Below are positions 1 through 64,000 of a stretch of DNA of 64,000 nt, piece by piece (positions within the stretch are counted from its first letter, which is position 1; each line of letters begins with the position of its first letter). Position numbers and translations under genes: made by a program. Below the pieces are notes generated by a model. The model saw only the letters and a program-made list of their open reading frames with translations, was not told the origin of the DNA and searched no databases. The DNA is taken from NCBI RefSeq assembly GCF_006542275.1, contig NZ_CP041217.1, forward strand, positions 558,001 through 622,000. The letters run 5' to 3'. The stretch comes from Saccharibacillus brassicae. GTDB lineage: Bacteria; Bacillota; Bacilli; Paenibacillales; Paenibacillaceae.

Positions 1-192
1 GACTACATATAAGGCAGGCTGCGTATATTGTGTGAAACGAAGCTTTCCTTCGGGATTGTCGAGACAAAGTGTTCTGATCGAATAACCTAGAATTGCATCG
101 GCTTTCTCGACCAAATCAGGGAATGCTTCGAAGAGACCTTCTCCCATGCCTTTCGCTTGCGAGCCTTGTCCTGGGAATACATAGGTTTTCAT
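1..192 (-). CDS. Discrete malonyl-CoA:ACP acyltransferase (trans-AT), 5' end only
   Basis: This is the first 64 residues of a free-standing acyltransferase that runs off the window. The start ATG at 192 follows a strong AAAAAGGAGG site. The N-terminus ([17 protein letters not shown]) carries the GQGSQ motif of FabD-type transacylases and resembles the trans-acting AT proteins of trans-AT polyketide pathways (BaeC/PksC type). Such enzymes load malonyl units onto the ACPs of AT-less modules, and no AT domain is embedded in any megasynthase here. It is the last visible gene of the operon, 52 bp after the serine-hydrolase gene. The catalytic GHSLG region lies outside the window, so substrate choice cannot be judged. 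A fused ER or hydrolase domain further on cannot be excluded. Confidence 0.88.
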
Positions 193-244
193 ATGTGCCT
201 CCTTTTTCTTTGTCATTGATAACTTCGAATAATTGAAACGCTTC

Positions 245-1252
245 TTAATCGATTAGGCCAGGAATGATGTAATCCTCCAGAAGCTCCCAGCGGTCGATAA
301 TCATTTTGTCCATCTTAGAAGCAACGATGACGACCAACTCTTTCTCAGGCATGCAGTAAATATATGTACCTCCTATTCCTGCCGCTATATATGTGAAAAT
401 TCCGTTATCTTCCCGTAACCACCATAAGTAGCCATAATCCTCAAGATGTTGTGACAACGACTCTTCTATCCATTTCTCCGAAACAATTTGTTTGTTGCCC
501 CATTTGCCGCGATTCACATACAAATAACCAAAACGGGCCATCTCTCTTGGTGTTAACGTCAGCCCCCACCCACCAATGTTGTAATCCTGAGGATCTTTGA
601 TCCAGCCAGTAATGTTTTTTCCAAGCACGTCTTCTTTCGAGAATGACTTCATTTTCTGATCCGGAATTTCTCGAATACCGAGCGGCCGAAATAAATGTTC
701 ATTCGCATATTCGCGAGTCGAGACGCCTGTGCTTCGTGTTAAGATGGCCGACAGCAAATGTGCGCTAGACAAACTGTACTGAAAATCACCGGCTTTTCCT
801 TTCTGGCCGAGCATTTCGAGAATAAACGACGTCCAGTTCTTTTGCCTCCGAAGTCGATCCAAAGGATCGCTCCCCTTCCATGCATATGGCGCCGTCATCG
901 TGAGAAGATGCTTAATGGTCAGCGTACTTTTCAATAAAACGCTTGCTCTTGCGGTTGCCTCCGGAAAAAAGTCAATGATTTTCTGGTCAACACTTTGGAT
1001 ATGACCTTGATCGATTCCAATTCCGATCAAGGCAGAGATGATCCCTTGCGTAACCGAAGTCACATCATGAGGATCCTCCGGTCCAAAGCCGTGAAAGTAT
1101 TTCTCATACGCGATGCTTCCTTTTCTAACAACTATGACGCTATTAATAAATCCAAGCTGGAAGTTCAGTCCGTTATCTAGCTCTTTCAACTTCTCTGGAT
1201 TGATGCCAACCGATTCAGCATCTTGCGTTTCCCATTCCATTAGTTGATTCAT
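245..1252 (-). CDS. Serine-hydrolase / class C beta-lactamase-fold protein with degenerate catalytic motifs
   Basis: The 335-residue protein has the overall layout of the beta-lactamase-related serine hydrolase family (PF00144-like). Recognisable stretches are [40 protein letters not shown] and GIGGTYIY. The family needs S-x-x-K, Y-x-N and an H/K-x-G motif. Here they read S66-V-T-Q69, Y159-S-L161 and G292-I-G294, so the general-base lysine and two supporting residues are replaced. No signal peptide is evident, so it is probably cytoplasmic. It starts 19 bp after the UvrA-like gene, behind a GGGGGGA site, and is followed by the AT, so it belongs to the operon. It may be a pseudo-enzyme, a binding protein, or a tailoring or hydrolytic enzyme with altered chemistry. 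The substrate is unknown. Confidence 0.8.
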
Positions 1253-1271
1253 CTCGCTAATCCCCCCAATT

Positions 1272-3716
1272 TTATGAATGAAGCTCCAAATATTTGCCGG
1301 TGATCGAATCAGGATTGTTTTTTAACGCTTGAGGTGGCCCTTCCGCGATGATCCTTCCTCCGCCTGATCCACCTTCGGGACCAAGTTCAATAATCCAGTC
1401 GCACGATTCAAGCACCTCATGATTGTGTTCAATGACGATAACAGAATTTCCGTTCGCGACAAGCTCGTTCAACAGCTTAATGAGCTGAGCTGTGTCATAT
1501 AAGCTTAGACCAGTTGTTGGCTCATCCATCACATAGAGGATATTCCCTTTCCTCTTTTTACCGATTTCTTTTGCGAGCTTGAGTCTTTGTGCCTCTCCTC
1601 CGCTCATGGTCGAGGTCGGTTGTCCCAGCGTGATATAGCCCATACCAATCCGTTCCATGACTTCCAGGGTTGCAACGATCGCCTTATGCTCCTCAAAGAA
1701 GGAAACGGCTTCCGACACTTGCAAATCGAGGACTTCCGAAATCGTTTTGCCTTTGTACCGAACCTTCAGCGCCTCATCATTGTAACGTTTGCCTTTGCAC
1801 TCTGTGCACGTCGTATAAATCTTCATCGTCGCGCCTGGAAAAACGGCTTTACGGCCGCTACCACCGCACTCTGGGCAAGCGCCATCCGAATTAAACGAGA
1901 AGTGTCCCGCGGACAAGTTGAGTTGCCGCGCTTCCGGTTGCTCGGCAAACAGCTTGCGGATTTTGTCCCAAATTTTTATGAAGGTGATTGGGTTAGAGTT
2001 AATACTCCTTCCTATCGGTGCCTGCGAGACTTCCGCAAATCCCGAAAGGTATTCTACGCCGTCCAGACTCTCTGCTATCGTTTCGATAAGGGTGGAATCG
2101 TCCTCGAAGTCGTTAGAGCTATCTTCAATATTTGTTGCACTGCTACTCTTCGATTGATCCCGGAAATAGCTTCTTAAAAAGGGGACTAGCGTATCTGAAA
2201 TGAGTGAGCTTTTCCCACAACCAGAAACACCGGCGACCCCAACAATAACTCCTAGCGGAAGCGATACAGTCACATCTTTCAGATTGTTTGTTCTGGCATT
2301 CCGAATGGTAAGCCTTGGGGATGCATCATCCTGGAAAATATCAGATTTCAACCTTCGATCCGGCATCTTGACCCTACCGGACAGATACTGACCAGTCAAC
2401 GAGGCTTCACATTGCAGCAAACCCTCATAGCTGCCCTCATAGATGACTTTACCGCCTTCTACCCCCGCTTTGGGCCCAATGTCGATAATATAGTCCGCCA
2501 TTTCTATTGTGCTTTTGTCGTGTTCCACAACGATGACGGTGTTGCCCAATTCCTTCAGTGCATAGATCGACTTAAGCAACTCGGCCTTTTCCGATTCATG
2601 TAAACCTACGGTCGGCTCATCGAGAATGTAAATGAGCGACTCCATCTTCGATTCCAGATGCGAGTTAAGGAATAACCGTTGAATTTCACCGCCACTTAAG
2701 GAAGACATTTCTCTGTAAAGGGACAGATGCCCCAGGCGAGCATTGATTAACGAAGATGTCTTACGCAGAATATCCTGAATCAGGTTTATCCCAGACTGCG
2801 TAAAGCGTCCTTGTTCCAACACAGAATCGAAAAATGTCTTCAGCTCTACAAGGGTCATCTTACCTACTTTTCCGATATGTCTACCGTTGATGAATACTCT
2901 GCGTGCTTCTTCTCCAATACGGAACCCATCACATTCGGGACAGGCAATTAATTCGTACAAGCCATTCATATATTCGCCTTTTTTATGACGAATCTGCAAT
3001 ATTCTGGACAAGCAAAAGCTTTGATTGGCACTATTATTATTAATATAGTGGCCATTGATCACTTCATCTTTAATATCTTCTGACAATTGCGAGTACGGCA
3101 TATCCATGTTTGATTTGAGATTTCTCTCAATTACTCTACCGATGCCGGGTGTTACGCCGATCGAATCAAAAATTTCGCGAACCGTAATTCTATCATTAGG
3201 AACCAATTTCTCCATATTGACATGATAGTAAGCGCCTCGTCCGGAGCACTTCATGCACATTCCGTTGGCGTTGTTGTGTGAGAAGTAGCTCATTTCCAGC
3301 CGCTCCTCTTCATTCCCACATTCGCTGCAGGTTAGGCCATTCTCAATGAGTGCCTCGCATTCGGAACAGGAAATTTGGCCTTCGCTAGCATAGAGGAGAC
3401 CGAGAAGGCCCAGCAGCTGTGTCCTTGAGCCGACCGTTGATCTGGGATTGCTTTGACGAACAATGCTTTGCTGAACAGCGACCGTAGGTCCTAGGCCTGA
3501 AATACTGTCGAACTTTCGTTCGTCTTCAAGTCCCGCGAACATACCGATCGATTGAAGATATTCCCTGCGCCCTTCCTCGAAAATGATATCGAACATAAGA
3601 CTGGATTTGCCTGATCCACTAACGCCTGTCGCAACAATTAATTTGTTTTTTGGAATAGAAATGTTGATTTCTTTAAGATTGTGAATACGCGCTGCCTTAA
3701 TGTCTATACTCTTCAT
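1272..3716 (-). CDS. UvrA2/DrrC-like ABC ATPase, probable self-resistance protein
   Basis: This 814-residue protein has the tandem ABC architecture of excinuclease subunit A. Walker A motifs are GVSGSGKSS near residue 32 and GVSGCGKSS in the second half. Signature motifs are SLSGGEIQRL and TMSGGEAQRL, and Walker B/D-loop motifs are LDEPTVGLH and MDEPTTGLS. A C-x2-C...C-x2-C zinc module (CPECGGSGR and CTECKGKRY) is intact. It is shorter than canonical UvrA (about 940-950 aa). The stretch between the first signature helices and the FSHNN segment is too short for the usual UvrB-binding domain, as in UvrA2/DrrC-type proteins. DrrC and the echinomycin-pathway UvrA-like protein are known resistance factors in producers of DNA-binding compounds, and the same role is inferred here from its place in the operon. 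The start has a GGGAGA site. A housekeeping uvrA should exist elsewhere. Confidence 0.88.
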   Translation of the reverse strand: MKSIDIKAARIHNLKEINISIPKNKLIVATGVSGSGKSSLMFDIIFEEGRREYLQSIGMFAGLEDERKFDSISGLGPTVAVQQSIVRQSNPRSTVGSRTQLLGLLGLLYASEGQISCSECEALIENGLTCSECGNEEERLEMSYFSHNNANGMCMKCSGRGAYYHVNMEKLVPNDRITVREIFDSIGVTPGIGRVIERNLKSNMDMPYSQLSEDIKDEVINGHYINNNSANQSFCLSRILQIRHKKGEYMNGLYELIACPECDGFRIGEEARRVFINGRHIGKVGKMTLVELKTFFDSVLEQGRFTQSGINLIQDILRKTSSLINARLGHLSLYREMSSLSGGEIQRLFLNSHLESKMESLIYILDEPTVGLHESEKAELLKSIYALKELGNTVIVVEHDKSTIEMADYIIDIGPKAGVEGGKVIYEGSYEGLLQCEASLTGQYLSGRVKMPDRRLKSDIFQDDASPRLTIRNARTNNLKDVTVSLPLGVIVGVAGVSGCGKSSLISDTLVPFLRSYFRDQSKSSSATNIEDSSNDFEDDSTLIETIAESLDGVEYLSGFAEVSQAPIGRSINSNPITFIKIWDKIRKLFAEQPEARQLNLSAGHFSFNSDGACPECGGSGRKAVFPGATMKIYTTCTECKGKRYNDEALKVRYKGKTISEVLDLQVSEAVSFFEEHKAIVATLEVMERIGMGYITLGQPTSTMSGGEAQRLKLAKEIGKKRKGNILYVMDEPTTGLSLYDTAQLIKLLNELVANGNSVIVIEHNHEVLESCDWIIELGPEGGSGGGRIIAEGPPQALKNNPDSITGKYLELHS

Positions 3717-4019
3717 TTATTCATCTCCCGTTGATGTAGAATGCTTCCTTTCTTGTATACATTATACTAAAAAAAGAATCAAGCTCCTTTGTGAGCTTGA
3801 TCTAAAGTAGGTGGATGATAGGAAGGATACAGCCATGAATAATACGCTATTTTTCTTCAAACAGAAAGAGCTATAACGCCCTATAGCATCTGCGATCAAC
3901 TCAAAAACTACAGACATATTCCATGTGTACTAACCTCGTGCTACTGTACGTTTCAATGTCTATCCATCCGCCCCCCTCTGGTAGATTCCTCAAAATGCGA
4001 ATAAAAAGAGAGCACGTTT
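3717..4019 (-). promoter_or_regulatory. Intergenic region before the UvrA-like gene with candidate promoter
   Basis: This gap of about 300 bp holds no gene. Besides the terminator, a perfect TATAAT (minus strand, 3761-3766) begins right after the terminator T-tract, 45 bp before the UvrA-like start. No good -35 box sits 17 bp upstream, so any promoter is weak or needs an activator. A second small stem (GCTATA / TATAGC, 3870-3887) lies between the PKS stop and the terminator. The layout would fit independent or attenuated expression of the resistance gene, which is an inference. Confidence 0.35.
3769..3801 (-). terminator. Intrinsic terminator after the TE-containing PKS gene
   Basis: A 9-bp perfect stem (ATCAAGCTC / GAGCTTGAT, loop of 6) is followed on the minus strand by CTTTTTTT. 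It lies about 220 bp downstream of the last PKS stop codon and upstream of the UvrA-like gene. It would separate the resistance gene from the megasynthase transcript unless read through, for example by LoaP-modified polymerase. Confidence 0.72.
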
Positions 4020-7000
4020 TTATTCGATAGATAACGATTTTAAATAGGTATCGGGTATAGGTTCATCGGAATATAATTTCTCGCAAAATGTAACAATCCG
4101 TTCTTGTGACTCAGGCTCAGTCAACAACGTCAAATGATTGGATGCCTTTACCTTTAGAACAGTTAATGCAGGCATCTTCTCCTTCCATTTCGCAGCAAAG
4201 CTTACGTAATCATAGACTCGTCCTTTATCGACGAGGCGGAAATAGGATTCGTCTTCTCCAAATAGCGTCCCCGTTGGGTTACAGAAGTAATAACACGGTA
4301 CATTGTGGGGATCAGACAGAGGCCATCCGTCATAAATAGCCGTGCTCATATCAAGCGTATCTAATATTTTCTCATATTGAACTACAGACTTACGCAATTG
4401 TTGAGGAGGCTTCGTGATGCCTTTTTGTTCGGCCAGCAAAACGAGCTGATCGAGGAATGCCTCGTCGGAAACGTCCGTTTGGACTTCATGATCAGCAATG
4501 AGTACCAATTGATCAGCTGACGAGAAAGCTAACAGAAGGTTGATGGCTCTTAACATTCGGTCTTTCTTTAAGTTACCTTGTGCTATCGTCAGCCACTCCT
4601 CTCTCATCGCTTCGTCTACATATATCGATTCCAGCATGACGATTGAATTCACCGTCTCGCCCTGCTCTTGCATCTGACGTGCCACTTCATAGGCAATCAT
4701 GCCGCCCAAAGACAAGCCACCAAAATCGTACGGACCTTCCGGCTGAACCGATTGAATCATCTGGACATAATAGGCGGCCATCGCTTCAATTCCCTCAATT
4801 GGCTCATAGTCAGTCATATATCCTTTTGCCTGAACGCCGTAAAAAGGGCGCTCTATTTTATTAGAAATTAACCGATAAATTTCAACGCCACCAAAACCGC
4901 CGTGGAACCAGAATACGGGTCTTTTCTTATTTGACTTGTTTAATCTGATCAGCTCCGGATACTCCAATCGCTGGTCGAGCTGAATCGGTGCGGAAGGCTC
5001 TATGTGCTCTTCCTGTTCGTATGCTGATTCCCTAACGGTCATCTCGTTTTCTGGATCTTCGGATATAGAAATGACGTTAATAATCTCTCGAATCGAGATG
5101 CAATTATATATGGTCTCAAAATCAATGGACGAATCAATGGATTGCAACTGCTGCAGCACTTGCGTCAGAATGATTGAATCTGCTCCCAGTTCCACCATGG
5201 ATTGATCTCTATCGATTTCGGAAGCATTGACGCCTAATAACGAAGCAAATAGGTTGATGATCCTGTTACCAATCGAGATGCGGGTTACGCCGCTTTCTGT
5301 AATGCTGTTTATGCTCTCTTTTACTGAGGCGATGGTTGCCATATGCCGATTACCGGATTCCTTATCCAGATGACGCACCTCTGGATTGGAAATCTGTAAC
5401 CAGTGACGCTGCCGCTCAAAAGGATAGGTCGGGAGGGATACGCGCCGAGGCTTAGCGTTTGGATAGTGCATGTTCCAGTCTAGAGCCAGACCTCTCACCC
5501 ATAAACTCAATAACTTGTTATACTCGCCCTTCTTGAACCATGCTTCAATGACATCCCCCATGCCTTCATCTTGCGCCAGCAGGGCAAGGACATCATCACG
5601 TTTGTTAACCTTCCCCTGGAATACTGCGTTACCCCGGATGTTATCTCCCTGAAGCCATGTTGAAAGCTTCATCCGAAGTTCATCGATGGAAGCTGCGGTT
5701 AACGCCAATCGTTCCTCGTGTGCCTCGCGCCCGACCTGCAGCGTGTAAGCGATGTCCCGCAAATCCTCATCCTGGAATTGCATTTTTTTCATCGCGTCCA
5801 CCAACTGCTTAGCCTGTTCAGTTAGACGTTCTCCATTGGCTGCGGATAGTACGATGAGGGCGGGACTTTCTGGCATGATCTTCTCTCGTGACCGGTCCGG
5901 ATGCTCATCTATATACTCCTCGATCATGACATGAGCATTTACGCCGCCAAAACCGAATGCGCTGACTCCTGCTCTGCGCGGAATATCAGGCTGAATTCGA
6001 TCCCATGGCGTACTCTTCTCGTTGATGTAGAAGGGGCTTTCGGATAATTTAATATATGGGTTCAGCTCTTTAAAGCCCGGCGTACCCGGAATCGTTTTGT
6101 TTTTCAACGAAAGAAGCACTTTGATGACAGCGCCAATCCCTGCAGCTGTTTCCAGATGCCCGATATTCGTTTTCAACGACCCTAGGGCACAATGAGGCTG
6201 GAATGATGAAACACCATTCTTGCTGTACAGCTCGCTGAAAGCATTTTTTAGACCGGCAATCTCAATGGGGTCACCTAACCGAGTCCCTGTGCTGTGGGTT
6301 TCAATGTAACCGATGGTTGTCGGATCCACTTTTGCCTTGCCGTACACATCTATTAATAGGTCAGCCTGTGCGTTCGCATTCGGAGCGGTTAAGGATGCAC
6401 TTTTACCTTTATGATTCTGTGCTGAGTTTTGAATGACCCCATGGATGTGATCCCCATCAGCAATGGCATCGCTCATTCTTTTCAGCAATATCGCGCCTAC
6501 GCCTTCACTTCGAACCGTACCGCCAGCATCTTTGTCGAAGACATTACATTCTCCGTTATCACTGAGCATCCCCGCCTCGCTGAAATAGAGATGAACCGAA
6601 GGCGTTAAGATCACATTAACGCCACCGGCAATTGCCATTCTGCACGTGCCTCTACGTATCGCTTCCGCTGCTTTATGCAGCGCTACAAGCGAGCTAGAAC
6701 ATGCGGTATCGATAGGCTCACTCGGTCCGTGCAAATTCAACATGGAGGAAATCCGATTGACAAGCATGAAAGGCGTTCTTCCCGTAAGCGCATACGGATT
6801 ATGCTCGGTTAAATGCTGATCGATAAGCTGAGCATAATCCTGGGTACCGATGCCGACAAAAATTCCGGTGTCTGTTCCCGATAAATCGGATGGCTTATAT
6901 CCCGCTTCTTCAATCGCGCCCCATGCGACCTGAAGGAATAGTCTATGCTGGGGGTCCATTACTTCCGCCTCACGAGCGGATATGCCAAAAAAGGCCGCAT

Positions 7001-7868
7001 CAAATTTATCGACCTCCTTCATAAACCCGCCCCACTTGACTTTGGGGTCGCCAAACGCTCGCCAATCGAATCGTTCTTCAGGTATTTCAGTCATTAGCTG
7101 CTTCTCCTGTACGAGATGATCCCAGAACTCGTCAAGATTATCGGCTTGTGGAAAAATCCCGTTCATGCCGATAATTGCGATCGGCTCTTCCACATCCTTT
7201 GTGTTCTGATGGACGGGCGCGTTTCGCTCGGAATGACTGAACCGCATCGGTTTAGCTGCTTCCGCTTTGAACAGTTCATTTTCTTCGAAAGAAGAAGGTT
7301 GCGGGACCGGATCCGACATCACATTCGTAGCTCGATCGGCTCTAGCCGCAACGGCACTGTCTACGAGGTCATGCCGGTAATAGTGACGAAGACGATCCGC
7401 ATGCTTCTCGCACAAATGCTGTACCAATGACCGGATCGTTGGCTGCTCTAACTCAAAGATGACCGTCGGCATCACATCCAGCTCGTACAGATCGTTAATT
7501 TTATTAGTGAATACTGTAATGCTTATGGAATCAAAGCCGTACTGCATCAGGTCATGATCGATATCCATGTTTTGCATTTTTAGTAATCCGCAAGCGATCT
7601 CCACCAAATCCTCGTTAACCTTTTCAAACAGCGCTTTATTATCTGTTCGCACTACAGGAGGATGGTCTACTACTTGCTTCGGCTTGGCTTCAACCGGTTG
7701 AAGCCCTGCATTGCGTCTAATCTTAACTGGGTCGCCATGATAAACCATGATCTGATTATTACCTTGTAACATGGCTTGCTGCAGTGCATGTAGTCCGACT
7801 TCGCCCGTAACCGGATGAATGCCTTTTGTTGTTTTGAGTAGCTTGATCGTTTCTTCACTTAATCGCAT
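4020..7868 (-). CDS. Terminal trans-AT PKS protein: KR(C-terminal part)-ACP-KS-ACP-TE
   Basis: This 1282-residue protein is the last megasynthase. Residues 1-50 are the C-terminal tail of a ketoreductase whose main body is encoded by the preceding gene. An ACP follows (GFDSI, Ser114), then a ketosynthase (about 228-655) with Cys390 in DTACSSSL, His525 in an altered HSTGT motif and His571 in NIGHLE. Next come the post-KS linker ending SLPTYPF, a second ACP (GADSI, Ser898) and a thioesterase (about 965-1282) with GLSLGG (Ser1053). The usual acid position in the TE holds Glu (VMLES, Glu1080). The TE should release the finished chain by hydrolysis or cyclisation. No AT is present, so malonyl is supplied in trans. 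The start ATG overlaps the upstream stop by 14 bp and follows an AAGGGGGAG site, suggesting coupled translation. The KR split is very unusual (see findings). Confidence 0.93.
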   Translation of the reverse strand: MRLSEETIKLLKTTKGIHPVTGEVGLHALQQAMLQGNNQIMVYHGDPVKIRRNAGLQPVEAKPKQVVDHPPVVRTDNKALFEKVNEDLVEIACGLLKMQNMDIDHDLMQYGFDSISITVFTNKINDLYELDVMPTVIFELEQPTIRSLVQHLCEKHADRLRHYYRHDLVDSAVAARADRATNVMSDPVPQPSSFEENELFKAEAAKPMRFSHSERNAPVHQNTKDVEEPIAIIGMNGIFPQADNLDEFWDHLVQEKQLMTEIPEERFDWRAFGDPKVKWGGFMKEVDKFDAAFFGISAREAEVMDPQHRLFLQVAWGAIEEAGYKPSDLSGTDTGIFVGIGTQDYAQLIDQHLTEHNPYALTGRTPFMLVNRISSMLNLHGPSEPIDTACSSSLVALHKAAEAIRRGTCRMAIAGGVNVILTPSVHLYFSEAGMLSDNGECNVFDKDAGGTVRSEGVGAILLKRMSDAIADGDHIHGVIQNSAQNHKGKSASLTAPNANAQADLLIDVYGKAKVDPTTIGYIETHSTGTRLGDPIEIAGLKNAFSELYSKNGVSSFQPHCALGSLKTNIGHLETAAGIGAVIKVLLSLKNKTIPGTPGFKELNPYIKLSESPFYINEKSTPWDRIQPDIPRRAGVSAFGFGGVNAHVMIEEYIDEHPDRSREKIMPESPALIVLSAANGERLTEQAKQLVDAMKKMQFQDEDLRDIAYTLQVGREAHEERLALTAASIDELRMKLSTWLQGDNIRGNAVFQGKVNKRDDVLALLAQDEGMGDVIEAWFKKGEYNKLLSLWVRGLALDWNMHYPNAKPRRVSLPTYPFERQRHWLQISNPEVRHLDKESGNRHMATIASVKESINSITESGVTRISIGNRIINLFASLLGVNASEIDRDQSMVELGADSIILTQVLQQLQSIDSSIDFETIYNCISIREIINVISISEDPENEMTVRESAYEQEEHIEPSAPIQLDQRLEYPELIRLNKSNKKRPVFWFHGGFGGVEIYRLISNKIERPFYGVQAKGYMTDYEPIEGIEAMAAYYVQMIQSVQPEGPYDFGGLSLGGMIAYEVARQMQEQGETVNSIVMLESIYVDEAMREEWLTIAQGNLKKDRMLRAINLLLAFSSADQLVLIADHEVQTDVSDEAFLDQLVLLAEQKGITKPPQQLRKSVVQYEKILDTLDMSTAIYDGWPLSDPHNVPCYYFCNPTGTLFGEDESYFRLVDKGRVYDYVSFAAKWKEKMPALTVLKVKASNHLTLLTEPESQERIVTFCEKLYSDEPIPDTYLKSLSIE

Positions 7869-10800
7869 TCCGAACTCCCCCTTCTTCCCAGTAGGGCCAG
7901 TTTATACTGATCGTCTTACCTGAACGTTTGTTACGAATCTGAAGATTCTCACGATATTCCGCAAAGGAATTAAGGAAGCTGTTGGCATAGGCATAATCTG
8001 ACTGTCCGACATTACCCAGGTGCGACACAGATGAGAATAAAATAAAGAAATCTAACGATTCCTCTTTGGAAGCCTCATCTAACCAAATGGTGCCATTCAC
8101 TTTAGGAGCCAGCACAGCCTTCATTTCTTCGTAAGATTTATTTACGATTAACTTGTCATCAAGGACACCTGCACAATGGATGATACCGTGCAGCGCCTGG
8201 AATCGGGCCCGTATTTGGGCTAGCGCACTTTCGACCTCTTCGCGTACGAACATATCTGCCTGAATATAGAGAACTTCCGAGCCTAACGATTCCAGCTCCT
8301 CAAGTAAAGTTTGTTTTTCGTCGTCCAGAGACGATCGACCAATCAGCGCCAATCTTGCTTGTGTCGTGCTAGCAAGATGCTTAGCCAACACAAGCCCGAT
8401 CCCGCCCATCCCTCCGGTAATAAGATAGACGCCGTTGTTTCGGAAGGGCATCGGCTTATCGGTGGTCTCTTGTTCGAAATTCCCTTCTTTTAAACGCTTC
8501 ACGAATCGACCTTCTTCTGTGTACCGAATTTCATCGCCATCCTCCGCTGCGAATTCGGCTGCTGCAATGTGTTCAGTAAGAACAGCTTCCGATTGAAGCC
8601 GGACAATTTTGTAAGCTAATTTCGGATACTCCAGCCGGACGGTTTTGGCAAAGCCGCTTATCGCTTCGCTGAGAGCCGAAGCAATGGTGCTCTCCTCGTT
8701 ATAGATAAGTAGTAGCTTCACTTTTTCGTACGGAGCGACTTCCGTTAGAGACTTCGTCAAATAAAACAACGAGTATATTCCCTCGTTCATTACCACATCC
8801 AGCTCATAAGAAGACGAATGATGCGACCACATGTGAACAATCTGACTTGGCAGTCTATCTTTCTGCTTAAGATCAGAGAGAAGCTTGCGATAATCGTCTT
8901 GTCGCTCCGGATTAATCACATAATTATCGTTGAGGCCATCTTTGAATGCTTCGCCAGGCTTCACGAGAATGATAGGAAAATCCGATTTGAAGGCATCCCG
9001 CGCTTGTTCGCTGTCGGTAAAAATAAGTAGCGGCCCGGATATGTTGCCAGGATGTAGCTCCAAAGTCGCCTTCTCCCAAGAGTTGTGATAATACAAGGTT
9101 TCCAGCTTATCTGAAGTTGAAGGACCCGTTTCCAATGTAGTCGTAATGGTTCGAATCGAATAGTTCCGAATGAAGGCCACTATACGGCCTTGTGGATCAT
9201 ATAAGTTCAAATTGAACTTTGAAGCACCTGTCTTGTTAGAATCCTGATCCGTCCGTGTCGCATAGACATAGCATTGCTTCGGGAATGGCCGTATCACTTC
9301 GACCTCATCAATGGAGAACGGCATGAAAGGCGAAGTATCTCTTCCCTGTAGCAGCCCGACGATCGTCTGCAGGCACCCTTCCAGCAAGGAAGGGTGCAGC
9401 GTAAAGGCATCGAAGTTCCCTTCTCTCTCAACCGGCAATTCGATTCGCGATATCGCTTCGGATTCGTTATAATAAAGCGCCTTAATTGGCCGGAATGTCG
9501 GGCCGTATTGGTAGACATCCGCAGAAGCATTCGATTCATAGAAATCGGTATGCTCGATACGATCTGAGCATCTTTCCAAGCAGCTCTCTATATCAAAGAT
9601 TTCATGTGATTGCTCGATATTCCGCTCTGTATCCATATCCGGGTGAACTTCAAGCTTTCCTTGCGCGTGAATGACCTGCTGTTCCTGTTCGTAGGTACAT
9701 ACTTTAAATTCGATCTCATGATCAAGCGGGGTAAGTACAATTTCCATATCACGAGACGTCCCCACAATGATGGGACGTGCCCAAACGATCTGCTTAATCT
9801 TATGGATCTTCCGCTTTGCCGCCAGCTCACCGGCTGCCCTACCCATCTCGATGTAGGCTACGCCTGGCAAAACCTTTTGATGATGGATGACATGATCCAC
9901 AAGGAAAAATTCGTTACCTGTTAGTGTTGTCGTATATTTCTGCGCCACAAAATCCGACGTATTACGGTCGATGAACGGATGAAGCTTTTGGGCTGCTTCC
10001 TTTGCTATTGCCGCCACAGGCTTAGTAGAGGATTCCGCTTTCCAATACCTCTCTTGCGCAAACGGATACGTCGGAAGACTGACGCGGCGAGGACGCGGGG
10101 CATTATTATAGAATAAGGTCCAATCCAGATTCAGCCCGTTTACCCACAGCATAGCTAGTTTTTTCTTTTTATCCTTCATGATCCATTTGCCAATCAACTC
10201 AGTTGAATCCTCATCCCGCTCAAACCATTGAATAGATGCTTCGGCCTGCTTGGCCTGCTTCTCAAAACAATTATCGATGTTCATCTTGCCTTCCACATAA
10301 GCCTCCAGTTTGCCGATTAAATCTTCGGTATCATTGACCAGAAAGATAACTCGGCTACTCATCGTTTCACGGCCAACCTGCAGCGTAAATGCGATATCCG
10401 ATAAATTCGGATGGCGATTGCCGCTTCTCATATAGTGAAGGAGCTCAAGCGCGTACGCTTTGAGACGATCGTCGTTTCTGGCTGATAGAGGAATCAAATA
10501 AGAAAGACCGTAATCTGATTCTGCAAGGCTTTCAACCGGTTTCATCTCGGTATATTTCTCGAAAATGGCATGAGCATTTGTCCCGCCAATCCCGAACGAA
10601 CTAAGTGCCGCCCGGTATGGATGAGGGCGATTCTCCAAACTTTGTAGCTGATCTACTACATAGAAAGGTGAGTGACGTAAATCGATCTCACGATTCGCTT
10701 CCTTGAAATTCAGTGACGCGGGGATCTGATTGTGATACAAGCTTAATGCGACCTTAATACAACCCGCCAAGCCTGCGGCAGTATCCAGATGTCCAATGTT

Positions 10801-13800
10801 CGTTTTAACCGATCCGATTCCGCAAAATTGCCGTTTTGTCGTGTATTGATTGTAGATTTGGCTAAGTGCAGCAATTTCGATCGGATCGCCCAGCTTGGTG
10901 CCCGTTCCATGCGCTTCGATGTAGCCGATGGTTTCCGGATCGATCTTCGTTGATTCCAGTGTACTTTGAATGACGTTGGCCTGCCCTTTTATGCTGGGTG
11001 CATAAAATCCAACTTTGTCCGACCCGTCGTTATTCAACTTAATGTCTCTTAACAGTGCATAGATATTGTCCCCATCTTCGATGGCCTTCTTCGCAGACTT
11101 CAGTACGATGACAGCGGCGCCTTCTCCGCCAATCATCCCGTCAGCCGAAGCATCAAAGGCTTTCAAATGACCGTCTCCCGAAAAATTCAGACCTGGCATA
11201 TGGACATAGCCAGCACTAGTTGAAGAGTGAATTGTCGATGCCCCGACTAGAGCGTAGTCGCTCTCTCCCGAACGCAGGCTTTGAAACGCGGAATACATCC
11301 CTGCTAAAGACGAGGAACAATTGGAATGGACAGAAAAGCTCGGTCCTTTCAGTCCCAGTTGGTATGAGATCATCGTCGGAATCGTCCCCGCTTGGCCTAG
11401 TATCCATGATACATACGTATCGGCGTCATCGACGACATGAACCTGTTTCGGATCGTCTGGCGCCTGATAGAAGTTGTTGCTTGAGGACATGTACACGGCT
11501 GTGTTCGGAATATCCTGAGCACGGTAACCGGCATCCTCTACCGCTTTCCAGGAATGAAGCAGTAAAAGCCTCATCTGCGGATCCATCATTTCCGCATCCT
11601 TAGGCGAAATTTTGAAAAACTCGGGATCGAACAATTCTTTGCCATCTATCGTTAATTGGATAGGCACATACGACGGATTCTCAATAAGCTGTTTGTCGAT
11701 GTTTAACTCGTTTAACTCTTCTTCGGATAGTAGACGAACACTTTCTTTTCCTTCCCGCAAGTTCTCCCAAAATTGACGGTAGTTGTTGGCATCGGAAAAC
11801 TGACACGAGATGCCTATGATAGCCATGCTATCTTCAACATAGGCCGGATACTCGTGTTGCTGGTTACCGCCCTTGCTGTTTTTACCTGTGGGGTACAACG
11901 GAGTCTGTATGGCTTCAGGAAGACTCTTCACTTGAACATGGAGCTGTCCCTCACTTTTTAAATCCAGGATAAATTTACTTAACTCTCTAACATTGGCATG
12001 CTCAAAGAGGTTCGTTACCTTAATTTCGCAGTCCAGCTTCCTGCTAATCCGATCCGCTGCCGCTACAGCAGTGAAGGAGTCTCCGCCTGCATCAAAAAAT
12101 CCGTCTTCCATGCTAATTTCATCAACGCCGATAACGTCCTTCCAAATCGCCACAATAATTTGTTCGGTTTCCGACTCCGACATCGCATTCATTGCTACGC
12201 GATCCGGTTGTACTTCATTTCGTTTGGATAGCTCTAATCGGTTCACTTTGCCATTTGGCGTCAGCGGGATCGACTCAATCTCCGTAAATACGCTCGGAAC
12301 CATATGAGCAGGAAGCCATTTCTTCATATACCTACGCAGTTCTTTCAGAACGAGATCACAGTGGCGCTCCTGACCACTGCGCACATAATACGCTCTTAGC
12401 TGTACATGCTCTTGATGATTGTGAATAACGACGGCACTTTCACGAATCCCCGGATATAGATTGAGTCTTGTTTCAATTTCGTTCAGTTCGATCCGGAATC
12501 CATGCAGTTTCACTTGGTTGTCGATCCGTCCTAAATATTCAATTTCGCCGCCTGCGAGCCATCTTGCCGAATCTCCAGTCCGATAAAGCTTGGTACCTGG
12601 TTGAAATGGATTGTCGATGAACCGTTCCGACGTAAGCTTAGGCAAATTTAAATACCCTCTGGCTAATCCATCTCCGCCAATATAGAGCTCGCCCGGAATG
12701 GAAACAGGGACCGGCATCATTCGGTCATTCAGAATATAGATTTGCGTATTGGCGATCGGCTTGCCGATTGTGATCGGTTCATTCGGTTTAATCTGCTTGA
12801 GCGTAGACCATATCGTCGTTTCCGTCGGTCCAAACATATTCCAGACTTCGCTATTCGTTTCCAAAAAGAACTGCTTTAACCGCTCCGGAAGAGCTTCGCC
12901 TCCACATAGAATTTTAATTTGTTCTTCGTTCCGCCAACCATAAAGAAAAAGCGCCGTCCACATCGCGGGCGTCGCTTGCATTATCGTAGGTCGAACGACT
13001 TTAATTTCCTGCTGAAGTAACTCGACGTTCTTTTGTTTAGCCGTACTGCAAATATAACAGGCCGCACCGCTGATTAGAGGCAGATACAATTCCAAGCCGG
13101 CAATATCAAAGCAATACGTAGTTACGGCGAGCAATTTATCTTCGGACGTAATAGCGGGTTTCCGTCCCATCGATTGCAGGAAATTAGTCAGAGCGACATG
13201 CGGAATCATAACTCCTTTTGGGTTACCTGTGCTGCCGGACGTATAAATCACGTAGGCTAAATGATCTGACCCTGATGGTTTCTGCATTACCACCTGGCCA
13301 CTTGCCGTTTTTTCGATGGTCTCCCAATACGTATCCAGCGGGATGGCTGTAACTTCATTACTTAATAGTTCATTCAACTTGTTCATTAATGCCGATTGAC
13401 TGATAACAATGGATATCTGGCTGTCTTCGATCATATAGCTCAAGCGTTCAGACGGATATTCCGGGTCTAAAGGAACATAGGCGCCACCGGATTTAAGAAT
13501 CCCTAGCAAACCAACGATCATATGTAATGATCGTTCGAAGCTGATCCCCACCAGGCTATCGGGCTTAACCCCTTGTCGCTGCAAATAGATTGCAAGCTTC
13601 GTGCTTCTCTCGTCCAATTCCCGGTAGGTGAGCGACACGTTCTCATAGATAACTGCGGTCGCCTCGGGCGTTTTCCTAACCTGTTCTTCAAATAATTCAT
13701 GTACGCATTTGTTCTTCGAGTACGTGATCTCTGTCGCATTCCAATTCAAGAGAATGGTTTGTTCTTCTTCCGCTGAAAGTAGCGGATATTGTCCAAGCGC

Positions 13801-15192
13801 ACGCTCCCCGTTACCGATCACTTCTTCCGTTAATCGTACAAAGTATTCGGTCATCCGCTTGATCGTTGAGTCATGGTAAAGGTCAGGATTGTACTTCATA
13901 TTAAGTTGGAAGCGATCGCCGTGCTCAAATACTTCTAACGCAAGTCCGTATTCTCCTTCCTGATGAATCTCCTCCACTAGCTCAAAATCTAGAGCGTTAT
14001 GATAATCCGCAAACTGCTTCATCTGGCTGGAAGAAATAAAATTTTGATAGAAATATCCGACCTGGAATACCGGCGCATTCGATATCGAGCGAGGCAAATT
14101 CAGTTCTCTTACCATTGCAGAGAACGGATAGTCCGAATGATCCATTCCGTCGAGCATCGTCAACTGTAACTGTTCAGCAAACTTCGTAAAGCCTTCCTCT
14201 TCGTCAATTCGACTACGAATTGGAATCATGTTGATGAAATAACCGATTAACGACTCGAATCTCTCTTCCGGCCTTCCTAAGCTTGCCATTCCGACAATCA
14301 GCTCGCGCTGATTTGAATATTGATGTAGCAGCACCTTAAACACAGCTAGGAAAAAAGCCGGCAGACTGATGCGCTGAAGTTTGGAAAACGATTTGATTTT
14401 ATCTTTAAGCTCGGACGGAATAGAAACGCGATGCGTCTTCCCTTTAAATGTGGCTGCAGAATGACGCGGCAGATCGGTTGGGAGGTCTAAGATCGACAGT
14501 GTACCCGACAATTGCTGCTTCCAGTAGGCACGATGCTCTTCCCCTTTCCTGCTTGCCAGCATTTCCTGTTCCCAATCGATAAAATCATAATAGTGTGAGG
14601 AAGAGGAAACGCTTGTTAGCGATTCCCCCTTTGCAAGAGCAATATAAGCATCCAATAAGGACTTTACGAGAATTGCAACTGAACTGCCGTCAAAAATAAT
14701 ATGGTGGACATTGATTAACACCCAGTGCTCGGTCTCGGATCGCTCGAACACATGAACTCGCATTAATGGACCTGCATTAAACGAGAAGGACTCGCTAGCC
14801 TTCGTACGAATAAATGGGATAATCTCTTCATAAAACAAATGGGAAATATCCCCTCTCGTGATTGCTAGTTTCTGTGATTGCCGAGAGGTTTGAAAAGGAA
14901 CACCGTTTTCCTCTTCAATGACAGTCTTTAATATCGGATGCTGCTCCAACATATACTCCAGCGCTTGCCTGAACAAATTAACATCCAGTCGTTTTCGAAT
15001 ACGGAAGCAGATCGGCAGATTGTAGGCGCTCATGCCGGGTGCTACTTTCTCCAGCATCCATAGACCCTTCTGTCCCTCGGATAGCGTTTTTTTTGCCAAA
15101 AATTGAGGGGTCAGCTCTTGAAGCTTTTGACGTAGCTCGGATGTTGATAATTTGCCTTCTCTATACTTGTCCAACAACTCTTTCGCTATCAT
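7855..15192 (-). CDS. Hybrid NRPS/PKS: C-A(Gly)-PCP-KS-DH-KR(N-terminal part)
   Basis: ATG 15192 is preferred because it forms a TAATG overlap with the upstream stop behind an AGGAG site; an in-frame ATG lies 7 codons earlier. Residue numbers below count from that earlier ATG. The order is: condensation domain (about 40-480) with HHIIFDG (170-176); adenylation domain (about 495-1000) with SGSTGNPKG and GPTETT; PCP (GGDS, Ser1046); KS (from 1129) with Cys1299, HGTGT and NIGHLD; DH (about 1745-2030); and KR from about 2040. The A-domain specificity residues read D-I-L-Q-L-G-M-I-W-K, one change from a known glycine code, so glycine is predicted. In the DH, HxxxGxxxxP has His in place of Gly (His1774, His1778) and the second-motif Asp is Glu1945, so activity is uncertain. 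The KR has a GVLDD motif (B-type) and ends abruptly after NWPYWEEGG; the rest is in the next gene. Confidence 0.93.
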   Translation of the reverse strand: MIAKELLDKYREGKLSTSELRQKLQELTPQFLAKKTLSEGQKGLWMLEKVAPGMSAYNLPICFRIRKRLDVNLFRQALEYMLEQHPILKTVIEEENGVPFQTSRQSQKLAITRGDISHLFYEEIIPFIRTKASESFSFNAGPLMRVHVFERSETEHWVLINVHHIIFDGSSVAILVKSLLDAYIALAKGESLTSVSSSSHYYDFIDWEQEMLASRKGEEHRAYWKQQLSGTLSILDLPTDLPRHSAATFKGKTHRVSIPSELKDKIKSFSKLQRISLPAFFLAVFKVLLHQYSNQRELIVGMASLGRPEERFESLIGYFINMIPIRSRIDEEEGFTKFAEQLQLTMLDGMDHSDYPFSAMVRELNLPRSISNAPVFQVGYFYQNFISSSQMKQFADYHNALDFELVEEIHQEGEYGLALEVFEHGDRFQLNMKYNPDLYHDSTIKRMTEYFVRLTEEVIGNGERALGQYPLLSAEEEQTILLNWNATEITYSKNKCVHELFEEQVRKTPEATAVIYENVSLTYRELDERSTKLAIYLQRQGVKPDSLVGISFERSLHMIVGLLGILKSGGAYVPLDPEYPSERLSYMIEDSQISIVISQSALMNKLNELLSNEVTAIPLDTYWETIEKTASGQVVMQKPSGSDHLAYVIYTSGSTGNPKGVMIPHVALTNFLQSMGRKPAITSEDKLLAVTTYCFDIAGLELYLPLISGAACYICSTAKQKNVELLQQEIKVVRPTIMQATPAMWTALFLYGWRNEEQIKILCGGEALPERLKQFFLETNSEVWNMFGPTETTIWSTLKQIKPNEPITIGKPIANTQIYILNDRMMPVPVSIPGELYIGGDGLARGYLNLPKLTSERFIDNPFQPGTKLYRTGDSARWLAGGEIEYLGRIDNQVKLHGFRIELNEIETRLNLYPGIRESAVVIHNHQEHVQLRAYYVRSGQERHCDLVLKELRRYMKKWLPAHMVPSVFTEIESIPLTPNGKVNRLELSKRNEVQPDRVAMNAMSESETEQIIVAIWKDVIGVDEISMEDGFFDAGGDSFTAVAAADRISRKLDCEIKVTNLFEHANVRELSKFILDLKSEGQLHVQVKSLPEAIQTPLYPTGKNSKGGNQQHEYPAYVEDSMAIIGISCQFSDANNYRQFWENLREGKESVRLLSEEELNELNIDKQLIENPSYVPIQLTIDGKELFDPEFFKISPKDAEMMDPQMRLLLLHSWKAVEDAGYRAQDIPNTAVYMSSSNNFYQAPDDPKQVHVVDDADTYVSWILGQAGTIPTMISYQLGLKGPSFSVHSNCSSSLAGMYSAFQSLRSGESDYALVGASTIHSSTSAGYVHMPGLNFSGDGHLKAFDASADGMIGGEGAAVIVLKSAKKAIEDGDNIYALLRDIKLNNDGSDKVGFYAPSIKGQANVIQSTLESTKIDPETIGYIEAHGTGTKLGDPIEIAALSQIYNQYTTKRQFCGIGSVKTNIGHLDTAAGLAGCIKVALSLYHNQIPASLNFKEANREIDLRHSPFYVVDQLQSLENRPHPYRAALSSFGIGGTNAHAIFEKYTEMKPVESLAESDYGLSYLIPLSARNDDRLKAYALELLHYMRSGNRHPNLSDIAFTLQVGRETMSSRVIFLVNDTEDLIGKLEAYVEGKMNIDNCFEKQAKQAEASIQWFERDEDSTELIGKWIMKDKKKKLAMLWVNGLNLDWTLFYNNAPRPRRVSLPTYPFAQERYWKAESSTKPVAAIAKEAAQKLHPFIDRNTSDFVAQKYTTTLTGNEFFLVDHVIHHQKVLPGVAYIEMGRAAGELAAKRKIHKIKQIVWARPIIVGTSRDMEIVLTPLDHEIEFKVCTYEQEQQVIHAQGKLEVHPDMDTERNIEQSHEIFDIESCLERCSDRIEHTDFYESNASADVYQYGPTFRPIKALYYNESEAISRIELPVEREGNFDAFTLHPSLLEGCLQTIVGLLQGRDTSPFMPFSIDEVEVIRPFPKQCYVYATRTDQDSNKTGASKFNLNLYDPQGRIVAFIRNYSIRTITTTLETGPSTSDKLETLYYHNSWEKATLELHPGNISGPLLIFTDSEQARDAFKSDFPIILVKPGEAFKDGLNDNYVINPERQDDYRKLLSDLKQKDRLPSQIVHMWSHHSSSYELDVVMNEGIYSLFYLTKSLTEVAPYEKVKLLLIYNEESTIASALSEAISGFAKTVRLEYPKLAYKIVRLQSEAVLTEHIAAAEFAAEDGDEIRYTEEGRFVKRLKEGNFEQETTDKPMPFRNNGVYLITGGMGGIGLVLAKHLASTTQARLALIGRSSLDDEKQTLLEELESLGSEVLYIQADMFVREEVESALAQIRARFQALHGIIHCAGVLDDKLIVNKSYEEMKAVLAPKVNGTIWLDEASKEESLDFFILFSSVSHLGNVGQSDYAYANSFLNSFAEYRENLQIRNKRSGKTISINWPYWEEGGVRNAIK

Positions 15193-18100
15193 TATCCATC
15201 TACTCCTATACATTTTTCTAGATCATCAAGCTTGATAATGCCTTGAATAAACTTCTCCATTGCTTCGATAACTTCTAGATCTTTGTATTCGCGCTGCATG
15301 TTTTCTTTAGTATCCTGATTGTTATGTTGACTAGTTCCCAGTTTTGGAACCAAGTATGCTGAAATGGAACGAATCGTTGGGCACTGAAGAAGTTCGCGAC
15401 CTGAAATCGTGAGATCGTAATGTTGTTCGACATTCCGAATAAATTTCATCATCAGAATCGAATCTACACCATAGTCTTGCAGGTCACGATTCACGTTGAT
15501 ACTTTGTTCAGCGATTTCGAGCTTCTCTGAGAAAAACCCGATGAGATACCTCTCGAGCTCTTCCTGAGTTGACATCACGACGTTGACCAAAGCATTATCA
15601 TCCACTCGAACTTCCTCATTCGACTTATCACGCTCCGTTAAACGTCTTTTTGTTTCCGCTGGAATCCAATAACGTTCCTTTTTGAACGGATAGGTCGGTA
15701 ACGGGATGAGCCGCGCTCTATCCTCATTAAATAATGCATTCCATGCCACTTTGCCGCCATTTACCCAGTGTATGGCGATGATGTCGAGATTTCCGCTCTG
15801 CACAAACTGTTGTACCAGCGACTCTTTTTCATTCATAAAGGAAAGCGCTTTTACTTGTAATGCCTCCTCTGCGTTGCCGGTAAAAATCGGAACTACGCTA
15901 TTGATCTGTTGACTGCCCTGATCGGCTTGCAAGTAATCATTCAGCCCCTGAATAAGTTCTTCTTTGCCTTTCGTTACAATGGCTAACCGACTCGGCATCG
16001 CTTCCCTTCCAGATTGAAGCGTATAGGCAAGGTCGGACAATGAGAGATGATCAGCCATGGAAATGTGATCATGCATCTGCTTTGCAACGGCATGAAGTCT
16101 TTCACGATCTGCAGCCGAAAAAATAAAAATTCGGCTTTGATCTTCAGCGATATGCTCATTCGATTCCTTCGAAGGATCGATATACTCTTCTATAACAGCA
16201 AAGGCATTCGTTCCGCTATTCGCGGATGTACTGATCGCACCCAGGCGCGATTGATCAGCGCATCTATTCCATGTCTGATCGCTTGCACTCGCCAGAAACG
16301 GCGCTTTTGAAAAATCAATATCAGGGTTACTCGTATTGAAATTATGCAGACCCAACATCGTCTGCTCTCTCATTGCCACCAGCATCGTTATTAAACTGAC
16401 GATCCCCGAAGCAGCAAACGTATGTCCGATTAACGGTTTAATCGAACTAATATAACCTAATGGCTTTTCAGATGAATAGCTCCCAAACGCTTTGCGCAAG
16501 CCGTCAATTTCTGCAGCATCTCCCAGTTTGGTCCCTACGCTATGCGAAATCATATATTGGATACCTGAAGGATCGATCTGGTATTTATCCAGCGTGTCGC
16601 TAATCAGCTCCGCTTGCCTGATCGGATTTGGCGCCATCATACCATGGCCTTTCCCGTTATAGTTGACACCACTGCCTTTGATGCAACCGTAAATATGATC
16701 CTTGTCGCGAATGGCCTTAGATAAAGGCTTGAGCAAAACGGCGGCAACAGCTTCACTCGGCACCATACCGTTTGCGCGGTCATCAAATACATGAGACTTC
16801 CCCGTAGGGGAAATCAAATCTAACATACTCATTCCGATATGCACTGATGGTGAGACGAACAGGTTGATACCACCAACTAGAGCCATTTCGCAATCGTCCT
16901 GGCGCAAAGCTTGGCAAGCTTGATGAAGGGCAACCAGACTGGAAGAGCAAGATGCCGTAATCGATAAATTAGGACCTTTCAAATCTAGTAAATAGGCAAT
17001 ACGAGCGGATAGAATGGCATTCTGATTGCTGTAAAACTGTCCCTGCTGCTTCACCATAAATCCATAATCACCTTCTTCAATCCCTACGTACACGCCGCAC
17101 GATTTCCCTTTTATTCTCTCTTCCATATACCCTGCATCTTCTAGCGCATGCCACGCCTCTTCCAGAAACAAGCGCTGGCATGGATCCATGATATGCGCTT
17201 CCTTCGGTGAAATTTTAAAAAATAACGGATCGAAGCGATCGATATCGGTAAGAAATCCTCCCCATTTCGAAGGACTTCTTCCAACTTCACCCGATGCTTC
17301 TCCATTATAGTCCCGCCAATCCCACCGATCTTTCGGAATCTCAGTAATGCTTTCTTTACGATGCTTCAGATTCTGCCAAAGCTTCTCCACCGAATCCGCC
17401 TGAGGGAATCGCCCACTCATCCCAATAATGGCGATTGGCTCAATTAATTTCTCCATGTTGGAGTGGATGTGGTCGAGATCCAATCCTTTATCTTTGCGCT
17501 CTTGTGGGGTATTGTCACTTTCGATCTCAGCTTTCCTTTCATTCAGTTCAATTTCCCCCTGATAAAAATGTTCGAGCGTTTCTTTATGATCCTGCACCAA
17601 ATATTCGCTAATCTTGCCGATCGTGGAATAACCGAGTAGTGAGGATGGCGTAATCTCAATGCCGTATAAGCTCGTGATCCTTCCAGCAAATTCGAACAAA
17701 TTGATGGAGTCAAAGCCGTATTCTAACAAATGCTCGTCCACGTCCAGTTTCTCGACAGGCACATGATGCAGCTGGCTGATTGCTTCTTTCAAGTCCCGCT
17801 CCACGAATCGCACGACGTCAAATGCTTCATTTGCTTTGCTGTTGCTGGTGTTTGAGAATGCAGGAGATTTGAAACGAACGATTTCTTGCTCCTGTTCCTG
17901 CTGTAATCTTAAAAATTTGTACACCATGCTCCTTTGGCCTGTCATAACCAAGTGCTGCGATTGAGGCGCCATCAAGATACGCTCAAAGATGGACAGTCCC
18001 TCTTCAGTTTCCAAATAACGCTGGCCACTAGATTTCAAGTATTTTTCGTTATTGTCCTGATCGAATCCCATGCCACCATCCCGCCACAGCGGCCAGTTGA

Positions 18101-21100
18101 TTACAAGAGTTTTGCCCAATACTTCCTGTCTCGCCTCCAGCTTGTTTCTATATCGGGTATAGGCCATTTGAAAGCGGTTCCCGACAGCATAGTCGCAAGT
18201 GCCGAAATCTCCCATAATAGCGGCAGACGAAGAAAAATAACAGACGAAATCAAGCGGTATCCCCTGCAGAAGTTCATCCAGCACGAGCGTTCCATTAATC
18301 TTAGGAGAGATGACCTGCTCAAAGTTTGCAATCTCTTTCTTGAAAATACTTTGAGGATCGACTAGTCCTGCGGCGTGGATAACACCGTCTATATTCCCGA
18401 ATTTTCGTCTCGCTGTCTCCAGCCCATCATTCATCCGCTTCTTGTCGCAAGAATCCGCCTGAATATAGTGAACTCTGCCGCCTATATTCTCGATTTGTCG
18501 GATGAGTTCCAGCTTTGCGTCATTCAGTTTTGACCTTCCGCTCAAGATCAGATTAGCACTGTAATTCTGTGCGAGGTGTCTTGCAAAAATAAGCCCAAGC
18601 TTGCCGAGTCCGCCGGTTATAAAATAGGTGCCTCCGGCTTTCAGCGGAACCGTCCCTGGGGCTATGCTCGTCTCTCTCATTTTGCATTCGTATCGTTGCC
18701 CTTCTTCATACAGCACGCTTTGGACGCTGTCCGCTGCCTCCAGCTCTTTGTATAGCCGCATCATTATGTCTTCAGTTAGCTCTTCTGGTTTCACATGCTC
18801 TTCCTGCTGGATGACTGCCTTCATGCGCGTCTTCGATACCATCGGTCCGATAGACCGTTCGAAGCCAATCCACGACTCAAGATAGCAACGCTCACGTTCA
18901 TTTCTATACGATGCACCCAGCAGAAGCCTTTCTGGCTCCAATTTAGCAGATGCGATCGCTTGTAAAATATAGACGATACTGCTGTAGTCCTCTATACATG
19001 CCCGATCTTCATACGGCCAAAGGTAAAGAACGGCAGAAATTTCGTTATATGTGGCTTTTATGCTACGGAATGCTTCTTCATACGCTTGCTTTTTATTCCT
19101 GTCAATGTAAAACGTCTGCTCATAATCGTTCCGAAGACCCGTGTGTTGGGACAAGAACACAATATTGGCTCTTGGATTCCGAGTTTGAATGTACGTCTTG
19201 ATTCTGTTCTGATTACCCGGCTCCGAGAGAAAGCATACGATAGTTTTCAATTCAATTGCCCGATAATCAAATAAAGGATTTTCTTCCCAATCCTCGTTAA
19301 ACAACATGGTTTCAACATGTTCTTTCTGCTTGTCATCATTCATTTCTAATAGTGCTGAATCGGAGGCCGAGCAATGACGGGCAACAACTTCCTCGGTATT
19401 GCGCCTGCCCCCCTCTTCATTGATCTGAATCCAGCATCGCTCTTTGGCAAACGGATACGTAGGCAATGAGATCCGCTTCGGCTTCCCATTACTGTAGAAA
19501 CGCTCCCAGTCAATTTTTGCGCCATTCACCCATAGATCCAATAATTGTCCCGCGTCGCGGAGCTCTAGATACCGATATGCTGCATCAAATATCTCTCTAC
19601 TTGCCACCGACCGTGCCGGTCCCCCTTTTAACGCTTTGGCCGGACTGCGGTAGATATCCTCATTGTTTTCGCCACCTTCCAGATAGCGCTCTAACTTGGT
19701 CTCCAGTTCATATAATGAGGTTGCCGTCACTGCCAACCGGGCATCCATACTTCCGCGACCAACCTGCAGCGTATATGCGATATCCGTCAAGTTCTTATTC
19801 AAATACTGACCCTTTTCCAAAGCCTGAACAAACTGATGGACATATTCTTTTAATCTGCTATCGTCCTTTGCCGACAAAACAAACATCATTGGATTTTGAT
19901 CTTTGCTGTTTGGTCTAGAATCAGGGTTTACCTCTGGGAGATATTCCTCGATGACCAGATGCACGTTTGTTCCGGTTGCTCCGAACGAATTGATCCCTGC
20001 GCATCGCGGCTGATTCGATGCCGTTTCCCACGGCTTTAAAGTTGTATTTACAAGAAAGGGACTGTTCTCGAAAGACATTTTGGAACTTCCATTCTCATAA
20101 TTCAAGGTCGGAGGAATTTGCCCATGCTCGATCGATAACAGTACCTTAATGAGCCCTGCAATCCCAGAGCCGAAGAAAGCATGACCGATATTACTTTTTA
20201 AGGCCCCCAGCGCACAATAACCCGTGTTTGAGGTGAATTTCCGGAAGGATTCCTTCAGCGCTTCATATTCTATGGCGTCGCCTAGTTTCGTACCCGTTCC
20301 GTGTGCTTCAAACATCGTGATATTCGCAGGATTGATATTGAATTTCTCGTATATACTGGTTTGAAGGCGGCTTTGTGCCAATCCGCTCGGAGCAGTCATT
20401 CCATTCGTTTTGCCATCCTGATTCATGCCCCAGCCCCGAATAACCCCGTAGATATGGTCATTGTCTTCAATCGCCTTGTCGAGTAGTTTGAGAACAACAA
20501 CCCCAATCGCTTCAGCAACTACGGTCCCGTTCGCCCGCTCATCGAAGGTGTGGCAGAGACCATCAGACGACAAGAGCAGGGATTGACTTGAACCTATCAT
20601 GACATTCGGTGTCGTATATACCGAGCCACCGCCAACAATTGCGCTTTCACAGTTGCCCAATACGAGGCTGTCGCAAGCTTCCGCAACAACCGTTAAGGTC
20701 GAGGAGCAAGACGTATCTATCGTCATCGCCGGTCCAACTAAATTCAGCAAATAGGAAAGCCGACATGCGGAATACGAATCTGTCGGAAGGTAATAGGTTG
20801 GGATCTCTTGTTGTATCGTCATGGAGTAATCCCCTTTGGCGCAGGCAAACACACCCCAAGGCTTGCCACTCAGATCCTCTGGACTATAGCCTGCATCTTC
20901 AATCGCTTTCCACGCTTCTTGAATGAACAATCGCTCGCTAGGGTCCATCAGCTCCGCATCCCGCGGCGATATTTTAAAAAATAGCGGATCGAATTTATCG
21001 ATATCCGTTAGAAACCCGCCCCATTTCGAGTAGGTTTTACCCGGTGTTTTCGGATTAGGGTCGTAATAATCGTTTATATCCCAGCCACGATCGCGAGGCG

Positions 21101-23255
21101 CCTCCCTTACACTGTTGCGTCCGGTTTTCAAGTTTTCCCAAAATTGCTGTACGTTGTCCGCATCCGGAAATCTCCCTGACATCCCAACAATCGCAATGGA
21201 CGGGAGAGAAGTTCGTTTATCATTGTCCGGGACGGGTCTTCCCTCATGCAGGGATGCATGCATGCGTTTCGTAAAAATGTTCTTGCAATGATCATAGAAA
21301 ATCTTTACGCTTTGATCTTCATGCAAAATATCGAAATGGTTATCTCCAGCTAAAATCGTCGTTTTCAGCTTGGGCAATAAGGAAGACCATCCTTGAAGAA
21401 GCGGCATAAACGACCCCATTTCATGCTGGATTCGCTCCAAATAGTCCGGGTTCCAGAAGGAATGGGATACAGCATCAGCAGATTCCGTTCGGAACAACAC
21501 GGCTGTCAGATCATTAGGACGTGGCAGCTTCTGGACCTTGTAATTCTGAATAGCTCGCAAATTGGATTGATGCACCTCTGACATAGAGCGCAATTTGAAT
21601 GCCAGTTCTTCTTCAGAATGCTTCAATCCTTTTTGTTTGCAAAGCTTGACGACATGCGAGACCAGACCATCATCAGAAACATCGCGAATATCATGGTCCG
21701 TCATTTGATAGAAGTTCCAATCGATCGTAACGTCAGGTCGCTTCCCTTGGAAAGCTTCATTCCGATTCAAAAGTGTGAGTAATAAAAAATTCGCATTCAT
21801 TAATAGGTTGTTTCTGAAGGTCGTTTGGAAAAATTCTGTCTCCCTACCTGTAATACAGGGCGACTCCACAAGAAGTAGCGAGTCGACTTGTTTGTCCTCC
21901 ATTTGCAATTGCCGTGTCATTTCATAAGCTACGGTCCCGCCAAATGAAAAACCGGCCAGGTTGTATGGCCCTTCCGGCTGTACGGCTTTAATTATTTCGC
22001 AATAGTATCTAGCCATCTCATGAACCGACGTGAAGGGTTGATGTTCAGAGGACAGAAAGCCACGTGCTTTAATAGCGATAATACGAAATTCGCCGTCCGT
22101 TTGGCTTGAGATTCGATTGTAAATGCCTACATCTCCAGAAATCGGATGAATCCAGAACGTGCATGGCCCGTCTCCGTCTGCGGATAAAGGTACGATTTCC
22201 GGATATTGCCGAATAAGATGGCGTAGACGTTTTTTTAACGGTTGTTCGGCGGATGCAGAAGGTGGAGCATTCTCTCCGTCGCCACACAACCGAAGAAGTT
22301 CACCCAAACTTCGATCATTGAGATCATGGATCGATATTGCAAGTCCGGACTTGTCGTGCATAAAGTTCAATACTTCTGCGAAGTCCAGGGAATCGAGACC
22401 AAGCGTTTGTAGGCTCTGCCGTTCATCCAGCTGCATGGTATCTAATTTTCTATAGAGCAGCTCCAATAGCTGTTTTTTGGCTCCTGGTTGTTTCTTTTCC
22501 TGGCTTCTTACCGGTAACTTCCCGCCCCATGGTCGATGATCAACGTCGTATTCAATAAGTACACCATAACCTTGATTCTCATCATCCTTCGGTCTGTAAT
22601 TATCCAACAATCCTAATATCGTTGCCCCGTGCAATTGATGAAATTTTAATATTGGATCTTCGAATAGACCGTTCCGATGAATCTGAACTAAATATTGCTG
22701 AAGGGTAGCGCAATTCGATTTCAGAAAATCACGGCAGCGCGTGACTGCATAAACATGATGGATTTCCTGATGTAAGGAAAAATACTGCAGGATAAATTCA
22801 AGCAACTCACTGCCCCATCCTTTATCTTGATAGAGAGGCATAATATTGAGCGCAATAAACTGAATGCATGAACCTCTTTGATTCCGAAATGTTGAAACCG
22901 TCATCGATTTGACCTTTTTGATGTCGTCCTTCCGGATTCGCTGCGTATAAATGACGCCTCTTACGATTCCCTCATATTCCAATACAAACGTGAAGCAGGC
23001 CGGATCAACTAATCGCTGCTCGATTTCCACTTGGTCAGTTTGAAGAGGAACTGCCCAACAGTCCCCCTCAATTTCCATTAAAGCTTCAATATCTTCCGGT
23101 ACCGCTAGACGGATACAATAATCGCGCCTAACAAAATAGTCGTCATGGTACTTGCCGCTTTTCAGCTGGCTTTCGGCGCTGACATCGGGAAAAAACCGCT
23201 GCGCGGAGGCATGCAGCAGTTTTTCGTTTGAATGTACGTTAAGCATAGCTTTCAT
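15192..23255 (-). CDS. Trans-AT PKS: GNAT-ACP-TE-KS-KR-ACP-KS-ACP
   Basis: The 2687-residue protein opens with a GNAT-type loading domain (about 45-245) like that of CurA and pederin-type pathways, including a near-identical C-terminal stretch around ENQGYGVLIEYD. Then come an ACP (GLDSL, Ser289) and an internal thioesterase (about 350-660; GFSFGG Ser437, Glu464 at the acid position, His640). KS1 (from 685) has Cys850, His985 in HGTGT and His1025. A KR (catalytic part from about 1540) carries LVDP instead of LDD, so it is probably A-type. An ACP (Ser1850) precedes KS2 (from 1939), which has Cys2103, His2238 in an altered HSVGT and His2278. The final ACP has Ser2599, with a short helical tail. 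It starts behind a textbook GAGGAGG and overlaps the upstream gene by 17 bp. A loading unit and a TE in mid-line are highly unusual. Confidence 0.92.
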   Translation of the reverse strand: MKAMLNVHSNEKLLHASAQRFFPDVSAESQLKSGKYHDDYFVRRDYCIRLAVPEDIEALMEIEGDCWAVPLQTDQVEIEQRLVDPACFTFVLEYEGIVRGVIYTQRIRKDDIKKVKSMTVSTFRNQRGSCIQFIALNIMPLYQDKGWGSELLEFILQYFSLHQEIHHVYAVTRCRDFLKSNCATLQQYLVQIHRNGLFEDPILKFHQLHGATILGLLDNYRPKDDENQGYGVLIEYDVDHRPWGGKLPVRSQEKKQPGAKKQLLELLYRKLDTMQLDERQSLQTLGLDSLDFAEVLNFMHDKSGLAISIHDLNDRSLGELLRLCGDGENAPPSASAEQPLKKRLRHLIRQYPEIVPLSADGDGPCTFWIHPISGDVGIYNRISSQTDGEFRIIAIKARGFLSSEHQPFTSVHEMARYYCEIIKAVQPEGPYNLAGFSFGGTVAYEMTRQLQMEDKQVDSLLLVESPCITGRETEFFQTTFRNNLLMNANFLLLTLLNRNEAFQGKRPDVTIDWNFYQMTDHDIRDVSDDGLVSHVVKLCKQKGLKHSEEELAFKLRSMSEVHQSNLRAIQNYKVQKLPRPNDLTAVLFRTESADAVSHSFWNPDYLERIQHEMGSFMPLLQGWSSLLPKLKTTILAGDNHFDILHEDQSVKIFYDHCKNIFTKRMHASLHEGRPVPDNDKRTSLPSIAIVGMSGRFPDADNVQQFWENLKTGRNSVREAPRDRGWDINDYYDPNPKTPGKTYSKWGGFLTDIDKFDPLFFKISPRDAELMDPSERLFIQEAWKAIEDAGYSPEDLSGKPWGVFACAKGDYSMTIQQEIPTYYLPTDSYSACRLSYLLNLVGPAMTIDTSCSSTLTVVAEACDSLVLGNCESAIVGGGSVYTTPNVMIGSSQSLLLSSDGLCHTFDERANGTVVAEAIGVVVLKLLDKAIEDNDHIYGVIRGWGMNQDGKTNGMTAPSGLAQSRLQTSIYEKFNINPANITMFEAHGTGTKLGDAIEYEALKESFRKFTSNTGYCALGALKSNIGHAFFGSGIAGLIKVLLSIEHGQIPPTLNYENGSSKMSFENSPFLVNTTLKPWETASNQPRCAGINSFGATGTNVHLVIEEYLPEVNPDSRPNSKDQNPMMFVLSAKDDSRLKEYVHQFVQALEKGQYLNKNLTDIAYTLQVGRGSMDARLAVTATSLYELETKLERYLEGGENNEDIYRSPAKALKGGPARSVASREIFDAAYRYLELRDAGQLLDLWVNGAKIDWERFYSNGKPKRISLPTYPFAKERCWIQINEEGGRRNTEEVVARHCSASDSALLEMNDDKQKEHVETMLFNEDWEENPLFDYRAIELKTIVCFLSEPGNQNRIKTYIQTRNPRANIVFLSQHTGLRNDYEQTFYIDRNKKQAYEEAFRSIKATYNEISAVLYLWPYEDRACIEDYSSIVYILQAIASAKLEPERLLLGASYRNERERCYLESWIGFERSIGPMVSKTRMKAVIQQEEHVKPEELTEDIMMRLYKELEAADSVQSVLYEEGQRYECKMRETSIAPGTVPLKAGGTYFITGGLGKLGLIFARHLAQNYSANLILSGRSKLNDAKLELIRQIENIGGRVHYIQADSCDKKRMNDGLETARRKFGNIDGVIHAAGLVDPQSIFKKEIANFEQVISPKINGTLVLDELLQGIPLDFVCYFSSSAAIMGDFGTCDYAVGNRFQMAYTRYRNKLEARQEVLGKTLVINWPLWRDGGMGFDQDNNEKYLKSSGQRYLETEEGLSIFERILMAPQSQHLVMTGQRSMVYKFLRLQQEQEQEIVRFKSPAFSNTSNSKANEAFDVVRFVERDLKEAISQLHHVPVEKLDVDEHLLEYGFDSINLFEFAGRITSLYGIEITPSSLLGYSTIGKISEYLVQDHKETLEHFYQGEIELNERKAEIESDNTPQERKDKGLDLDHIHSNMEKLIEPIAIIGMSGRFPQADSVEKLWQNLKHRKESITEIPKDRWDWRDYNGEASGEVGRSPSKWGGFLTDIDRFDPLFFKISPKEAHIMDPCQRLFLEEAWHALEDAGYMEERIKGKSCGVYVGIEEGDYGFMVKQQGQFYSNQNAILSARIAYLLDLKGPNLSITASCSSSLVALHQACQALRQDDCEMALVGGINLFVSPSVHIGMSMLDLISPTGKSHVFDDRANGMVPSEAVAAVLLKPLSKAIRDKDHIYGCIKGSGVNYNGKGHGMMAPNPIRQAELISDTLDKYQIDPSGIQYMISHSVGTKLGDAAEIDGLRKAFGSYSSEKPLGYISSIKPLIGHTFAASGIVSLITMLVAMREQTMLGLHNFNTSNPDIDFSKAPFLASASDQTWNRCADQSRLGAISTSANSGTNAFAVIEEYIDPSKESNEHIAEDQSRIFIFSAADRERLHAVAKQMHDHISMADHLSLSDLAYTLQSGREAMPSRLAIVTKGKEELIQGLNDYLQADQGSQQINSVVPIFTGNAEEALQVKALSFMNEKESLVQQFVQSGNLDIIAIHWVNGGKVAWNALFNEDRARLIPLPTYPFKKERYWIPAETKRRLTERDKSNEEVRVDDNALVNVVMSTQEELERYLIGFFSEKLEIAEQSINVNRDLQDYGVDSILMMKFIRNVEQHYDLTISGRELLQCPTIRSISAYLVPKLGTSQHNNQDTKENMQREYKDLEVIEAMEKFIQGIIKLDDLEKCIGVDG

Positions 23256-26200
23256 TTAACCTCCTCGGTTTCAAATGCGTAGCCATATAGTCTGCGAGCT
23301 TGGAAGTGGTGGAGTAATCAAATATGATCGTATCATTTAATGACAGACCCAACTGACTGTTTAAGGTATGGATGAATTTCCCGACCAGAATGGAATCCAA
23401 CCCAAGTTCCATAAAATTCGCTTCAACATCAAATTCATCGAGATCATCCAAGTATAAAAGGTCAAATAGAATATCCTTGATTCGTTGTTCGATCTCCATT
23501 ACCCCGTATAAAAACTTCGTATCCTCTTCAATTACCACTGGAATAAACCCAGACTCGTTTTCCGGCTCAGCGATAGGAGGAGCTAACGTTTTCTCAGGTT
23601 GAACACTTACACTTAAGATATCATCCAACGAAATAAAGGGTTGGTTTTCGGCTTCGATTTCTCCGGGATGTCTTTGTTCGATTTCATTAGGCCAGAAGCG
23701 CTTTGCTTTGAACGGGTACGTAGGAAGCTCTGGCATATGTTGCGGTGCATAATCGCTATAAAGTTCCCCCCAAGGAATGGAAATGCCGTTTAGCCATAGT
23801 TGCGCTAATGCTGACCAATTCTTTTGGACAATTAGTTGTTCAATCCGGTCGTCATGTATCGGCTCAAGTGAAGCAAACTCTGTACGATGATCCGACTCCT
23901 CGATCAGGAATTTCTCCATGCTTGTGATCAATTCTCCCGTATTGTGAGCAACAACAGCAAATCGACGTTTCATCGGTTCCCGTCTCAATTGCAGTACATA
24001 GGCGAGTCGGCGTAAATCCAGACTAGGATGCTTCTCCAGGTACGCCTTCCAAATCTCCACGTAACTTCTGAGCGTATGACTTGTTTTGGCAGAAAAAACG
24101 AAAAGACTCGGCGTCTCGTCGGTGGATACGTACGTGTTGTCTGTCGGGCTCTCGTATTCTTCCACAATAACATGTGAGTAGACTCCGCCCGCGCCAAAGC
24201 TGTTAATGCCGATACGTCTTGGACTTCTTCCCCCGTCCAGTTCCATCTCCGGCCATTCAGCCAATTTCGTTTCTACCGTAAACGGCAAGGCGTCAAAATT
24301 GATGCTCGGATTCAGCTGCTCCGGCAAACGAGTTGGGCATATTAACTTGTGCTTTAATTGCAAGAGCGCCTTAATAAATTGGGCCATTCCTGATACAGAT
24401 TCCCCATGGCCCAAACTTGCTTTAATCGAACCTAATGTATAGAAATTGTTCTCGCCGTCGCGAGATTTCCCGAATACTTTAGTAATGGCAGACATTTCGA
24501 TAGCATCAACCATCTCCGCGCCACTTGCCGCTGCTTCAATATGCCGGATGCTTCTCGGATCGATGCCGGCCGCGTCCAAAGCCTTTTGGATAACGGCTGA
24601 TTGCTTCACTGGGTCAGGCACATTGTAGCCATTCGTCCTCCCACTATGAGAAACGGCGCTACCTTTGATAACCGCCCAAATATGATCCTTATCTCGTTCC
24701 GCGTCAGACAATTTTTTCAGGACGACTGCTCCCACGCCTTCGGATGGAATAAATCCGTTGCCACCTTTACCGAATACAGTGCTGCTCGAACGATCAGAGA
24801 GTAGACCTCCCTGTGCGAGACTTGTGTAATTGCTCGGATGAGCATATAAGTTTACCGCTCCAACAACAGCCATCGACGTTTCCCCGTGTCGGATACTTTC
24901 ACAAGCCTGATGAAGTGCTGTAAGCGATGAAGAGCACATCGTATCAACTGGAACGCTTGGGCCATGGAAGTCCATGACGTATGATAGACGATTGACCATA
25001 GACGCAAAGGATGTGTTGTAAAATTGATTGGACGTCTCATTCCACAGATTGAAGCCTGTTTTAGTTACGCCACCAAATACGCCAATCTGATTGCGGATAC
25101 TTTCATCCATTTTCGATGGCACATAACCTGCGTCTTCAACTGCTTTCCAGCACTGTTCCAAGAATAGGCGTTCCTGTGGGTCCATTCGCTGTGCTTCGGC
25201 TGGTGAGATGTTAAAAAATAACGGATCGAAATCAGCATACCCTTCCAGAAAACCACCCCACTTGCTGAAACTTTGCTGTTTGGACAATGCTTCTTCGCGG
25301 TTTGGGTTAAAGAATCCGCCCAGCGACCAACGTTCTTCAGACAGCTCTGTAATGCAATTTGTCCCACTTTTCAAGTTGTCCCAGAACTCGTGGATATTCC
25401 TCGCCATTGGGAATCGTCCACTTACACCTATGACGGCTATCTGCTCCTCTTCTTGACTGCCGGAACCAGCGTCATACCTATTCCTTTTTTTCGCTCCAAG
25501 CCTACTCCGGTTCGGTAATAACGTTGGAAACACGTGACTTTCTTCAAAGGGATTTTTCGATATTAAACGTTGAGGTCTTGAAGCATCCTCATCCGATATG
25601 TCATCACCGATCCACTGTGTACATTCATACGGGTATTCCGAAGCCAGATATGTGCTCAAGGCTTCGATGTTTCGGTATTCAAAAAAGATCGTACTGGAAG
25701 CGTCCTTGAAATGATCCGTCAGTTTCTTGTTCAGCAACGTTAGTTTGACAGAATCGACCCCATACGTTTCGAAAGGCTCCTGCACGTTAATTTGATCACT
25801 GCACAGTTTAATGCTTTCTCCAAATAGGACTGTCAGTTTATGGATCGCCTGTTCCTTCAAACGATCGAAGTTGACTTCTCTTACTTGTTTCTGTGGCTGT
25901 TGGGTATTGTCGGCTAATTCGGTCAGTAGTATTTTTACTCTGATTTTTCCCGTGTTCCCCTCCATAACGAGCACTTGATCCTGGTTTTGATCCAGCGCTT
26001 GATAGAGGGCGTTTATACCTGTTTCTGACTTCAGCGGTACCATACCTAGATTGTCGAACATGATTTTTTCGATCTCTTTGTCAACATGCATGCCACCTTG
26101 TTCCCATAATGACCAATTGATCGAAATGGTTCTCCCCTGGCGTTCTCCCTTAGCCACCAACTTATTACGATAACTTGCATAACCATCCATAAAGGCATTG

Positions 26201-29200
26201 GCTGCCGAATAATCTGCCTGCCCCGGATTCCCGAACTCTCCCGCTCCGGATGAGAAGAGAATGATAAAGTCTAGATTCATCCCACTTGTGAACGTATCGA
26301 GGTGGAGTAATCCGGTTACTTTCGGTCCTAACACTTCTGCGAACTCTTCTTCCGATTTATGAATGATTAATTGGTCCCGGATGATACCGGCACTGTGAAA
26401 GATGCCGTTTAACCTGCCATAGTCCTCCACAATTTCGTCTATCAAAGTCTGAACTTGATTTCTGTCCGTTATATCCACTCGCTTGTACTGTACGTTTGCC
26501 CCTCTTCCCTTCAAGGCGTACAACTGGGCTTCTTTCTCTTCAGACAGCGCTGAGCGTCCCGTCAAGATCAGCTTTACGTCTTTAATCGTTCGGCTTATCT
26601 CTTCGGCGAAAATCAACCCTAGTCCTCCAGCCCCACCGGTCAGCAAATAGACGCCGCCTTCCTTCCACGGCTGCTCATCTTTCTCATTTCTATCGGACAA
26701 ACCCGACTCTTCAAAACTCTTCGTATATCTCGCACCGGCTTCATACTTGACCTCTCGGTCTTTCGGGCTGTGGCTGTCCGCTTCCAGCGTCGCTGTAATC
26801 TCTTCTACCTTACTGCCAGCAGGCATTTGAATAATCTGGAACATTAGTTTCGGATTTTCGAGCTGAGCTGTCTTGAGCAGTCCACCCAATCCCCGGAACA
26901 GCTCTCGATCATCGCCTGTAAAGACGACGAGCTGACTGAGAACATGACCTTTCGGCTTGCTCAACAGTATGTTTTGAAGCGCTCCGAATAATTGAATAGC
27001 ATATTGCTCGAATCTGACATGCAGATCGCGTGCCTCGCTTCGGAATATTGTACACCTCACTCCTTTGATCTGGGACTCGATCGCTTCAGAGGACATCGTT
27101 TGGTCCGCTTCACAAAGGAAGATATTGCGCAGCACATACTCAGGTGTTTCTGCTTGAAGAATAACTGACTTCTCCCAAACGGGATGGACCATCATTGATC
27201 CGATAGCAGTCTTACTATCGTCAACGGCTTCCAAGGCTCTAAATCTGAAATTTTTTAGTCTCACCCGGATATTTCCGTTTTCATCGCATAAATCGATGTG
27301 GACGTTACGAACGTTAGTATCGAAATGATTGCTCTCACTCGTGCGCACGATCACCCACATGCTCTCCGTGCAACAGCCCGTCAGCTCCAGCTCTTCCAGG
27401 CTGACAGGCAGCCACGGTTGTGATATCGCTTTGGCTTTTGTCTCACCGTGACTGATCGATAAACCGATCATTGCTTGAATTGCCGAATTCAGTATAGTTG
27501 GATGAAGAATATAGAATTCTGACTCTTCTCTTAACGATTCAGGTAGGACAAGCTTAGCCAAAACACTGCCATTTCCGATGTGCAGATGATCAATCCCTTG
27601 GAGGCCGCTTCCACATTCGATTCCGATGGCGTTTAATTTGCTATAGCATTGGCTCCCACTGAGGACCGTACCACTACATTCAGCTTGAATCCTGTGAAGA
27701 TCCACACGCTCAGGTTGTGAGATTTTCTTCCTCAGGACCAGTTCCGCCCGTCCTTGGCCATGTACGATTTCATCTTGATCCGTCAATCCAGCGCTATAGA
27801 TTTCATAGCCTATCTCATCTTTTTCCACTCGATAAATATCGATATGCAGCTCTCTGCTGCGCTCCTTCGCCGTGAAAGGACTTGACCACGTTATATTTTT
27901 CAAGATGATCGTATATTCTTCTGCCCGTGGTACGGATTCATGAATGGCTGCCCGGATCATCTCCAGGTACGCTATTTCCGGTAACCGTTTTTCTCCCAGA
28001 ATTGCATAGTCGTTCAAAAAAAATTCATTCCCGGTCCATATGCTACTGAATTTTTGTCCATCAAAATTTGATGTATTCCGATGGAGCATCGGGTGCAAAT
28101 AGCCTGCCTTAACGTTAACCGAAGCATCTGATTCTAATTCCGGAAGCCAGTACCGCTCCCGCGTAAAAGGATACGTTGGCAAACTGATTCGCTTCATCTT
28201 GCGATGAATGTGAAGCTTCTCCCAATCCACGTCTATACCCGTGACCCATAATTCCAATAACGTCGAATACTTCTTCCGCTCCACTAATAGTTGAATCACA
28301 TTTTGAAATTCCTCATTCGATTTAAACAGGGTGAGTATATTTCTTTGCTTCTTGCCATTGCCTCTGTAAAGATTGGTAATGTCATGCTTCCCGAGTACGT
28401 ATTTCTCCAGCTTTTCGGTTAGATCGTCCATCGAGCTTACGATGAAGCCCAACCGTTCTTCCATACATTCCCGGCCTACTTGCAGTGTATATGCCATATT
28501 TGCCAAGTGGTTATTATCCAATCGTTCAGCCTTTATCGCTTCTAACAACTGCACCGCCTGCTCCTTGAGGTTTTCTTTTCTTTTAGCCGATAAAAGAATG
28601 ACTGCAGGGTCGTTCACCGTTACCTCAACGGGATTGTCCACTTGGTTTCCTTGCACATATTCCTCGATAATAACGTGGCTGTTAGAGCCACCCGCACCAA
28701 AGGAAGAAATACCTGCGATTCTGGGATATTCCTTCTTTTCCCCATCAATCTCAACAATAGGCTGTTTCCATTCTGCCAATTCCTGTTGAACGCTGAAAGG
28801 GGTTTGCCCGAAATCGATATTGGCATTCAACACCTCCGAATGAAGACTCGGCACGTATTGCTTATATTTCATCTGCAGTAATACTTTCGTTACGCCTGCT
28901 ATTCCTGCTGCCGCCTCCAAATGACCGATGTTGCTCTTCGCAGATCCGATGGAGCAAAAGGCCTTATCTTTTGTGTGCGTTTCAAACGCTCTCGTTAATC
29001 CAGCAATTTCGATTGGATCTCCCAGCGAGGTTCCCGTTCCATGGGCTTCGATATAGCTAATCGTTCTCGGGTTCACATTGGCGTCCGTTATCGCCTTATC
29101 AATAACTTGGGTTAATGCGGCCGGATTGGGAACGGAATATCCGTTCGTCTTGCCGCCGTGATTAACGGCTGTGGATTTAATGACCCCATAGATCTGATCG

Positions 29201-32200
29201 CCGTCAGCAATGGCTTGATTAAGCGGCTTTAACAGTAGGGAGCCCACTCCTTCACCGGGCACGTAGCCATCTCCCCCGTCCCCGAAACTTTCGCATTTGC
29301 CTTTACTGGACATGAAGTTATACTGGCTCAAGAATAAATACTTGTTCGGATGTAAGGAAAGATTGACGCCACCGGCAATGGCAAGTTTGCATCTCCCTAA
29401 CTTGATACTATCGCATGCTGCATGCAATGCCGTTAAGGAAGAGGAGCACATGGTATCAATCGCCATGCTTGGTCCGTTAAAGTTGCAAAAGTATGAGACG
29501 CGATTCGCGATGGAGGAGGCGATTCCCGATAACGCGACAGGGTTACCTCTCATTTGGCTCTGTATGCCAAGAAACTGGTAGTCCATGAAGGTAGACCCTA
29601 CAAAAACTCCGATATTCCCGTTCTCGACTTTGCTCAGAGCCTCTCTCGTATACCCAGCATCCTCTAACGTTTCATAGACGCACTCCAAGAACAATCGCTC
29701 TTGCGGGTCCATATATTCCGCATCTTCAGGCGAGATATTGAAAAACAATGGATCGAATTTATCGACATCATTGATAAACCCTCCCCATTTGCTATTGATC
29801 TTTCCAGTTTTAAACTTGTCCGCATCATAATGGCGCTTGTAATCCCAACGTTCCTCAGGAATCTCAACGACACAGTCCTTTCCGAGCTTTAGATTTCCCC
29901 AGAATTCATGGATGTTGTTAGCCTGCGGATATCGGCCGGAGAGGCCTATAATGGCGATATCCATATGACTGCCGTCATGCCCTTGCGCCACATCCCTATG
30001 GTAATCTGTCCTCATTGGCTCAAGGACGCTTGATAATATTGCAGTTTTTTTGTGCTCCTCACCCTGGTCGTTGGATAAGTTATCAAGGGAAGCGTGGATT
30101 TCGAACAATTCCATCAGCTTTTCGCTGTATGTCTGCATGAAATAATCCGCTAATGCCTGGATGGTTTGATATTCAAAGAATATCGTCAGCGAAATCGGTC
30201 CAAGTGTATTATTCACTTCTTCTGCCAACTGCTTAATCATGACGGAGTCGATGCCATAGCTCTCCAACGAAACGTCCGATTCAATCCGGTCGATCGGGAT
30301 GCTGCTGACCATTGCGAGCAGCTGCTTACAATAAAGGACCGTCTTCTCTTTCATAATCGTCGGCGTAAGCTGTGCCAAATCCGCTTGAGCTGCAATAGGT
30401 TCTTTTCGTTCGATGATTGGAGCTGTCGGTTTGACTTCCTCTGTACGTTTCGGTACATGTGCTCCGATTAATTCTGCGCTAGCATTGACACCTGATATCC
30501 AGTAACGCTCCTTCGCAAACGGATAGGTTGGCAGGCTGATTCGTTTTGGCGTCGTGTCCATGTGAAGGCTTTCCCAATTCATATCCAGACCCTTCACCCA
30601 GAAACCAAGCAGCTTCCCATACTTCCCTTTACTAATCCAGGAATCGATCGCCTTCTGCAAATCATCATCTGCTTTGAAGATGGCTAACGTATCCTTCTCT
30701 CTTATGACACGGCCAACGTACAGTTCTTCCACGTCATCATCGCCAGCCAAATATCCATTTAATTTCCGCTCCAGCTCATGGATCGAGGTAACGGTCGTAC
30801 CCAATCGTACTTCCATCGCTTCGCGCCCGACTTGCAAGGTGTATGCAATATCCGGTAGATCTTGGTCCTCATACTTTTCCAGTCTGATTTGCCGTAATAG
30901 TTGACTTGCCCGTTCTTTGAGATTCTCCTCCTCCTTCCCTGACAATACAATGACTGCAGGGTTGTCAGTCGTAATGATTGGTGCGACCTCTGATTTTTGC
31001 TCAGGCATGTATTCTTCGATCACAAGATGGGCGTTTGATCCCCCTGCACCAAAGGCCGATATCCCCGCAAGTCTAGGCACTTCCCTCTTGGCACCGTCCT
31101 GCACAATGACTGGCCTTTTCCATTCTTCCAGCTCATGTTGCACTTTGAACGGCGTCTTCTCAAAATCGATGTTCGGATTTGATTCACTGGAATGCAAACT
31201 TGGCACGAGCTTCCTGTACTTCATCTGCAGCAGCACTTTTGTCACGCCTACGATTCCCGCCGCACTTTCCAGATGACCTATATTACTTTTGACCGAACCG
31301 ATCGAACAGAATTGCTTATCGACCGTTTGATCTTCAAATGCCTTGGTCAGTGCTGTTATTTCAATTGGATCCCCGAGCGCCGTTCCAGTACCGTGAGCTT
31401 CGATGTAACTGAAATGTCTGGCATCTACATTCGCATCTTTCATTGCTCTTCTGATCATGCTCGCCTGTGCATTCGGATTCGGTACGGTGTAGCCATTGGT
31501 CCTTCCGCCGTGATTGATTGCCGATCCCTTGATTACGCCGTAGATCTGGTCCCGGTCCTCAATCGCTTTGGACAACGGTTTAAGTAGAATGGAACCGACA
31601 CCTTCACCTGGCACATAACCGTCGCCGCCGGTACCGAAGCTTTCGCATCTTCCTTTACTTGACATAAAATTACCGCGGTCAAGCAACAAGTATTTATTCG
31701 GGTGAATCGAAATATTAACGCCGCCAGCAATCGCTAGCTCGCATTCTCCTTGATGAATGCTTTGGCAGGCCAGGTGGATCGCAATCAATGATGAGGAACA
31801 CATCGTATTTAATCCGATGCTCGGGCCATGAAAGTTACAGAAATAAGAGACGCGATTCGCAATAGAAGACGTTATCCCGCTAAGCGCAACCTTGTGACCT
31901 TTCGCTTGTTCCTGCGCTCCATAAAGCTGGTACTCGTCATACATGACGCCAACGTATACACCTACATTCCCTTCCATGCCGGACCCTTGAACTTTACTTA
32001 AAGCCTCTCTCGTATATCCCGCATCTTCCAACGTTTCTAGAACGCATTCCAAAAATAACCGCTCCTGAGGATCCATGAACTCGGCTTCGCGTGGTGTAAT
32101 ATTAAAAAATAACGGATCAAATCGATCGACATCATCTAAAAATCCACCCCACTGTGCCATCGACTTATTTTCATCTGCAAAAAGACGATAGTCCCAGCGC

Positions 32201-34146
32201 TCTTTCGGTATCTCGGTTATGCTATCCTTTCTATTGCATAAATTCTCCCAAAGTTCATCCACATTCTTGGCTTGCGGATACCGTCCTGCCATACCAATGA
32301 TGGCGATATCTTCCTTCGTTGGTGTAGATCTGTTTGGTTTGTCCAAAGATGCGAATCGTTGATGTCTCGATCTTCTCTTTGACGGTTGCAAGGGCACATG
32401 TCTAGCTGAAGATGCTGCTGCAGGCTGCCGAATGTGGTGTGCAACACCCAACAGATCAATTAATTTATCCCTATGAGAATCCAGAAAGTAATCAGCGACA
32501 GACCGAATGTTCTGATATTCAAAGAACAGTGTCTTCGAGAGTGAACCAAAACTTTTCTCCAGCTCATCCGTCATTCGCATAATGACTAATGAATCGATTC
32601 CATACTTCTCCATCGGTGCGTCTGATTCGATCCGATTAACCGGAAGTTTTATAACGGACGAGAGCAGCTTTTTGAAATAATGCTCTGCTTTTTCTTGCAG
32701 CGTTTCTTGCGATACCGCCAGCCGATGACCACCTTCTGCTTCTGTTCCAAAGCTTCCCTTTGAATCCATGCTCCCACTGGCTTTATCCCCTAATTGGTGA
32801 AGGAATGTACTACGAAGCTTCTCGCGGTCTCCCTCCATAATCATCACCTGATCATGATCTTGAACTAGCGCTTGATACAAGGCATTGATACCGGTCTCCG
32901 TTTTTAGAGGGGTCATCCCCACACGCTCAGCCATGCGCCGCTCGATCTCCTTGTCGACATGCATGCCACCTTGCGCCCATAACGGCCAGTTGATCGAGAC
33001 CGTTTTCCCCCGACGTTCTCCCTTCTCAGCCAACCGATTACGGTAGCTCGCAAAAGCGTCCATAAACGCGTTCGCTGCCGCATAATCAGCCTGTCCTGGA
33101 TTCCCGGTCTCCGCCGCTCCTGATGAGAAAAGTAGCATAAAATCAAGATTCATTTGGCTTGTGAACGTATCGAGGTTGTGCAAGCCAGTTACTTTTGGCT
33201 TCAATACCTCGGCGAATTCTTCTTCGGTTTTGTGAAGAATATATTGATCACGAATGATACCCGCACCATGAAAAATCCCGTTTAATCCGCCATAGGCTTC
33301 CGTTATACCCGTGATCAATGCCTTCACTTGTGCTTTGTCTGTTATATCCACTCGCCGATAGTCGACGACGGCTCCCTGTTCCTTCAAGTCGTTCAACTGG
33401 GTCTGTTTCGCTTCGGGCAGCTCCGATCTTCCCGTTAGGATCAAGGTGACATCCTTGATTTGTCTGGCTATCTCTTCGGTGAAGATCAGACCTAAACCTC
33501 CGGACCCGCCAGTTATCAGATAGACACCGCCTTCCTTCCACGGAATTCCTAGATCGCCGCTTCTCTCAAGCATCTCTGTCTCTTCCAGACTCTTCGTATA
33601 TCTTACGTCTTCCACATAGCTAATCTCACGATCATTAAGATTCTGGCTGTCCGCTTCCAGCATTGCGACTACATGTTCCAACTTGCTTCCGTCAGACAGC
33701 TGAATAATCTGATATTTCAGCTTCGGATTTTCGAGCTGCGCTGTCTTTAAGAGCCCTCCTAAACCTCGAAACAGTTCTTTATCGCCGCTGGCGAAAACAA
33801 CAAGTTGAATGAGAACATTGCCTTTTGGCTTACTTGAAAGCATACTTTTAACGGCAATAAACAATTGCTTTGCGTATCGTTCATACCGTGTACTTAAATC
33901 CGTAGATTCACTTCGAAAAATTCGGCATCTCGCCCCTTGAAGGCGAGATGCCAATTGTTCGGAGGTTATCTGCTGGTCCGATTCGCACAAAATGACTTCG
34001 CGCTGTTCATACAGTATACTTTCTGCCAGGATACGGTCTCTTTTTTTCCATATTGGATGCAGCATTAAGGAGCCCGCACCCGTTTGATCCTCAGCAGCAT
34101 GCAAACTCGCATTGGAATGAGTACCTTCAATTGTTCTAACCAACAT
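23239..34146 (-). CDS. Trans-AT PKS: KR-ACP-KS-ACP-KS-DH0-KR-ACP-KS0-ACP
   Basis: The largest megasynthase (about 3635 residues). The ATG at 34146 is chosen because GAGGG lies 7-8 bp upstream and it overlaps the previous stop by 11 bp; an in-frame ATG at 34188 lacks a good site. Numbered from 34188, the order is: KR (to about 480; GIIRD, B-type); ACP (Ser533); KS (626-1060, Cys797); ACP (Ser1315); KS (1410-1845, Cys1581); DH (about 2030-2320); KR (about 2330-2780, GIIRD); ACP (Ser2813); KS (2915-3350, Cys3085); and ACP (Ser3599). The DH has lost both catalytic residues (His to Tyr2061, Asp to Asn2234), so it is a non-dehydrating relic. The last KS keeps Cys but has AAASGA in place of AHGTGT (His to Ala3220), marking a non-elongating KS0. 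The first KR belongs to the module begun by the DH at the end of the preceding protein. Confidence 0.93.
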   Translation of the reverse strand: MLVRTIEGTHSNASLHAAEDQTGAGSLMLHPIWKKRDRILAESILYEQREVILCESDQQITSEQLASRLQGARCRIFRSESTDLSTRYERYAKQLFIAVKSMLSSKPKGNVLIQLVVFASGDKELFRGLGGLLKTAQLENPKLKYQIIQLSDGSKLEHVVAMLEADSQNLNDREISYVEDVRYTKSLEETEMLERSGDLGIPWKEGGVYLITGGSGGLGLIFTEEIARQIKDVTLILTGRSELPEAKQTQLNDLKEQGAVVDYRRVDITDKAQVKALITGITEAYGGLNGIFHGAGIIRDQYILHKTEEEFAEVLKPKVTGLHNLDTFTSQMNLDFMLLFSSGAAETGNPGQADYAAANAFMDAFASYRNRLAEKGERRGKTVSINWPLWAQGGMHVDKEIERRMAERVGMTPLKTETGINALYQALVQDHDQVMIMEGDREKLRSTFLHQLGDKASGSMDSKGSFGTEAEGGHRLAVSQETLQEKAEHYFKKLLSSVIKLPVNRIESDAPMEKYGIDSLVIMRMTDELEKSFGSLSKTLFFEYQNIRSVADYFLDSHRDKLIDLLGVAHHIRQPAAASSARHVPLQPSKRRSRHQRFASLDKPNRSTPTKEDIAIIGMAGRYPQAKNVDELWENLCNRKDSITEIPKERWDYRLFADENKSMAQWGGFLDDVDRFDPLFFNITPREAEFMDPQERLFLECVLETLEDAGYTREALSKVQGSGMEGNVGVYVGVMYDEYQLYGAQEQAKGHKVALSGITSSIANRVSYFCNFHGPSIGLNTMCSSSLIAIHLACQSIHQGECELAIAGGVNISIHPNKYLLLDRGNFMSSKGRCESFGTGGDGYVPGEGVGSILLKPLSKAIEDRDQIYGVIKGSAINHGGRTNGYTVPNPNAQASMIRRAMKDANVDARHFSYIEAHGTGTALGDPIEITALTKAFEDQTVDKQFCSIGSVKSNIGHLESAAGIVGVTKVLLQMKYRKLVPSLHSSESNPNIDFEKTPFKVQHELEEWKRPVIVQDGAKREVPRLAGISAFGAGGSNAHLVIEEYMPEQKSEVAPIITTDNPAVIVLSGKEEENLKERASQLLRQIRLEKYEDQDLPDIAYTLQVGREAMEVRLGTTVTSIHELERKLNGYLAGDDDVEELYVGRVIREKDTLAIFKADDDLQKAIDSWISKGKYGKLLGFWVKGLDMNWESLHMDTTPKRISLPTYPFAKERYWISGVNASAELIGAHVPKRTEEVKPTAPIIERKEPIAAQADLAQLTPTIMKEKTVLYCKQLLAMVSSIPIDRIESDVSLESYGIDSVMIKQLAEEVNNTLGPISLTIFFEYQTIQALADYFMQTYSEKLMELFEIHASLDNLSNDQGEEHKKTAILSSVLEPMRTDYHRDVAQGHDGSHMDIAIIGLSGRYPQANNIHEFWGNLKLGKDCVVEIPEERWDYKRHYDADKFKTGKINSKWGGFINDVDKFDPLFFNISPEDAEYMDPQERLFLECVYETLEDAGYTREALSKVENGNIGVFVGSTFMDYQFLGIQSQMRGNPVALSGIASSIANRVSYFCNFNGPSMAIDTMCSSSLTALHAACDSIKLGRCKLAIAGGVNLSLHPNKYLFLSQYNFMSSKGKCESFGDGGDGYVPGEGVGSLLLKPLNQAIADGDQIYGVIKSTAVNHGGKTNGYSVPNPAALTQVIDKAITDANVNPRTISYIEAHGTGTSLGDPIEIAGLTRAFETHTKDKAFCSIGSAKSNIGHLEAAAGIAGVTKVLLQMKYKQYVPSLHSEVLNANIDFGQTPFSVQQELAEWKQPIVEIDGEKKEYPRIAGISSFGAGGSNSHVIIEEYVQGNQVDNPVEVTVNDPAVILLSAKRKENLKEQAVQLLEAIKAERLDNNHLANMAYTLQVGRECMEERLGFIVSSMDDLTEKLEKYVLGKHDITNLYRGNGKKQRNILTLFKSNEEFQNVIQLLVERKKYSTLLELWVTGIDVDWEKLHIHRKMKRISLPTYPFTRERYWLPELESDASVNVKAGYLHPMLHRNTSNFDGQKFSSIWTGNEFFLNDYAILGEKRLPEIAYLEMIRAAIHESVPRAEEYTIILKNITWSSPFTAKERSRELHIDIYRVEKDEIGYEIYSAGLTDQDEIVHGQGRAELVLRKKISQPERVDLHRIQAECSGTVLSGSQCYSKLNAIGIECGSGLQGIDHLHIGNGSVLAKLVLPESLREESEFYILHPTILNSAIQAMIGLSISHGETKAKAISQPWLPVSLEELELTGCCTESMWVIVRTSESNHFDTNVRNVHIDLCDENGNIRVRLKNFRFRALEAVDDSKTAIGSMMVHPVWEKSVILQAETPEYVLRNIFLCEADQTMSSEAIESQIKGVRCTIFRSEARDLHVRFEQYAIQLFGALQNILLSKPKGHVLSQLVVFTGDDRELFRGLGGLLKTAQLENPKLMFQIIQMPAGSKVEEITATLEADSHSPKDREVKYEAGARYTKSFEESGLSDRNEKDEQPWKEGGVYLLTGGAGGLGLIFAEEISRTIKDVKLILTGRSALSEEKEAQLYALKGRGANVQYKRVDITDRNQVQTLIDEIVEDYGRLNGIFHSAGIIRDQLIIHKSEEEFAEVLGPKVTGLLHLDTFTSGMNLDFIILFSSGAGEFGNPGQADYSAANAFMDGYASYRNKLVAKGERQGRTISINWSLWEQGGMHVDKEIEKIMFDNLGMVPLKSETGINALYQALDQNQDQVLVMEGNTGKIRVKILLTELADNTQQPQKQVREVNFDRLKEQAIHKLTVLFGESIKLCSDQINVQEPFETYGVDSVKLTLLNKKLTDHFKDASSTIFFEYRNIEALSTYLASEYPYECTQWIGDDISDEDASRPQRLISKNPFEESHVFPTLLPNRSRLGAKKRNRYDAGSGSQEEEQIAVIGVSGRFPMARNIHEFWDNLKSGTNCITELSEERWSLGGFFNPNREEALSKQQSFSKWGGFLEGYADFDPLFFNISPAEAQRMDPQERLFLEQCWKAVEDAGYVPSKMDESIRNQIGVFGGVTKTGFNLWNETSNQFYNTSFASMVNRLSYVMDFHGPSVPVDTMCSSSLTALHQACESIRHGETSMAVVGAVNLYAHPSNYTSLAQGGLLSDRSSSTVFGKGGNGFIPSEGVGAVVLKKLSDAERDKDHIWAVIKGSAVSHSGRTNGYNVPDPVKQSAVIQKALDAAGIDPRSIRHIEAAASGAEMVDAIEMSAITKVFGKSRDGENNFYTLGSIKASLGHGESVSGMAQFIKALLQLKHKLICPTRLPEQLNPSINFDALPFTVETKLAEWPEMELDGGRSPRRIGINSFGAGGVYSHVIVEEYESPTDNTYVSTDETPSLFVFSAKTSHTLRSYVEIWKAYLEKHPSLDLRRLAYVLQLRREPMKRRFAVVAHNTGELITSMEKFLIEESDHRTEFASLEPIHDDRIEQLIVQKNWSALAQLWLNGISIPWGELYSDYAPQHMPELPTYPFKAKRFWPNEIEQRHPGEIEAENQPFISLDDILSVSVQPEKTLAPPIAEPENESGFIPVVIEEDTKFLYGVMEIEQRIKDILFDLLYLDDLDEFDVEANFMELGLDSILVGKFIHTLNSQLGLSLNDTIIFDYSTTSKLADYMATHLKPRRLNESYA

Positions 34147-37100
34147 AAGCCATGCCCTCGCTTTCTGCTTCCAGCGCTCTGAATGCAAATTTTCTCATCC
34201 GTACCTGGATCACCCCGTTCTCATCACACAGGTCGATATCCAGCTTTTGCATGTGTTGATCTGTATTAACGCCATCGCTCATTCTGACGATTGCCCACAT
34301 ACACTTACTGCATTGGCCAATAATGTCCAACTCTTCGAGCGCGAATGGCACCTTCGTTGTTCGTTCGCTGATTCCCTCTTTCGCTTGGTTGCCGATGGTC
34401 AAGCCGATTGTAGCCTGGATTGCGGAGTCCATCAGGCTTGGATGCAGGATATAGTCACCCGCGCCTGCGCTTACTGATTCCGGTATGATCAACTTAGCTA
34501 ATACTTGACGTTCTCCGATATATAAGCACTCAATCCCTCTATGGCCGCTTCCATAATCGACCCCGAGCGCGCTAAACCAATCGTAGCATTTAGTACTGCC
34601 GATGAAACGCTCACTGCAGTCGGCTTGCACCGCACGAATATCGACCTCTTCTGTATGCTCGTGACTGGTCTTTGACAAAAAGACCGCTCGCCCTTGACAA
34701 TGAACGACCGTCTCTTCTTCCCCATTCGCGCCTTCGCTGTATATCTCAAAACCAATTTCCCGATCTTCTTCGGGATAGATTCCGATATGCAGCTCTTGAC
34801 TTGATCCTTTCACAGCAAAAGGTGTTGACCATACGATATTTTTCAATCGAATATCATGACCTTCTCCCCATAAAGCGGATTGCCGCAGCGCTGCTCTGGT
34901 CATCTCCATGTAGGCTGCTCCGGGCAATATGTTCTCACCCATCACGACATGATCCTTCAAGAAAAACTCTTTACCGGTCAGCGTACTGCTGAATCGCTGC
35001 TCTTCCAAATTCGAAGTGTTGCGATGGAGCAACGGGTTCAAATAACCCACCGCCTGCACGAACACTGGGCTGTTATTCTCTGCTGGAGCTTCTCTTTCCA
35101 TCAGCCAATAACGTTCCCGGGCGAAAGGATACGTTGGCAAGCTAATTCTTTCAGGCTTCTTTTGGCTGTATAGTTTAGCCCAGTCGACGTCTAGGCCGGT
35201 TACCCACAAGCCAAGCAACTTATCGTATTTTCCTTTGTTAATCCACGATTCAATGGCAAACTGAATGTCTTCATCAAATCCTAGCACTGCTCCCAACGCT
35301 TTATCGCCTGTCACATACCCTCGATATATACCTTCTGCTTCACCTAGATGTTCTACAAATGCAGTGAGCTTACGTTCCAATTGCTCCAAGGAAGTTACCG
35401 TTATCGCCAACCGCTCTTCCATCGCAACCCGTCCGACTTGGAGCGTATACGCGATACGGATCAAATCCCTGTTCGTATACTGATCTTTTCTTATCCAAGC
35501 CAACAAATTTCCGGCATGCTCCCGAAGCTTCTCGTCGCTCTTGGCCGATAACAAGATGATAACCGGATTATGAAGGCTGTACGCCAGGTTATCGCTTGTT
35601 GTCTCTGCCTGCATGTATTCCTCAATGATGACGTGCGCATTTGCGCCCCCTGCGCCAAAGGAGGATAATCCCGCACGCCGCGGATATCTCACGTTGTTAA
35701 TGATCGGCCGTACCCACTCAGACAACTCCTGCTGGACGAAGAACGGCATTCTGTTGAAATCAATGCGTGGATTCAGTTCCTTAGCATGCAGGGAGGGTGC
35801 AATCTGCCCATACTTCATTTGCAGCAGCACTTTGGTCAAACCTGCAATCCCCGCTGCGCTTTCCAAATGTCCGATGTTCGACTTGATCGATCCGATTGCG
35901 CAAAACTGCTTATCGGTCGTATTCTCTTCGAACGCACCTGCCAGCGCCGCAACCTCAATTGGATCGCCCAGCTCCGTACCTGTGCCGTGCGCTTCAATAT
36001 AGCTAATCGTTCTTGCATCCATATTGGCTCGCCGCAGCGCTTCTTTGGTCAATTGGCGCTGCATATTTGGATTGGGAACGGTATATCCGTTCGTTCTTCC
36101 TCCCGCATTGATCATCGTTCCCTTGATCACGCCGTAAATATGATCGCCGTCACGTTCAGCGGCTGATAGTGGCTTTAAGACAACCGCTCCGACTCCCTCC
36201 CCGTCTACAAAACCGTCTGCTCCAGCGCCAAATGCCTTGCATTCACGACCTGAAGACAGCATCGTTTTTCCGGACAACCGTTGATAATGGTAAGGGTCTA
36301 CAATTAAATTGACGCCACCGGCAATGACACATTCACTCGTTCCGTTATAAAGGCTTTCCATCGCCATATGAATCCCCACCAGCGAAGAAGAGCACGCAGT
36401 ATCGACGGCCATGCTTGGCCCTTGAAAGTTCATCACGTAAGAAACACGATTCGCGATGGACCAGAATGAGGCCCCAGTGATGTAGTCCGCATTCATCGCG
36501 CCAACGAAGACGCCGACTCTTCTCGATGCACACAAATTCTCAGGTGTGTATCCCGCATCTTCGATACTCGCATTTACCGTTTCTAAAAACAATCGCTCTT
36601 GCGGGTCCATTTGCTCTGCTTCTCTTGGCGATATGCCAAAAAAGACCGGATCAAACTTATCGATATCGTCAATAAAACCGCCCCACTTGGTGTAAATCCC
36701 GCCAAATGCCTTTTTATCCTCGGTATAATAGGTTTTCCAATCCCATCTGTCCTTCGGGATCTCGGAAATGCTGCTCTTTCCGTTTTTTAATAACTCCCAT
36801 AGCGCATCTGTACTGTTAGCACCTGGATAACGTCCCGCTAAGCCGATAATAGCGATGTCCTGTACACCAGGATAACCACTATGACTTGACGCAATTGTTC
36901 TTTCCTTGTTGTCCGCAATGGGAACCTCTATCATCACTGTTTCCGGCTCGCCTTTCGATATTGCCCGGTTTTTAATCAGATCACGTTCACCCATAACAAC
37001 TTGATTGGTTGAAGCAACATATTTAGCCAGCAATACTTCGTGATAATGGTCTATAACATAATCGGCAAGCTCATCCAACGAATTGTACTCATAGAAAAGA

Positions 37101-40100
37101 GTGCTGGATATTGAACCGAAAACCTTTTCTAGTCGATCGGTCAGCTCCATAATCATGAGAGAATTGAAATCGAATTGCTCAAAGCTCTTTTTACCGATCA
37201 CTTGCTTCACGGACATTTTAGTAACTGCAGCAATCATTCCAGCAATTTCTTCTTTTACTTTCTCTTTATCGATCTCTGGCCGACTCGTTTCGATCCCAAT
37301 ACGACTGGAATCCGCCTCCCGATGATCGGTTACGGTCTGGTTTACTGGAAGTCGAAGATTGTTTTCGTACCCATACAGAACCCCAATGTTCTGATAACCA
37401 CTCGATAAAATCGAAAACAGCGCATCCATGCCAACCTCGTCGGGTAAACCTTCCCATCCCTTTTCCTGTTTCATGCGATGTTTGTCCGACTCCGATAATT
37501 GCATTCCGCCCGATATCCAGAGTGGCCAATTGACCGAGATAGTCTTGCCGGATGCATATCCTTTTTGACATTCGCCATCTCGATATGCTGCAAAACAATC
37601 CATAAACCCATTCGCATAGGCATAATCGGATTGACCTTTATTCCCAAAAGTTGAGGTAACCGACGAGAAATAGACCATAAAATCTACATTGTCAGTGTAT
37701 TTATTCAAGTAGACCGTTCCAGCTACTTTAGCTTCCATAACCTGTCCAAAGTCGCTCCATTCTTTTTGGAAAAATAGCCGGTCTTTGATGACCCCAGCGC
37801 AATGGAAAATACCTTTGACAGGTCCAAGCTCTCGATTGATATCGACGATTACCTGCTTTACATCGCTCTCAACAGCAAGGTCGCAACTTTTATAAATGAC
37901 ACGGTCACCAGGGATTGAGGCAAGCAGTCGATTCGTACTCGCATCATGCGGGGACCTACCAAGTAGAACGATGGTAGATAGCGGATATCGACTAAGATAA
38001 CTCGCTACAACATGGCCAATTCCGCCTAATCCACCAGTGATAAGGTATACACCCTTAAATTGTATGTTACTTGACGATGCAACCTTAGCTTCCTGCAGTT
38101 CTTTTTCCATTCTTACGTTATGGTCATATTTAATTTCATTCGAAGAAGCATAATGGAAGAGCTCCTCACATACCTTCTGAGCATCCACATTCAGCCAGTG
38201 ATGGGACAATGTTCGAAACCGGAAAGTTGGATGTTCCAAACTGATCGTTTGCATCATAGGACCGAGTCCCGCATAAAAAGGATAATTTTCATGATGGTTG
38301 GCATTTAGTAAAGCTAAAACATTGTAATTTCGTTTCCCGGTTACTCTTATCAATGCTTTGCATAGCAAAAACAACGGATGCGCCACCTCTTTTGCCTGAT
38401 TCAATGGCGATTCGTTGTTATTGGTGATTTCAGGAACTATCAGCAGATTCTTAAAATCAATTTCATGCATTGCAAAATGTTCAAGTAGCGTATGATAATC
38501 GAGTTCGTTATAGACATTGATTTGATAGATCGGATACTCAGCTTTAAATTGAGGTCCAGTTTTAACCAGAATGACCTTCCCAACCAGATTTGACTCCGTT
38601 AGTACTTTGTAATTCGATTCATCGCGATCCAATAAAATGACGGTTTCTTGTTTGAAATTTTGACCCCTGGGAATAGACCTTTCTATCCAATGAGGTGCAT
38701 AATAGAGTAATTTTGGCGCTTTCTCCGGTAATGCCTTCAGTACGAAATCCTCAATTGCTACAAGCGGTTGACCTTCTCGATCATAAATAGCAATCTGGCA
38801 TTTCATATAACGATTCGTTACATTATGATCGGTAATTTTGATCCGAGAATAGCAGGGAGCGACAAGCTTTCGATAAACTCTGACTTTGCCAATCGAGTAG
38901 GGCAAATATGTAGCATTGAGTGATCTCCATTGTTCACTAACAACAACGGCATGCAAAGCGCCGTCAAGAAGGATTGGATGAATAATTCCATTTTCATAGC
39001 GAACAGGTTCCAACCCATCATCCACGCGGGCCAACAATTCATCATTGCGGTTATACACCGTTTGGACAACTCGATAAGTTGGGCCATACTGGACACTTGC
39101 CCCCAAGTGCTGTCGATAGATCTCGTTCTTATTAAAACTTACGTGAGCAAGTGCAACAAAATGATCGAGATCGAATGATTCTGGTACACGATCCTGTGAT
39201 GTACTATACGCGCCCGTGACGACGATGTTATCCCCGCTACTGACAACAAACGTCATGACCGACGTATCTATAGAAAGTGTGAGGCATGTATCCTGCTCCC
39301 TCAGCACAACGGATTGCAGCAACCTCAAATTGTCGATTGCGATCTCCTCATACGTGACATGGTACATTTCCAATGCTTTCATGACCATTTCCAGATAAAA
39401 AGCCCCGGGAACGACCACATCCCCATGAATGACATGATCTTTCACGAGCTCGCTTTGATTGTTCAAGTTCACCGTATAATGTATATTGTGTCTTTCTCTT
39501 AAGATATTGTCAAAAAACGTATGCCCAACAGATGTCGTTAAACGGCTCTGTTCATTGCGCACTGGCTCAATCCAATACCGTTTCTTCTCAAACGGATAGA
39601 CAGGTAATGAAAGTTTCTGATAACGACGATTCTCGTACAATTTCCGCCAATTAATCTCGCATCCTTTAATATAAAGGTCTCTCAAACTTTCCAAATTAGC
39701 CTTGTATGCAGGAGAATCAGGATCCATTGCCGTTAATTTGCCAATCAAGTTATCGCATATCGTAGAATCAGGAGTAACGGTTGTTTTACCTTTCACGTTC
39801 GAATAATCATTTTCCAACATGGCCAGTAATTGTTCTTTGGTCTCTACGATAAAGGAGATCCGTTCGTCAAAATGAGTCCGCCCTACGCTAAGTGTAAAAG
39901 CGATATCTCCAATCGTTTGTCCATCTGAGGCTTTTAACCATGCACGGAGCTGGCTGATTTTGCCCCTTAAACTCTCTTTCGACTTGGCAGATACAGGGAT
40001 TAGGTAATATGAATGATCAGAATTGGACCGGTTCGTGCCACCACTATACTCTTCAATGACAACATGACTATTCGTACCGCTGAACCCGAACGAGCTGACC

Positions 40101-41398
40101 GCTGCTTTTCTTGGTGTGGGCTTCGGCCTCCATTCTTTCAATATCGTATTTACATAAAAAGGGCTGTTCTTGAAGTCGATATGCTCATTTGCCTGTTCAT
40201 AATGCAGCGTTGGAGGAATCGCTTGATGTTTCAGTGACAGGATGATTTTGATTAACCCCGCCACACCTGCAGCGCCTATCGTGTGCCCGATATTCGTTTT
40301 GACGGACCCGATCGGACAAGATTCCTTTTCCATCTCGTTTTCTCCAAATACATCGGAAAGCGCCTTAATCTCAATGGGATCGCCAAGTTTGGTCCCTGTT
40401 CCGTGCGTCTCCACATAATCAATAGACGCAGGGTCTATCTGGTTATCCTTATAGATCGCTCGTAGCAAATTAACTTGACTCATGGCACTTGGCGCAGTAA
40501 TACCATTCGTTTTACCGTCCTGATTGATGCCCGAAGCAGAGATCACGCCGTAAATATGGTCGTTATCTGCAATAGCCTTATCCAGTTCCTTGAGCACAAC
40601 GATTCCTGCACCTTCACCAGGAACAAAGCCGTTCGCTCGGTTATCGAAAGCTTTACATCTCCCATCGGGAGATAACATTCCCAGCTTGGAAGAGGTCAAA
40701 TAAAGATCTGGCGTGGACATGATACAGATCCCCCCAACCAGTGCCATCTCGCATTCACCTTTCAGAATGCTTGACGCCGCAAGGTGGATGGCAACGAGTG
40801 AAGAAGAACAAGCGGTATCCAAGCTAATAGCAGGTCCTTTTAAATTGAGGAAATAGGCTACCCTCGCCGCCAAAATTGCAAAATCATTACCCATCAAGCT
40901 ATACGGATTTGGTGGATGTCCACCTTCTTTAATAAGATTGATATAATCTCCTGGCCTTGCACCTATAAAAACCCCGACATTTTTGTTGCTCAGATCAAGT
41001 TCTGAATATCCCGCATCTTCCAGCGCATGATAACACTCTTCGAGGCAAATTCGCTGCTGTGGGTCCATGTTCTCGCCTTCAATCGGTGTGACTGAGAAGA
41101 AATCTGCATCGAAACGATCAATATCGGCTACAAACCCTCCCCACTTGCTCATTGTTTTGTTATCTGCTCTTATATCAGGATCGTAATAGTTCGCAACCGA
41201 CCATCGCTGCTCAGGAACGACCTGGATGGAATCAATGCCATTTTTTAGATTATTCCAATATTCATCAGCAGAATTAGCGCCGCCGTATTTGCACGCCAAC
41301 CCGATGATGGCAATTTTCTTATTTGTATTCGCAGCTTCTTTCCGTTCCTTTGCAGCTTCATTCAGTATAGCAGGAATTGGGCCGGAAAAAAAACAGTT
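34136..41398 (-). CDS. Trans-AT PKS: KS-DH-KR-ACP-KS-DH, reading frame without its own start
   Basis: The open frame runs from about 41398 to the stop at 34136. The first ATG/GTG/TTG-class codon is TTG at 41299, but the conserved KS N-terminal strand (KIAIIGLACKYGG) is encoded upstream of it. That implies fusion to the preceding NRPS gene across a frameshift (see findings). Numbered from 41299: KS1 with Cys164, His299 (ETHGTGT) and His339; DH1 with an intact DHVIHGDVVVP (His622) and LLDGALH (Asp779); KR (from about 870; GVYLITGG near 1083, GVIKD); ACP whose site reads FNS (Ser1380, Asn for the usual Asp); KS2 (from 1481) with Cys1636 and HGTGT; and DH2 with DHVVMGENILP and LMDSAIQ, both intact. 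The protein ends just after DH2; the matching KR is in the next protein. Post-KS linkers carry the SLP(V/T)YPF signature. Confidence 0.9.
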   Translation of the reverse strand, partial: NCFFSGPIPAILNEAAKERKEAANTNKKIAIIGLACKYGGANSADEYWNNLKNGIDSIQVVPEQRWSVANYYDPDIRADNKTMSKWGGFVADIDRFDADFFSVTPIEGENMDPQQRICLEECYHALEDAGYSELDLSNKNVGVFIGARPGDYINLIKEGGHPPNPYSLMGNDFAILAARVAYFLNLKGPAISLDTACSSSLVAIHLAASSILKGECEMALVGGICIMSTPDLYLTSSKLGMLSPDGRCKAFDNRANGFVPGEGAGIVVLKELDKAIADNDHIYGVISASGINQDGKTNGITAPSAMSQVNLLRAIYKDNQIDPASIDYVETHGTGTKLGDPIEIKALSDVFGENEMEKESCPIGSVKTNIGHTIGAAGVAGLIKIILSLKHQAIPPTLHYEQANEHIDFKNSPFYVNTILKEWRPKPTPRKAAVSSFGFSGTNSHVVIEEYSGGTNRSNSDHSYYLIPVSAKSKESLRGKISQLRAWLKASDGQTIGDIAFTLSVGRTHFDERISFIVETKEQLLAMLENDYSNVKGKTTVTPDSTICDNLIGKLTAMDPDSPAYKANLESLRDLYIKGCEINWRKLYENRRYQKLSLPVYPFEKKRYWIEPVRNEQSRLTTSVGHTFFDNILRERHNIHYTVNLNNQSELVKDHVIHGDVVVPGAFYLEMVMKALEMYHVTYEEIAIDNLRLLQSVVLREQDTCLTLSIDTSVMTFVVSSGDNIVVTGAYSTSQDRVPESFDLDHFVALAHVSFNKNEIYRQHLGASVQYGPTYRVVQTVYNRNDELLARVDDGLEPVRYENGIIHPILLDGALHAVVVSEQWRSLNATYLPYSIGKVRVYRKLVAPCYSRIKITDHNVTNRYMKCQIAIYDREGQPLVAIEDFVLKALPEKAPKLLYYAPHWIERSIPRGQNFKQETVILLDRDESNYKVLTESNLVGKVILVKTGPQFKAEYPIYQINVYNELDYHTLLEHFAMHEIDFKNLLIVPEITNNNESPLNQAKEVAHPLFLLCKALIRVTGKRNYNVLALLNANHHENYPFYAGLGPMMQTISLEHPTFRFRTLSHHWLNVDAQKVCEELFHYASSNEIKYDHNVRMEKELQEAKVASSSNIQFKGVYLITGGLGGIGHVVASYLSRYPLSTIVLLGRSPHDASTNRLLASIPGDRVIYKSCDLAVESDVKQVIVDINRELGPVKGIFHCAGVIKDRLFFQKEWSDFGQVMEAKVAGTVYLNKYTDNVDFMVYFSSVTSTFGNKGQSDYAYANGFMDCFAAYRDGECQKGYASGKTISVNWPLWISGGMQLSESDKHRMKQEKGWEGLPDEVGMDALFSILSSGYQNIGVLYGYENNLRLPVNQTVTDHREADSSRIGIETSRPEIDKEKVKEEIAGMIAAVTKMSVKQVIGKKSFEQFDFNSLMIMELTDRLEKVFGSISSTLFYEYNSLDELADYVIDHYHEVLLAKYVASTNQVVMGERDLIKNRAISKGEPETVMIEVPIADNKERTIASSHSGYPGVQDIAIIGLAGRYPGANSTDALWELLKNGKSSISEIPKDRWDWKTYYTEDKKAFGGIYTKWGGFIDDIDKFDPVFFGISPREAEQMDPQERLFLETVNASIEDAGYTPENLCASRRVGVFVGAMNADYITGASFWSIANRVSYVMNFQGPSMAVDTACSSSLVGIHMAMESLYNGTSECVIAGGVNLIVDPYHYQRLSGKTMLSSGRECKAFGAGADGFVDGEGVGAVVLKPLSAAERDGDHIYGVIKGTMINAGGRTNGYTVPNPNMQRQLTKEALRRANMDARTISYIEAHGTGTELGDPIEVAALAGAFEENTTDKQFCAIGSIKSNIGHLESAAGIAGLTKVLLQMKYGQIAPSLHAKELNPRIDFNRMPFFVQQELSEWVRPIINNVRYPRRAGLSSFGAGGANAHVIIEEYMQAETTSDNLAYSLHNPVIILLSAKSDEKLREHAGNLLAWIRKDQYTNRDLIRIAYTLQVGRVAMEERLAITVTSLEQLERKLTAFVEHLGEAEGIYRGYVTGDKALGAVLGFDEDIQFAIESWINKGKYDKLLGLWVTGLDVDWAKLYSQKKPERISLPTYPFARERYWLMEREAPAENNSPVFVQAVGYLNPLLHRNTSNLEEQRFSSTLTGKEFFLKDHVVMGENILPGAAYMEMTRAALRQSALWGEGHDIRLKNIVWSTPFAVKGSSQELHIGIYPEEDREIGFEIYSEGANGEEETVVHCQGRAVFLSKTSHEHTEEVDIRAVQADCSERFIGSTKCYDWFSALGVDYGSGHRGIECLYIGERQVLAKLIIPESVSAGAGDYILHPSLMDSAIQATIGLTIGNQAKEGISERTTKVPFALEELDIIGQCSKCMWAIVRMSDGVNTDQHMQKLDIDLCDENGVIQVRMRKFAFRALEAESEGMAYVG

Positions 41399-44334
41399 TC
41401 AGGAATAATGTTGATATTTTTCTGGGTGCTCATATACGCACCTAGTTCATCAATGCTTGAAAAATCGTACAAGTCGCTAATGGCAAGTTTGGTCCCAAAT
41501 TTTTTATTCGCTAGATTTAAAAAGTCCACAATGGTCAATGAATCGAAACCCAGAGCATAATACTTCTTCCCATTTTCAATCAATGAACGCTCTACTTGAA
41601 GAACGTTCGCTGCTAAATCAGCCAAAATATCATTAATTGCTGTGACCTCAATAGAAAGCGTGGTTTCCGTTACCACGGTTGATTCAGAATGGGGTTCAAT
41701 CTTTGGTTCAGATTCAGGTTGAGGTTTCGACTCCGGACTTAAATCAGGTTGTAATTCAATTATGATGTTGTTGTTCTTAGAATGGATATACGATGTTAAC
41801 TCGTCTATGCTTGCGCGATCGTAAAGATCCGTAATGGCTAACGATATGCCAAACCTCTCATTGATAGCGTTTAAAAAATCTACAATGGTCAATGAGTCAA
41901 AGCCTAACGCATAGAACTTCTTCCCACTCTCGATCAAGGAGCGTCCAACGGATAACGTTTGTGCTGCTTGGGAAACGAGCTGTTCTTTTATGTCACTCAC
42001 GGAAATGAGGCTCGGTTTTGTATCACTTCCCGATAATTCGGTTAAAGTCCATAATTGTTTCCGATCGATTTTACCGTTCGGTGTCCTTGGTAATTTTTCT
42101 ACTCGAATGAATGAAGAAGGAATCATATAATCGGATATTTTGGGTTTCAGGAATTCGTATAATTGGTCATCTGTAATCGATTCCTCTTCTCTCAATGCGA
42201 TAGCCGAGTATAACCGGCTGACTCCCGGACTGAGTTCTTTAACAAAAACAGCACATTCAGCAATTGCGTCGTTCTGCTCTATTACGCGTTCAATGCCCGT
42301 CAGCTCAAGTTTAATCCCCCTGATTTTCACTTGGTGATCGCGCCGACCTAATAACTCAATCGTTCCGTCAGGTAAATACCGACCATAGTCGCCCATTTTA
42401 TATAATCGAGGACTCGAACTATCTTTGAATGGATTTTCGATAAACTTTTTTGCATTGCCTTCGTTGTCATTAAGGTAGCCTGTTGCTAATGCCACCCCTC
42501 CGATATGCAGTTCACCCTCAATTCCAACTCCCGCCAATTTTAAATCCGAATCAAGTACGTACACTTTAACATTCCGGATCGGTTTAAACCCGGGCAATTT
42601 ACCCGTTCTGGCTGCAGTGGTTTTGGAATCTACATATAAAATCCCGTTTACCTCTGTCGCGCCGTAATCATTTAATAACGTAACCTGAGGCACAACTCTT
42701 TTAAAAAGTTTCAATAAATCTACGGTCAACGGTTCTCCTGCAGTAATACATAATTGCATCGCTGATAACAATCCCTTATCTTCAGGCGACTCTAAAATAC
42801 GCTTTAGTAGCGAAGGGACGACGGTAAGATGCGAGATCTGATGACGGGCAATCGCACGAACTAGACTATTCGGATCTTTTACAATTGAATCAGTCAATAT
42901 GACGGTGGGAACCCCTTTGAGTAGTCCCCCCAGGAACTCCCACATGGACGGCATGAAATTCATACTCGTCCGTTGACCCATACAAGAGTTTTCTCTGAAA
43001 GGGTAATTCGACCAAATCCAATTAAAACGATTAATCAATTGCAACTGTTTGTGAATGACACCTTTCGGTTTTCCAGTTGAGCCCGATGTATACATGATTA
43101 AGCAATCGCGTTCCAAAGAGAAGTTGCTTGCCGAAATACTTGGCTCGTAGGAAGCAGCATCGATTAAATGATGCTCGCTCATCACGATTGTCCTGTAGTT
43201 CGAAATTTCGCTTACTCTCTGATCGGTTGTAAAAATGAGTTCGACTTTAGCATCCTCAATCATGTAATGAAGGTGTTCTTCCGAATAAGAGGTGTCCAGA
43301 GGAAGATAAATATTGCCTGACTTCCAAACTGCTAACATGGCAATTACGGTATAAATGGACCGCTCGCCATAATAGCCAATAACCTGATTACTAACGTTTA
43401 ATTGCGAGATTTCTAATGCCAAATGATCGACGGAACAGAGCAGATCGATATAGGAAATATAAAAAACATTGCTTTTATTATCATCATAGATAAAAGCAAT
43501 GTCCTGAGGGGTCTGGTAGGCTTGTTGTTCGAATACATCATACAGCGTCTCTTGGAACTGATATTGTTCTGGTAATCCTGCCCATTCTTTGATCCTACTG
43601 AGTTCATCTACCGAAAGATAGGAAAGCGTGGAAAGTGCTGCATCTGGGTTTCTAATGAACTCTGATAAATAGGTCGAATAATGGTTCACAATTCGATCGA
43701 TTGTATTTCCAGCGATCATGTGAGCGTTATACTTCATCGTTATGATGACATGATCTTCATTGGTCGACATATTCATAGCAAGCACATGACTGGAATCAGC
43801 ATTGCATAGCGCTATATTGAGGTTGTCTAAATCGTGAGCATGGAGTTTTTCCTTCATAATAAAGGAAGCCAAATTCTCCACGATATCCGCAAGCTTAGAT
43901 TGTTTCGAGTAGTTCAACGTGTCGAATTTCAACTGTACTCCTTTGCAATGCATGCTCCAGGTGGTGACATTCGCATCCGTAAAACAAACGAATAAAGCAA
44001 TCATAATGCCAGCATAGTAAAGAAGATCCGGATTAGACTTGCTATCCCCGATGAGCAAGCTTCGATGCATGTCCCTAACCTTTTTCACGTTGCCAGGTTC
44101 AATGAATAGAAAATCAAGTCCAGCTTCGCCTTTGTGGTGTTTTTCTGCATTCATTACAGCTAAATCTATAAATTGACGACCTTTAAGAAAACCTATAATC
44201 AGTTCTTTATAATTGGCGATATATGTTTGAATGTTATAATCTAACGTACTATTGTCTACATAAAGTTCATCTTCATAAAATCCATAGTGTATTTTTGAGT
44301 CACTTAACGTATTTAATAGTTTGAGAGGTTCCAT
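41362..44334 (-). CDS. Loading NRPS-like protein: C-domain remnant-A-ACP-ACP
   Basis: ATG 44334 is chosen because AAAGGAG lies 8 bp upstream; a longer frame starts at 44370, used for numbering here. Residues 1-255 look like a decayed condensation-type domain: only a C-terminal-lobe pattern (YNAHMIAGNTIDRIVNHY) is visible and no HHxxxDG is present. The A domain (about 265-775) has TSGSTGKPKG, a GATEVNG core and the PNGKIDRK lysine. The position equivalent to Asp235, which normally binds the amino group, is Met473; the derived code is M-P-W-V-I-A-D-G-I-K. A non-amino carboxylic acid is therefore likely. Two near-identical ACPs (GFDSLTIVDF, Ser826 and Ser943) are joined by an acidic Pro/Glu/Ser linker. 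The frame ends shortly after ACP2, at a T8 run. It follows the O-methyltransferase gene by 16 bp. Confidence 0.88.
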   Translation of the reverse strand: MEPLKLLNTLSDSKIHYGFYEDELYVDNSTLDYNIQTYIANYKELIIGFLKGRQFIDLAVMNAEKHHKGEAGLDFLFIEPGNVKKVRDMHRSLLIGDSKSNPDLLYYAGIMIALFVCFTDANVTTWSMHCKGVQLKFDTLNYSKQSKLADIVENLASFIMKEKLHAHDLDNLNIALCNADSSHVLAMNMSTNEDHVIITMKYNAHMIAGNTIDRIVNHYSTYLSEFIRNPDAALSTLSYLSVDELSRIKEWAGLPEQYQFQETLYDVFEQQAYQTPQDIAFIYDDNKSNVFYISYIDLLCSVDHLALEISQLNVSNQVIGYYGERSIYTVIAMLAVWKSGNIYLPLDTSYSEEHLHYMIEDAKVELIFTTDQRVSEISNYRTIVMSEHHLIDAASYEPSISASNFSLERDCLIMYTSGSTGKPKGVIHKQLQLINRFNWIWSNYPFRENSCMGQRTSMNFMPSMWEFLGGLLKGVPTVILTDSIVKDPNSLVRAIARHQISHLTVVPSLLKRILESPEDKGLLSAMQLCITAGEPLTVDLLKLFKRVVPQVTLLNDYGATEVNGILYVDSKTTAARTGKLPGFKPIRNVKVYVLDSDLKLAGVGIEGELHIGGVALATGYLNDNEGNAKKFIENPFKDSSSPRLYKMGDYGRYLPDGTIELLGRRDHQVKIRGIKLELTGIERVIEQNDAIAECAVFVKELSPGVSRLYSAIALREEESITDDQLYEFLKPKISDYMIPSSFIRVEKLPRTPNGKIDRKQLWTLTELSGSDTKPSLISVSDIKEQLVSQAAQTLSVGRSLIESGKKFYALGFDSLTIVDFLNAINERFGISLAITDLYDRASIDELTSYIHSKNNNIIIELQPDLSPESKPQPESEPKIEPHSESTVVTETTLSIEVTAINDILADLAANVLQVERSLIENGKKYYALGFDSLTIVDFLNLANKKFGTKLAISDLYDFSSIDELGAYMSTQKNINIIPETVFFPAQFLLY

Positions 44335-44350
44335 CTTGTAGCTCCTTTCA

Positions 44351-45016
44351 TCATTTTCTACGAATTGCAAAGGTTAAACCGTCCCCAATAGGCATTAAGC
44401 TCATAGTAACTCGGTCATCAAGATGAACTCTTTTATTGACTTCACGGATGGCACAGACGTCGCGTCCTTGATTGAACTCATTAATGACACTGCCACCCCA
44501 AAGTACATTATCGAGTAAGATCAATCCTCCTACTCTTACAAGTTTCATTGCCAATTCGTAGTAATCAAGGTAACCTTCCTTATCCGCATCAATAAAAATG
44601 ATATCGTAGAAATTCGCTTTCTGCTCATTTAAAAGCTGACGCATCGACTCAGAAGCTGGAGCGATTATTAAATCGATTTTATCTTCCACTCCAGCTTGAC
44701 GCCAATAATTTCGAGCCATTTTACACCATTTTTCATCCACATCAAGACTCGTTATTTGACCACCCTCAGGCAAAGAGAGCGCCATCCATAATGCTCCATA
44801 CCCAGTAAAGGTTCCTACTTCAAGAATCTGCTTCGCATTCATTAATTCAACTATCATCGCAAGAAATTGTCCTTGCTCTGGCGGAGTCTGCATTGCGGAC
44901 ATAAGCATTCTATTCGTTTCTTCCCGGAGTTCCTGCACAACCGCAGGTTCTCTAAGTGAATTGATTAGAAGATACTCGTATAGCTCATTCGATAAATCTA
45001 ACGTTCTTTTCCCCAT
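44351..45016 (-). CDS. SAM-dependent O-methyltransferase, catechol/caffeoyl-CoA type
   Basis: The 221-residue protein has the class I methyltransferase layout of the caffeoyl-CoA/catechol OMT family. The SAM-binding loop is LEVGTFTGYGALWMA, the acidic beta2 end is SLDVDEKW, and metal-ligand regions are FIDADKEGYLDYY and LLDNVLWGG. Such enzymes methylate catechols with a divalent metal; a subgroup (FkbG-type) methylates hydroxymalonyl-ACP. The gene upstream probably makes 3,4-dihydroxybenzoate, so methylation of protocatechuate to vanillate or isovanillate is the best guess. Methylation of a later catechol or ACP-bound hydroxyl is also possible. It starts behind GGGAGG and lies 28 bp after the AsbF-like gene. 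Confidence 0.88.
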   Translation of the reverse strand: MGKRTLDLSNELYEYLLINSLREPAVVQELREETNRMLMSAMQTPPEQGQFLAMIVELMNAKQILEVGTFTGYGALWMALSLPEGGQITSLDVDEKWCKMARNYWRQAGVEDKIDLIIAPASESMRQLLNEQKANFYDIIFIDADKEGYLDYYELAMKLVRVGGLILLDNVLWGGSVINEFNQGRDVCAIREVNKRVHLDDRVTMSLMPIGDGLTFAIRRK

Positions 45017-45044
45017 ACTTACCTCCCTTGTTTCCTTTTAATTA

Positions 45045-45899
45045 CTAACCCAGTGGCTGAAAATCCGGCTGTTTTATCTCACGCAAAAACTTAATCTCGT
45101 CTATCGCTACGCGAATTGGATTACGATTCACTTCGAAGCATTCAATAGACACGTAACCCTGATAGCCTCTTCGATTTAATTCATTCAAAATTGCTCTATA
45201 GTCTAGATCGCCGTCAGCCAGGTTTCGGATGCCGAGTATTGCTCGATCTTTTTCCATCACATAATTAAAGGGAGTAATTAAGCCTAAGTTAGCCTCCGCA
45301 TTTTTGGCATGTACATGGATCGTATGCTCATAGAGCTTCTCAATAACGAGCAACGGGTCCATTCCTTTTTCATTTTCATACAGATTATAAAAATCGAGTA
45401 CCAAGCCCACGTTCGGACGATTAACATCCTTTAATAATTTCTGGATTGATTCAATTCGATCCGCGAGTGTATTCACATGTGTTTCAATCGCTATTTTGAT
45501 GTTAAACTCTGCTGCTTTATCCGCAATAACTTGTATTCCTTCCACTCCATTCTCCCATTCTCGTTGTGTGGCAAACTCGCTTCCAACTCTGCCTGTAAAA
45601 CAACGAATAATACGACAATCGATTTCATTAGCTAGATGGATGAATGTTTCGGCCTCCAAAACACTGTCTCTCCATTTCTTTTTGGAAGACGTAAAATCAA
45701 AGTAAGGCGTAATCATTGGTACTTGGAGTTTACTGTGATTAAGAAGCTTTTTTAAAGCAGGCAATGCAGCTTGATATTCAAACAAGTGCTTACTCCAGAT
45801 TTCAATACCTTCATAACCGAGTAAGCTAATAATATAAGCCATATCATCCAACTTTAATGTCCGATGTCTCCAAGCGATTGTACAAAAACTAAACTTCAT
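45045..45899 (-). CDS. AsbF-like 3-dehydroshikimate dehydratase (TIM-barrel, xylose-isomerase-like fold)
   Basis: The start at 45899 follows AGGAGGG by 6 bp; an upstream in-frame ATG (45926) is less likely. The 284-residue protein has the AP-endonuclease-2/xylose-isomerase-like barrel. It resembles AsbF of petrobactin synthesis in the right order: MKFSFCTIAWRH, YEGIEIWSKH, ITPYFDFTSS, RCFTGRVGS, IAIETHVNTL, VGLVLDFYNLYE and HVHAKN. Conserved Glu, Asp and His residues in these strands would bind the divalent metal. AsbF converts 3-dehydroshikimate to 3,4-dihydroxybenzoate. Here it sits directly before an O-methyltransferase and an A domain lacking the amino-acid-binding Asp, which suggests supply of an aromatic starter. 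Other sugar isomerases share this fold, so the reaction is inferred from sequence recall, not proved. Confidence 0.72.
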   Translation of the reverse strand: MKFSFCTIAWRHRTLKLDDMAYIISLLGYEGIEIWSKHLFEYQAALPALKKLLNHSKLQVPMITPYFDFTSSKKKWRDSVLEAETFIHLANEIDCRIIRCFTGRVGSEFATQREWENGVEGIQVIADKAAEFNIKIAIETHVNTLADRIESIQKLLKDVNRPNVGLVLDFYNLYENEKGMDPLLVIEKLYEHTIHVHAKNAEANLGLITPFNYVMEKDRAILGIRNLADGDLDYRAILNELNRRGYQGYVSIECFEVNRNPIRVAIDEIKFLREIKQPDFQPLG

Positions 45900-46173
45900 A
45901 AGTTTCCCTCCTAATAATTGAATCATTATTCTTCCTCAAACAGATTCCTCGTTCGGTTTTTAAAAATTTTCAAAAAAAATAGTACAATGTTAAGCGAACC
46001 TTTCTTCAGATTCATAAAGAGTAGCTTAGAAAGCGAGGAAGTATTTACGCGAAATTTTATCCTGTCATATCATTTATTGAAATTGAACATCAAATATTCC
46101 CAGAGTCAATGCTTGATTACATTCTTATAAATCACCTCCTATTAAATCAACGTTTATGAGTATTCCTCTGCTT
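45900..46173 (-). other. AT-rich intergenic stretch with orphan Shine-Dalgarno
   Basis: Between the MATE gene's hairpin and the AsbF-like gene there is no convincing gene. A perfect AGGAGGTGAT site (minus strand, about 46128-46137) is followed 9-10 bp on by ATG and at once by TAA, so no peptide is made from it unless a non-ATG start is used. It may be the relic of a deleted or mutated small gene. Confidence 0.35.
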
Positions 46174-46228
46174 AAAAAAAGATTTTATATACAAATTTTA
46201 ATAAATATTTAAAATTTGTATATAAAAT
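46174..46228 (-). terminator. Perfect 19-bp AT-only hairpin followed by T7, inside the operon
   Basis: Arms 46182-46200 (ATTTTATATACAAATTTTA) and 46210-46228 are perfect inverted copies with a 9-nt loop. On the minus strand they are followed by CTTTTTTT. The stem is long but weak in GC, so termination efficiency is uncertain. It lies 134 bp downstream of the MATE stop and before the AsbF-like gene, where readthrough would be required. It could alternatively be a dyad operator. Confidence 0.5.
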
Positions 46229-46361
46229 TCCTAAATATTCAGTCAGAAGAATTGTCTCAATGCAAAAATATACTACTGCTATCATCAATACAGGCTTTTA
46301 CCTACAGTCAATGAATCATAAAGGCTTTAATTAAACACCTCATAACAACCAATGTTAAAAA

Positions 46362-47774
46362 CTATACTCGCTTTTCGCTCGGTACTGAAGATTGATTATC
46401 AAAAATAGATGTGAACTTCACTTTTTTGAGATGTCCCTTTATCCATAGGAAAGAGATCGGTAAAGTTACAATGTTGCCAATAACCATCGAGATAAATATA
46501 CCATTTAAACCCATATCCAACTCGTAAATGAAGTATAAACCAAGGCCAATAATGAGAATGACTCTTATATACATAATAATGACAGCAGGCATTGGCCGAC
46601 CTGTTGCTTGAAAGAAGGAGCAAATAGTCCATGTAATGGCCATGAATCCGAATGTAAACGATATAATGAGTGCTTGTTGAGTCGCCAGTTCCACCACTTC
46701 AGGTATAGAAGTGAACCTTGCAAATAACCAAGGCGCCACTAATACATAGAAGGCAGCAATAACAGTAGATATTCCGAAAACGAAGAGCATACTAACGTTC
46801 AATGCTTTCTTAATGCGATCAAGCTTGTTACGTCCATAATTCTGAGAAACAAAAACCATTGTAGCCCCCGCAATAGCAATAATAGGTATGATCAAAACTT
46901 GATCGATCCTCCCGGTTAAAGTCCAGGCGTTCATCGCATTTTCACTAAAATTGGTTGTAATAATTTTATTGTAGATAATGGTAATTGAATAAATGGAAAC
47001 CGTCATCAGCAATTGCGGTAAACCAATACGCACGATTTCCTTCACAATGCGTTTATTAAACATGGAAAACCTAAAGTTTAAAGGAATTCTTGATTTCCCT
47101 TTCTTCAGAAATCGCATAACATACAGAAATGCAAAACACATTGCAATTGTTGTGGACAACCCAGCACCGGTGACCCCCATGCCCAGACCGAAAATCATAA
47201 TTGGATCAAGAATCAAATTGATAACTGTCATGAGCGTAAATGCGATCGCTAGCACATGGGTGAGTCCTTCTCCAAGAAGGATGCCTCCATAGACCTGTAT
47301 CAGAATCATAAAGATCAGGCCCGGTGCTAACGAGTACAAAAATTCCAACCCATATGCCTTCGCTTCCGAACTGAGTCCATCTCCTGCGAGCATATCGATC
47401 AGCTCTGGTCCGAACAAATAACAAACGAGAATGAATGGAATTCCAAGTACCATTGCCATGATGAACCCGCTGATTCCAAGGCTTTTGCATTCTTCAAACT
47501 TTCTTTCGCCAATCAACCGTCCTGTAACGGTACTGAGGCCAACAGCCAAACTCGAAGCGATAGCTTCAAAAACAAAAAACAAAGGAAATAACAGACCCGT
47601 TCCCGCTAAAAGAGCCGAAGATTTAGGATCTATCATGGCGATGTAATATGTATCAATAACTAGATAGACGTAATTTAACAAATTACCGATCAAAATAGGT
47701 AACGCAATTCTTATCATAATCGGAACTATCGGGCCTTCAAAAATTCCTTTTAGCATCTGTTCTTGAGCTTTCAA
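46362..47774 (-). CDS. MATE-family multidrug efflux transporter, likely product exporter
   Basis: The 470-residue, strongly hydrophobic protein has about 12 membrane segments in two similar halves. It has the MATE N-terminal pattern (PIVPIMIRIALPILIGNLLNYVYLVIDTYYI) and a second-half repeat (IVRIGLPQLLMTVSIYSITIIYNKII) after the central loop. The start is TTG, 5 bp after GGAGGG. MATE proteins export drugs in exchange for Na+ or H+. Its position between the AT-like gene and the starter-supply genes makes export of the polyketide the natural role. No ABC exporter is visible in the window. Confidence 0.92.
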   Translation of the reverse strand: MKAQEQMLKGIFEGPIVPIMIRIALPILIGNLLNYVYLVIDTYYIAMIDPKSSALLAGTGLLFPLFFVFEAIASSLAVGLSTVTGRLIGERKFEECKSLGISGFIMAMVLGIPFILVCYLFGPELIDMLAGDGLSSEAKAYGLEFLYSLAPGLIFMILIQVYGGILLGEGLTHVLAIAFTLMTVINLILDPIMIFGLGMGVTGAGLSTTIAMCFAFLYVMRFLKKGKSRIPLNFRFSMFNKRIVKEIVRIGLPQLLMTVSIYSITIIYNKIITTNFSENAMNAWTLTGRIDQVLIIPIIAIAGATMVFVSQNYGRNKLDRIKKALNVSMLFVFGISTVIAAFYVLVAPWLFARFTSIPEVVELATQQALIISFTFGFMAITWTICSFFQATGRPMPAVIIMYIRVILIIGLGLYFIYELDMGLNGIFISMVIGNIVTLPISFLWIKGHLKKVKFTSIFDNQSSVPSEKRV

Positions 47775-47857
47775 GTTATCCCTCCATAACCCTTTTTAAT
47801 GTTTACTATTACGATTAACAAATATATAACTATAGATAAACCGTTTATTTATAGTAT

Positions 47858-48820
47858 CTATCCTTTTAAACACCTCCTCATAGCATGTCTAAGATTCGAA
47901 GCATCTCGATTAAATTGTGTAATGAGGGGATAAAAATCGGAACGGATACCTTCTATATATATTTTTGAGGATATCGCTGCTAATGTACCGGAAGGGCTTA
48001 AATCTAGGAATATATAATCTTGATTTCGGTCCAGCTTTTCCATTGCTTCGTTCAATCGCATAGGTTCACGAATTGCCTGCCACATCAAATAAGCATCCAC
48101 GTCTATACATTCCCCTCCTACTGCTGTAGACAGCAAAGGGACTGTGGGTGCTTTGTAGGTCAGACTTTGTAGATGGTTCATATAGGCGGCTTTTATCGGT
48201 TCAAGCTGCACTGTATGAAATCCATAAGAGACCGGAAGCCTCTGATTAATGATACGATTGGAGTTAAGCCAACTTTCTGCAGAAGATAAGCTGGTTTCTT
48301 CCCCTGCGATTACAAAATGACCATCGTAATTGACAGCTACAAGGCTGCACGTCGTATGAAGCTGAGGAGAAGAATCATATAAATCTGCATTCGAAAATAT
48401 TGTTGTCATCCCCCCTTTCTTGCAAAAAGATTCAATCAATTTTGATTGAATAATAATACTTTCTAACACAGCTTCTGCCTCAACCGCGTCGGTGACAGCA
48501 GCAGATACATACTCACCTAAGCTCATACCTAGCAATAAATCTGGTTCTATTCCTTCTTCTATTAATGCGCGCGCAAGAGAATATTGGATTATGAATATAG
48601 CTGGATGCATATATGTAAGATCGTGAAGATCTGTTAGCGAAGATCCACGATCGCCATATAAACGGTTTACAACTGATAAGCCTGTAATACTCGAAACAAC
48701 GGAGTCCAAACGGTTCATCCAAGAGCGAAATACAGGATATGTGTTGTATAACTCAAGCCCCATTTGGCGGTATTGAGTACCTTGCCCACCAAACATAAAT
48801 ACTACGGTTTTTTTATCTAT
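47858..48820 (-). CDS. Discrete acyltransferase-like protein, possibly an acyl hydrolase; ATA at the expected start
   Basis: The fold is that of malonyl-CoA:ACP transacylase. From the first ATG (48796) it reads MFGGQGTQYRQMG, but family members have about 8 more residues. These are encoded upstream (IDKKTVVF) in the same frame. A strong AAGGAGG lies 8 bp before ATA at 48820, so that codon is the likely start or a misread ATG. The active-site motif is GMSLGE (Ser92, Met for the usual His) and the His is in GFHTVQLEP (His194), numbered from 48796. The arginine that binds malonyl carboxylate in the QxxRG-like region is missing (IIIQSKLIES). PedC-like trans-AT family proteins that have lost this residue act as acyl hydrolases clearing stalled chains, so proofreading is a plausible role. 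The partial AT at 1-192 looks like the true malonyl loader. Confidence 0.82.
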   Translation of the reverse strand: MDKKTVVFMFGGQGTQYRQMGLELYNTYPVFRSWMNRLDSVVSSITGLSVVNRLYGDRGSSLTDLHDLTYMHPAIFIIQYSLARALIEEGIEPDLLLGMSLGEYVSAAVTDAVEAEAVLESIIIQSKLIESFCKKGGMTTIFSNADLYDSSPQLHTTCSLVAVNYDGHFVIAGEETSLSSAESWLNSNRIINQRLPVSYGFHTVQLEPIKAAYMNHLQSLTYKAPTVPLLSTAVGGECIDVDAYLMWQAIREPMRLNEAMEKLDRNQDYIFLDLSPSGTLAAISSKIYIEGIRSDFYPLITQFNRDASNLRHAMRRCLKG

Positions 48821-48869
48821 TGAAATAACCTCCTTATCTACCTAAAACATAAATATCATTAATTCATAT

Positions 48870-48905
48870 AAAAAAGGCTCTTTCATTTTATTCAATGAAA
48901 AGAGC
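48870..48905 (-). terminator. Intrinsic terminator overlapping the end of the PPTase gene
   Basis: On the minus strand GCTCTTTTCATT and AATGAAAGAGC form an 11-bp stem with one bulge and a 6-nt loop, followed by CTTTTTT. The stem includes the PPTase stop codon. Being inside the presumed operon, it would block expression of all downstream genes unless antitermination occurs. Confidence 0.65.
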
Positions 48906-49614
48906 AGATCGCTTGCGTTTTTGAGATTAAATAATTTAGCATTTTTAAATCGATAAGTGTGCGCTTTGGATGCACAATAGAAACTATATAATCACCTGCT
49001 TGAAAAGACGTTGCCTTAAACTGTGAAAAGTTCGTATATTCACTTGAGGCATAACTCGAATGTAGGTGTATCTTTTCGATTTCAAAAACTTGAGGCGGCG
49101 TCGTAAAGCCAGTCTTCAGTATTTTAGAAAGTGCTTCTTTAGCTGTCCACATCAAGTATAAAGCCGCAGTGGAATTCATACTTAACGTTTGGATAAGGTT
49201 TCTTTCTTTTTGCGTTAATACGGATTCGATTACTTCAGATTCTTCCGATATTTTTTCTATGTCGATTCCCATAGAGCATCCTTCAGAGAAAGCAATTGCC
49301 GCTCCGATATCGTTAGAATGCGTTATGCTGACTTGAACGTTTGAACATAAAGTGGCAACCACAATCGGTTGTTGAAAAATACCTCTTCTTATTAAAATTC
49401 TTTTAAGATTCTCAATATCCGAATAAGATTGAATCGCTTTTTTTGCACATAACCTTCCCAGCAAGAAGCTTTTTCTTCTCTTTTCCACTTGAAGACCGGC
49501 ATAATAACTTAATTCTTCTTCTTGCAAGTAATCGACAATTTCTTCAAAAGGCGAGTCGGCTACGAATCGGGTAATACATATGCTTGCTTTTAAACTTTCA
49601 TTCAATTCACTCAT
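48892..49614 (-). CDS. Sfp-type 4'-phosphopantetheinyl transferase
   Basis: ATG 49614 (MSELNES) is preferred; an in-frame start at 49671 would add 19 hydrophobic residues not expected in the family. The 240-residue protein has the Sfp landmarks: KRRKSFLLGRLCAKKA, SITHSNDIGAAI, the Mg-binding GIDIEKI, and WTAKEALSKIL. It transfers phosphopantetheine from CoA to the serine of ACP and PCP domains, activating the roughly eleven carrier domains encoded downstream. Its place near the front of the operon ensures early supply of active carriers. The substrate range is presumably broad, as in Sfp. Confidence 0.92.
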   Translation of the reverse strand: MSELNESLKASICITRFVADSPFEEIVDYLQEEELSYYAGLQVEKRRKSFLLGRLCAKKAIQSYSDIENLKRILIRRGIFQQPIVVATLCSNVQVSITHSNDIGAAIAFSEGCSMGIDIEKISEESEVIESVLTQKERNLIQTLSMNSTAALYLMWTAKEALSKILKTGFTTPPQVFEIEKIHLHSSYASSEYTNFSQFKATSFQAGDYIVSIVHPKRTLIDLKMLNYLISKTQAICSFH

Positions 49615-49671
49615 CCCTATTTCTTCTAAATAAAAACAAATAGAAAAGCTTCTCAAGTCAAATACCACCAA

Positions 49672-49859
49672 TCCGACTTATTGATTAATCTGAGCATTTT
49701 TTTTGTAAAAAACACCAATTATATGAATATGGACATAGCTTCGCCCAGTCGTCTATATTTAACATATACACTACTTAAATATCATATGACAACAGAGCCG
49801 TACCAACGTACCGAAGCAACGATTAGTGCACTCTGAATTTTTGATGTTATGCTATGATT
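49672..49859 (-). promoter_or_regulatory. Leader between loaP and the PPTase gene; candidate LoaP RNA target
   Basis: This 188-bp gap has no gene. On the minus strand a region around 49798-49813 reads CGGTAC-GTTG-GTACGG, an imperfect hairpin with one mismatch. A GCTTCG beside it is complementary to CGAAGC about 70 nt downstream. LoaP proteins act on RNA hairpins in the 5' leaders of long polyketide operons, and this is where such an element would be expected. The match to a known LoaP target was not tested. Confidence 0.4.
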
Positions 49860-50441
49860 TTATTTTTCCGATAATTCGATACCCACATCCAAATTTTTTT
49901 CTTCCCCCATGAAATTCAAAACAATTCTGGCTCGACCTTTACGACTATCAATTTTTTTAATAAGCGTTTCTTTACCTTTTAAAGGTCCGCTGATTACTTT
50001 TATTTGTGCATCTTTTATGTATAAATTTGATCGTTCAATAACTCCCTCCTCATTTATAAGTTGTGAAAGTAAAATCATATCTTTTTTTTCGATTATAGAA
50101 AATAGATTCTCCCTCCTCATCCCCTCTTCCATAATATCCTCTTTAGATATATTATTCCTTTTTACCCCTTTGTCAACAGAATTATTGATATTGTTTAATA
50201 ATCGATAACAACCGGGTATTTGTTTGAGATCGTAGTAAATTTCTAAGTTTATTTGACCGTATAAAAGTACGTATCCGGGAAACATAACCTTGCAAACCTC
50301 ATTAGACCGACCTAGTTTTCGTTCTGTTAATTTTCTTTTCGGTACAACTGCATGAAGTTTGGATTTTTCAAAATAATTATTAATTAACGATCGTATGGTA
50401 TCTTCTTGTCCGGTTACAACGAATAATACATACCAATCCAT
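49860..50441 (-). CDS. loaP: LoaP-like NusG paralogue, processive antiterminator
   Basis: The 193-residue protein has an N-terminal NGN domain (MDWYVLFVVTGQEDTI...; VVPKRKLTERKLG; CKVMFPGYVLLYGQI; IPGCYRLLNN) and a C-terminal KOW domain (IKVISGPLKGKETLIKKID and RKGRARIVLNFMGEE). Core NusG is a separate housekeeping protein. Paralogues of this form beside large PKS operons are LoaP, which prevents termination in difficidin and macrolactin operons of Bacillus. It is the first gene of the cluster, followed by a leader and then more than 45 kb of co-directional genes with terminator-like hairpins in between. The start follows GAGGTG by about 9 bp. It is strongly AT-rich compared with the PKS genes. 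Confidence 0.87.
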   Translation of the reverse strand: MDWYVLFVVTGQEDTIRSLINNYFEKSKLHAVVPKRKLTERKLGRSNEVCKVMFPGYVLLYGQINLEIYYDLKQIPGCYRLLNNINNSVDKGVKRNNISKEDIMEEGMRRENLFSIIEKKDMILLSQLINEEGVIERSNLYIKDAQIKVISGPLKGKETLIKKIDSRKGRARIVLNFMGEEKNLDVGIELSEK

Positions 50442-50466
50442 GCTGACTCACACCTCAACTTTCAAT

Positions 50467-50496
50467 TTTATAATAACCTATGTATATTATAACCAA
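50467..50496 (-). promoter_or_regulatory. Candidate sigma-A promoter for loaP and the cluster
   Basis: On the minus strand TTGGTT (50491-50496) and TATAAA (50467-50472) are spaced by 18 bp, about 25 bp before the loaP start. An overlapping TATAAT occurs at 50486-50491. The surrounding DNA is very AT-rich, so such matches are common by chance. Confidence 0.4.
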
Positions 50497-51229
50497 AAAA
50501 ATTATTAGGTGTATACTTTTATTTAATGTTATTTATTACAAATTAATGTTTATTAAAATTATTTTTTAAAAAGATACTTCTCCAAACCCTATTCTTGATA
50601 AACCTTAATCCAAAAAATAGAAAACAAGCCATATCTCCGGTATCGTATTGTCGAGGCCCACACAAGGAGGAGAGCGGCTTGTACATTCAGTTCATCAAAG
50701 AGCTTGCCAATCTATAGAGGTTAAAGTCAAAGAACTGGAAAAACAGGAAGAAGGCTAGATGTGTCCATAGTGCTTCGAGCCTAATCCCGCTCATCTGTAT
50801 CGTGGGCAAAAAGTTAGCAAAAACATTGATCACCCTACGCCTGTTGATTAGGCGCTCTTTCCAATTCTCTATTCGAAATGCATAAAACAAAGGTCGCACT
50901 TTCCTCAAGTTGTAAGCATCACACTAATAAATCGAAAGGGAGCATTTCATAAAAAAACTCTAATAATTTAAACCCTGCTTAATCGGTTTTCAACAAAGAA
51001 ATGCATAAAAATAGTGCGAAAAACCAGTTATGACGACACCACGGCGATTTCACCATGTTCAAATTCCTGCAGTATTAGATACAAGCTGCTCAGCTAAGGT
51101 AGTCATTCGTTCAAACGTAGACTTCGTCGATATAAACCACTAATTATGCATAATTTTTACATAAATTACTGTTAGAAAAATATGACTGCTTTGAGCACCT
51201 TTTAAAGGCAAATGCACCAGCTTCAAGTT
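50497..51229. other. Gene-poor AT-rich stretch upstream of the cluster
   Basis: No reading frame here shows recognisable protein features; those present are short and lack coding character. The sequence lies between the cluster promoter and a decayed transposase and may contain further worn mobile-element DNA, but I could not identify it. Confidence 0.4.
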
Positions 51230-51925
51230 ACTTGTGGGGCTGGACCCAGTATCCAAACAACCGATTCAAGTCGTAGAAACCCTAGCTTCCCATCACGATG
51301 AGATCATTGGTAAAAAGTTGGCAAAACGCGAACTTCACGTTAAGGATAGACTCCATAGATAGAAAAATCGATGTTTCGACAGATATGTTTCCGAAAGCCA
51401 ACCATTTGTTAGGAAGCTAAAAGACAACGTGTAAATAACCGCTAGGCGCGGATTACAGCGGATCACAGATCCGTCTTCACCCATAAGTTAACACTTTACC
51501 TCTTTGCTCAGTAAGACACAGTGCCGAAGCAAAAAAGACATTGAGCGATGATTTTTTCAGGACAATGAGGTCTGGAATTCGGATGACGACGAATCGTAAG
51601 GACTTTACCGGCGAGCAAATTGTCGAAATGTACCGGACGCGCTGGTGCATTGAAGTCTTTTACATTGGATCAACTAGCATCTTAGCATGCCGATCATGTT
51701 TGGTCGTACGCTAACCGTAGTATACGGACAGTTGTATACCACTTTGATCGTGTACATGCTGTTGCGGAGCGTATTTCCCCACTTTTTAGAATGCTGGAAA
51801 GTAGACCTGCTCACCTTTGCCCTCTTTTCGCCTCTGCTTCAGCTAGACCACTTCCAAAAAAAATTGGAAGGAACGAACACCAAAATTAAGCTGCTCAAAC
51901 ACGGAACGTACGGTTAACGAAATAC
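51230..51925 (+). pseudogene. Decayed IS4-family transposase
   Basis: Translated pieces in shifting frames match the order of an IS4-type DDE transposase. FDRYVSESQPFVRKLKDN lies near 51370, MTTNRKDFTGEQIVEMYRTRWCIEVFY near 51580-51663 (the Y-x2-R...E catalytic region), and after a frameshift WIN-stop-HLSMPIMFGRTLTVVYGQLYTTLIVYMLLR near 51667-51765. At least two in-frame stops and a frameshift make it non-functional. No clear terminal inverted repeats were found. It marks old transposition at the upstream edge of the cluster. Confidence 0.7.
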
Positions 51926-52193
51926 GACTCATTTTATACAACAAATTTAATTTGAAACGCTTTAAAACAAGCGAAGACGGCTTGCGGTGAAGAACCGGTT
52001 TTCTGAAATATCCTTGTCAGGTTATAATGTTCATTTCAAGGAATAGTAAACTCTTAGTCTTTAAATACATATTATTTACTGGATACTTATGCAGTATATA
52101 AGGAAAGAAGCTGACACTTATAAATTCGTGTTATCGCTTATTAGAGTAAAATTAGAATATATGGAACTCAATGATTTATATTTCACCTACTTA

Positions 52194-52225
52194 AACACCA
52201 AGCACATAATATGCTTGGTGTTTTG
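52194..52225 (+). terminator. Hairpin with T-run before radC
   Basis: CACCAAGCA (52196-52204) and TGCTTGGTG (52212-52220) form a stem extended by A-T pairs, followed by TTTTGTTTG. It looks like an intrinsic terminator of a former gene or a small RNA; no intact gene precedes it. Confidence 0.55.
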
Positions 52226-52263
52226 TTTGTCAAATTATATATTCGATTCGATGGAGGAAAAAA

Positions 52264-52872
52264 ATGAAATCTCATTCAAATGATAATCTTAAGCACCTAA
52301 TTGCTCAGTCGCTTCGAGAGCAAGAAGATAGTTATACCATTCAGCAGCTCTTCAACCAGTTCCCTACAAAGACAGAGCTTTTAAATGCTACTGAACAACA
52401 GCTGGTTACGATCAAAGGTATTGGTGCAGGAAAAGCCCGTCAAATCACTGCTATGTTGAAATTAGCTACCGTGCTGGCAGCTCCAACCCATAATCCAACC
52501 GCGATTCGAAGTCCTCAAGATGTATTTGATCTTCTCTCCTCTGAATACAAGCATGCTACAAAAGAAAGCTTCATCTGCCTTTTCTTGAACACAAAAAATC
52601 GACTGATCTTCAAAGAAGTGATCTCTATAGGCAATCTGAATTCAGCAATCGTACATCCTCGTGAAGTATTCCAAGCGGCAATCAAACGCTGCAGTGCTTC
52701 GCTGATCTGTGCACACAATCACCCTAGCGGAGATCCGGAACCTTCCTTTGAAGATGTGAAGATGACCAAGCGCCTTGTCGATGCTGGTAAGATCATCGGT
52801 ATAGAGGTGCTTGATCATGTCATCATTGGTGACCACCAATTTTATAGCCTGAAAGAACACGGACATATTTAA
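52264..52872 (+). CDS. radC: RadC-family JAB-domain protein
   Basis: The 202-residue protein has an N-terminal UPF0758-type region with a helix-hairpin-helix (IKGIGAGKARQI, about residues 57-68). The C-terminal JAB/MPN metallo-domain carries the HNHPSGDPEPSFED metal motif. It is slightly shorter than chromosomal RadC (about 220-230 aa). The start follows GGAGG by about 7 bp. RadC-like proteins are common on prophages and integrative elements, and this copy lies in AT-rich mobile DNA. Despite the name, a role in DNA repair is unproven; peptidase or nuclease-like roles have been proposed. Confidence 0.88.
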   Translation: MKSHSNDNLKHLIAQSLREQEDSYTIQQLFNQFPTKTELLNATEQQLVTIKGIGAGKARQITAMLKLATVLAAPTHNPTAIRSPQDVFDLLSSEYKHATKESFICLFLNTKNRLIFKEVISIGNLNSAIVHPREVFQAAIKRCSASLICAHNHPSGDPEPSFEDVKMTKRLVDAGKIIGIEVLDHVIIGDHQFYSLKEHGHI

Positions 52873-53050
52873 CTCGCCGAAATGGAAATCCAATTCCCAA
52901 AATTTAATTAGCCCATTATGTATTTGATGCTTTTATTCGTGTTCTTAGTGCCAACTGTATCACTTCGCTACTATAACCATGCATTACTTCACTATAGTCC
53001 GTTGAGGCTTTCTGGAAAAAAATCTATCGTTTGGAGTGGGAGGAGGCATA

Positions 53051-53194
53051 ATGGATAGCATTCAGACGATTGGAGAAAGCATTCGATTTCTAAGGCAGCA
53101 AAACGGTCTAAGCCAAGAGCAGCTTGCTCTTGTAATCCATTTTTTCTTTGGCATTCATATCAATGCTCCCTATCTAAGATTTCAACTCGATTAA
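53051..53194 (+). pseudogene. Truncated XRE-type helix-turn-helix protein (47 aa)
   Basis: Behind a strong GGGAGGAGG, the frame begins MDSIQTIGESIRFLRQQNGLSQEQLALVI, the first half of a Cro/C1-type HTH (helix 1, turn and the start of helix 2). It then runs into unrelated residues (HFFFGIHINAPYLRFQLD) and stops. The recognition helix is missing, so it should not bind DNA normally. It is best read as a gene cut by a deletion or insertion at about 53138. Confidence 0.6.
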
Positions 53195-53221
53195 TTTAAA
53201 ATAGATTTGATTAGAACAAAT

Positions 53222-53248
53222 AAGGATAGGAGTTATTCCCCTACCCTT
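53222..53248 (-). terminator. Terminator after the capsid gene
   Basis: AAGGATAGG (53222-53230) and CCTACCCTT (53240-53248) pair over 9 bp with one G-U wobble on the minus strand, followed by ATTTGTTC. It lies 25 bp beyond the major capsid stop codon. Confidence 0.45.
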
Positions 53249-53272
53249 GTCTGTCTACTACTGGATTCTATT

Positions 53273-54184
53273 TTATTTACTTGCCGTACGAGCACCAGAA
53301 GCGATTGTGAGTTTAGATACTGCTTTGTCACTCATTACGCGTAGAGTGGCTTCAGCAACTACAAAACCGCCTTCAGCGTCACCAGTTTTAGCAAGTGGTT
53401 CGAAGTGTGGTGCGCGTAGATAATCAACGAACAGATAATCTGCATTGGCGAATGTAATTGCATTTGCACCAGCGCTACGATCAACAAGAAAATTCACTGT
53501 ACCATAATTTGTTTGAAGCTGATCTACTTTCATACCATAAGTATTTGCGCCGAATGGAGCATCTACGTTGTGAGAATAAGAAGTACGATTAACAAAGATT
53601 TCGTCTACCGCTTCTTTCATATCTGCATTAAGAATCGCTACAACGTCTCCTGTATTTGTTCCATTGTTATAAAGCACACGGACTGCATCTTTAATTGCTT
53701 GTTCTGTAACAGTAGCATTAGTGATAATACCAGCAGCAGGAACCCAGTTCTCAAGTCCACGCATAGTTCTTGGCTGACCGTTAGAGCCGTCATTGAATGT
53801 ACCAGAAATCAGTTTTTGATTCATTGCTACTTTAAGTTCTTTTAAGCGCATTTGAATTTCTTGGCTAAGAATACCATTCTCGATAGCTTGTGCTGTGCCT
53901 GTAACCTTGCTTGCCTTTGAGAAGATTTCAAGCGCGTTATTAAGCTCTCTACGACCGCTGAATACTGTTCCAATTGGGTCTTCACCTTCTGGCTTACCAG
54001 CAGCGTTAGAAGTGTCTAAAGCGTATTCTAACCACGTTTGAATGCGTCCTTGCGCTTTACCTACTTGTCCACGAGCCGTTAGCATAGAAAGCAACGGAGC
54101 ATCTTGAATGCCTACCAGGGCGATCTCGTTTACCAGTGAAATAGATTGTGCTGAAGTGAAGTTATTACTTGTGAATGTTGCCAT
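53273..54184 (-). CDS. Phage major capsid protein (SU10/DUF5309-type)
   Basis: The 303-residue protein reads like SU10-type major capsid proteins: N-terminal FTSAQSISLVNEIALVGIQDAPLLSML, a central HK97-fold core, and a C-terminal segment (TGDAEGGFVVAEATLRVMSDKAVSKL) typical of these shells. It would form the icosahedral head. It is preceded on the same strand by a scaffold-like protein with a 45-bp gap. No terminase, portal or tail genes accompany it in the window, so it is a prophage remnant or part of a minimal element. The start ATG follows an AAAGGAG site. Confidence 0.8.
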   Translation of the reverse strand: MATFTSNNFTSAQSISLVNEIALVGIQDAPLLSMLTARGQVGKAQGRIQTWLEYALDTSNAAGKPEGEDPIGTVFSGRRELNNALEIFSKASKVTGTAQAIENGILSQEIQMRLKELKVAMNQKLISGTFNDGSNGQPRTMRGLENWVPAAGIITNATVTEQAIKDAVRVLYNNGTNTGDVVAILNADMKEAVDEIFVNRTSYSHNVDAPFGANTYGMKVDQLQTNYGTVNFLVDRSAGANAITFANADYLFVDYLRAPHFEPLAKTGDAEGGFVVAEATLRVMSDKAVSKLTIASGARTASK

Positions 54185-54229
54185 GTTTAAATCAATCTCC
54201 TTTAAGTTTGTTTTAGTTTAGTTGTTGTC

Positions 54230-54721
54230 TTAATTTCTATTGAATGCTTGCTGTAGTTTGGAACCAATCATACCCAGAACATCACTCTTGCTTGAGGCAC
54301 TCTCATAAGGGGTTTGACTCTTATGATCTTCTGGTTGATAAGAAGCATCTACTTTTCGAGGGTTTAAGATGTTAGTAATAGCTTGGATCGTTTCTTCTAC
54401 TGCCTCTACTGAATCAACCTTGATCAGATCAGCAAAGTCAGCATATCCAGCTTCTGTGAATGCAATCTTGATTTCCTTCTGTGCTAATGTTATTTCCCGT
54501 TCACTCAAAGCTTTCTCCTGTTCACTTGGTTCAGAAATAATCTTAGTTTTTAATTCATCACGTTCAGCGACAACAGGATTAAGAAACTCCTCTTCCCAAT
54601 TGTTCTTTGTCTGCTCGATCAAAGCATCAATTGTAGATTGCTGCTCAGGTGTGAACGTAACTTCTTTGGCTTGTTCTTGCTCTGTAGATTGTGCTTGTAC
54701 GTCTTCCATTTTTCTTTTCAT
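54230..54721 (-). CDS. Phage scaffolding protein
   Basis: The 163-residue, highly charged protein has a long predicted helix rich in Glu, Lys and Gln (about residues 20-85) and a C-terminal LGMIGSKLQQAFNRN-like tail. This is the usual form of capsid scaffold proteins (DUF4355-like). It lies directly before the major capsid gene, the standard position. It would guide procapsid assembly and then leave or be cleaved. ATG 54721 or the next ATG (54709) could be used. Confidence 0.68.
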   Translation of the reverse strand: MKRKMEDVQAQSTEQEQAKEVTFTPEQQSTIDALIEQTKNNWEEEFLNPVVAERDELKTKIISEPSEQEKALSEREITLAQKEIKIAFTEAGYADFADLIKVDSVEAVEETIQAITNILNPRKVDASYQPEDHKSQTPYESASSKSDVLGMIGSKLQQAFNRN

Positions 54722-54766
54722 CCTTTCAATAGTTTTACTTGTTGCTTACTTTGCTAATTTCTTAAC

Positions 54767-54797
54767 AAAAAAAGAGAAGCACCATAGAAGATGCTTC
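54767..54797 (-). terminator. Hairpin with T7 between the HU-like and scaffold genes
   Basis: GAAGCA and TGCTTC (54776-54781 / 54792-54797) form a 6-bp stem with a 10-nt loop; on the minus strand it is followed by TCTTTTTTT. It would end transcripts from the HU-like gene before the scaffold gene. Confidence 0.5.
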
Positions 54798-54881
54798 CCA
54801 ATGAACACTGATATAAATGAGTAAATATCAGAAACAAATTAAATATCAAAAACATCGACTTACTTGAAGGTTGACCAGACC

Positions 54882-54936
54882 TTCAATCAGATCACAAGAA
54901 TAATAAAGGGAGTATTGTTCTTATGATCTGATTGAA
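54882..54936. repeat. 19-bp inverted repeat (18/19 match)
   Basis: Arms TTCAATCAGATCACAAGAA (54882-54900) and its near-perfect inverse (54918-54936) enclose a 17-nt loop. A second small hairpin (GAAGGT / ACCTTC) directly precedes it at 54866-54884. It lies in a 370-bp gap between phage-like genes and has no T-tract, so it is more likely a protein-binding or processing site than a terminator. Confidence 0.6.
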
Positions 54937-55090
54937 ATGCTTGTCACTTTTGTTAAGAAATTAATAAAATTTTTAAAGGTGCTTATGTGGCTCCTTTGTA
55001 TAAGATTATCTTTTTGCAAAAAGTAGCGATTAAACATAGAGTTTCTAAGGGATTATTGCTGATTAGTGATTTTTCAATAGTTTCGCTAGT

Positions 55091-55360
55091 TTAAGCTTTT
55101 GCATCATCTTTACTCATACCTTGCTCAATAAGCTTAGTATATAGGGCTGGATTCTGTACTGTGCCTGCTTCAACTTGACGAGCTTCTAGTACACCAATAC
55201 CGTTCAGCTTAACGTTTTTACCGGATACTAGAGTTTCAAAGATTACGTCTGCAAGTGCATTTACTACTTCTTCTGATTGACCTTTGTTTAAAAGTTCCGT
55301 TCGCTCTGCTAATGTCCGTGCTAGTTCTTTCGTATTTACTGTTTCATTTACTTTAGTCAT
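55091..55360 (-). CDS. HU-like DNA-binding protein, phage type
   Basis: The 89-residue protein follows the HU/IHF pattern: ELARTLAERTELLNKGQSEEVVNALADVIFETLVSGKNVKLNGIGVLEARQVEAG. It has the two N-terminal helices and the beta-strand start (VKLNGIGVLE), but after that it lacks the normal DNA-wrapping arm and diverges. The start is behind an AGGGAGA site. It is on the same strand as the scaffold and capsid genes. It may bind or compact phage DNA; loss of the arm suggests altered DNA contact. Confidence 0.62.
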   Translation of the reverse strand: MTKVNETVNTKELARTLAERTELLNKGQSEEVVNALADVIFETLVSGKNVKLNGIGVLEARQVEAGTVQNPALYTKLIEQGMSKDDAKA

Positions 55361-55520
55361 TGTTTGTGTATCTCCCTTTGTGGTTAGTTTTTTTAGTAGG
55401 ATCGGCTTGATTTAGCCTCTCCCTTTAGTATGATCATCTTTTCCTAAAAATGAACGATTTTTCTTAGGCTTTATAAGGGAAAATCGAGAAAAACTTATTT
55501 TACAATAGTTTTCCTAAATT

Positions 55521-55731
55521 TTATTTGGTATTTTTCTTATTGTGATAATAGCCTTTGTTTTTCTCGTTTTTTATTCTTTTAGCGCAATCATCACAATACA
55601 TCTTCCCTCTAATAGAAGGGATTTCTTTACCACAATTCTGACAAGCGGTACGAGTATCAAGGTTATCTTTTAGATTATTAACGATGATATCCCCGAATGC
55701 TTCCCACAGAGTTTCTTTACGTGAGGAGAAG
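55521..55731 (-). pseudogene. Headless zinc-ribbon protein fragment
   Basis: An open minus-strand frame encodes ETLWEAFGDIIVNNLKDNL, then a zinc ribbon (CQNCGKEIPSIRGKMYCDDC, two C-x2-C knuckles) and a Lys/Asn-rich tail ending at the stop at 55521. No ATG, GTG or TTG with a ribosome site precedes it, and its upstream part is overlapped by the divergent gene starting at 55781. It looks like the C-terminal remnant of a phage or regulator gene cut when that gene arrived. Confidence 0.45.
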
Positions 55732-55780
55732 GAGAAAGGGATTTTGTGGAGAATTAGTATTTGTAAAGGAGAGTGACAAA

Positions 55781-56107
55781 ATGAGTTTAGACACTTTAAT
55801 TGAACAATCAGAAATCATTAAAAGAAATGTATCTGACAAAGAAAACTTTTCAGCTATCACAGAGTGGTTGTCCTCGGCTCAAGTTTATCTGGAAACCAAA
55901 CACAGTTCTTTGAAAGAAACAGAATTTTTCATCAGAGATAAAGAGAGATTCAAAGCATTGATTTTAGAAGAAAAAAAATATTCAATTGAATATTTTGATT
56001 CACTCGTTGGAACCTTAAAAGGTGTTAAGATCGCAGAAAAGATTCAAGAAGATAAAATACAAGCACAATTGAACATGGCCAAAAACTTAAATAGACGAAA
56101 TAGATAA
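55781..56107 (+). CDS. Conserved small protein of unknown function, AT-rich paralogue of the gene at 61008
   Basis: ATG 55781 (MSLDTLIEQSEI) is chosen because AAAGGAGAG lies 7-8 bp before it; the frame is open further upstream. The 108-residue protein is mostly helical and acidic/basic mixed, with no membrane segment. It matches the 106-residue protein at 61008-61328 over nearly its whole length: SAITEWLSSAQVYLE versus SITLWLSSAAVYLE, and YFDSLVGTLKGVKIAE versus LFDSLYGTLKAIEMLE. The function of the family is unknown to me. It is followed by its own terminator, so it is a single-gene unit within the mobile-looking region. Confidence 0.75.
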   Translation: MSLDTLIEQSEIIKRNVSDKENFSAITEWLSSAQVYLETKHSSLKETEFFIRDKERFKALILEEKKYSIEYFDSLVGTLKGVKIAEKIQEDKIQAQLNMAKNLNRRNR

Positions 56108-56114
56108 AGTTTAG

Positions 56115-56139
56115 AGCACTCCTAACCGAGTGCTTTTTT
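56115..56139 (+). terminator. Intrinsic terminator after the small unknown gene
   Basis: AGCACTC (56115-56121) and GAGTGCT (56128-56134) form a perfect 7-bp stem with a 6-nt loop, followed by a T6 tract. It also overlaps the 3' end of the convergent XRE gene. Confidence 0.8.
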
Positions 56140-56410
56140 ATTTCTCAATATCTTCCCCTGATAACTCTTTCAATCTCATTTCCTCTAACTCAATCATCCT
56201 TACAAACTGACTTCCAGTAATCCCTAACGCTTTCGATAAATCAAATATCTTTGTTAAAGACGGTTCCATTTTCCCTCTTTCTATAAGCGATATGTAGGTT
56301 CGATCTGCTCCACAAGCAGCGGCTAAATCCTCTTGATTCATCTTATTCTTTAATCTTAATCCTTTAATGATCTTAGCTATGATCGGTTTAATCGTAGTGG
56401 TTTCTGACAA
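56138..56410 (-). CDS. XRE-family transcriptional regulator
   Basis: The 90-residue protein has a complete Cro/C1-type HTH: KGLRLKNKMNQEDLAAACGADRTYISLIERGKMEPSLTKIFDLSKALG (about residues 16-63), then a short C-terminal helix. Such single-domain regulators control phage and mobile-element genes. It is divergent from the lipoprotein gene, and a 12-bp sequence (AGACCACTATCT) just upstream of its start recurs inverted near 57500, a candidate operator. Confidence 0.88.
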   Translation of the reverse strand: MSETTTIKPIIAKIIKGLRLKNKMNQEDLAAACGADRTYISLIERGKMEPSLTKIFDLSKALGITGSQFVRMIELEEMRLKELSGEDIEK

Positions 56411-56427
56411 AAGGAAAACTCCTTTTT

Positions 56428-56439
56428 AGACCACTATCT
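56428..56439. repeat. 12-bp motif AGACCACTATCT, copy 1
   Basis: It lies 18 bp upstream of the XRE start, in the divergent promoter region with the lipoprotein gene. The exact inverse is at 57494-57505, and the core GACCACTAT recurs at 57461-57469. The position suits an XRE operator; this is an inference. Confidence 0.4.
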
Positions 56440-56524
56440 TTTTTATTTTAAAAAAACAACAGATCATACTATACTCATAAAGGATACAATTGTATAATAA
56501 ACTAAAAAAAGAGGATGATTTATT

Positions 56525-57310
56525 TTGAAAAAGATGATGGTTTTAGCTTTGTTATGTTCAGCATTTTTGACAGCTTGTGGTTCAAATGAAAGTACAGTTA
56601 TTGTTGAAGAACAGGCACAACAAAACATCCCTGCTCCTGATCCCGACCCTAGTTTTTCAATTACAAAGAAACTAGATAAAGACAATCGACTAGAAGTTTC
56701 TGCGTCAACCAAATTTCCCGAAGGAACTAAAATCGTTATAACAGTAAGTGATATGGAAGGAACTCAGTTAAGGCAAGTACAACAAGTTACAAATCAATCA
56801 GTAACCAGTAGTTGGTTTCATAACAACGACTCTGGACTTGAAGGAGGAATGTATGAAGTTACATTTGCCACAATGGGTTCTGATCGTCAAAATCCTGAAG
56901 TCAAAAAATATTTCACAGAAAATAAAGAAATCTTGAATAGCACCGAGTTGATCGTAGATAGTATGGATGGTGATACCTATTCACATACAGAAGAGATTGA
57001 GATTCCTAATAAAGACGGAACTATAGCAACCGAATCTTCACAAGAATCAAAGAAAGAAAACACTAAATCTCCTAAATCAAATAGTTACTCCAACTCAAAC
57101 AATTACTATACTAAAGAAGAGCTTGAAAGCGACCCATTTGCACCTTCCTCTAATCCTAATGACTATAACTCTAATGGTGAGTATGTACCATACGGTGGTG
57201 TTTCTGATAATCCTGCTGACTATAATTCTTCAGGAGAATATAAACCAGCAGATCAAATGACACAGCAGGAAATTGAAGCAGAGTTAGAATCGATGTTGAA
57301 CGGTTTTTAA
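56525..57310 (+). CDS. Secreted lipoprotein of unknown function
   Basis: The start is TTG, 9 bp after GAGG. The 261-residue protein has a lipoprotein signal peptide (KKMMVLALLCSAFLTAC, lipobox LTAC with Cys18). A probable beta-sandwich region (about 45-150) follows, with TKIVITVSDMEGTQLRQVQQV and GGMYEVTFATMG. The tail is Ser/Asn/Tyr-rich and low in complexity (about 170-245), with repeated PxDYNSxGEY units (SNPNDYNSNGEY and DNPADYNSSGEY). It would be anchored outside the membrane. No catalytic motif is visible. It is transcribed away from the XRE gene and ends before an intrinsic terminator. Confidence 0.82.
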   Translation: MKKMMVLALLCSAFLTACGSNESTVIVEEQAQQNIPAPDPDPSFSITKKLDKDNRLEVSASTKFPEGTKIVITVSDMEGTQLRQVQQVTNQSVTSSWFHNNDSGLEGGMYEVTFATMGSDRQNPEVKKYFTENKEILNSTELIVDSMDGDTYSHTEEIEIPNKDGTIATESSQESKKENTKSPKSNSYSNSNNYYTKEELESDPFAPSSNPNDYNSNGEYVPYGGVSDNPADYNSSGEYKPADQMTQQEIEAELESMLNGF

Positions 57311-57380
57311 TCAGAATTCTTCAAGATAAGATTCAAGGAAGAAACAAGCCACTTGATTCTTAAGTAAAATTAACTTTTAA

Positions 57381-57408
57381 AAGCCCCTACTAAGGTGGCT
57401 TTTTTCTT
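57381..57408 (+). terminator. Terminator after the lipoprotein gene
   Basis: AAGCCCC and GGTGGCTT form a stem with a single-base bulge, followed by TTTTTTC, 70 bp after the lipoprotein stop. Confidence 0.6.
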
Positions 57409-57493
57409 TTCCTAAAAAAAAATCTATAATTTATTTAGAAACCACTTTACAAATCTATTCGACCACTATATAATATTAAAAGTGAGCGAAACG

Positions 57494-57505
57494 AGATAGT
57501 GGTCT
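57494..57505. repeat. 12-bp motif AGACCACTATCT, inverted copy 2
   Basis: This is the exact reverse complement of 56428-56439. Together with GACCACTAT at 57461-57469 it forms a loose inverted pair about 50 bp upstream of the tRNA. Confidence 0.4.
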
Positions 57506-57555
57506 TAACACTTTACGAAGTGTCACAAACCTTATCAATTCCGCGTTCCACATGA

Positions 57556-57627
57556 AGGACGGTAGCTCAGCGGGAGAGCACTATCTTGACAGGGTAGGGG
57601 TCATGGGTTCGATCCCCATCCGTCCTA
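57556..57627 (+). tRNA. tRNA-Val(GAC)
   Basis: A full cloverleaf can be drawn. The acceptor stem is AGGACGG / CCGTCCT, the D-arm GCTC-GAGC, and the anticodon stem CTATC/GGTAG with loop TTGACAG (anticodon GAC). The T-arm is ATGGG-TTCGATC-CCCAT, and the discriminator is A. The 3' CCA is not encoded. The core is close to Bacillus tRNA-Val(GAC). It sits where AT-rich phage-like DNA gives way to GC-rich host DNA, a typical integration landmark. Confidence 0.9.
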
Positions 57628-57633
57628 TACTTG

Positions 57634-57661
57634 AAAAACCCTTGAATATTCAAGGGTTTTT
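57634..57661 (+). terminator. Terminator after tRNA-Val
   Basis: AAAAACCCTTGAA and its perfect inverse form a 13-bp stem with a 2-nt loop, ending in a T-run (TTTTTCTTTTT), seven bases after the tRNA. Confidence 0.82.
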
Positions 57662-57710
57662 CTTTTTGTTGGAAGATTAGGCGCAGCGAAAAAAGGGCCG
57701 GAAACGGCCA

Positions 57711-57790
57711 AGTGGTGCCGTAGTGGTGCCCTGTACTCGACTAAAGCGTCCAAAAACAAAGAAAGTGGTGCCGTTTGCGGCACCACTTTT
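57711..57790. repeat. AGTGGTGCC direct repeats and a 12-bp perfect hairpin
   Basis: AGTGGTGCC occurs at 57711-57719, 57722-57730 and 57764-57772. The last copy is the left arm of AAAGTGGTGCCG / CGGCACCACTTT (57762-57773 / 57778-57789), followed by TTTTC. The hairpin is a good terminator. The tandem copies directly downstream of a tRNA recall the scar left by integrase genes and attachment sites, but no integrase is present. Confidence 0.5.
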
Positions 57791-57818
57791 CTTATTCTAC
57801 CTCGTCTTTTCCGCAAAA

Positions 57819-57843
57819 TAAAAAGCACCCCGGGCGGGATGCT
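57819..57843 (-). terminator. Terminator after the small hypothetical gene
   Basis: On the minus strand AGCATCCC and GGGGTGCT form an 8-bp stem (one G-U pair) with loop GCCC, followed by TTTTTATTTT, 20 bp after the stop at 57863. Confidence 0.7.
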
Positions 57844-57862
57844 CGATAGGTCACTTTGGAAA

Positions 57863-58198
57863 TTATTCATTTACCGCTTGGAGCTTCTGCTTGTTTATGC
57901 TGAATGCCGTCAGGTTATCCACATACCCGGCTGCCCAAGGAGTTAACACTCTTTGGATAATCAGATCCCAGATCACTTCATTGATCAAGTTGGAGTCGGC
58001 ATTGGGCATCGGAACCCCGGAAGTAGTATGAGTCGTATTCCCGCGCTCTTCGACAACGGTCCCCATTTTGTTTCGGTTACGAAGCTCTTCTTCGAAAATG
58101 TTGAAGATTTCCCCTTTGCTTGTTCCATCTTTATGCTTTACGCGGGCTTCGAGATGTTCGAGCACGTTCTTTAATACGTATTTTTTCTCAAAATACAT
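57863..58198 (-). CDS. Hypothetical protein, possible winged-helix type
   Basis: The 111-residue protein is preceded by a strong AGAGGAGG site and has its own terminator, so it is probably real. It contains a helix-rich N-terminus (EKKYVLKNVLEHLEARVKHKDG) and a C-terminal EVIWDLIIQRVLTPW segment. The latter resembles the wing region of small Paenibacillaceae proteins with I-W-D-L-I-x-x-x-V-I patterns. I do not recognise a function. Confidence 0.6.
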   Translation of the reverse strand: MYFEKKYVLKNVLEHLEARVKHKDGTSKGEIFNIFEEELRNRNKMGTVVEERGNTTHTTSGVPMPNADSNLINEVIWDLIIQRVLTPWAAGYVDNLTAFSINKQKLQAVNE

Positions 58199-58497
58199 AA
58201 GCGCACCTCCTCTCTCGCTCTCTTACTTCGACACCCGGAAGTCTTCTCCTGCTCGCTTTCCGTGCATGCTGCCGCGTTCTGCGTAGGTCTATGCAAGCGT
58301 TCATACATGCAGTATTCGGATATAGATGTTTTTTTGTCTTTTGTCTTTCTTTTGGGAGTTAGCGGACCTCACCAACATTCATTATGTATGCGTAATCGGT
58401 ATAAATTTTCAGGGCTTCTTTTTGAAAAAGATTTAAATAGCATGCCCAATTTTTCTTTTGGGTTCGAAACGATGCAGTCCGCGCTATGTTTACTTTT

Positions 58498-58579
58498 TAA
58501 CGAATCCTCATATCCTTATTGTCCACCATTGGGCCTTTTTAGCGTCAGTTTAGGCAAATAGCGTGATGAGGATTCGTTA
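58498..58579. repeat. 82-bp element bounded by perfect 14-bp inverted repeats
   Basis: TAACGAATCCTCAT (58498-58511) and ATGAGGATTCGTTA (58566-58579) are exact inverse copies separated by 54 bp. TACTTT occurs just outside both ends (58491-58496 and 58583-58588). The interior has no gene. It could be a miniature inverted-repeat element or a long-loop RNA structure. Confidence 0.45.
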
Positions 58580-58611
58580 GAATACTTTGAAAACGCCTAT
58601 CTTGCTTTACG

Positions 58612-58724
58612 CTATCCGTTCACCAACTGCTGAAAACCGTACAACAGAAAAAGCGGAATGCCGATCGCCAACAGCACTACGGCCGCAATTACGCTCCCTA
58701 TAAGCGTTTTCTTTTTTTATTCAT
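58612..58724 (-). pseudogene. Small single-pass membrane protein with a frameshift at A7
   Basis: Behind GGGAGGAG, ATG 58724 begins MNKKRKRL and meets a stop after 8 codons. One extra A in the A7 run (58712-58718 on the + strand) restores a 37-residue frame: MNKKKKTL, then a hydrophobic helix (IGSVIAAVVLLAIGIPLFLL), then YGFQQLVNG and stop at 58612. The well-formed helix and ribosome site point to a real gene broken by a one-base indel, real or technical. Confidence 0.55.
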
Positions 58725-58912
58725 GGGCGGTCTCCTCCCGTTTTCTTTCAGGGAAATGTCCGGTACCTGCCGTAAAATCCGATATAAGCTGCACGATACA
58801 TCTTGCGCTCTTTTCAACCGTTCTACTTATACATTAATTAATATTAAAAAATAAAACAATTACTTCTTCGATTTATGTAATAAAAGAAGTCATCATCCAA
58901 ACCGATGCATAA

Positions 58913-58935
58913 CAAAAAGCAGCCCGAAGGCTGCT
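58913..58935 (-). terminator. Terminator (GC-rich stem, TTCG loop)
   Basis: AGCAGCC and GGCTGCT form a 7-bp stem with a UUCG tetraloop on the minus strand, followed by TTTTTG, 21 bp after the stop at 58956. Confidence 0.78.
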
Positions 58936-58955
58936 CAATGCTTGATGCTCGTTCC

Positions 58956-59189
58956 TCAAAACTTGAATATATTTGCATACACGGCGCTGCGGTCGACTTT
59001 TTGGATATAGATCTCCGCGTCGACTTCGGGGTCGAGCGGGGTGTGCAGCACGATGCCGACCTGGTACCATTCTTCCGCCACGTTCAGCGTGACGAAGTCG
59101 TCTTTGTTCGGAACACGGTCGAAGGTCAGGGTCTCTCTTTTCCATTGATCCCATGACGCTGCGCGCGAGTGCACAAAAACGTTCGCGAT
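58956..59189 (-). CDS. Conserved hypothetical protein (72-77 aa), unusual start
   Basis: The frame encodes SWDQWKRETLTFDRVPNKDDFVTL, then WYQVGIVLHTPLDPEVDAEIYIQKVD, a beta-rich small protein. The first standard start is GTG 59174, but it has no ribosome site. Five codons earlier an AAGGAGG lies 8 bp before ATC (59189), giving (I/M)ANVFVHSRAASWD, a more natural N-terminus. Either ATC is used, or the codon was ATG and is misread or mutated. The function is unknown. It has its own terminator. Confidence 0.6.
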   Translation of the reverse strand: MANVFVHSRAASWDQWKRETLTFDRVPNKDDFVTLNVAEEWYQVGIVLHTPLDPEVDAEIYIQKVDRSAVYANIFKF

Positions 59190-59246
59190 GGTGTCCGCCT
59201 CCTTCCTGCTGCTGTCGATTCCGGGAACGGGAACCCGAAGCTCAGG

Positions 59247-59459
59247 TTAGAGCGCTTCTTCCCCTGCTTCTTCGTCCGCCGGAATTTCGTAGAACCAGAA
59301 ATACTTGATCGTCGCCGTGTTGATGGTGTTGCCGTCGATTTCGACCCACGGATTCGAGGTGATCTCGCCGTCCAGACGTTCGAACTCTTCTTCGGTAATC
59401 CCCAGTTCCAGCACTTCTCCGTCGGTAAAATGAATCGCGATCACAGTCGTTTCTTCCAT
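59247..59459 (-). CDS. Small acidic hypothetical protein (70 aa)
   Basis: It starts 8 bp after AGGAGG. The sequence (MEETTVIAIHFTDGEVLELGITEEEFERL, NPWVEIDGNTINTATIKYFWFYE) suggests a small beta-rich fold with an acidic C-terminus. It is on the same strand as the preceding small gene with similar codon use. No function is recognised. Confidence 0.65.
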   Translation of the reverse strand: MEETTVIAIHFTDGEVLELGITEEEFERLDGEITSNPWVEIDGNTINTATIKYFWFYEIPADEEAGEEAL

Positions 59460-59544
59460 CGCACACGCCTCCTGTTCGTTCGATTACGTACTCCTACACC
59501 TTAACCTGTACGGACCCCGCTCGGCAACTTTTGCGCGGGGGCCG

Positions 59545-60822
59545 TCATTCGCAGCCGACGCCGTCGCCGTCGCGATCCAGTTTGCGCGAATAGCCGGGGT
59601 CGCCCGCGTAGACGGGCGCCGCTCCGGCCGCCCGGGCGACGCTGCAGTTGCGGAAGTAGACGGTACTGTCTGCGGACGAGACCGGCACGTCGGCGTAATC
59701 CGACGATCCGCCGTCGTAGCCGTCCCAATCGCTGATCTCGCAGCCGATCCCGTCGCTGTCGCGGTCCAGACGACCGGCGTACCCCGGATCGTCTGCGTAG
59801 ACAGGTGCGGCTCCCGCCGCTTCCGCGGCGTCGCAGTTCTCGTAATACACGCCGGTCTCGCCCTGCGCGGCGTCTTCCGCGTCCGACGGATCGGCGGACG
59901 GCGCGTATCCGCTCACCATTTTGCTGCTAATCCAGCCGTCCAGACCGGACGGCGTACGCACGTAATACCATGTGCGGCCGTCCGACGGGTCGTACCATTG
60001 GTCGTTCAGGCTGTCGAGCGCCGAGCCGCCGGCCGTCTGGCCGACCGTGGCGGCGTTGATCGAAGGCGATTGCCGGATATTCGCTTCGCGGATCGCGTAA
60101 TAGCGGACCGCCGAGCCGGAAACCGAATCGGCCGCCGCCGTCGTCGAACTGTCCCCGGAGAAATCTTCCGGCGCTTCCGGTCCTTCCGCGAAGTAACGGC
60201 CGTCCGACTGGATCACGACGGCGCGGCTGATCCAGCCGATATCGCCGTTATTCGTCTGGACATTGTACCAGATTCGGGAGTCGCGGGGATCGAACATTTT
60301 GCGGTGCAAATATTCAAGGTCCCGCCCTTCCCGGCCGATCAGGATCGACTTGGACCCGTAATCGGGCGCGGTGCGGATATTCGCGTCGCCGCCGTCGATT
60401 CTCCAGTACGCGGCGGCGCTTTCGGCCGCCGTCTCTTCGACCGGGCGGGCAGCCTGAGCGTCCGGATCGTCCGGTTCGGAAGGCTGCTCCGGCATATCGG
60501 TACTCTGCGGCTCCTGAGTCTGCCCGGAAACCGGAACGTCTGCGGAAACTTCGGCGTCTGCGGACGGTTTGGAGCCTGCGGCGGAGAGATCGGTATCCGG
60601 CAAGCCTCCTCCCGTGTCCGAGCCGGCCTGCTCCGCCGGCGGCTGCACGGCCGCTTCGGATTCCACCGGCGGCGTAACGTAGACGTCCTCGGCTTGCCCG
60701 CCTGCTCCGCAGCCGCCGAGTAGAAGCAGCAGAAGCAAAGCTCCTGCGTAGACCGGCGTGCGTCGAAACCTGAGCTTTCGTCGGAGTTGAAGTGTGAGTC
60801 CTGACATGAATCCGGGCGTCAT
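59545..60822 (-). CDS. Lipoprotein with two SH3b and two Excalibur calcium-binding domains
   Basis: The 425-residue GC-rich gene encodes a basic N-terminus and a hydrophobic stretch ending in LLGGC, a lipobox (Cys38 if the first ATG is used). A Pro/Glu/Ala/Ser-rich linker runs to about residue 135. Two bacterial SH3-like domains follow (ANIRTAPDYGSKSI...WYNVQTNNGDIGWIS and ANIRQSPSINAATV...WYYVRTPSGLDGWIS). Two Excalibur repeats end in DRDSDGIGCE and DRDGDGVGCE, with paired cysteines. It is probably anchored on the outer face of the membrane and contacts the cell wall. No ribosome site is clear, so the start could be the first or the next ATG. Confidence 0.85.
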   Translation of the reverse strand: MTPGFMSGLTLQLRRKLRFRRTPVYAGALLLLLLLGGCGAGGQAEDVYVTPPVESEAAVQPPAEQAGSDTGGGLPDTDLSAAGSKPSADAEVSADVPVSGQTQEPQSTDMPEQPSEPDDPDAQAARPVEETAAESAAAYWRIDGGDANIRTAPDYGSKSILIGREGRDLEYLHRKMFDPRDSRIWYNVQTNNGDIGWISRAVVIQSDGRYFAEGPEAPEDFSGDSSTTAAADSVSGSAVRYYAIREANIRQSPSINAATVGQTAGGSALDSLNDQWYDPSDGRTWYYVRTPSGLDGWISSKMVSGYAPSADPSDAEDAAQGETGVYYENCDAAEAAGAAPVYADDPGYAGRLDRDSDGIGCEISDWDGYDGGSSDYADVPVSSADSTVYFRNCSVARAAGAAPVYAGDPGYSRKLDRDGDGVGCE

Positions 60823-61007
60823 GTCTTGCGGGGCGCGTGTTCGAGGTGTGCGTGTAATAAGATTCCGCTCCTTTTCCCTTTTTTTCTTTTTATCGGAAAA
60901 ACTATCTTTTATTATAGCGCAGCTTCCCCGGAAAAGGGAATCGATTTGGGGAATGCCGAACGCTTCTGTTAGACTGGTATCAGCTTCGATTCTTAAGGAG
61001 GATTCCC
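60823..61007. promoter_or_regulatory. Divergent intergenic region
   Basis: This 185-bp gap between the Excalibur lipoprotein and the divergent small gene must hold promoters for both. I see a T-rich stretch (60868-60910) and a strong AAGGAGG ribosome site for the + strand gene (60995-61001), but no confident promoter hexamers. Confidence 0.3.
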
Positions 61008-61328
61008 ATGAAACTGAATCAACTGACGCGTCAGGGCGAAGACATTCGCGAAAAGGTAGCCGCCGCCGAAGACTTCCGGAGCATCACGCTGTGGCTGTCG
61101 AGCGCCGCCGTCTATTTGGAAGCCCGGCACAAAGGCTTGAAAGAAACGGCTTCGTTTATTGCGGAAAAAGACAAATTCAAACATCTCGTTATCGAAAAAA
61201 ACGAATATTCGCTGCATCTGTTCGATTCGCTGTACGGCACGCTCAAAGCGATCGAGATGCTGGAAGACATGCAGTCGAGCGAACGCAGCCAATCGAGCCA
61301 GGGCGCGCGGAACTGGAACGACTTTTAA
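61008..61328 (+). CDS. Conserved small protein of unknown function, GC-rich paralogue of the gene at 55781
   Basis: The 106-residue helical protein starts 6 bp after AAGGAGG. It is homologous over most of its length to the AT-rich gene at 55781, sharing FRSITLWLSSAAVYLE, GLKETASFI, EKDKFKHL and LFDSLYGTLKAIEM. Its GC-rich codons match the neighbouring host genes, so it is probably the native chromosomal copy. It is 21 bp upstream of the GH32 gene on the same strand and may be co-transcribed. Function not recognised. Confidence 0.78.
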   Translation: MKLNQLTRQGEDIREKVAAAEDFRSITLWLSSAAVYLEARHKGLKETASFIAEKDKFKHLVIEKNEYSLHLFDSLYGTLKAIEMLEDMQSSERSQSSQGARNWNDF

Positions 61329-61349
61329 GCGAAAAAGGAGGACATCCCG

Positions 61350-62873
61350 ATGACCGAGTCGCAGCAGTCGCATCGCCGGGCGCTTGAGCGCGCGGAACTT
61401 TCAATCGCGGAGCAGCAGGCGGCAGCCGCCGCAGATCCGTGGAGATTGCGCTACCATATCGCGGCGCCCGCTTACTGGATCAACGATCCGAACGGCTTTT
61501 GCTTTTTCCGGGGCGAGTACCATCTGTTCTACCAGCATCATCCGTTTTCGCCGCAGTGGGGTCCGATGTATTGGGGTCACGCCAAAAGCGCCGACCTGGC
61601 GCATTGGGAACATCTGCCGATCGCGCTCGCGCCTTCCGAAGACTACGATGCCGACGGCTGCTTCTCGGGCAGCGCGATCGAAAAAGACGGCCGGCTGTGG
61701 CTGATGTATACGGGCAACCGCTGGACCGGCCCGGATCGGGAAGCGGACCTGCTTCAGGTACAGGCGTTGGCGGTCAGCGACGACGGAACGACTTTTGAAA
61801 AATACGCGGGCAATCCCGTCATCGCGGAAGCGCCGGCCGGGAATATTCACCCTTTCCATTTCCGCGATCCGAAAGTATGGGAACATGAAGGCGCTTACTA
61901 CTGCGTGCTCGGTTCACGGACGCCGGACCATCTCGGACAGGTGCTGCTCTACCGTTCGGACACTCTGACAGACTGGTCGTTCGTCGGAATCATGGCAGGC
62001 GGCCGGGAGCCGGCAGGCAAACTGGGCTATATGTGGGAATGCCCGGATCTGTTCGAGCTTGGCGGCGTCCACGTGCTGGCGTTCTCGCCGCAGGGCGTCG
62101 CCCCGGACGGCGAATCGTACCTTAATCTGCATCAGGCAGGTTACGTGCTGGGCACGCTGGATTACGGGACCGGCACGCTGGAACACGGCGAATTCCGAAC
62201 GCTCGATTACGGCTTCGACTTCTACGCGCCGCAGACGACGCTCGACGATCGCGGACGCCGCATTCTGATCGCCTGGATGGCGATGTGGGAAAGCGGCATG
62301 CCGGAGCAGGCGCGCGGCTGGGCGGGCGCGATGACGCTGCCGCGCGTGCTGACGCTCGAACACGGGCGGATTGCGGTCCGGCCGGCGCCGGAGCTTGAGT
62401 CGCTGCGCGGCGCAGAAACGCGGTACGCGGAAGAGACGATCGCATCCGTGGCCGCGGACGGCCTGCTGCGCGGCCGGGAATTCCCCGGCGTCTCCGGCGA
62501 ATGCGTCGAACTGGAAGTCGAATTCGAGGCGGGCACGGCGCCTGTGTTCGGCATTGCGCTGCGAATCGGCGAAGACCGCGGCGAGCACACGGTGCTGGCG
62601 TACGCCCGGGACGAGGAGCGGTTGATCCTCGATCGGGAGCGCTCCGGCGCCGGGCCCGGCGGGGTACGCCGGGCGCCGCTTGCGCTGCGGGAGGAACGCC
62701 TGCGGCTGCGGATCTTCGTCGACCGGTCTTCGGTCGAGGTGTTTGCCGGGGACGGCGAGCTGACGATGACGGCCCGGATCTACCCCGATGCCGCTTCGAC
62801 CGGCATCGCGTTTTTCGCCGAGGGCGGCGAGGCGAAAATCTTGTCGCTGCGGTGCTGGCCGCTGGACCGCTAA
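61350..62873 (+). CDS. sacA: Glycoside hydrolase family 32, sucrose(-6-phosphate) hydrolase
   Basis: The 507-residue protein has all GH32 landmarks: WINDPNG (nucleophile Asp, near residue 45), FRDPK (transition-state Asp, near 172) and ECPD (acid/base Glu, near 230), and a C-terminal beta-sandwich (LRIFVDRSSVEVFAGDGE). It hydrolyses the fructosyl bond of sucrose or sucrose-6-phosphate in the cytoplasm, as no signal peptide is present. Length is normal for SacA/ScrB. It starts 8 bp after AAGGAGG. No PTS or sugar-transport gene is adjacent in the window, though a ROK-family gene lies nearby. Confidence 0.93.
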   Translation: MTESQQSHRRALERAELSIAEQQAAAAADPWRLRYHIAAPAYWINDPNGFCFFRGEYHLFYQHHPFSPQWGPMYWGHAKSADLAHWEHLPIALAPSEDYDADGCFSGSAIEKDGRLWLMYTGNRWTGPDREADLLQVQALAVSDDGTTFEKYAGNPVIAEAPAGNIHPFHFRDPKVWEHEGAYYCVLGSRTPDHLGQVLLYRSDTLTDWSFVGIMAGGREPAGKLGYMWECPDLFELGGVHVLAFSPQGVAPDGESYLNLHQAGYVLGTLDYGTGTLEHGEFRTLDYGFDFYAPQTTLDDRGRRILIAWMAMWESGMPEQARGWAGAMTLPRVLTLEHGRIAVRPAPELESLRGAETRYAEETIASVAADGLLRGREFPGVSGECVELEVEFEAGTAPVFGIALRIGEDRGEHTVLAYARDEERLILDRERSGAGPGGVRRAPLALREERLRLRIFVDRSSVEVFAGDGELTMTARIYPDAASTGIAFFAEGGEAKILSLRCWPLDR

Positions 62874-62908
62874 GGGAACGCCAAAGCGCCGGTCCCGCTT
62901 GGCGGCGC

Positions 62909-62974
62909 GGGAGAGCCGGCTCTCCCGGACTTGTCGCAGACGAAAAAGGCGCGCGGAACTCCCGCGTGCCTTTT
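62909..62974 (+). terminator. Palindrome and bidirectional terminator between sacA and maa
   Basis: An 18-bp perfect palindrome (GGGAGAGCCGGCTCTCCC, 62909-62926) is followed by a strong hairpin: AAAAGGCGCGCGG (62944-62956) with CCGCGTGCCTTTT (62962-62974), one G-U pair and a 5-nt loop. A/T tracts on both sides allow it to act for both convergent genes. Confidence 0.78.
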
Positions 62975-63032
62975 CCGTCTGTTTTTTAACCGCTCGCCTG
63001 GGCCCGTCTGCCCGGTTCTGCCTACGGATGCT

Positions 63033-63620
63033 TTACGCCGGGCGCTCGCCGACTGGAATCTCGCGGATAATCCGCGCCGGATTGCCGCCGACGATCACAT
63101 TCGCCGGCACGTCCTTCGTTACGACGGCTCCCGACGCGATGACCGCGTTGTCCCCGATCGTAACGCCGGGATTGATCACCGCGCGGCCTCCGATCCAGAC
63201 GTTATGCCCGATCGTGATCGGCTTGCCCAGCTCCGGTCCCGCGATCCGCTCGTACGGATCGATCGGATGGGTCGCCGTGTACAGGCTGACCCCCGGCGCG
63301 AGCATGCAGTTGTCTCCGATACGGACCTCGCACACGTCGAGAATGGTGCAGTCGAAGTTGGCGTAGAAATTTTCGCCGACGTGAATGTTGGACCCGTAAT
63401 CGACGCGCAGATTGGGCTCAATACCGAAATTGGCGCCTGTCGAACCGAATAGTTCGCGGATGATTTCGGCTCGAAGCGCTTCTTCTTCCTCGGTTGTCGC
63501 GTTATACTGCCGCACGAGCCGGCGGGCGCGATTGCGTTCGTTCGTCAGTTCCTCGTCCCAGGCTTTGTACAGTTCTCCCGCCAGCATTTTTTGTTTTTCC
63601 GTACGCTGCGTCATCTTCAT
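63033..63620 (-). CDS. maa: Maltose O-acetyltransferase-type hexapeptide acetyltransferase
   Basis: The 195-residue protein has the N-terminal Mac motif ([18 protein letters not shown]) and a left-handed beta-helix of hexapeptide repeats ([76 protein letters not shown]). The catalytic His is in YTATHP. It transfers acetyl from acetyl-CoA to sugars such as maltose or glucose in the cytoplasm. Length is normal for the family. The start lies behind GGAAAG. It is convergent with sacA. Confidence 0.92.
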
Positions 63621-63644
63621 ACTTCCTTTCCGCTTTCCGTGATC

Positions 63645-64000
63645 TTAATGTTTGTTTTCTACCAACTTGAACGAATACGACAGACTCTCCAGCGTCATCG
63701 CGATCAGTCCCTGCATATACGGCTCTTCCGGCGTTTTCACAAACGTCAGCTCCGGCATATGTTCGGCCGGAATGACGGTCAGGCAGAGTTCCCGGATCGC
63801 CGGCATATCCGCCGCGTCGACCTGATCGCCCATCAAGGCGATCAGCCGCGGATTCACGATCGCCGCCAGACTCGCCACGGCATGCGCGGCAAGCGGCACG
63901 AACGTTTCTTTGACGTTCAAGCGTTCAAACTGTTCGTCGCGCGACATGCCGAACGGCAGAAACGAGACTTCCCCCGCGAAACGACTCGCGCCGCGGTGAA
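63645..64000 (-). CDS. ROK-family protein (sugar kinase/repressor), C-terminal part
   Basis: The frame is open to the window edge, so the gene begins outside. The visible 117 residues start HRGASRFAGEVSFLPFG, the typical ROK segment after the sugar- and zinc-binding region. The C-terminal fold follows (HAVASLAAIVNPRLIALMGDQV...). ROK proteins are either glucose-type kinases or XylR/NagC-type repressors; the N-terminal part that would decide this is missing. It ends 24 bp before the maa start on the same strand, so the two probably form one transcript. Confidence 0.75.
   Translation of the reverse strand, partial: HRGASRFAGEVSFLPFGMSRDEQFERLNVKETFVPLAAHAVASLAAIVNPRLIALMGDQVDAADMPAIRELCLTVIPAEHMPELTFVKTPEEPYMQGLIAMTLESLSYSFKLVENKH

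Follow-up and report, generated by a model that had tools for sequence, protein, structure and literature searches.

What is the role of a GNAT-ACP-TE unit in the middle of an assembly line? GNAT domains of the CurA type are decarboxylases that turn malonyl-ACP into acetyl-ACP and usually begin assembly lines, and thioesterase (TE) domains usually terminate them. We analyzed this unit in a 64,000 nt stretch of DNA from Saccharibacillus brassicae (the window), and propose that it probably performs in-line O-acetylation within one co-linear trans-AT PKS/NRPS line, where GNAT-ACP would make acetyl-ACP and a TE of the branching, acyl-transferring type (TE_B) would move the acetyl group to the beta-hydroxyl left by module 4.

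Organization of the assembly line

Pfam and phmmer searches placed GNAT-ACP-TE at the N-terminus of a trans-AT PKS megasynthase of 2,687 aa (Table 1), as a first-pass annotation of this DNA had read it. Its description of the surroundings was also borne out: the upstream protein ends in KS5-ACP5, with KS5 being a KS0 in the three orthologues; KS6, directly downstream, is an elongating-type KS with an intact Cys-His-His set; and the catalytic residues of GNAT and TE are present and kept in all three orthologues. The same annotation had called this protein the fourth megasynthase, which is right for the ORFs in the window, whereas it is the third protein of the line in both relatives, where loader and KS1 are a single ORF; it is the fourth here because of an apparent frameshift between loader and KS1. 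The PDB and NCBIfam matches of the loader start near residue 200, and Pfam PP-binding matched three stretches of the 2,687 aa protein, of which the best one alone was located. The AsbF-like enzyme is presumably a 3-dehydroshikimate dehydratase supplying an aryl starter. Promoter-like sites numbered 22, versus 22.6 expected by chance, and we claim no promoter.

Table 1. Features of the assembly line and its surroundings (window coordinates)
Feature	Coordinates	Strand	Basis
Last megasynthase, ACP-KS9-ACP-TE	4020..7868	(-)	Domain matches
C-terminal TE, likely chain-releasing	4059..4946	(-)	Within clade of C-terminal-type TEs
Downstream megasynthase, C-A-PCP-KS8-DH-KR	7855..15213	(-)	Domain matches
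Megasynthase, GNAT-ACP-TE_B-KS6-KR-ACP-KS7-ACP	15192..23255	(-)	2687 aa, without internal stop
KS6, KS immediately past TE_B	19926..21188	(-)	Cys-His-His intact; with Ensifer post-TE_B KS (98/96)
Internal thioesterase, TE_B (branching acyltransferase) type	21261..22223	(-)	7r0x, E 3.7e-40; clade 96/89; S437, E464, H640
ACP of GNAT unit, GLDSL	22281..22472	(-)	Pfam PP-binding; motif in 3/3 orthologues
GNAT domain, CurA type	22533..23129	(-)	phmmer 2ree, E 4.5e-41; W67/T172/H206/R221 in 3/3 orthologues
Upstream megasynthase, KR-ACP-KS3-ACP-KS4-DH-KR-ACP-KS5(0)-ACP	23239..34188	(-)	Domain matches
ACP5, likely carrier of the chain to be acetylated	23287..23487	(-)	Domain match, motif
KS5, non-elongating (KS0)	24169..25431	(-)	HGTG His to Ala, 3/3 orthologues
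KR4, ketoreductase with intact motifs, predicted to set acceptor beta-hydroxyl	26119..26655	(-)	GGAGGLG and Tyr/Asn motif, 3/3
DH4, probably dead dehydratase	27220..28095	(-)	Catalytic Asp to Asn, 3/3; His to Tyr, 2/3
Megasynthase, KS1-DH-KR-ACP-KS2-DH	34136..41299	(-)	Domain matches
Loader: N-terminal stretch of unsettled type, A, ACP, ACP	41362..44370	(-)	Fused to KS1 protein in both relatives
O-methyltransferase, caffeoyl-CoA/catechol type	44351..45016	(-)	Pfam Methyltransf_3; PDB relatives
AsbF-like enzyme	45045..45926	(-)	3dx5 AsbF, E 6e-30
Free-standing acyltransferase (trans-AT)	47858..48796	(-)	Pfam Acyl_transf_1

Residues 43–241 of the protein matched, besides the CurA GNAT (2ree), the PKS-related protein of entries 7ucl/7uci (2e-36) and GphF (6mfc, 8e-30). 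Residues W249, T355, H389 and R404, which we take to be the catalytic ones of CurA and whose numbering agrees with the CurA sequence (spacings 106/34/15), correspond here to the four listed in Table 1. By kinship and catalytic residues this is thus a CurA-type GNAT, but it neither starts a line nor feeds a KS, lying mid-line with a TE after it.

A 680 aa stretch recurs in genomes G497 (96% identity) and G556 (81%), both from other genus groups, so the string GNAT-ACP-TE is not an assembly artefact. The complete unit was located in three genomes, all of one family, in searches of overlapping genome sets that scored the best few candidates per genome (two, or up to three). GNAT and TE are constrained in comparison with G556 (dN/dS 0.154 and 0.088, with 0.063 for the ACP). 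It is hardly credible that the unit is a relic, brought in by recombination as a loading unit and since fallen out of use: the middle of a line is an unusual place for GNAT-ACP, and dN/dS is raised versus the much closer G497 (GNAT 0.265, ACP 0.489; TE 0.151), values that derive from few changes, but the catalytic residues are all kept in the three species and the values versus the more distant G556 are low.

Relationships of the internal TE

By far the closest solved relative of the internal TE is PDB entry 7r0x, which aligned over residues 6–320 of 341 with 29.8% identity (the runner-up scored 1.8e-14) and which we take to be OocS TE_B, the acylating TE domain of the oocydin trans-AT PKS. 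Reportedly, OocS carries an internal acylating TE of the oocydin line for which O-acetylation of the chain was proposed. The GYSMG motif around the catalytic Ser of 7r0x is the motif of the OocS TE whose mutation gave a mutant without oocydin A (PMC4552970). In a tree of 41 TEs, the internal TE of the window and the TEs from G497, G556 and Ensifer formed one clade with 7r0x (96/89), beside a separate clade of 21 C-terminal-type TEs with which the internal TE did not group, and a role as a releasing TE is disfavored. The catalytic columns of the internal TE read Ser/Glu/His, as in 7r0x, within the motifs GFSFGG (S437) and DNHFDI (H640), with Ser and His kept in the three orthologues. The site of the catalytic Asp holds Glu in all five members of the clade with 7r0x versus Asp in 18 of the 21 C-terminal-type TEs; the value of Glu464 as a mark of TE_B is weakened by the cluster's own C-terminal TE, which likewise has Glu there. 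Additionally, about 2,000 residues follow the domain, which is embedded in the line and not at the C-terminus of its protein. Judged by its kinship with 7r0x, the internal TE resembles the TE_B type and not a releasing domain.

KS6 and the context of other GNAT loaders

All of the other 12 CurA-type GNATs examined lead to a KS, and none to a TE. This count took in eight genome loci, with flanks of around 1.5 kb for genome loci and 8 kb for plasmid loci, and excludes a second, strong match in G110 (38%) as well as weaker single-domain GNAT matches (ca. 25% identity). In 11 of these 12, GNAT and KS are separated by an ACP (two ACP matches in L011); ACP queries found none at this place in L063, whose KS is split between frames.

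In two KS trees, KS6 did not join the group formed by KSs placed after GNAT-ACP loaders. The full tree had 53 rows, and the second left out 15 of them, which we selected by hand among near-copies and long branches. Ten of the 11 GNAT-primed KSs joined in a clade with support of 99 in the 53-row tree, while the KS from L062 paired with the KS that comes after it in its cluster. KS6 is 34–42% identical to these 11 KSs versus 50–54% to 27 others, although the latter were picked for matching it best within the family and are close by selection. Among the 27, the KS of L077 follows an ECH domain and that of L083 a domain with a FabD_helical_ins match, and both were taken as mid-line; those of L098 and L100 follow an A-ACP loader and group with KS1, not with KS6. 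The trees disfavor an acetyl-primed KS6.

The first-pass annotation had offered two separate lines as an option, with the internal TE freeing the first chain and GNAT-ACP starting another line at KS6 with acetyl. The domain order allows such a reading, release is the usual role of a TE, and the other GNATs do lead to a KS; nevertheless, we consider it distinctly improbable from the position of the TE in its tree and of KS6 in the KS trees, and also from the internal TE coming after the GNAT's own ACP instead of after ACP5.

Acceptor side and the Ensifer parallel

KS5 shows IEAAASG where IEAHGTG is expected in the three orthologues, that is, it keeps the Cys and has lost the His of the HGTG motif, as a KS0 does. 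The DH4 His is retained in G556, such that only the loss of Asp is common to the three orthologues; the domain is still matched by Pfam dehydratase models, and its dN/dS versus G556 (0.279) is only slightly above those of DH2 (0.230) and DH1 (0.195), too weak a difference to prove decay. Since KR4 keeps its motifs and DH4 has lost the catalytic Asp, the upstream module should leave a beta-hydroxyl, the predicted acceptor in the chain that reaches TE_B.

A PKS protein from plasmid pT173a of Ensifer canadensis (L048), with the order KS-KR-ACP, KS0, ACP-ACP, TE_B, KS, shares with the window the succession KR-ACP, KS0, ACP, TE_B, KS; no DH was found by Pfam in its module before the KS0. Its TE_B is 40.5% identical to the window TE over 306 aa, and its post-TE_B KS grouped with KS6 (98/96) in a 38-row KS tree, although on a long branch (2.4) and with 42.3% identity to KS6 versus up to 40.5% to other KSs; unlike KS6, it lacks the HGTG His (EANASGS). 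We make no claim from the joining of the Ensifer KSb to KS5 in the tree, a meeting of long branches, and used the KS0 motif alone. Unlike the unit in the window, that of the Ensifer protein includes tandem ACPs, and the protein lacks a GNAT, so its acyl donor differs or sits elsewhere. To judge from domain order, it is an independent repeat of the arrangement KR, KS0, ACP, TE_B, KS without GNAT.

This parallel bears on two further explanations. An in-line editing unit, also among the first-pass options, would have the TE hydrolyze stalled acyl groups, as type II TEs do, with GNAT-ACP as a bystander or decoy. Weaker matches of the internal TE to FAS and NRPS TEs agree with this, but its nearest solved relative by far would, as OocS TE_B, be an acylating TE, and editing leaves the KS0, the altered DH and the Ensifer arrangement unexplained, making it highly improbable. 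Alternatively, TE_B might acylate from a different donor than the acetyl made by the GNAT, or modify a different hydroxyl (for example, the phenol of an aryl starter or the later KR6 hydroxyl). OocS TE_B is said to be promiscuous, in the wording of a paper title, and the protein with the nearest TE, the only Ensifer protein read, has no GNAT; nonetheless we deem this unlikely, given that GNAT-ACP is directly fused with its catalytic residues intact and that KS0-ACP and the altered DH sit immediately before GNAT-ACP-TE.

Proposed mechanism

In the O-acetylation that we propose, the trans-AT would load malonate onto the ACP of the GNAT, which would decarboxylate it to acetyl-ACP, as in the CurA family. 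KR4 would reduce the chain, defective DH4 would leave the beta-hydroxyl, and KS5 would hand the chain unextended to ACP5. TE_B, by analogy with OocS TE_B, would then load acetyl from GNAT-ACP on Ser437 and pass it to the beta-hydroxyl of the ACP5-bound chain, after which KS6 would take the acetoxy chain and elongation would proceed to the C-terminal TE. Among the first-pass options, an acetyl-ACP donor for modification is hence the best fit, with the TE as a TE_B, considering its kinship with 7r0x, the KS0 and the altered DH4. The idea that the TE joins two chains as an ester was right in its chemistry; for the donor, acetyl from the TE's own GNAT-ACP is the simplest assumption, not a second chain. 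Evenly balanced, in our view, is whether a complete GNAT-ACP loading didomain came to lie in the middle of the line and joined an acylating TE, forming an autonomous acetylation cassette that takes in malonate, places an acetyl ester on the chain from a dedicated acyl-ACP donor, and has no need for acetyl-CoA.

The proposal suggests a second use for start-unit enzymes, as the source of a decorating group in the middle of a line. The unit would be a natural case of on-line O-acetylation in compact form, with donor and transferase in one polypeptide, and a candidate part for polyketide engineering. For the reading of clusters, it suggests that an internal TE past a KS0-ACP need not signal chain release. 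If the unit is such a cassette, TE_B donors might be programmable in cis, and a longer donor line in the same arrangement could lead to encoded branches.

Comparison with known systems

The GNAT loading didomains of CurA and GphF resemble the window in the GNAT family, the four catalytic residues and the ACP after GNAT; they start a line and feed a KS, whereas GNAT-ACP in the window sits in the middle of the line with a TE behind it. OocS TE_B from oocydin, if 7r0x is indeed that domain, is like the window TE a thioesterase-fold domain of a trans-AT PKS, although the latter follows its own GNAT-ACP donor. The TE of FrsA, from FR900359, links two molecules through an ester and does not act in release (PMC7794379), as proposed here for TE_B. 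This likeness is one of description; FrsA belongs to an NRPS and its TE transfers a whole acyl-amino-acid side chain onto a finished macrocycle (PMC7794379). The exact string GNAT-ACP-TE-KS had no match in the literature searched, in agreement with the first-pass statement that no described pathway has this order. Internal acylating TEs as such, however, are reported, as for OocS of oocydin. TE_B is known already, and its fusion to a donor in the form of GNAT-ACP seems to be an uncommon variant of it.

Organization and distribution of the cluster

The genome of S. brassicae is a single contig of 5.62 Mb, and the trans-AT PKS/NRPS assembly line is preceded upstream by a free-standing acyltransferase, a phosphopantetheinyl transferase, a MatE transporter and a NusG-like protein. 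The catalytic residues of the GNAT-ACP-TE unit are complete, in agreement with the first-pass annotation, which had described the GNAT and TE motifs as intact.

Features of the assembly line and its surroundings (window positions unless residues are indicated)
Feature	Position	Strand
trans-AT PKS/NRPS line	45926 to 4020	minus
AsbF-like enzyme, then O-methyltransferase	start of line	minus
Loader: A, ACP, ACP, plus N-terminal stretch of unsettled type		minus
KS1-DH-KR-ACP-KS2-DH	after loader	minus
KR-ACP-KS3-ACP-KS4-DH-KR-ACP-KS5-ACP	directly before GNAT-ACP-TE protein	minus
GNAT-ACP-TE-KS6-KR-ACP-KS7-ACP	15192-23255	minus
GNAT	residues 43-241 of 2687-aa protein
ACP	residues about 262-325 of 2687-aa protein
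TE	residues about 345-665 of 2687-aa protein
C-A-PCP-KS8-DH-KR	7855-15213	minus
ACP-KS9-ACP-TE (last megasynthase)	end of line	minus
C-terminal TE	4059-4946
Apparent frameshift	41290-41370
NusG-like protein	49860-50441
RadC-like gene	52264-52872
SU10-type phage major capsid protein gene	53273-54184
tRNA-Val	57556-57627

An orthologous cluster is present in Paenibacillus dendrobii and in G497 and G556, genomes of the same family. Each of the 14 window genes compared is matched by a counterpart in the G497 stretch, and 13 of the 14 by one in that of G556, with the same gene order; the phosphopantetheinyl transferase has no counterpart in the latter. Identity across the six assembly-line ORFs is 92-97% with G497 and 73-82% with G556. 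Here the loader and KS1 are two ORFs in different frames, whereas they form a single ORF in both relatives; the split looks like a frameshift, whether genuine or due to a sequencing error. In all three orthologues KS7, which directly precedes an ACP and then the NRPS module, is an odd KS with HSVGT instead of HGTGT (residue 2235), retaining the His. DH8 shows HVIHHQKVLP (G to H) and LLEGCLQ (D to E), and is perhaps another altered dehydratase.

Scoring the best candidates per genome, the full-length 680-aa GNAT-ACP-TE was found in 1 of 16 genus, 3 of 394 family, 1 of 398 class and 1 of 388 phylum genomes, in overlapping sets that each include S. brassicae itself. Eight of 72,556 plasmid records matched it at E 1e-20, none of them over more than 80% of the query. 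The 12 other CurA-type GNATs examined (8 genome and 4 plasmid loci) all lead to a KS, with an ACP detected in between in 11, and none showed the GNAT-ACP-TE_B fusion of the three orthologous clusters.

The cluster lies in a low-GC island

The island carrying the cluster (window 1-59000 and G000:C1:538000-558000, on the same contig) has its right border near 59000, close to a tRNA-Val gene, and its left border past G000:C1:538000-558000. GC content is about 0.45-0.48 in the PKS genes, mostly 0.33-0.42 in the right flank and about 0.37 in the left flank, against 0.57-0.61 for the host (five 20-kb samples). Together with the 92-97% identity to assembly-line proteins from a different genus-level group (G497:C3:3198000-3257999, loci L049-L051), this composition suggests that the cluster moved by recent horizontal transfer. 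The NusG-like protein, reminiscent of LoaP, an antiterminator found in Bacillus polyketide operons, is 59-61% identical to its G556 and G497 counterparts, the PKS genes being far closer. Near the island edge, RadC-like and phage capsid genes (52264-54184) are perhaps a prophage remnant.

The internal TE probably belongs with branching thioesterases

Among PDB sequences, the internal TE matched 7r0x ("Polyketide synthase"; E 3.7e-40) over almost its full length, followed by a fatty acid synthase TE (1xkt; 1.8e-14, about 90 residues). We take 7r0x to be the OocS TE_B domain of oocydin, whose structure reportedly comes from Fraley in 2022. This assignment is supported by its Ser motif, GYSMG, which is the one named for the OocS TE in PMC4552970; there, the authors present this TE and a C domain as candidates for lactonisation and O-acetylation, and oocydin A is absent from a Ser-to-Ala TE mutant. 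A tree of 41 TEs unites the internal TEs from the window, G497, G556 and a PKS of Ensifer canadensis pT173a with 7r0x in one clade (96/89), beside a clade of 21 C-terminal-type trans-AT TEs (99/98) that includes the cluster's own last TE. The window TE is 40% identical to the Ensifer TE, 29.8% to 7r0x and 24.8% to the last TE. Like the internal TE, the C-terminal TE carries Glu in place of the catalytic Asp, as opposed to 18 of the 21 rows of its clade; the remaining three rows correspond to this TE in each of the three species.

A putative in-line acetylation

Directly upstream, the KR motifs of module 4 are intact, whereas the catalytic D of its DH is changed to N in all three orthologues and the catalytic H to Y in two, being retained in G556; additionally, the HGTG His of KS5 is missing in all three. 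From these motifs, a beta-hydroxyacyl chain should be passed unextended to ACP5, directly before the acetylating unit. Most likely, malonyl would be loaded onto the GNAT's ACP and decarboxylated to acetyl, which Ser437 of TE_B would take up and move to the beta-hydroxyl group of the ACP5-bound chain, elongation then resuming at KS6.

An aryl starter is proposed from the match of the AsbF-like enzyme to AsbF (3dx5, E 6e-30) and from the caffeoyl-CoA/catechol type of the O-methyltransferase. If the modules act as read, the chain at this point would contain an aryl-dienoyl unit, a keto group and a beta-acetoxy acyl thioester. In two other family genomes (loci L098 and L100), the A domain of the loader shares about 50% identity with that of the cluster and is followed by an ACP and a KS grouping with KS1; these would be related aryl-type starts.

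KS6 was placed apart from the KSs directly following GNAT-ACP loaders in both trees (11 such KSs compared, 10 of them in the 38-row tree), and grouped with the KS following TE_B in the Ensifer protein (97 with all 53 rows; 98/96 with 38 of the 53). This tie is at most suggestive, since the Ensifer KS sits on a long branch and itself lacks the HGTG His.

Comparison with known systems

Acylation by a TE_B is reportedly already known from oocydin work. The GNAT-ACP-TE string had no description in the literature covered (on the string, on TE_B and citing oocydin work, including PMC9600693, PMC11260071, PMC4552970, PMC8302727 and PMC10204066; the two key oocydin papers and antiSMASH/MIBiG were outside this scope). 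The GNAT-ACP-TE_B fusion thus appears, with some reserve, to be a new variant of a known acylation. The Ensifer protein differs in having no GNAT, although it follows the same logic: a KS-KR-ACP module, in which no DH was found, a KS0 (SAANGS), two ACPs, TE_B and a KS.
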